Shown here: one piece after another, positions 1 through 20,171 of the stretch
Layout of the letters: every line of letters starts with the position of its first letter
How positions within the stretch are numbered: the first letter of the stretch is position 1
Assembly: GCA_003554945.1 (NCBI GenBank)
Contig: PWHN01000095.1
Span: forward strand, 1-20,171
DNA: 20,171 bases
DNA from: a bacterium
GTDB taxonomy: Bacteria; T1Sed10-126
Direction: 5' to 3'
Made by a program: the position numbers and the translations under genes
Notes under the pieces: generated by a model
Seen by the model: only the letters and a program-made list of their open reading frames with translations
Told to the model about the DNA's origin: nothing
The model's database searches: none

Positions 1-32
1 ACCCTGTAAAATTGGCATGCTTATTTTAATTT

Positions 33-53
33 GCTTTATTTGCCAAATAAAGC
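33..53. repeat. AT-rich perfect hairpin
   Basis: The arms GCTTTATTT (33-41) and AAATAAAGC (45-53) are perfectly complementary around a 3-base loop. No T-tract follows directly on the plus strand. It may be the 3' end signal of a gene lying left of the window, but that gene cannot be seen. Confidence 0.4.
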
Positions 54-74
54 TTGAGTGCTACCTCGTAGAGG

Positions 75-113
75 CGAATTATGTTCGAAAACGAAGTTTT
101 CGTGCATAATTCG
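75..113. repeat. Long imperfect palindrome (18-bp arms)
   Basis: The left arm (75-92) and right arm (96-113) pair at 16 of 18 positions around the loop GAA. The two mismatches are adjacent, giving a 9-bp outer stem (CGAATTATG with CATAATTCG) and a 7-bp inner stem (CGAAAAC with GTTTTCG) separated by a small internal loop. There is no terminator-like T run. It looks like a mobile intergenic hairpin or a cruciform site. Confidence 0.6.
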
Positions 114-208
114 GGCTAACCATAATCTTTGCAGTGGTGCATTAACCTTCTAACGTTATTACTGCCAGCGTCGGAAGCTCGAGGTTAGGACGGTTATCGG
201 TAATCAGT

Positions 209-286
209 GAAGTTCGGTAATCGGTATTCAGTAATCAGTATTCAGTGAAGTCAAAACCGAACACCGATTACCGAATACCGAACTTC
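209..286. repeat. 21-bp inverted repeat flanking tandem GTAATC/GTATTC words
   Basis: Arms 209-229 and 266-286 both start from GAAGTTCGGTA and are complementary at 19 of 21 positions. The sequence between them is built of repeated GTAATCAG and GTATTCAG words, so the unit is an inverted repeat with an internally repetitive core. I recognise no transposase or known element end. Confidence 0.55.
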
Positions 287-290
287 AAAT

Positions 291-414
291 GGATTGCGGA
301 TCGAGGTCCGCAATGACAATCTTTAGATCAAGACCGTCCCCCCGTTCCTTTTCCCCTCTTGAAGGGGGAAAGACGTAGATGGGGAATGGATTGAGGGTCG
401 TGGTTCGCAATGAC
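291..414 (+). repeat. Two copies of a 27-base intergenic unit
   Basis: Copies at 291-317 and 388-414 are both 27 bases and differ at only four positions. They share GGATTG at the start, a central TCG and CGCAATGAC at the end. A shorter relative, keeping only a GTCGTAATGAC-type end, lies near 565-588. Copy one folds into a perfect 8-bp stem (293-300 with 307-314). Confidence 0.55.
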
Positions 415-625
415 GAGCGTTAGGTCAAAAGCGCAATGATGAACCACAATAAACCTCATTCCGGGCAAGCGACCGCAGGGAGCGCGACCCGGAATCCATC
501 TTGAATTTCAGAGGGTTATCGTTTACTTCGCCTTGAAGGGTGAGCTGTCAAAAAGGCGGGACGAATTACGGGGATGGGTCGTAATGACGAAATGGTTGGA
601 AAGTCCTGAATTTGAGTGAGTAAAG

Positions 626-654
626 TTGACTAAGATATTGCGATTTGCTACCAT
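626..654 (+). promoter_or_regulatory. Candidate promoter for the aldolase operon
   Basis: A -35 box TTGACT (626-631) and a weak -10 box TACCAT (649-654) are separated by 17 bases and lie 65 bases before the aldolase start. The -35 matches consensus at five of six positions, the -10 at four of six. It is the best match I see in the gap before the gene. Confidence 0.4.
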
Positions 655-719
655 CGGACAGAATAAGAAAAATTCAACTCTGCTCCTAACATTTAAAAAT
701 ATTGAAAAGGGTGATAGAA

Positions 720-1727
720 ATGGTCACGAGTTATAAAAAGCTTGGTCTTACGAACACACGTGAAATGTTTGAAAAAGCCGTTGACGGTGGTTATGCGATA
801 CCGGGATATAATTTTAACAACATGGAACAGCTGCAGGCTGTCGTTGGCGCCTGCAGTGAGACCCGTTCGCCTCTAATTCTCCAGGTTTCCGAGGGAGCTC
901 GGAACTATGCTAACGAAACAATGCTGCGTTACATGGCCGAGGGAGCTGTTGAATATGCGAAAGAGATCGCCGCCGCCGGCGAGGAGCCAATTCCGATCGC
1001 TCTGCATCTGGATCACGGAGATTCGTTTGAAATTTGCAAGGACTGTGTTGACAACGGTTTTTCCTCAGTAATGATTGACGGTTCTCAGCTACCTTACGAA
1101 GAGAACGTCGAACTCACCGCGAAGGTCTGTGACTACGCTCACGAACACGCCGTCTCTGTGGAGGGTGAGCTGGGCGTGCTGGCAGGGATTGAGGACGACG
1201 TTGAGGCCGAAGAATCAGTTTATACCGATCCCGAGGACGTCGAGGATTTTGTTTCCAGAACAAACGTTGATTCGCTCGCCATATCCATCGGTACCTCTCA
1301 CGGCGCCAACAAATTTACCCCGGAGCAGTGTACTCGAAACGACGCCGGTGAGCTTGTGCCACCGCCCCTGCGTTTCGACATCCTTGAGGAAATAGAGGAG
1401 AAGCTACCCGGTTTTCCTATTGTTTTGCACGGCTCCTCCAGTGTGCCCAGGGACGTGGTGGATAAAATAAATAAATATGGCGGACAGCTGGAGGACGCGA
1501 TCGGTATTCCCGAAGATCAACTGCGCAAGGCTGCGAAATCGGCCGTCTGCAAGATAAATATTGACTCCGACGGCCGGCTGGCTGTAACTGCTGCAATACG
1601 TGAGACAATGGCCGAACAGCCGGAAGTTTTTGATCCGCGTAAATATCTCGGGCCCGGTCGAGAAGCGCTGAAGGAACTTTACAAGCACAAAAACCGTAAC
1701 GTCCTCGGTTCGGCCAACCAGGCCTGA
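720..1727 (+). CDS. fba: Class II fructose-bisphosphate (ketose-bisphosphate) aldolase
   Basis: This is a cytoplasmic class II aldolase, which reversibly cleaves fructose 1,6-bisphosphate into glyceraldehyde 3-phosphate and dihydroxyacetone phosphate using a divalent metal. From the chosen ATG the protein has 335 residues. Visible family motifs are IPGYNFNN near residue 28, LHLDHG with catalytic Asp98 and metal ligand His99, VEGELG with Glu148, GTSHG with His194, and LHGSSS with His237. The frame is also open from TTG at 702 and GTG at 711, but AAAGGGTGAT sits at the right distance before the ATG at 720, so I prefer that start. A 23-base gap leads to the next gene, suggesting co-transcription. 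The protein is acidic (runs such as EDDVEAEE). The exact substrate among ketose bisphosphates cannot be decided from sequence alone. Confidence 0.93.
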   Translation: MVTSYKKLGLTNTREMFEKAVDGGYAIPGYNFNNMEQLQAVVGACSETRSPLILQVSEGARNYANETMLRYMAEGAVEYAKEIAAAGEEPIPIALHLDHGDSFEICKDCVDNGFSSVMIDGSQLPYEENVELTAKVCDYAHEHAVSVEGELGVLAGIEDDVEAEESVYTDPEDVEDFVSRTNVDSLAISIGTSHGANKFTPEQCTRNDAGELVPPPLRFDILEEIEEKLPGFPIVLHGSSSVPRDVVDKINKYGGQLEDAIGIPEDQLRKAAKSAVCKINIDSDGRLAVTAAIRETMAEQPEVFDPRKYLGPGREALKELYKHKNRNVLGSANQA

Positions 1728-1750
1728 ACCAGTCGTTTGATGAGGTTGCT

Positions 1751-2926
1751 ATGACTGACTCAGATAAAATTTATCTCGACCAGGCGGCCACTTCCTATCC
1801 CAAACCCGAACAGGTCTATCAAGCCGTAGATAACTTCGCCCGCCGGATTGGTATAGGCGGTGGGCGCGGTAATTACGTGGAGAACCGGCAGGTGGCGGAC
1901 CTGGTGGCAGACGTGCGTGAAAAAATTGCCCGGCTGCTTAACTGCCCCGCAGAGCAGGTGGTTCTCAACTCGGGGACGACTGAATCTATGAACCTGCTGC
2001 TCAAGGGCTGTCTTGAAGCTGGTGATCACGTCATAATATCAGCGCTTGAGCACAACTGTGTTCTGCGTCCTTTGCGTTACCTGGCGCAGAAGCGTGGTAT
2101 TGAATTGGACATTTTGGAAGCTGACCTGGAGAAGGGGTTCGAGGTCAACGAGCTAAAGGACACGCTGCGTCCACAAACACGTCTCTGTGTCATCAATCAT
2201 ATAAGCAACGTCTTTGGGACAGTTCAGCCGGTTGAAGAAGCGGCCGAGATTATTGCTGAAAGAGACGATCTGTTTTTTGTTCTTGACGGCGCCCAGAGCC
2301 TGGCGACATATCCCTTAGACGTCAAAAAACTTGGTGTTGACGCCGTCTGTTTTTCCGGCCACAAAGGAACCCTTGGTCCGACCGGCACCGGTGGATTTTA
2401 TATAAACGAGAAGATGATGCCTGAGGTAAAACCGCTGATTTTCGGCGGCACCGGTAGAAACGGCGGAACCCGAATTCACTCCGACGAGCTGCCGCACAAA
2501 TACGAAGTTGGCACTCAAAATTCCTGGGGTATAGCCGGTTTGGAAGCAGGTCTGGACTATCTGCTCGACCGTGGAGTTGACGCGATCAGCGCCCGGATTG
2601 ACCGGCTTACAGAGCGGGCGGTTGCGGGGCTGCGTAAAATTGAAGGTGTGCAAATTTTTCAACCGGACCCCGCCAGACATCACGGCGTCATTTCTTTCCG
2701 CCTCGCCGGTCTGCCTGTTGTCGACTCTGCAATGTTGCTGGACAAGCTATTCAATATAAAACTGCGGGCCGGGCTTCACTGCAGCCCGCTCGCACATAAA
2801 GAGATTAGTACCTATCCAGAGGGGACTCTACGGGCCAGCTTTGGCGTTATGAATGAGATGTCGGAGGTCGACGTATTTGTTAGCGCTGTAGAGCAACTGG
2901 TAGAGGAGAGCAGTCAAGAGTTTTGA
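1751..2926 (+). CDS. Cysteine desulfurase-like class V aminotransferase
   Basis: A 391-residue PLP enzyme of aminotransferase class V. Members of this group take sulfur from cysteine as an enzyme-bound persulfide, or act as selenocysteine lyases. Visible features are LDQAATSYPKP at residues 9-19, TTES for cofactor phosphate binding near 76, His101, the VLDGAQ motif with Asp179 and Gln182, the Schiff-base lysine Lys205 in SGHKG, and a candidate catalytic cysteine Cys344 in GLHCSP followed by GTLRASFG. It resembles the SufS-like group found alone in Firmicutes rather than an iscS with iscU next door. GAGG precedes the ATG. It overlaps hemL by four bases (TTGA), so translation is probably coupled. 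It could feed sulfur to cofactor synthesis; its acceptor is not visible here. Confidence 0.85.
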   Translation: MTDSDKIYLDQAATSYPKPEQVYQAVDNFARRIGIGGGRGNYVENRQVADLVADVREKIARLLNCPAEQVVLNSGTTESMNLLLKGCLEAGDHVIISALEHNCVLRPLRYLAQKRGIELDILEADLEKGFEVNELKDTLRPQTRLCVINHISNVFGTVQPVEEAAEIIAERDDLFFVLDGAQSLATYPLDVKKLGVDAVCFSGHKGTLGPTGTGGFYINEKMMPEVKPLIFGGTGRNGGTRIHSDELPHKYEVGTQNSWGIAGLEAGLDYLLDRGVDAISARIDRLTERAVAGLRKIEGVQIFQPDPARHHGVISFRLAGLPVVDSAMLLDKLFNIKLRAGLHCSPLAHKEISTYPEGTLRASFGVMNEMSEVDVFVSAVEQLVEESSQEF

Positions 2927-4197
2927 AACGAGAACAAAATTTTCGCCGGGCAAAAAAAGTTATTCCGGGCGGTGTTAATAGTCCGGCGCGCGCTTACTCC
3001 CGGGTGGATGTGGAACCGCCTTTTATTGAAAAAGGGGAGGGACCTTATCTCTATGACACTGCGGGCAACAGATACATCGATTATGTTAATTCCTGGGGCG
3101 CCTTAATTTTTGGCCACGCCTATCCTGCAGTGGTTGAAGCAGTCCGTAAAGCAGCAGAGAAAGGGACCAGTTTTGGGGCGCCGACCGAGCGCGAAACAGA
3201 GCTGGCCAAACTGGTCCGCGAAGCATTTCCTTCAATCGAAATGATTCGATTTGTTAACTCAGGTACCGAGGCAACCATGAGTGCTCTGCGCCTGGCGCGT
3301 GGCCTTACCGGCCGTGACCTGGTAGTGAAAATGTCTGGCTGTTACCATGGCCACGGGGACAGTTTTCTTGTTGAAGCTGGTTCCGGGCCGGCAACTCTGG
3401 GCCGGCCAAACAGTCCCGGGGTACCCAAAGTGTTGAGCCGGAAAACAATAACTGTACCCTACAATGACGGGCAAGCGGTAGAAGAGGCATTTGACCGCTA
3501 TGCTGGTGAGATCGCGGCAGTCATCCTGGAACCGGCGGCTGCAAACATGGGTGTGGTTCCACCAATACCGGGATATCTGCAAAAACTGCGCGATATAACG
3601 GAAGCTCACGATAGTCTTCTGATTTTTGACGAAGTAATCACCGGATTTAGAGTCGCTTTCGGGGGCTGCCAGGAACTGTATGAAGTAGAGGCCGACCTGA
3701 CCTGCCTGGGAAAGATTGTAGGGGGCGGCTTACCCGTTGGGGCTTTTGGCGGCCGAGCCGAAGTAATGAATCACCTGGCTCCTGCCGGGCCTGTTTACCA
3801 GGCGGGAACGCTTTCTGGAAATCCTCTTGCCACTGCTGCCGGGCTGGTGACGCTGCAGGCGTTGAAAGAAAAAAACATTTACCGGAAATTAGACCGGCGG
3901 ACTGAATTTTTAACGACAGAATTGGAAAACTTTGCCCGGGAATTACAATTAACTCTGCAAATTCAGTGGCTCCCCGGGTTGTTCAGTCTCTTTTTTACTG
4001 AGTCGGAAGTAACTAGCTTCGAAGACGCAAAGAGAAGCGATAATCAATTATTTAAAAAATATTTTGAACAAGCGCTGTCTGCTAATATATATCTGCCACC
4101 CTCGCCTTTTGAATCTAATTTTATCAGTCTTGCTCACGATGATAAAATACTCCGAAAAACGCTGCGTATTTTAAAAGAGATATTGAATCAACTATAA
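2923..4197 (+). CDS. hemL: Glutamate-1-semialdehyde 2,1-aminomutase
   Basis: The enzyme converts glutamate 1-semialdehyde into 5-aminolevulinate, the second step of the C5 tetrapyrrole pathway. The 424-residue product has the family length. Signature segments are AKKVIPGGVNSP at 10-21, the GTEATMSALRLAR stretch at 114-126, YHGHGD near 141, the IFDEVITGFR motif with Asp236, and the PLP lysine Lys264 in LGKIVGGGLPVGAFGG. The start is TTG inside the stop of the upstream gene (TTGA), behind GAGGAGAG about 14 bases away, which points to translational coupling. It is the only C5-pathway gene of the window on the plus strand: hemA, which makes its substrate, and hemB, which uses its product, lie in the facing operon. 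Confidence 0.95.
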   Translation: MKREQNFRRAKKVIPGGVNSPARAYSRVDVEPPFIEKGEGPYLYDTAGNRYIDYVNSWGALIFGHAYPAVVEAVRKAAEKGTSFGAPTERETELAKLVREAFPSIEMIRFVNSGTEATMSALRLARGLTGRDLVVKMSGCYHGHGDSFLVEAGSGPATLGRPNSPGVPKVLSRKTITVPYNDGQAVEEAFDRYAGEIAAVILEPAAANMGVVPPIPGYLQKLRDITEAHDSLLIFDEVITGFRVAFGGCQELYEVEADLTCLGKIVGGGLPVGAFGGRAEVMNHLAPAGPVYQAGTLSGNPLATAAGLVTLQALKEKNIYRKLDRRTEFLTTELENFARELQLTLQIQWLPGLFSLFFTESEVTSFEDAKRSDNQLFKKYFEQALSANIYLPPSPFESNFISLAHDDKILRKTLRILKEILNQL

Positions 4198-4202
4198 ACA
4201 AG

Positions 4203-4240
4203 CACAAAAATTAAATTGAGTAGTTTAATTTTCCCTTGTG
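4203..4240. terminator. Possible bidirectional AT-rich terminator between convergent genes
   Basis: AAAATTAAA (4207-4215) pairs with TTTAATTTT (4224-4232), and outer CACAA (4203-4207) can pair with TTGTG (4236-4240). It lies across the 13-base gap between the convergent ends of hemL and the Rrf2 gene, and its A and T runs would serve either direction. The stem has almost no G or C, so strength is doubtful. Confidence 0.35.
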
Positions 4241-4627
4241 TTTTTTCCAGCGGTCAACCAGCTCCTGAAACGTATTCTGGAAAATAGTCTCGAATTCCTC
4301 GCTTCTTTCGTTCCAGTAACTCTCCAAAACAGTGCTGTTTAAATTGACCGACGCAGCCAGGTCAACCGTTCCCTGCAATACTTGAATTACTTCCCAGATT
4401 GTTATTTCATCAGGAGACCGCGCCAGTGTGTAACCGCCTTTAGCTCCCCGATGACTTTGAGTAATTTCTGATTTTTTCAGTTCCAGAAGAATCTGATCCA
4501 GGTAGTTGCGAGGAATATTTTGCTTGTTGGCGATGTCTTCAACTCGCACCGGTCCCTGTCCGTGCCGGCAGGCCAGCTCGAAGACAGCACTAATCCCGTA
4601 GAGAGTACGTGAAGCAAGTTTTAACAT
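4211..4627 (-). CDS. Rrf2-family transcriptional regulator (CymR-like, no cluster cysteines)
   Basis: A 138-residue Rrf2-family winged-helix repressor. The N-terminal part (1-83) has the family pattern: LASRTLYGISAVFELA, then DIANKQNIPRNYLDQILLEL as the recognition region, then the wing RGAKGGYTLARSPDEITI. The three cysteines that hold the [2Fe-2S] cluster in IscR or NsrR are absent; the only cysteine is Cys20. It is therefore closer in type to CymR, the cysteine-metabolism repressor of Bacillus, which senses cysteine status by binding a CysK-type protein. A cysteine synthase and a whole sulfur-assimilation cluster next door make that role attractive, but it is inference. AAGGGG precedes the ATG by ten bases. 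It follows the end of the large minus-strand cluster by 85 bases and might be partly co-transcribed with it. Confidence 0.85.
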   Translation of the reverse strand: MLKLASRTLYGISAVFELACRHGQGPVRVEDIANKQNIPRNYLDQILLELKKSEITQSHRGAKGGYTLARSPDEITIWEVIQVLQGTVDLAASVNLNSTVLESYWNERSEEFETIFQNTFQELVDRWKKHKGKLNYSI

Positions 4628-4648
4628 AATGGGACAACCCCTTTTTAA

Positions 4649-4677
4649 TAGATAAGTTTATCAATTAACTATATCAA
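4649..4677 (-). promoter_or_regulatory. Promoter of the Rrf2 gene with overlapping dyad
   Basis: On the minus strand a -35 TTGATA (4672-4677) and a -10 TATCTA (4649-4654) are 17 bases apart. TTGATA occurs twice (4672-4677 and 4661-4666), and GATAA/TTATC form a dyad at 4651-4662 overlapping the -10 box. Such repeats over an Rrf2 promoter suggest an autoregulatory operator, though no footprint can be inferred. Confidence 0.5.
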
Positions 4678-4712
4678 CTAATTTTGTTTCTGGCAATTGT
4701 TTCACCGGTTGA

Positions 4713-6221
4713 TTATTCGGTTCTGTTAGAGTAAACCTGAATTAAAGCTTCCAGTAGTCCCTCGGCAGTGTGCGGGCTGGCAACGATGTTGGAGTCAGCT
4801 CCGTGGGTTTTTAATTTTTTTGCAGTTACAGGCCCGATGCTGACCGTCTGGTTTCCTGGTAATAATCTATCGCCTCCAATTTGAAAAAAACGATCAACTA
4901 TGGAGGGACTGGTGAATGTTATGAAATCGAGCTCTTCGGGACTTAGCTCCTTAATTTGTTCGGTGGCGTTTGTAATCGGTTTTAGCTGATAGATAGGTAG
5001 CTGCGTGGCGCTCGTTGCTACTTTTTCCAGCTGCCTTTTCAGCTCATCGGAGGCTTCTTGGGCGCGTAGTAGCAGAAGTCGATCATCTGGTCCGATCTTT
5101 TCTAGCAGGCTATCGCCGAGGGCATTGGTAGTAAAACGCTCGGGTATCAGATCGGCCTGCAGACCATGTTTTTGCAATTCTTGTGCAGTTGCCGAACCAA
5201 CACAGGCCAGCTTTGTTTGGCTCAGATGGCGGCTATCAAAACCGCTATCAACCAGTTGCTGAAAGAAAAACTTAACTCCGTTCTGGCTGCAGAAAACGAG
5301 CCAGTTATAGGTTCTCAGATCAGGTAACAACTTCTGCAGTTTATTTTTGCCCTTCCGGCAAAAAACAGGTGAGAGCAGGGGGATGGTGAATGGTTGGCCA
5401 CCCAGTTCAATAATTTGCCGGATTAGCTTTTGATTCTGTCCGGGGGGCCTGGTTAACAGAATTTTTTTGCCAAAAAGAGGCAGTTTTTCAAACCAGCTTT
5501 CAGGGGGACGTTGAGCCGCAGTTTCGCCAATAATTATCAAACCTGGACGGTAGTCCTGGGCTGCCTGCGGATTTTCGGCAAGTTCGCCGAGTTGACAGGA
5601 ATAATAGACCTGGTCTGGTCTTGTCAGTCGGGCGGCGATCAGAGAGGGAGTGTTGGCGGGCTTGCCGGCAGCAAGCAGTTTTCGGGCGACTTGTTTAGCT
5701 CTGGTGACACCCATAAAAACAACCAGAGTTTCAAGCTGAGCCAGGGCCTCCCAGTTGTGTTTAAAATCATCCCGGGCGGTGTGTGCCGTAATTATTCCTA
5801 TCCCAGAGGAGAAGTCGCGATGAGTAAGAGGAACTTCAAGATGGCTGGCGAGTCCTTGCAGGCTGGAGACAGCGGGTATAATTTGAAAAGGGATACTGTT
5901 TTCTCGAAGTTTTTCAATTTCCTCGAAACCGCGTCCGAAAATTAGGGGGTCGCCACCTTTTAAGCGGACTACAATTTGGTCCTTCTCGGCGGCGGCTATC
6001 ATTTTTTTGTTGATATTAGTTTGACTGGTGCCGGGTTCGTTTTTAAGCTTACCGACGTCAACCAGTTTTCGCGCAGGCAAAGAGTGGTAGTCAAAAAAAT
6101 AGGGTGGAATCAACCGATCGTGAAAGATTACGTCGGCTTGTTTTAATATTTGGCGGCTGCGGGAGGGCAATAGTCCGGGTTCTCCAGGCCCGGCACCAAT
6201 CAGGTAAACTTTACCCTGCAT
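4713..6221 (-). CDS. cobA-hemD: Fused uroporphyrinogen-III C-methyltransferase / uroporphyrinogen-III synthase
   Basis: A 502-residue fusion of two consecutive enzymes. The N-terminal half (about 1-245) is the SAM-dependent methyltransferase that turns uroporphyrinogen III into precorrin-2: GAGPGEPGLLP at 9-19, HDRLI near 34, VVRLKGGDPLIFGRG at 84-98, PAVSS near 116 and PLTHRD at 131-136. The C-terminal half (about 250-502) is uroporphyrinogen-III synthase, which closes hydroxymethylbilane: KKILLTRP near 252, NWLVFCSQNGV near 306, and FITFTSPSIVDRF near 433. The fusion order places the second enzyme N-terminal, a known arrangement in Firmicutes. The ATG lies inside the last codons of hemC (11-base overlap), with GGAGG 12 bases ahead. 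It is the last tetrapyrrole gene of the cluster and commits the pathway to siroheme or cobalamin rather than heme; no hemE is present. Confidence 0.95.
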   Translation of the reverse strand: MQGKVYLIGAGPGEPGLLPSRSRQILKQADVIFHDRLIPPYFFDYHSLPARKLVDVGKLKNEPGTSQTNINKKMIAAAEKDQIVVRLKGGDPLIFGRGFEEIEKLRENSIPFQIIPAVSSLQGLASHLEVPLTHRDFSSGIGIITAHTARDDFKHNWEALAQLETLVVFMGVTRAKQVARKLLAAGKPANTPSLIAARLTRPDQVYYSCQLGELAENPQAAQDYRPGLIIIGETAAQRPPESWFEKLPLFGKKILLTRPPGQNQKLIRQIIELGGQPFTIPLLSPVFCRKGKNKLQKLLPDLRTYNWLVFCSQNGVKFFFQQLVDSGFDSRHLSQTKLACVGSATAQELQKHGLQADLIPERFTTNALGDSLLEKIGPDDRLLLLRAQEASDELKRQLEKVATSATQLPIYQLKPITNATEQIKELSPEELDFITFTSPSIVDRFFQIGGDRLLPGNQTVSIGPVTAKKLKTHGADSNIVASPHTAEGLLEALIQVYSNRTE

Positions 6222-7134
6222 TGGTCATAATTTCCTCCCCGCCCCGGGCAAGAAGTTGTTTGGCCAGGCGGAGACCGATATCTTCGGCGTTTTCAGGCTC
6301 GTCCGTTAACTCACCGGTGAGCTTTTTCTCCCCGGTCGGATCGGTGAGACTGCCGGCGAGATGAAGCTGATTTTTCTGCAATTTGCCGACTGCACCAACC
6401 GGTATTTGACATCCACCGCCAAGTTCTTTCAGTAAGGCACGTTCTGCCCGGCAGACAACAGCGGTACAGGGGTCATTAATTTTCTCAAGCCAGCGCCGAA
6501 TCTTTCTATTTTTTCTGTTGCAGACAAGAGCGACGGCTCCCTGACCGGGTGCCGGCAGTAGAATTTCCCGGGGGATAGTTAGAGTCGGGAAATCATCGAT
6601 ATTAAGCCTCTGCAGGCCAGCCGCCGCCAGGACAAGACAGTCGTAGTCTGTTTTATTGTCGTTCAACTTTGCCAGCCGAGTTGGCACGTTACCACGACAG
6701 GATAGCAGCTTTAGATCCGGTTCGTGGTAAAGTAAATTGGCTCGCCGCCGGGAACTACCGGTGCCGACGACGAGTCCTGGCTGGATCGATGGAATTTGCG
6801 AGCTGTTTTGGGGAGCGACCAGTAAATCTCCCGCAGCCCTCCGCTTTAAAATAGCGGCGATGACGAGTGGTTCAGGTAGTGAGGCCGGACAGTCCTTGAG
6901 ACTGTGAACAGCGGCGTCGGCTTCACCGGCTGCAACCATACGGTCTAATTTTCTGGTGAAAAAGCCCGGCTCGTCAAGCGTGTGAAGCGACTTATCTCGG
7001 TTAAGGTCTCCGTCTGATTTAGTAGTGATCAAGTTAACTCTGTCAATTGCGGAGATTTCTTCCAGTTTACTGGCAACCGGTCGGGCTTGAGCTAAGGAGA
7101 GCCGGCTGTCGCGGCAGATAAGAGTAATATTCAT
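6211..7134 (-). CDS. hemC: Porphobilinogen deaminase (hydroxymethylbilane synthase)
   Basis: The enzyme joins four porphobilinogens into hydroxymethylbilane on a dipyrromethane cofactor. The 307-residue product carries AAVHSLKD with catalytic Asp81, GTGSSRRRANLL near 124, the RGNVPTRLAKL segment near 147, LLPAPGQGA at 192-200, and LGGGCQIPVG with cofactor cysteine Cys242. The N-terminal motif is divergent (ICRDSRLSLAQA, where most members have a GTR-S-LAL-Q pattern). The frame is open from a TTG at 7143, but GAGG lies nine bases before the ATG at 7134 and only one base before the TTG, so I use the ATG. It starts five bases after hemA ends and overlaps cobA-hemD, so all three are clearly co-translated. 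Confidence 0.95.
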   Translation of the reverse strand: MNITLICRDSRLSLAQARPVASKLEEISAIDRVNLITTKSDGDLNRDKSLHTLDEPGFFTRKLDRMVAAGEADAAVHSLKDCPASLPEPLVIAAILKRRAAGDLLVAPQNSSQIPSIQPGLVVGTGSSRRRANLLYHEPDLKLLSCRGNVPTRLAKLNDNKTDYDCLVLAAAGLQRLNIDDFPTLTIPREILLPAPGQGAVALVCNRKNRKIRRWLEKINDPCTAVVCRAERALLKELGGGCQIPVGAVGKLQKNQLHLAGSLTDPTGEKKLTGELTDEPENAEDIGLRLAKQLLARGGEEIMTNAG

Positions 7135-7139
7135 CGAGT

Positions 7140-8411
7140 TCAATCCTCGGCCAGGGGATTGGGTAATTCAAACAACTGGCTCAGGACCTCAGTGCTTTGG
7201 CGTCCGTCTCCGGCTTGAAGCTGATGTCGATAGTTGCGCAGTGGTCGGTTGAGCAACTTTTCAGTCAGTTTAACCGATATTTTTTCAAGGTTTTCCTCGT
7301 TTTGAGGGCTGTCCAAATCTTCGTTTGCAGCCAGCACTTGTCGGCTCTGTTCCTGGAAATAGTGCTTGAGTTGCTTGAAAAGGGGAGCGGCGCGCTGTGT
7401 TTTTAACCAGGCGTCAAATTTTTGTTTTTCGTTATCGACGACGGACCGGGCCTGCTGGTAAAAATCAGTCTGACTAAACTCCTGGTAATTTATGTTTTTT
7501 AACTGGTCAACGTTAAAAAAATTTACTCCCGGTAGTTCTCCAACCTCGGGTTCGACATCGCGCGGTACGGCGAGGTCAATTATTAATAACGGCTCGTCCA
7601 ACCGGCGGTTGTCGAGGGTTTGTTCAAGTTGCTTTTTTCTAAGGATAAGGTTGGGGGAAGAGGTGGCTGTGATTATCAGGTCACTGCGGCCCAGGTATCT
7701 ATTTAATTGCGAATAATCCAGCGCTCGTCCGCCAAATTTTTGGGCTTTGCGTTCAGTCAACTGGCGTTCCCGGCCGGTGATGTAAAGCCGGTCCGGGTCG
7801 TATTCAAGCAGGTTGCTCAGACAAAGTTTTCCCACCCGGCCTAAGCCCAGAACCAGTATCGCGCTATCCGCAATATTGTTGAGTTCGTTTTGAACCAGTT
7901 GAACCGTAGTTTCACCAATTGAATGAGGATAAGCCTGACTGCGCGGTAGAGAGTGAACATCACTGGCGGCACGCAGGGCTGTTTGAAAGAGGCGATGCAA
8001 GTAGCGGCCGCAGGTCTCTGCATTTCGGGCGGTATTATAGGCTTCCTTAACCTGGCCGGTTATCTCGGTTTCGCCAAGAATCAAGGAGTCCAGGCCGGTC
8101 GTGACCCGCAGGAGGTGTTCAACCGCATCGGAGTTATTTTTGATCTGAATGAAGTTTTTCCTCGTCGGAAATTGAAAATTTCTCTCCCAACATAGTTCAA
8201 GCAGTGGTTGTTGCGGCTTGGTTAGATTTTTACCGGCTGTGAAATAAAGCTCTGTCCGGGCGCAGGTGGAGAGCAGGACACCGGTTTCGATCAGTCCTTT
8301 GTCTTGAAAATCAGCCAAAAATTCCGCACTTCTGCCGGACGAGAAGTTTAATTTCTCGCGTATATCGAGGGAAGCAGAATGGTGGTTAATTCCAGCAGAA
8401 ATAATCTTCAT
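7140..8411 (-). CDS. hemA: Glutamyl-tRNA reductase
   Basis: The enzyme reduces Glu-tRNA(Glu) to glutamate 1-semialdehyde with NADPH, the first and usually rate-limiting step of C5 tetrapyrrole synthesis. The 423-residue product has GINHHSASLDIREKLNF at 7-23, the active-site segment STCARTELY with nucleophile Cys50, LDSLILGETEITGQVKEAY around 107-125, a Rossmann motif LGLGRVG at 188-194, IIDLAVPRDVEPEV and a helical dimerisation end from about 320. The residue after the catalytic cysteine is Ala51, where most relatives have Asn, and the NADPH loop GLGRVG replaces the common GAGEMG. GAGG before the ATG lies inside a perfect palindrome (8416-8430). It sits between hemB and hemC. Confidence 0.94.
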   Translation of the reverse strand: MKIISAGINHHSASLDIREKLNFSSGRSAEFLADFQDKGLIETGVLLSTCARTELYFTAGKNLTKPQQPLLELCWERNFQFPTRKNFIQIKNNSDAVEHLLRVTTGLDSLILGETEITGQVKEAYNTARNAETCGRYLHRLFQTALRAASDVHSLPRSQAYPHSIGETTVQLVQNELNNIADSAILVLGLGRVGKLCLSNLLEYDPDRLYITGRERQLTERKAQKFGGRALDYSQLNRYLGRSDLIITATSSPNLILRKKQLEQTLDNRRLDEPLLIIDLAVPRDVEPEVGELPGVNFFNVDQLKNINYQEFSQTDFYQQARSVVDNEKQKFDAWLKTQRAAPLFKQLKHYFQEQSRQVLAANEDLDSPQNEENLEKISVKLTEKLLNRPLRNYRHQLQAGDGRQSTEVLSQLFELPNPLAED

Positions 8412-8415
8412 TTTA

Positions 8416-8430
8416 TTACCTCGGAGGTAA
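8416..8430 (-). promoter_or_regulatory. Palindrome covering the hemA ribosome binding site
   Basis: TTACCTC and GAGGTAA are exact inverted arms around one central base, and the second arm contains the GAGG that serves as the hemA ribosome binding site, six bases before the ATG. In RNA the site could fold on itself. It lies in the 47-base hemB-hemA gap, the longest gap between the heme genes. Confidence 0.4.
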
Positions 8431-8458
8431 AGTTGTTAAAAAACTTACGTATGAGCGG

Positions 8459-9424
8459 TTAATTCGCCACTAATTTCAAGAGTTCATCAGCCCAGTAAGT
8501 TATGATCAGGTCGGCGCCGGCGCGTTTGATGGAGAGGGTCGTCTCAAACATTAACTCCTTTTCATCGGCGTAACCTGCGTTGGCGGCTGCTTTAATCATT
8601 GCGTATTCGCCGCTGACGTTGTAGGCGGCCAGTGGTCGATCAATTTCGAGTTTTACCCGTCTGATTACATCGAGATAGGCGAGGGCTGGTTTAACCATCA
8701 CAATGTCAGCACCTTCTTTTACATCCAGGCGCACTTCCTTAAGGGCCTCCCGGGCGTTGCCCGGATCCATCTGGTAGCTGCATCGATCTCCAAACTCGGG
8801 AGCTGAGTCAGCGGCGTTTCTAAACGGTCCGTAAAGGCTCGAGGCATATTTGGCGCTATAGCTGATAATTCCGGTATCCGTGTGGCCGTTCTCGTCCAGT
8901 TGCGAGCGAATATAATTGACGCGTCCGTCCATCATATCAGAGGGAGCGACGAAGTCGGCGCCTGCGGCGGCGTGACTTCGGGCCACCCGGCCCAGCAGCT
9001 TAAGGCTGGCATCGTTATCTATACGATCGCCCCGCACTACGCCGCAGTGGCCGTGGTCCATGAAGGCGCAGAGGCAGACGTCGGTTATCACTGTCAATCC
9101 AGGGTAAGTATTTTTTATTTTTTTCACCGCCCGCTGGGTGATACCATCTGTGGCGTAGGCGCGAGAAGCCTCAGAATCACGTATTTCAGGAACTCCAAAG
9201 AGTAGTATGGCTTCAAGACCCAGCTCAACTGGCTCGGCCAGAGCCCCGGGTAGATATTCGACGGGGTAGTGGTAACAGTCAGCCATTGAGGGTATTTCTT
9301 CGGGCTGGCTCTTGCCGGCCGCCGCAAATACAGGTCTAATTAAGTCGCTGGTGTTCAGGTTGTTTTCCCGAACCAGGGACCGAATACTTTCAGTACGTCG
9401 AAGGCGCCGCGGACGTTGTTTCAT
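8459..9424 (-). CDS. hemB: Delta-aminolevulinic acid dehydratase (porphobilinogen synthase)
   Basis: The enzyme condenses two 5-aminolevulinates into porphobilinogen. The 321-residue product shows RRLRRTESIRSLVREN at 7-22, the zinc-site segment DVCLCAFMDHGHCG with Cys117, Cys119 and Cys127, the APSDMMDGRV motif at 160-169, and the two Schiff-base lysines Lys192 (SYSAKYASSLYGPFR) and Lys245 (VMVKPALAYLD). Three cysteines in the metal segment put it in the zinc-dependent class rather than the Mg/Asp-rich class. AGGTGA precedes the ATG. It begins 17 bases after sirC ends. Confidence 0.97.
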   Translation of the reverse strand: MKQRPRRLRRTESIRSLVRENNLNTSDLIRPVFAAAGKSQPEEIPSMADCYHYPVEYLPGALAEPVELGLEAILLFGVPEIRDSEASRAYATDGITQRAVKKIKNTYPGLTVITDVCLCAFMDHGHCGVVRGDRIDNDASLKLLGRVARSHAAAGADFVAPSDMMDGRVNYIRSQLDENGHTDTGIISYSAKYASSLYGPFRNAADSAPEFGDRCSYQMDPGNAREALKEVRLDVKEGADIVMVKPALAYLDVIRRVKLEIDRPLAAYNVSGEYAMIKAAANAGYADEKELMFETTLSIKRAGADLIITYWADELLKLVAN

Positions 9425-9441
9425 ATTTATTCACCTAACAA

Positions 9442-10008
9442 TCAACATAGATCAGCCAGCAGTTTAAATATTTTTTGGCGTTTATCTTTGTTATCTACTT
9501 CCGCCTTAATCAATTTACGTAATTGGCTAAGAATCTCCGTCTTAAGACCCCAGGAAGGGTCGTATTTTTCTTCCAGTTCGCGGCGGATACGAGCTGCGAG
9601 AGCGGGGCTTGCACCGCCGGTGCTGATGGCAATTTGCAGGGGAAATCGTTGTATTACAGCGGGAGAAATATAGTCGGAACTCTCCATTTGGTCGACAACG
9701 TTGACCAGAGCTCCACAGGTCCGCGCATCAGCTCCCACTTGCTCGTTGAGCTGGTGGTTATCGGTAGCCGCTATTACGATAAATTTGTTCTCACAAAGTT
9801 CTTCTCGATAATCTTCTTCTAAAATAGAGTCCTCCGGCAGGAGCTTGAGTATTTTCTCTGAAACACCAGGGGCAACGAGTTCAACCAAAGCCCCCCGATC
9901 CAGCAGAGCTTGAACCTTGCGAGCTGCAACTTTTCCGCCGCCGACGACCAGACATCTGCGGTTCTTTACTGACGTAAACATCGGCAAAAAAACTTCTCTG
10001 TCAGTCAC
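9442..10008 (-). CDS. sirC: Precorrin-2 dehydrogenase (siroheme synthase N-terminal type)
   Basis: The enzyme oxidises precorrin-2 to sirohydrochlorin with NAD+. The 188-residue product has the Rossmann start RCLVVGGGKVAARKVQALL at 18-36, VIAATDNHQLN near 78, NVVDQ with Asp106 (matching the catalytic Asp of CysG and Met8p), and AISTGGASPALAARIRREL. The start is GTG at 10008, because VFLPMF before the Rossmann fold aligns with the usual N-terminus; GGAG is about 14 bases ahead, a little far. The size fits the dehydrogenase-only SirC class better than bifunctional Met8p or CysG. The iron-inserting step therefore probably needs a chelatase encoded elsewhere, or a weak second activity here. It sits directly after the sulfite reductase that needs the product. 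Confidence 0.9.
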   Translation of the reverse strand: MTDREVFLPMFTSVKNRRCLVVGGGKVAARKVQALLDRGALVELVAPGVSEKILKLLPEDSILEEDYREELCENKFIVIAATDNHQLNEQVGADARTCGALVNVVDQMESSDYISPAVIQRFPLQIAISTGGASPALAARIRRELEEKYDPSWGLKTEILSQLRKLIKAEVDNKDKRQKIFKLLADLC

Positions 10009-10017
10009 GAAGAAAAC

Positions 10018-12315
10018 TTACGCTCCTTTTTTAACCAGTAGTTCGTAATAATCCTCAACTTTTTCCTGTTTTAAAATTGTGTGGCCGTCTTCTCGCAAAC
10101 TGGGGGGGACGTTTTCGATTGGTTCGCCGTCATCGACCATTATTTTCAAAATTTCTCCGGCTTGAAGCTGTTCCATTTCAAGTTTAGCCTTAACGTAGTT
10201 AATCGGGCACTCCACTCCGCGCAGGTCTTTTTCTCGATCAAAATCACCAGCGGAGTCTTCTGCCGGGCTTTCTCCGGTTTCCTCTGTTTCCCCGGGGAAA
10301 TTAAAGGAGCTGTCCATTGCTTCGTAAAGATCGGTTACCTCTTTTAATAGCTCGCGGACCTGCTCAGGACTAACCTCGCTAAGCTGATCACTTACGCGGG
10401 CTGTCTCCACAAGGTCCTTGTATTCCGGAGAAATAAGTTCAGTCTTCAGGAAGTGCTGCTGGAAGAGCCTGAAAATCTCAGCCGGATCGTCGGCGTCTTC
10501 GCCGCGGGTCACCAGCAGTGCTCGGGCTGTAGCAATCAAGGCTTCTTTCAGGTCCCCACGGTCTTTCTCCGCTTTTTTTAGCTGAGAACGAGCTTCCTTG
10601 AGGTCCGATTCTATCAAAGAAATGACGCCGGCGCCACACTCGCCCTCGCCAACCTTTTCAAGACTGAACTGCTCCTGGGCATACCAGTCGTAGTAGTAGT
10701 TTCTATCCTCTGTAAAGGGAGGTATGGAGGCGTATTCTTCAACTAATTCTTCCAATTTATCCTGCCCCCCGTTTTTAAAGTAGGTATTAAAGTCTTTGGC
10801 GTCCTCGGCCTGATAGTCTCGCAGGAAATCAGCTACCAGTTCGGGGACCTCGTAGCCGGGAACAACGCCAATCTCGCCGGCCAGGTTGTGGTCCAGTCTT
10901 CCGGCGGCAACAACCTGGTAGCAGGGTACCGCACGATCGTCGTTACGGCGTATGATACCGTGAAAACCAAGCTGGGCCAGTGGATGGTGGCCACAAGAAT
11001 TGGGACAGCCGGAAATGAATAGTTTTAATTGTTTACCGTCGGAACTTACCGGTGTTTTTTGGAGCTTTTCATCAATTGCCCGGCTTAAATTAGGTGAGTG
11101 ACACAACCCCAGTTTACAAGTCGCTGCTCCCTTACAGGCCCGCGCTTTAACCGGGGAGAGGGGTTGGCCGTAAGCTGGTTTTATTTCGCTCAGTTCTTCT
11201 TTGACTTGTTTCAAACGGTCGCCGGGGACCCCTTTAAGGATAAAGTTCTGCGACTGCGCAGTGTAGATGTTATTGTCGGCGTGTTCCCGGCTTAAAGCGG
11301 AAAGCTTACGAAAATAAGCTGGAGGTAAATCACCCCGGGGAATTGGAATTAAGACGGAGTAATAACCGTTTTTGTCAGAACGTACGTTGGCTTTGAACCA
11401 ATCGTCTTCAACGGCCGGTGTTTCTTCTTTGACCGCCGGTCGTTCAGCGGGTAGGTCCGGCAATTGAAAGTTCATCTCTTCTTTTGAATGTTGTTTTTCG
11501 ACGTATTCCCGGCAAAGCCTGCGAAACTTATCAACACCGTATTTCTGTTTGACAAATCGCAGGCGCGCCTGATGTTTGTCTTCGTAGTTACCATGTTCGC
11601 GGAAGAACTGCTTTATTCCTTCGGCCACATAAGGAACCTCGGCCGGTTCTATGAAATCGAACACTTTAACACCGGTGGCTGAGTGGGCTCCCAGACCGCC
11701 GCCCGCATAAGCTTCGTAGCCCAGTGTTCCATTTTTATTTTTCGGAATAAATCCCATGTCTGTATAGGCGGCATAAGCGCAATCCCGGCGGCAGCCGGAG
11801 AAAGAGATCTTGTATTTACGAGGCATTTCATAAGAGTCTTCTCGCGGCACAAGCTCTTCGGTTAGTTTTACTGCTGCTGGAGCGGCTGGCAGCAGTTCAT
11901 TCGAACAGCCGCCGCTGAAGGGGCAGTTTGTTATATTGCGGACCGTGTTGCCGCCGCCACCGATCGCGGTTAAATTAACCTCTTTTAACCGGTCAATAAT
12001 TTCAGGAAGATTTTTTACTCCGGGCAGTCCCTGCAACTGAATATCCTGCCGGGTAGTTATGTGTGGTTCTTCTTCAATAAATTCTTCGGCGAGCCCGGCC
12101 AGAGTTTGAGCCTGGGGGGGAGTTATCCCGCCGCCGGCGATGCGCACCCTGACCATGTAATTTTGTTCTTCGCGTTGTTGATAGATTCCGCGTGGAACGC
12201 GAAGAGCTTTAAAGACACGTTCAGTAATTTCACCGGCCTGGTAGTCCGCTATTTCTTGCTTGAATTGTTCCAGCTCATTCTCGATCCGGGAATCTATTTG
12301 GTAAAACGAAGACAT
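10018..12315 (-). CDS. Siroheme sulfite/nitrite reductase with C-terminal TusA-like domain
   Basis: A 765-residue siroheme/[4Fe-4S] reductase, by context most likely sulfite to sulfide. Half one (about 1-275) has RTRQD-type siroheme contacts (HITTRQDIQLQG at 85-96), GNTVRNI with Arg126 and PRKYKISFSG with Lys167 and Lys169. Half two (about 305-510) has the usual cluster motif Cys394-x5-Cys400...Cys437-x3-Cys441 (GCPNSCGHH). Unusually, half one also has a full set: Cys131-x5-Cys137 (CPFSGGC) and Cys175-x3-Cys179 (GCRRDC), which are normally lost there. Residues about 560-672 are a charged helical segment I cannot name. Residues 697-765 are TusA-like (LRGVECPINYVKAKLE, Cys703; VDDGEPIENVP). No ferredoxin or flavin domain is present, so electrons come from a separate donor. 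GGAGG lies eight bases before the ATG. Confidence 0.9.
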   Translation of the reverse strand: MSSFYQIDSRIENELEQFKQEIADYQAGEITERVFKALRVPRGIYQQREEQNYMVRVRIAGGGITPPQAQTLAGLAEEFIEEEPHITTRQDIQLQGLPGVKNLPEIIDRLKEVNLTAIGGGGNTVRNITNCPFSGGCSNELLPAAPAAVKLTEELVPREDSYEMPRKYKISFSGCRRDCAYAAYTDMGFIPKNKNGTLGYEAYAGGGLGAHSATGVKVFDFIEPAEVPYVAEGIKQFFREHGNYEDKHQARLRFVKQKYGVDKFRRLCREYVEKQHSKEEMNFQLPDLPAERPAVKEETPAVEDDWFKANVRSDKNGYYSVLIPIPRGDLPPAYFRKLSALSREHADNNIYTAQSQNFILKGVPGDRLKQVKEELSEIKPAYGQPLSPVKARACKGAATCKLGLCHSPNLSRAIDEKLQKTPVSSDGKQLKLFISGCPNSCGHHPLAQLGFHGIIRRNDDRAVPCYQVVAAGRLDHNLAGEIGVVPGYEVPELVADFLRDYQAEDAKDFNTYFKNGGQDKLEELVEEYASIPPFTEDRNYYYDWYAQEQFSLEKVGEGECGAGVISLIESDLKEARSQLKKAEKDRGDLKEALIATARALLVTRGEDADDPAEIFRLFQQHFLKTELISPEYKDLVETARVSDQLSEVSPEQVRELLKEVTDLYEAMDSSFNFPGETEETGESPAEDSAGDFDREKDLRGVECPINYVKAKLEMEQLQAGEILKIMVDDGEPIENVPPSLREDGHTILKQEKVEDYYELLVKKGA

Positions 12316-12332
12316 TCTATCGCCTCCAGCGA

Positions 12333-12767
12333 TTAGGTGGTTATTATGGGTACTTCGGTTACGTTGTCCTCCTCGTCAATTATAAAGCCGCGGAACACCG
12401 GTTTCTCATCGGCCAGAGAGACGATCAGGTAGACAGTTGTTGGGTAGAAAGCCAGCCGTTTATCCTCAGGCGAAGGATAGGCTTCGGTTTCAGGATGGCT
12501 GTGGTATATACTCAAGACCACGTCATCGGTATCACGAAGACTTTTAAAGACCTCAAATTGTTCTTTGGGTTCCATCATGTAGTGCTCTTCGGACTCGTCT
12601 ACATTTGTCATTTTGTGGACGGTTTTGACCCGCTCATCACGGCCGGAAAGTAGTCCGCAGGCTTCAAGGGGAGCCTCGGCTTGGCAATGGTCGACTATCT
12701 GTCGCTGCTGTTTTTTAGTCAGGTGCAGCCTTTCGGGCGGTTCAAAACTCACAGACTGGTTCTTCAT
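12333..12767 (-). CDS. JAMM (Mov34/MPN) metalloprotease, HcyD/Mec-like
   Basis: A 144-residue zinc isopeptidase of the JAMM family. The motif is complete: catalytic Glu35 in PLEACGLL, His89 and His91 in YHSHPETEAYPS, and Asp102 ten residues later. In mycobacteria the relative Mec cleaves the CysO-cysteine adduct to release cysteine. In Wolinella, HcyD trims the carrier and then releases homocysteine from it. The neighbouring ThiS-like carrier, ThiF-like enzyme and MetY make such a role likely here. The ATG lies inside the end of the thiF-like gene (26-base overlap) with GAGGTGG just before it, and the sulfite reductase follows after 17 bases. Which adduct (cysteine or homocysteine) it cuts cannot be told from sequence. 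Confidence 0.88.
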   Translation of the reverse strand: MKNQSVSFEPPERLHLTKKQQRQIVDHCQAEAPLEACGLLSGRDERVKTVHKMTNVDESEEHYMMEPKEQFEVFKSLRDTDDVVLSIYHSHPETEAYPSPEDKRLAFYPTTVYLIVSLADEKPVFRGFIIDEEDNVTEVPIITT

Positions 12768-13545
12768 AATCCACCTCGCGCGGCTCGGTTATAGCGGGGG
12801 ATTTGCCGCAGACCGGACAGTTGTCGTTGCGGTTGACTTCAGCGCGTCGAAAGTTCATGTTTTTAGCGTCAACCATTAATAAACGATTGGTCAACAGTTC
12901 GCCGTGGTCAAGGATAAAGCGCAGTGTTTCAGCCGCCTGGATTGTGCCGAGCATCCCGGCAACCACTCCGAGCACGCCCGCCTGACGGCAACTGGGGACG
13001 GAGTCGGGATCGGGTGGTTCGGGGAAAATACAGCGCAGACAGGCGTTATCTGGCAAATAAGTAAAGGCCTGTCCCTGGAAACGTAGGATACCGGCGTGAG
13101 AATAGGGGGTGCCGGTAAGGACACAGGCATCGTTGACTAAAAATTTAGTTGCAAAATTGTCAGTGCCGTCCAGAACAAAGTCGTAGTCTTCGACGAAATC
13201 CTGCGCGCTGTCGGGCAAAAGTCGTTCCTGATAAAGATTAAATGTTACATCGGGATTTAGCTGCCGCAGCTTCTCCGCTGCCGAGGCGGTTTTATCCCGG
13301 CCTACATCACCGGTGAAGTGAACAATCTGGCGCTGCAGGTTGGAAAGATCGACAACGTCGTCGTCGATTATACCGATTTCACCAACTCCGGCCGCCGCCA
13401 GATAAAAAAGAGCCGGGGAACCAAGTCCGCCCGCACCGACAACCAGAATTTTTGCATTCAAAAACTTGCTTTGTCCTTCGCCGCCCACGTCAGGTAAGAT
13501 TATGTGTCTGCTGTAGCGTTCAATCTGTTCTTCGTTAAAGTCCAT
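12742..13545 (-). CDS. ThiF/MoeB/HesA-family carrier-adenylating enzyme
   Basis: A 267-residue E1-like enzyme that would adenylate the C-terminal glycine of a ubiquitin-fold sulfur carrier. Visible: YSRHIILPDVGGEGQ near 11-25, the nucleotide loop GAGGLGSP at 37-44, LSNLQRQIVHFTGDVGRDK around 67-85, DGTDNFATK at 126-134, zinc cysteine pairs CLRC (169, 172) and CPVC (243, 246), and the candidate catalytic Cys186 in SCRQAGVLG. There is no C-terminal rhodanese domain, unlike MoeZ, so sulfur must come from another protein or free sulfide. The frame is open upstream to 13584, but GGAGGT lies eight bases before the ATG at 13545. That ribosome site is written within the last glycine codons of cysH. 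Its partner is presumably the ThiS-like protein two genes upstream. Confidence 0.9.
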   Translation of the reverse strand: MDFNEEQIERYSRHIILPDVGGEGQSKFLNAKILVVGAGGLGSPALFYLAAAGVGEIGIIDDDVVDLSNLQRQIVHFTGDVGRDKTASAAEKLRQLNPDVTFNLYQERLLPDSAQDFVEDYDFVLDGTDNFATKFLVNDACVLTGTPYSHAGILRFQGQAFTYLPDNACLRCIFPEPPDPDSVPSCRQAGVLGVVAGMLGTIQAAETLRFILDHGELLTNRLLMVDAKNMNFRRAEVNRNDNCPVCGKSPAITEPREVDYEEPVCEF

Positions 13546-13547
13546 GC

Positions 13548-14291
13548 TTATATACCTCCGCCATCTTTGTAATGAAGTCCACATTCTTTCTCGCTGCGTT
13601 CCCAGGGGAATTTACCGGAACGTGCCGGTCGGTCCGGTTGGACCGGAAAGTGACAGGTTCCACAACCGATAACTTTGTATTTTTCCCCGTGTTCGGATTC
13701 GTAGTCGTAGAGCGGATGAATCTGAACGTCGTTTTCTGCGATGTAGTCGTCAAGATCCGCTTCCGTCCACTCAAACATCGGGTTGATTTTCAATATGTGC
13801 CCGCCGTCCTCACGGTTTTCATAGTAAGCCTTCTTCATGTTCGCGGCTCGAAAAGCCGACTGGTCGGCACGCAGGCCACTGACCACCGCCTCCAGGTCGG
13901 CCTCAAGTCGCCGCGCCGGGTTGATTTTACGCACCTGGCAGCACCGTTTACGCTCCTTTGCCGAAAAAAGGTGTCCCCATTGACCCTGCTGATTATTTAA
14001 TTGCTGGAGCTCTTCGGTGTCGGGCTTTAAAATTTCAACGTCTATATTGTATCGAGCCTCAACACTTTTAATGAATTCATACGTTGACTCAGGGTGTCTC
14101 AGGGTGTCAACAAAGTAAACACGAAAACTGTCCACCACCCGTGAGGTTATGTCAATTATCACAGTTCCGGTTTTTTGGAAACTGGTGCCAATCGCCACCT
14201 GTTTGCCATAGTGTTCAAAAGTCCACTTTAGCAAACGTTCGGCTGAAAATGAGTTTATCTCGTCGAGTTGTTCTTTACTTAATTTGCTCAT
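13548..14291 (-). CDS. cysH: Adenylylsulfate (APS)-type assimilatory reductase, CysH family
   Basis: The enzyme reduces activated sulfate to sulfite with thioredoxin-like donors. The 247-residue product has the nucleotide motif AIGTSFQKTG at 33-42, FVDTLRHPESTYEF at 60-73, KINPARRLEADLEAVVSGLRADQSAFR, NPMFEWTEADLDDYI near 170, and the terminal catalytic cysteine in SEKECGLH (Cys237). Two extra cysteine pairs, Cys117-Cys118 and Cys210/Cys213, are the ligands of the [4Fe-4S] cluster in the APS-using class; PAPS-only enzymes such as E. coli CysH lack them. APS kinase is therefore not needed. Sulfate adenylyltransferase is not in the window. The ATG overlaps the metY stop (ATGA), so translation is likely coupled. 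Confidence 0.94.
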   Translation of the reverse strand: MSKLSKEQLDEINSFSAERLLKWTFEHYGKQVAIGTSFQKTGTVIIDITSRVVDSFRVYFVDTLRHPESTYEFIKSVEARYNIDVEILKPDTEELQQLNNQQGQWGHLFSAKERKRCCQVRKINPARRLEADLEAVVSGLRADQSAFRAANMKKAYYENREDGGHILKINPMFEWTEADLDDYIAENDVQIHPLYDYESEHGEKYKVIGCGTCHFPVQPDRPARSGKFPWERSEKECGLHYKDGGGI

Positions 14292-15520
14292 ACTTTATTC
14301 AAAGCCTCCACAATCTCCTTTTTAAGCTCTTCATAATCTTCCAGTCCGACACATATTCGAACAAGGTCCTCGGTAACGCCCATGGCCCGTTTTTCGTCGG
14401 GATCAAGATCCCGACATATTGTTGATGCCGGATGGATAGCCATACTGCAGGTATCTCCAATATTGACCATGTTTTTAATCAAGTGTAGTGCATTTAAGAA
14501 TTTAAAACATTTTTCTTTTGTTCCCAGTTTCATGGTTAAGATCGCGCCGTAGCGGTTGTTGAATTGTTTTTTGGCCAGTTCGTGATCGGGGTGCTCGCGA
14601 AGCCCCGGGTAGTTAAGTTCCTTAATTTCGGGATGATCCCTGAGCTGTTTGGCCAGCCGCAGTGAATTATTGCAGTGCCGTTTTATACGCGTTCCGAGTG
14701 TTTTCAGGCCGCGAAGCGTCAAACGAGCATTGGCGGGCGATTGATTGGCTCCCAGGGTGCGAATACCCCGCCAGCGTAGCTCGGCCAGAAAGGCCAGCTC
14801 ACCATACTCCGAATAGTTTTCTTTTAAATGTGGGTTTTTATCCCAGCTATACCCGCCGCAGTCAACCACACAACCGCCGACTGCATCTCCATGTCCGCTT
14901 ATAAATTTTGTTGTCGAGTGAATCACAATTCCCGCCCCCTCTTTTGCCGGCTGAAAGAGCAGGGGAGTGGTGACAGTACTGTCGACGACAAGCGGAATTT
15001 TGTAATCGCTGGCAATTTCAGCCAGGGCATTTAAATCAGCCACTCTCAATCCGGGGTTGCTGATAGTCTCAACAAAAATCATTCGGGTGTTTTTGTCAAT
15101 TGCGTCTGAAAATTTTTTCGGTCGGCGTACCGGTAAAAAACGGCTTTCGATACCGTAGTCAGGAAGTAGCCGCGAGAAAAGTGAATAGGTGCCGCCGAAT
15201 AATTCTTGTGACGTAACAATAGAATCTCCCGCGCGTGCCAGAGTCAATACAGTAGCTGCGATCGCCGCCATACCGGATGCCGTGGTTGCGGCGCCGATAC
15301 CGCCCTCCAGATCGGTTAACCGCTGTTCAAGAGCGGCCAGCGTTGGATTGCTCAGGCGGGAATACAGGTGACCAAACTCTCTGCCGGCAAAGATCGCCTC
15401 CAGTTCTTCCGGTGACTCGCGGGCGAAAGCGGTCGCCTCAACCAGGGGGGTGGCCGAAGGCTTTCCCCTGTAGGTGACATCGGGACTAAAGTGGCTCTCC
15501 TGGCCGTCAGGGTTATTCAC
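14288..15520 (-). CDS. metY: O-acetylhomoserine sulfhydrylase (MetY-type Cys/Met metabolism PLP enzyme)
   Basis: A 410-residue PLP enzyme of the cystathionine-gamma-synthase family. Motifs include YSRLSNPTLAALEQRLTDLEGG around 53-74, ASGMAAI near 81, the ETISNPGLRV segment near 151, VVDSTVTTPLL with Asp180, and the PLP lysine Lys205 in HSTTKFISGHGD. Fragments such as GNQSP-like GANQSPANARLTLRGLKTL and NMVNIGDTCSMAIHPAST match the O-acetylhomoserine sulfhydrylase branch more than MetB or MetC. Beside a ThiS-like carrier and a JAMM protease, it may accept sulfur from a carrier thiocarboxylate as described for Wolinella MetY, instead of only free sulfide. The start is GTG with GGGTGGCGGG ahead of it, two bases after the carrier gene ends. 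Confidence 0.9.
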   Translation of the reverse strand: MNNPDGQESHFSPDVTYRGKPSATPLVEATAFARESPEELEAIFAGREFGHLYSRLSNPTLAALEQRLTDLEGGIGAATTASGMAAIAATVLTLARAGDSIVTSQELFGGTYSLFSRLLPDYGIESRFLPVRRPKKFSDAIDKNTRMIFVETISNPGLRVADLNALAEIASDYKIPLVVDSTVTTPLLFQPAKEGAGIVIHSTTKFISGHGDAVGGCVVDCGGYSWDKNPHLKENYSEYGELAFLAELRWRGIRTLGANQSPANARLTLRGLKTLGTRIKRHCNNSLRLAKQLRDHPEIKELNYPGLREHPDHELAKKQFNNRYGAILTMKLGTKEKCFKFLNALHLIKNMVNIGDTCSMAIHPASTICRDLDPDEKRAMGVTEDLVRICVGLEDYEELKKEIVEALNKV

Positions 15521-15522
15521 CG

Positions 15523-15729
15523 TTACCCGCCACCCATAAAATAGAGAAATTCAACACTGTCACCGTCTGAAATCGAGGTCTCATCAAAATTACTGCGCGA
15601 AATCACTTCGCCGTTAAGTTCCACGGAGACCTGTTGGGGCATATCAACGTCTAGTTTTTCGAGTAGCTCAGGAATTTTAATTTGCTCACCCTCAAGTTCT
15701 GTCTCTTCACCATTAACAGTTATCTGCAA
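15523..15729 (-). CDS. ThiS/MoaD-like sulfur carrier protein
   Basis: A 68-residue ubiquitin-fold carrier of the ThiS family. It begins MQITVNGEETEL, has a central VSVELNGEVISRSNF, then SDGDSVEFLYFMGGG, ending in the diglycine needed for adenylation and thiocarboxylate formation. It lies between cysK and metY and shares the operon with a ThiF-like activator and a JAMM protease, with no thiG, thiE or thiH, so a role in cysteine or homocysteine synthesis (CysO/HcyS-like) is more likely than thiamine synthesis. The start codon is TTG, seven bases after GAGGAGG, which is encoded in the last cysK codons. It ends in a glycine, not in an extra alanine as the HcyS precursor does, so trimming before use may not be needed. 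Confidence 0.9.
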   Translation of the reverse strand: MQITVNGEETELEGEQIKIPELLEKLDVDMPQQVSVELNGEVISRSNFDETSISDGDSVEFLYFMGGG

Positions 15730-15731
15730 AG

Positions 15732-16661
15732 TTAATCCTCCTCGCTTTGGTATAGAGTTGTGCTCAGGTAACGCTCACCGCTGTCGGGAAAGATTACAAC
15801 TATTTTTTTGCCCCTGTTTTCCTCTCGTCGGGCGACTTTTAGTGCGGCAGCCAGGGCTGCTCCCGAGGAAATTCCGACGAGAAGTCCCTCGTTGGATGCA
15901 ATTTCACGGGCGGTTTGCATTGCCACCTCGTTTTCAACCTGTTGAACTTCGTCCAGGATAGAGGTATCAAGTATTTCGGGCACAAAGCCGGCACCGATTC
16001 CCTGTATCATGTGTGGTCCCGGCTCGCCACCGGAAAGAACTGCTGAGTCTTTCGGTTCTAGACCAATTAATTCAATAGAGTCATTTCTCTCCTTGAGAAA
16101 CTTTCCTGCCCCTGTTATTGTGCCTCCCGTGCCAATTCCGGCGACAAAAATATCAACCTCCCCATCGGTGTCCTCCCAGATTTCTGGGCCGGTAGTTCGG
16201 TAATGTATCTCCGGGTTAGCGGGGTTTTTGAACTGTTGGGGCATAAAAGCGTTGTCGTTCTCCGCGACGATTTCTTCGGCTTTTTCGACGGCTCCATTCA
16301 TTCCGCCTTCCGCCGGTGTAAGCACCAGTTTGGCACCAAGTGCAGCGAGTAGAGAACGCCGCTCCATACTCATGGATTCGGGCATCGTGAGAATTAGCTG
16401 GTAACCGCGAGCCGCGCAGACAGAAGCCAGACCTATTCCCGTGTTACCGCTGGTTGGTTCAACTACGATGGTATCGGAAGTGATATTTCCGTCTTCTTCT
16501 GCCTGTAGTATCATCGAGGTTCCGATGCGATCTTTTACGGAACCCCCGGGATTGTGAAATTCCAGTTTTGCATAGATTTCAGCGCCATTATCGACAAAAT
16601 TATTAAGACGTATTAAAGGAGTAGACCCGATAAGCTCAGTAAAATCTTCAGCAAAATTCAT
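15732..16661 (-). CDS. cysK: Cysteine synthase (O-acetylserine sulfhydrylase)
   Basis: A 309-residue fold-type II PLP enzyme making cysteine from O-acetylserine and sulfide. It carries IGSTPLIRL at 11-19, [11 protein letters not shown] with PLP lysine Lys43, the substrate loop [25 protein letters not shown] for cofactor phosphate, [14 protein letters not shown], and GISSGAA. These match the CysK branch; the carrier-dependent CysM of mycobacteria is a relative, and sequence alone does not tell whether this one can use a thiocarboxylate. The ATG follows GGAGGT by eight bases. It is the first gene of the twelve-gene minus-strand cluster and sits behind its strong promoter. In Bacillus, CysK also acts as the cysteine sensor for the Rrf2-type repressor CymR, relevant because an Rrf2 gene lies at the other end of the cluster. 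Confidence 0.95.
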
Positions 16662-16705
16662 AACTAACGACCTCCGAAAGTAAACTAATTTTATTAAGTA
16701 ACTAA

Positions 16706-16734
16706 AGTATAGTAGTAGATGGTCTGCATGTCAA
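16706..16734 (-). promoter_or_regulatory. Near-consensus promoter of the sulfur/siroheme cluster
   Basis: On the minus strand TTGACA (16729-16734) and TATACT (16706-16711) are exactly 17 bases apart, about 45 bases before the cysK ATG. Between the -10 box and the ribosome site the sequence repeats TTAGTTACTT and TTAGTTTACTT in direct orientation, a possible repressor site for the Rrf2 protein. A similar AATTAGTT word occurs in the Rrf2 gene's own promoter. The operator idea is inference. Confidence 0.75.
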
Positions 16735-16863
16735 GGTTTTTTATTCGCGCGCTCAAAATATAAGATTCAACTGCGGTAGCAAGATCACCTCCGTAGGAGA
16801 CAAAATTGTTCAGCTTAAGTCTAACTACTAATCGGACAACTGAAAAGTTAAATTTTAATCAGG

Positions 16864-16892
16864 TTTAAAAAGGGGATAGAATCCGATAAAAT
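16864..16892 (+). promoter_or_regulatory. Candidate promoter for the hydE unit
   Basis: A weak -35 TTTAAA (16864-16869) and a good -10 TAAAAT (16887-16892) are 17 bases apart, about 36 bases before the ATG at 16929. It is the best match in the gap on the plus strand. Confidence 0.4.
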
Positions 16893-16928
16893 ATAACTGC
16901 TTGATTATCACTGGCTGGGGTGAAAATG

Positions 16929-17591
16929 ATGAAAGTCGTCAAAGCGGAAATAAAGTTGCCGCAGCATCTTTCGGTTCATAAAGTAGATGTCAGTCGCGAC
17001 GAGCTCTACAAGGATGCTCGCAAACGGGGGCGCAAGATAGTCTCGCAGAATCGTGCTCTTGATACGTCGGCGCTGCAGAAAATAAAGGAGCGAAAGATCC
17101 ATAAACTCTGGATCAAACGGAGCTATCCCCAGTGGGTTACAGCTCACGAGGCGAGCAAGAGGAATCTGCCGATGCTGGAGACCAGGGATGTCTCTGTTGA
17201 ACGGGGAAAAATGATAAAAAAGATTTCTCAGCTTAATACTGTTCAGGAACTAACTGCTCTGTTGAACAGATATTTAAGTCAGGATCTGCCTGCTCACCGG
17301 CAAAAAAAGATTCTCGATTTTATTGACAAGCTTGAGGAGTTGAAGCCGGAGGTGAAAAGGTTTCGGCAGAATCTGGCTTCTGAAGAAGACGAAAAGAAAA
17401 AAATTGAACTTGCCGAGCAGTTAAAAAAGCCACCCGAACAACTGCAGCCGATTAATTTTCCCAAGGGCTACAGGGAGGGGTTTGCCCGTCGGTATTTAAA
17501 CTATCAGGGTCAGTTACTTGAGGTCAAGAAAGAAATTTCGGAACTTGTGATGAATTCAGAGCGTATGCTGGTTAAAGCGCTTGTCGGTTGA
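16929..17591 (+). CDS. Unrecognised basic, helix-rich cytoplasmic protein upstream of hydE
   Basis: I do not recognise this 220-residue protein. It has no cysteine, no signal peptide and no membrane segment, and it is rich in Lys, Arg and Glu. The stretch at about 20-65, beginning VSRDELYKDARKRGRK and ending KIHKLWIKRS, loosely recalls the small domain (a variant of '..D..G..LL..G..L....I..L...GI..VYV') that precedes some HD-GYP or signalling domains, but no HD-GYP follows. Residues about 90-170 are charged helices that could form coiled coil, and 185-220 another helix. Starts are possible at GTG 16920, ATG 16926 and ATG 16929; GGGGTGA is best placed for 16929. It ends 10 bases before the hydE ATG, so the two are probably co-transcribed; a link with hydrogenase maturation or hydrogen sensing is only a guess. 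Confidence 0.7.
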   Translation: MKVVKAEIKLPQHLSVHKVDVSRDELYKDARKRGRKIVSQNRALDTSALQKIKERKIHKLWIKRSYPQWVTAHEASKRNLPMLETRDVSVERGKMIKKISQLNTVQELTALLNRYLSQDLPAHRQKKILDFIDKLEELKPEVKRFRQNLASEEDEKKKIELAEQLKKPPEQLQPINFPKGYREGFARRYLNYQGQLLEVKKEISELVMNSERMLVKALVG

Positions 17592-17601
17592 AATATGTTT
17601 T

Positions 17602-18633
17602 ATGAACCTGTTAAAAGAGCTGAATGAAAAAAAAGAGTGGCTGCGGAAGTTAGCCACTCTGCTTGCGCGTCCGGCCGGCGCGACTGAGCTATACCGCCTC
17701 GCTGACGCGGTCAGACGGAAGCACACCGGTGATGAAGTTCACGTTCGGGGGATCATTGAATTTTCCAACCATTGCTCAAAAAATTGTCTTTATTGTGGTA
17801 TTCGTCGGGCAAGCCGCGCGCAAAAACGTTACTGTATGTCAGCGGATGAAATCGTAACAACCGCTACCCGTGCGACCGAGTTTGGCTACGGTACTGTTGT
17901 CCTGCAGTCGGGGGAACCGGCCCCGTATGAGATTAACGAACTGTGCGCGATAGTGAGCCGGATAAAAAGTGAAACTGATCTTGCCGTTACTCTCTCCTGT
18001 GGAGTTTATTCTCCGGGCGAATACAAAAACCTGGCCCGAGCCGGTTGTGACCGTTACCTGCTGCGTTTTGAGACATCCAACCCCGATCTCTACAAGAAAT
18101 TGCATCCCGAGTCAAGCTTAAAGAACCGTCTGCAGGCGCTCCAACATATCCGTGAAGCCGGCCTGCAGGTGGGCAGTGGTTTTATGATCGGTCTGCCCGG
18201 CGCCACTCTCGAGGATCTGGCCCGGGACCTTTTGTTGGCCAGCCGGCTGAATCTGGATATGATTGGCTGCGGCCCCTTTCTTCGCTCCCCCGAGACGCCG
18301 CTTGCCGGCGGCAACAGAGCCCTGCTGCACGAGGAACTTTATTTTAAGATCATGGCTCTATTGCGACTGCTTAATCCCTTTGCTCATATCCCCGCCACTA
18401 CCGCTTTCGATAGCCTGACAGGGCAGGGGCGTGATCTTGTTCTGCAGCGCGGGGGTAACGTCTTCATGCCCAACCTCACTCCAACCCGCTACCGCAAACA
18501 GTATCAGCTTTACCCGGACAAACCCTGTGTCGACGAAGAGGCTGACCGCTGCGCCGGCTGTGTTAAGGCGCGACTGAAAAGCCTCGGTCGTCCCCTGGCC
18601 AGCGGCCCCGGTCACTCTCTGATCCCGAGCTAA
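17602..18633 (+). CDS. hydE: [FeFe]-hydrogenase H-cluster radical SAM maturase HydE
   Basis: A radical SAM enzyme that, with HydF and HydG, builds the diiron subcluster of [FeFe]-hydrogenase. The 343-residue product has VRGIIEFSNHCSKNCLYCGI with the SAM-cluster cysteines 58, 62 and 65, VLQSGE near 100, LRFETSNP near 154, SGFMIGLPG near 192, IGCGPFLRSPETPL near 221, IPATTAFD near 263 and GGNVFMPNLTPTRYRKQYQLYP. The C-terminal second-cluster cysteines of HydE are present with the usual spacing (Cys309-x7-Cys317-x2-Cys320). The frame is open from TTG at 17581, but the ATG at 17602 fits the family start and follows the upstream stop by ten bases; the ribosome site is weak, suggesting coupling. 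No hydF, hydG or hydrogenase gene is in the window. Confidence 0.93.
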   Translation: MNLLKELNEKKEWLRKLATLLARPAGATELYRLADAVRRKHTGDEVHVRGIIEFSNHCSKNCLYCGIRRASRAQKRYCMSADEIVTTATRATEFGYGTVVLQSGEPAPYEINELCAIVSRIKSETDLAVTLSCGVYSPGEYKNLARAGCDRYLLRFETSNPDLYKKLHPESSLKNRLQALQHIREAGLQVGSGFMIGLPGATLEDLARDLLLASRLNLDMIGCGPFLRSPETPLAGGNRALLHEELYFKIMALLRLLNPFAHIPATTAFDSLTGQGRDLVLQRGGNVFMPNLTPTRYRKQYQLYPDKPCVDEEADRCAGCVKARLKSLGRPLASGPGHSLIPS

Positions 18634-19019
18634 ATTCTCGTTTCGGAAACTTCCCTTTTGATTGACAGCCAAACTCTCTCCACTTAAATAATCTATCACT
18701 ATCTCTTCAGTTGGCTAGTATATCTTGAATTTCCTATTCCAAAATTTTCCTTGACATATATAGGATAGACCCCTATACTATATATGTCGAGCATAGTTGT
18801 CATTTAAAACTGCCGAAAAATTTGGTTCTGCTGAAATCATTTTTACCATCTTAGAGAGCAATTGATTAGTGCCACTTTTTAAATATCTCTAACTTTAATT
18901 AGGTTACTCAAATTAGTCCCAACACCGATTTCAATAGAGCTAAAAAATTAGATATATCGTGCAGTTGGGAGTATCATTTAGAAACAGAGCGAGAGGAATT
19001 TTTTAAAAAGGTGTTTGCC
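18634..19019. other. AT-rich non-coding region before the efflux genes
   Basis: No gene is visible in these 386 bases. They hold a strong promoter embedded in an inverted repeat (18751-18788). After it come about 230 bases of AT-rich leader before the first start codon, where I see no clear riboswitch or terminator. No convincing terminator follows hydE either; only a four-base CGAG/CTCG stem lies at its end. Confidence 0.5.
18751..18788 (+). promoter_or_regulatory. Consensus-like promoter inside a perfect 11-bp inverted repeat
   Basis: TTGACA (18751-18756) and TATACT (18774-18779) are 17 bases apart. GACATATATAG (18753-18763) and CTATATATGTC (18778-18788) are perfect inverted arms, so one arm overlaps the -35 box and the other the -10 box. 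A second, nested dyad TATAGG (18759-18764) / CCTATA (18772-18777) lies in the spacer. A repressor bound here would cover both promoter boxes. Downstream are a small membrane protein and a metal-efflux-type TolC, so a metal-responsive repressor is a fair guess, but the regulator is not in the window. Confidence 0.75.
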
Positions 19020-19316
19020 GTGAATGACTTGAATGATTTGTTTATTGTATCAATTGTCCTGTCAGTTTTTCTTTTTACGCTCTGTGTTACAGTGGCGGGC
19101 AGTTTTTTGCTCTGTCATTTTTCTGATTTGTCGGTAACTCTCCCCGCCATGGCTTCTCTGTTGTTAATATCTGTTTTTGTCGGGCTGTTACTCCTGAAAA
19201 GGTCTATAACCGCTGATGCTCAAGATAATAACATGACTGAATGGTTTCTTTTTCTTTTCTTAAAACCCACCGTATTCACTCGACGATACCTGCTCAACCA
19301 GGTTTTTATTCTATAG
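19020..19316 (+). CDS. Small two-helix membrane protein, unknown function
   Basis: I do not recognise this 98-residue protein. It has two hydrophobic segments, about residues 7-32 and 38-60, then a polar link (ITADAQDNNMTEW) and a basic, partly hydrophobic tail ending FTRRYLLNQVFIL. Two cysteines (22, 32) lie in or near the first helix. The reading frame opens at GTG 19011, but AAGGTG lies six bases before the second GTG at 19020, so I prefer that. It sits 155 bases before the tolC-like gene, downstream of the palindromic promoter, and may belong to the same efflux unit. It could also be a chance AT-rich frame. Confidence 0.5.
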   Translation: MNDLNDLFIVSIVLSVFLFTLCVTVAGSFLLCHFSDLSVTLPAMASLLLISVFVGLLLLKRSITADAQDNNMTEWFLFLFLKPTVFTRRYLLNQVFIL

Positions 19317-19471
19317 AGCTTACCTCTAATTTTCCTTCTTTTTCAAAAGTTCGTTCCCAGTAAATTATTCCATCGTTGATAGTTTGTCGTGTGATCGGAA
19401 GTTAATTCAAAAAACATCTTACTTTATTGAATCTGTTCAGATAAACACAAAAAGTCTTTCGGAGGAAACCG

Positions 19472-20171
19472 ATGAAAATGTTCAATATTTCTAAAGTTCA
19501 GAAAACAATTCCGTGGATTGAGTCTTCGTCGGCTCTGTTTGTCCTTTGCTTATTGTTTTTTTTATTGTTTTTTCCTCATGACTCTGCTCGGGCTGAGTCG
19601 CTTCGCCTTGAGGATCTTGTTCAAATTTCTCTAAATCGACATCCCTCGCTTCAGGCGTTAAGAAGCCAGAAAAATGCGCAGAAACAAAGAGTTGTGCAGG
19701 CCGGTGCTTATGCCAATCCCATGCTTCAATTAGGTGTGATGAATTTACCCGAGGGCCGCTGGAAATTTGGCGAGGACATGATGACTGCTCGATCCGTGGG
19801 TATCATGCAGCGTGTTCACTTTCCAGGCCGATTGACTTTACAACGTGAACAAGCCGGTGAAAAGTTAGAACAATTGTTAGCTCGAATAGAAGAGCTCGAG
19901 TTAAAGCTTACAAATCGTGTGGAAAAGACTTATTTTGATCTGTGGTATAACCGGCGGGCGCAGCAGACAGTGTCCGAACAAATGGATCGGGTGGAGGAAA
20001 TAAACCGAATTGCTAGAATGCATTACAGGGTAGATCGGGGGATTAGAGCGCATGTGGACAGAGCCGAGTCAAGGCTTGCCAGCCTGGAAAACAAACTGGT
20101 GCAGTTGAAACGCAGCGGGGACAATCTACAGCAACGTTTGGCCCGGCTGACTACAATTGCAACCGAGGAAC
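19472..20171 (+). CDS. TolC-family outer membrane efflux protein (N-terminal part, runs off the window)
   Basis: This open frame continues past the window end; 233 codons are visible. GGAGG lies six bases before the ATG. Residues 1-42 look like a Sec signal peptide: a charged start, a long hydrophobic core (ALFVLCLLFFLLFF) and a SARAES cleavage region. The mature part has the TolC/CzcC/CusC pattern: LRLEDLVQISLNRHPSLQALRSQ, then ANPMLQLGVMNLPEG, then a VGIMQRVHFPGRLTLQREQA turn, then long heptad-like helices with KTYFDLWYNRR. The MNLP and PGRL segments resemble the branch linked to heavy-metal RND efflux. The protein would form the outer-membrane trimer of a tripartite pump, implying a two-membrane cell; adaptor and pump genes presumably follow. 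About half of a usual 400-450 residue protein is seen. Confidence 0.85.
   Translation, partial: MKMFNISKVQKTIPWIESSSALFVLCLLFFLLFFPHDSARAESLRLEDLVQISLNRHPSLQALRSQKNAQKQRVVQAGAYANPMLQLGVMNLPEGRWKFGEDMMTARSVGIMQRVHFPGRLTLQREQAGEKLEQLLARIEELELKLTNRVEKTYFDLWYNRRAQQTVSEQMDRVEEINRIARMHYRVDRGIRAHVDRAESRLASLENKLVQLKRSGDNLQQRLARLTTIATEE

Follow-up and report, generated by a model that had tools for sequence, protein, structure and literature searches.

The twelve-gene cluster at positions 4713 to 16661 of the window (the whole 20,171-nucleotide stretch of DNA analysed here) is probably an operon for assimilatory sulfate reduction by way of a thiocarboxylate carrier, equipped with its own siroheme supply. 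Gene content and order, single gene copies, the missing heme and cobalamin genes, and a joint loss in a sister genome are read from sequence; the chemistry, co-transcription, bifunctionality of SirC, and role of a TusA domain are predictions. The features, from the promoter onward, are as follows.

16706–16734, minus strand (read 16734-16706): promoter TTGACA-17-TATACT, 11 of 12 consensus matches, upstream of cysK
15732–16661, minus strand: cysK, cysteine synthase A (TIGR01139, 461.8 bits)
15523–15729, minus strand: ThiS/HcyS-type sulfur carrier (TIGR01683; TTG start; ends ...FLYFMGGG)
14288–15520, minus strand: metY, carrier-linked O-acetylhomoserine sulfhydrylase (family match and MetY grouping)
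13548–14291, minus strand: cysH, APS-reductase type (KRCC...CGTC, C-terminal ECGLH)
12742–13584, minus strand: ThiF/MoeB-like carrier-activating enzyme (280 aa, ThiF domain only, no rhodanese domain)
12333–12767, minus strand: JAMM/JAB metalloprotease (metal-binding motif H-x-H-x7-S-x2-D intact)
10018–12315, minus strand: siroheme sulfite reductase (Sir) with fused C-terminal TusA domain (PF01206, residues ~695-763)
9442–10008, minus strand: sirC/CysG-N/Met8-like precorrin-2 dehydrogenase (Asp106 aligned with CysG Asp104)
8459–9424, minus strand: hemB, porphobilinogen synthase (family match)
7140–8411, minus strand: hemA, glutamyl-tRNA reductase (family match)
6211–7143, minus strand: hemC, hydroxymethylbilane synthase (family match)
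4713–6221, minus strand: cobA-hemD fusion, uroporphyrinogen-III methyltransferase and synthase (family match)
4211–4627, minus strand: Rrf2-family regulator, CymR/IscR-like (own promoter-like site at 4696-4668)
2923–4197, plus strand: hemL, glutamate-1-semialdehyde aminomutase (convergent neighbour; completes the ALA branch)
1751–2926, plus strand: cysteine desulfurase-family gene, SclA/SufS-like (overlaps hemL)

The twelve minus-strand ORFs announced in an earlier note on this DNA are all present, each with a match to the expected Pfam or NCBIfam family, and they are placed like one operon, an arrangement that suggests co-transcription. The tight spacing described there (gaps of at most 47 bases, many overlaps) is borne out by six intergenic gaps of 2, 2, 17, 9, 17, and 47 nt and by overlaps of 4-37 nt at the remaining junctions. 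Its near-consensus promoter is likewise found, and recurs as TTGACC-17-TATACT before cysK of the sister genome. No terminator-like site lies in any intergenic gap of the cluster, and the one notable internal promoter-like match, at 8439-8410, was rejected as a hemA promoter because its -10 element abuts the hemA start codon and the site falls inside a dispersed repeat. No Rfam family occurs within the window. The gene list of the earlier note, accurate for the twelve genes, omitted the TusA domain fused to Sir, hemL, the Rrf2 gene, and the absence of a separate ferrochelatase. The true start of ThiF is probably the ATG at 13545, since the sister genome's ThiF begins MDLTEEQI, and thiF would therefore not overlap cysH.

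In the proposed mechanism, APS from an ATP sulfurylase, encoded elsewhere in the window genome, would be reduced to sulfite by CysH, which carries the [4Fe-4S] APS-reductase cysteines. Sulfite would then be converted to sulfide by the siroheme sulfite reductase and perhaps passed on via its TusA domain. The ThiF-like enzyme would adenylate the terminal glycine of the carrier, sulfide would convert it to the thiocarboxylate, MetY would join the latter to O-acetylhomoserine, and the JAMM protease would cut homocysteine off the carrier. CysK would make cysteine, with free sulfide or perhaps the carrier as its sulfur source, and HemA, HemL, HemB, HemC, CobA-HemD, and SirC would together provide sirohydrochlorin. 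The MetY of the cluster groups apart from the ordinary MetY of the same genome, in a grouping whose deep forks lack resolution; the ordinary enzyme is encoded outside the cluster, next to a metX-like gene. This second MetY, by which methionine need not use the carrier route, counts against the main explanation, as does a carrier that needs no trimming, unlike HcyS-Ala of Wolinella.

The genes leading from glutamyl-tRNA to sirohydrochlorin are all present (hemA, hemL, hemB, hemC, cobA-hemD, and sirC). In family and protein searches of the window genome, each tetrapyrrole gene has a single copy, and the tetrapyrrole genes, cysH, and Sir are found only in the cluster. The same genome yielded no uroporphyrinogen decarboxylase (UroD), ferrochelatase (HemH), CbiX, CbiK, or cobalamin methylase, no second tetrapyrrole methylase except an RsmI-like one, and matches to the AhbA/B model only below its cut-off; these absences are provisional, as both the window's genome and the sister are drafts (93.5% and 91% complete). 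Siroheme is, on these single-copy genes and absences, probably the only tetrapyrrole made by the organism, which would present a clear case of a long cofactor pathway apparently kept for one enzyme. As the searches gave no other chelatase, SirC itself is the probable enzyme for inserting iron into sirohydrochlorin. Asp106 points to a possible ferrochelatase activity of SirC but does not prove it, and the loop next to this residue is DQME, not DAPK.

The host is a bacterium of a barely sampled phylum, and the sister genome is the only other genome of that phylum examined. It lacks Sir, cysH, the carrier, the carrier-type MetY, sirC, hemA/B/C/L, and cobA-hemD, and also the cysteine desulfurase-family gene that overlaps hemL in the window. 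Retained are cysK and, directly after it, thiF-JAMM-Rrf2, with Rrf2 adjoining JAMM. Relics persist in the expected places for the cysH C-terminus (8 of 11 codons; 0 of 200,000 random in a fixed-position codon test) and for hemD (27 of 33 nt; 0 of 1000 shuffles), the latter at a distance from the Rrf2 ATG of 250 versus 268 nt. DNA-level shuffles of the sister cysK-thiF interval are not significant on their own. A possible sir relic 3' of the sister JAMM was rejected as not significant, and a carrier-start similarity after cysK, also not significant, was not used. Judged by gene content, the sister genome is a natural loss of nearly the whole set, reductase and cofactor genes together. Because siroheme is probably the only tetrapyrrole and Sir its one user, the siroheme genes would be expected to stay with Sir and to be lost with it, and the joint loss with its relics opens the notion of a dedicated tetrapyrrole pathway to testing. 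A convincing shared operator site for the Rrf2 regulator was not found.

Parts of this arrangement have counterparts elsewhere. The CysO/CysM/Mec trio of Mycobacterium, which is not known to include Sir or siroheme genes, makes cysteine from a carrier thiocarboxylate with release by JAMM, but with a synthase of the CysM class in place of the window's CysK. In Bacillus subtilis, the cysH operon with sumT-sirB-sirC unites sulfate assimilation and siroheme genes but is not known to contain a carrier module or hemABCD. The HcyS/HcyF/HcyD/MetY/Sir route of Wolinella succinogenes was reportedly described by Krishnamoorthy and Begley in 2011. Shared with the window are a carrier, an E1-like enzyme, a JAMM protease, MetY, Sir, and sulfate-reduction genes in a cluster, and a carrier-linked MetY distinct from the ordinary one (subject to the poorly resolved deep forks). 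The window adds CysK, the Sir-TusA fusion, and the tetrapyrrole pathway in the same gene run, and its carrier has no residue after Gly-Gly-Gly, whereas that of Wolinella has a C-terminal residue removed by protease. The Hcy route is cited in PMC6225789.

The sulfur half corresponds to a neighbourhood class of Iyer, Burroughs and Aravind 2006 (PMC1779556, Table 1 row 4e), which includes PAPS/APS reductase, ATP sulfurylase, and sulfite reductase. The window agrees with the defining features of this class throughout: a ThiS/MoaD-like carrier, JAB, an E1 without C-terminal rhodanese, SirA/TusA (here fused to Sir), PAPS/APS reductase, sulfite reductase, and O-acetylhomoserine sulfhydrylase. Siroheme is not mentioned in that paper, whereas the window has siroheme genes. 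The L2-63_01134-01158 cluster of Ruminococcus bromii, which is co-regulated and changes expression as one block (PMC6378601), combines hemA, precorrin-2 dehydrogenase (cysG), hemC, cobA-hemD, hemB, hemL, and an Rrf2/IscR regulator with sulfur carrier, MoeZ-like, Mec-like, and sulfate-reduction genes. It differs in having a sulfate transporter, CysDN, and a different reductase set, and cysK and metY are absent from its listed table. The full composite, including hemL, is present on contig JAHIJO010000013 of Verrucomicrobia bacterium KR13 (locus L107), on one strand as rrf2-cysH-cysD-metY-carrier-thiF-JAMM-SirTusA-cysK-sirC/hemA-hemC/cobA/hemD-hemB-hemL. Gene order differs from that of the window, sirC is fused to hemA and hemC to cobA-hemD, and the carrier bears the extension GGIAN. 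Related composites occur in other phyla; in the scan of named genomes, a single sequence gave no match and an alignment query gave matches. Since tetrapyrrole genes stand beside Sir of the same type at several other loci, the clustering of sulfur and tetrapyrrole genes is, by this comparison, well above chance. The composite, though real, is not new, as other bacteria were already known to have it. The reading of a Wolinella-type module joined by nearly the whole siroheme route stands, with other tetrapyrrole branches absent and a joint loss in the sister; the suggestion that the module is extended here in particular is not supported, as row 4e already holds the sulfur part and R. bromii and L107 the composite.

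Chance adjacency of the hem half, or a general supply of heme or cobalamin as its task, is extremely improbable. Although hemA, B, C, and hemD serve every tetrapyrrole route, the searches of the window genome yielded no gene for a later step towards heme or cobalamin, the sister lost both halves jointly, and the same linkage recurs at L107, L136, L140, L146, and in R. bromii. An electron-sink role was suggested by the authors of the R. bromii study for that cluster (PMC6378601), and a function in sulfite or sulfate respiration might be imagined here; a reductase of NirA/CysI type, not DsrAB, with cysteine and homocysteine synthases as neighbours, makes this very unlikely and favours assimilation.

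The carrier of the window ends exactly at Gly-Gly-Gly, followed by a TAA stop; 24 of 25 standalone carrier relatives have a C-terminal extension after this motif. This ending is a new detail, as are carrier fusions in other organisms, to MetY twice (L116, L127), to CysK (L114, omnitrophotal), and to ThiF. The case that the carrier serves MetY alone, as in Wolinella, with CysK using free sulfide from the sulfite reductase, is about evenly balanced. The window CysK passes the cysK cut-off (TIGR01139) and not that of cysM (TIGR01138); its profile is that of a canonical cysteine synthase A, an enzyme able to use free sulfide. Many carrier loci also have metY without cysK (of 30 loci, metY in 18, cysK in 12, both in 10). 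Yet the carrier gene is separated by 2 nt from cysK on one side and from metY on the other, the omnitrophotal carrier-CysK fusion exists, L126 and L114 have cysK with no metY within the contig examined, and in the sister, cysK still accompanies thiF and JAMM although MetY of the carrier type is gone.

The suggestion of the earlier note that a single carrier might serve CysK as well as MetY, in which case JAMM would release both cysteine and homocysteine, is possible, if on the doubtful side, and its support is indirect. In the window the carrier gene lies between those of the two enzymes, which co-occur at those 10 loci; the same carrier type is fused to each, and CysO/CysM/Mec sets a precedent for cysteine; against this, CysK falls in the A class and not in the CysM class that depends on CysO, and the CysK and MetY fusions come from different organisms. 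These fusions provide direct, cheap test systems for a shared thiocarboxylate carrier in cysteine and homocysteine synthesis. More tentatively still, and rather unlikely to hold in full, the tailless carrier may feed both enzymes with JAMM acting only in product release, while the carrier-client polyproteins of relatives (MetY, CysK, ThiF) would need cutting at the Gly-Gly-Gly junction; if so, this cut would be a control point for sulfur assimilation in those relatives.

The earlier note described twelve closely spaced genes on the minus strand, and family assignments with Pfam and NCBIfam bear this out: the run extends from cysK (16661) to cobA-hemD (4713), with gaps of at most 47 nt, in the order cysK, carrier, metY, cysH, thiF, JAMM, sir-tusA, sirC, hemB, hemA, hemC, cobA-hemD. 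The near-consensus promoter also claimed there is present 44 nt 5' of the cysK start. It scores 11 of 12 matches, and the sister genome, the only other genome from the phylum used for comparison (same family, other genus), conserves it as well. An Rrf2-family regulator gene comes next after cobA-hemD, and beyond it, on the opposite strand, lie hemL, which provides the single ALA step absent from the twelve-gene run, and a cysteine desulfurase-family gene. The latter (1751-2926) is SclA/SufS-like and overlaps hemL; the sister is without both. On the other flank, a hydE-like gene is immediately preceded, with overlap, by an ORF of 223 aa (16920-17591) that matches nothing in Pfam or NCBIfam; the two are conserved side by side in the sister as well (48% across both).

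The sulfur half corresponds to row 4e of Iyer 2006 (PMC1779556) and, by analogy, would work like the methionine route of Wolinella succinogenes. A published co-regulated cluster in Ruminococcus bromii joins carrier/E1/Mec to hemA-cysG-hemC-cobA/hemD-hemB-hemL and an Rrf2 regulator, interpreted by its authors as an electron sink (PMC6378601). Because both arrangements are already published, the sulfur-siroheme composite is not new in kind; the window adds an example from a little-sampled phylum. Three points are new within the literature searched: the sister appears to have lost reductase and cofactor genes together, leaving relics; the window's carrier has no tail; and in some other loci the carrier is fused to an enzyme.

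The same composite had been proposed for comparative search, and a Verrucomicrobia locus (KR13, L107) proves complete, including hemL, on one strand. Eighty loci around related sulfite reductases were annotated with profiles built from the window proteins; because contig ends cut many of them, counts are lower bounds. A carrier module, defined as thiF plus either JAMM or the carrier, occurs in a same-strand run in at least 30 of the 80, sirC or cobA in at least 27, both together in at least 15, and an Rrf2 gene within the run in at least 19. Three loci (L136, L140, L146) combine Sir and a full hem set without carrier, and L137 is similar.

In the sister's draft genome, no Sir was found, and a nine-protein query recovered no cysH, sirC, hemA, hemB, hemC, cobA-hemD, or cluster MetY; hemL, the desulfurase-family neighbor, and the carrier were likewise not detected in this draft. 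The sister retains the cysK end directly before thiF and JAMM, with Rrf2 795 nt further on. Right before the thiF start lie the final ten cysH codons with their stop (8/11 identical; random stretches as good, 0/200,000), and a 33-nt piece of hemD (27 identical; 0/1000 dinucleotide shuffles) remains in the gap before Rrf2, about as far away as expected (250 versus 268 nt). Together, the two relics and the retained genes suggest that the full cluster is probably ancestral and that reductase and cofactor genes were probably lost jointly in the sister, both assemblies being drafts.

Copy number in the window's genome was checked with one query joining nine cluster proteins: hemA, hemB, hemC, cobA-hemD, sirC, cysH, and cysK were found in the cluster only, and a second, ordinary MetY lies elsewhere. 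Cluster MetY stands apart from this ordinary MetY in a tree whose deep forks are unsettled. No uroporphyrinogen decarboxylase, ferrochelatase, CbiX, or CbiK was found in the draft assembly, and a tetrapyrrole-methylase search gave a single additional match, of the length expected for RsmI; controls behaved as expected in all of these searches. Siroheme is probably the sole tetrapyrrole produced. SirC keeps Asp106, equivalent to CysG Asp104, a position occupied by aspartate in bifunctional enzymes and by serine in Bacillus SirC (PMC7018833). Because a separate chelatase was not found, iron insertion may, judging from sequence, fall to SirC.

The hemB-hemA gap (8412-8458) contains a dispersed repeat of ~34 nt, the palindrome TTACCTCCGAGGTAA plus flank, with nine further matches in the genome; the palindrome carries the ribosome-binding site of hemA. 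Similar copies in the sister (L042:649-683) lie beside a gene for a protein without a Pfam match whose NHYHLL motif resembles REP-associated transposases.

The sulfite reductase bears a C-terminal TusA domain with an invariant Cys-Pro. In CysH, the cysteine pairs that mark [4Fe-4S] APS reductases are present, and direct use of APS is therefore expected. ATP sulfurylase is encoded on another contig (L077:9609-10766), directly after a V-type ATPase operon, a linkage also seen in the sister, where APS and sulfite reductases are lost. A second ThiF-like gene, 38% identical, is present in the window's genome (L057:5784-6587). The cluster-type ThiF of the sister is its only one and may for this reason serve thiamine synthesis.

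Related carriers continue past FLYFMGGG in 24 of 25 standalone cases; those of Campylobacterota add a single Ala, that of Halonatronum adds Cys, that of a PVC bacterium adds QR, and other extensions occur too. The sole exception, L138, has another tail. The window carrier ends exactly at GGG (GGT GGC GGG TAA CGG TGA), and its frame past the stop would give -x-Arg-stop. Since CAA in place of TAA would yield the QR tail of the L135 carrier, a single C-to-T change can be offered, speculatively, as the origin of the tail-less form; an assembly error is another possible source of the TAA. In four loci, the carrier is fused to MetY, CysK, or ThiF.

In-frame carrier fusions with GGG at the junction
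L116:7231-8673, carrier-MetY
L127:7040-8473, carrier-MetY
L114:1204-2340, carrier-CysK
L131:144-1238, carrier-ThiF
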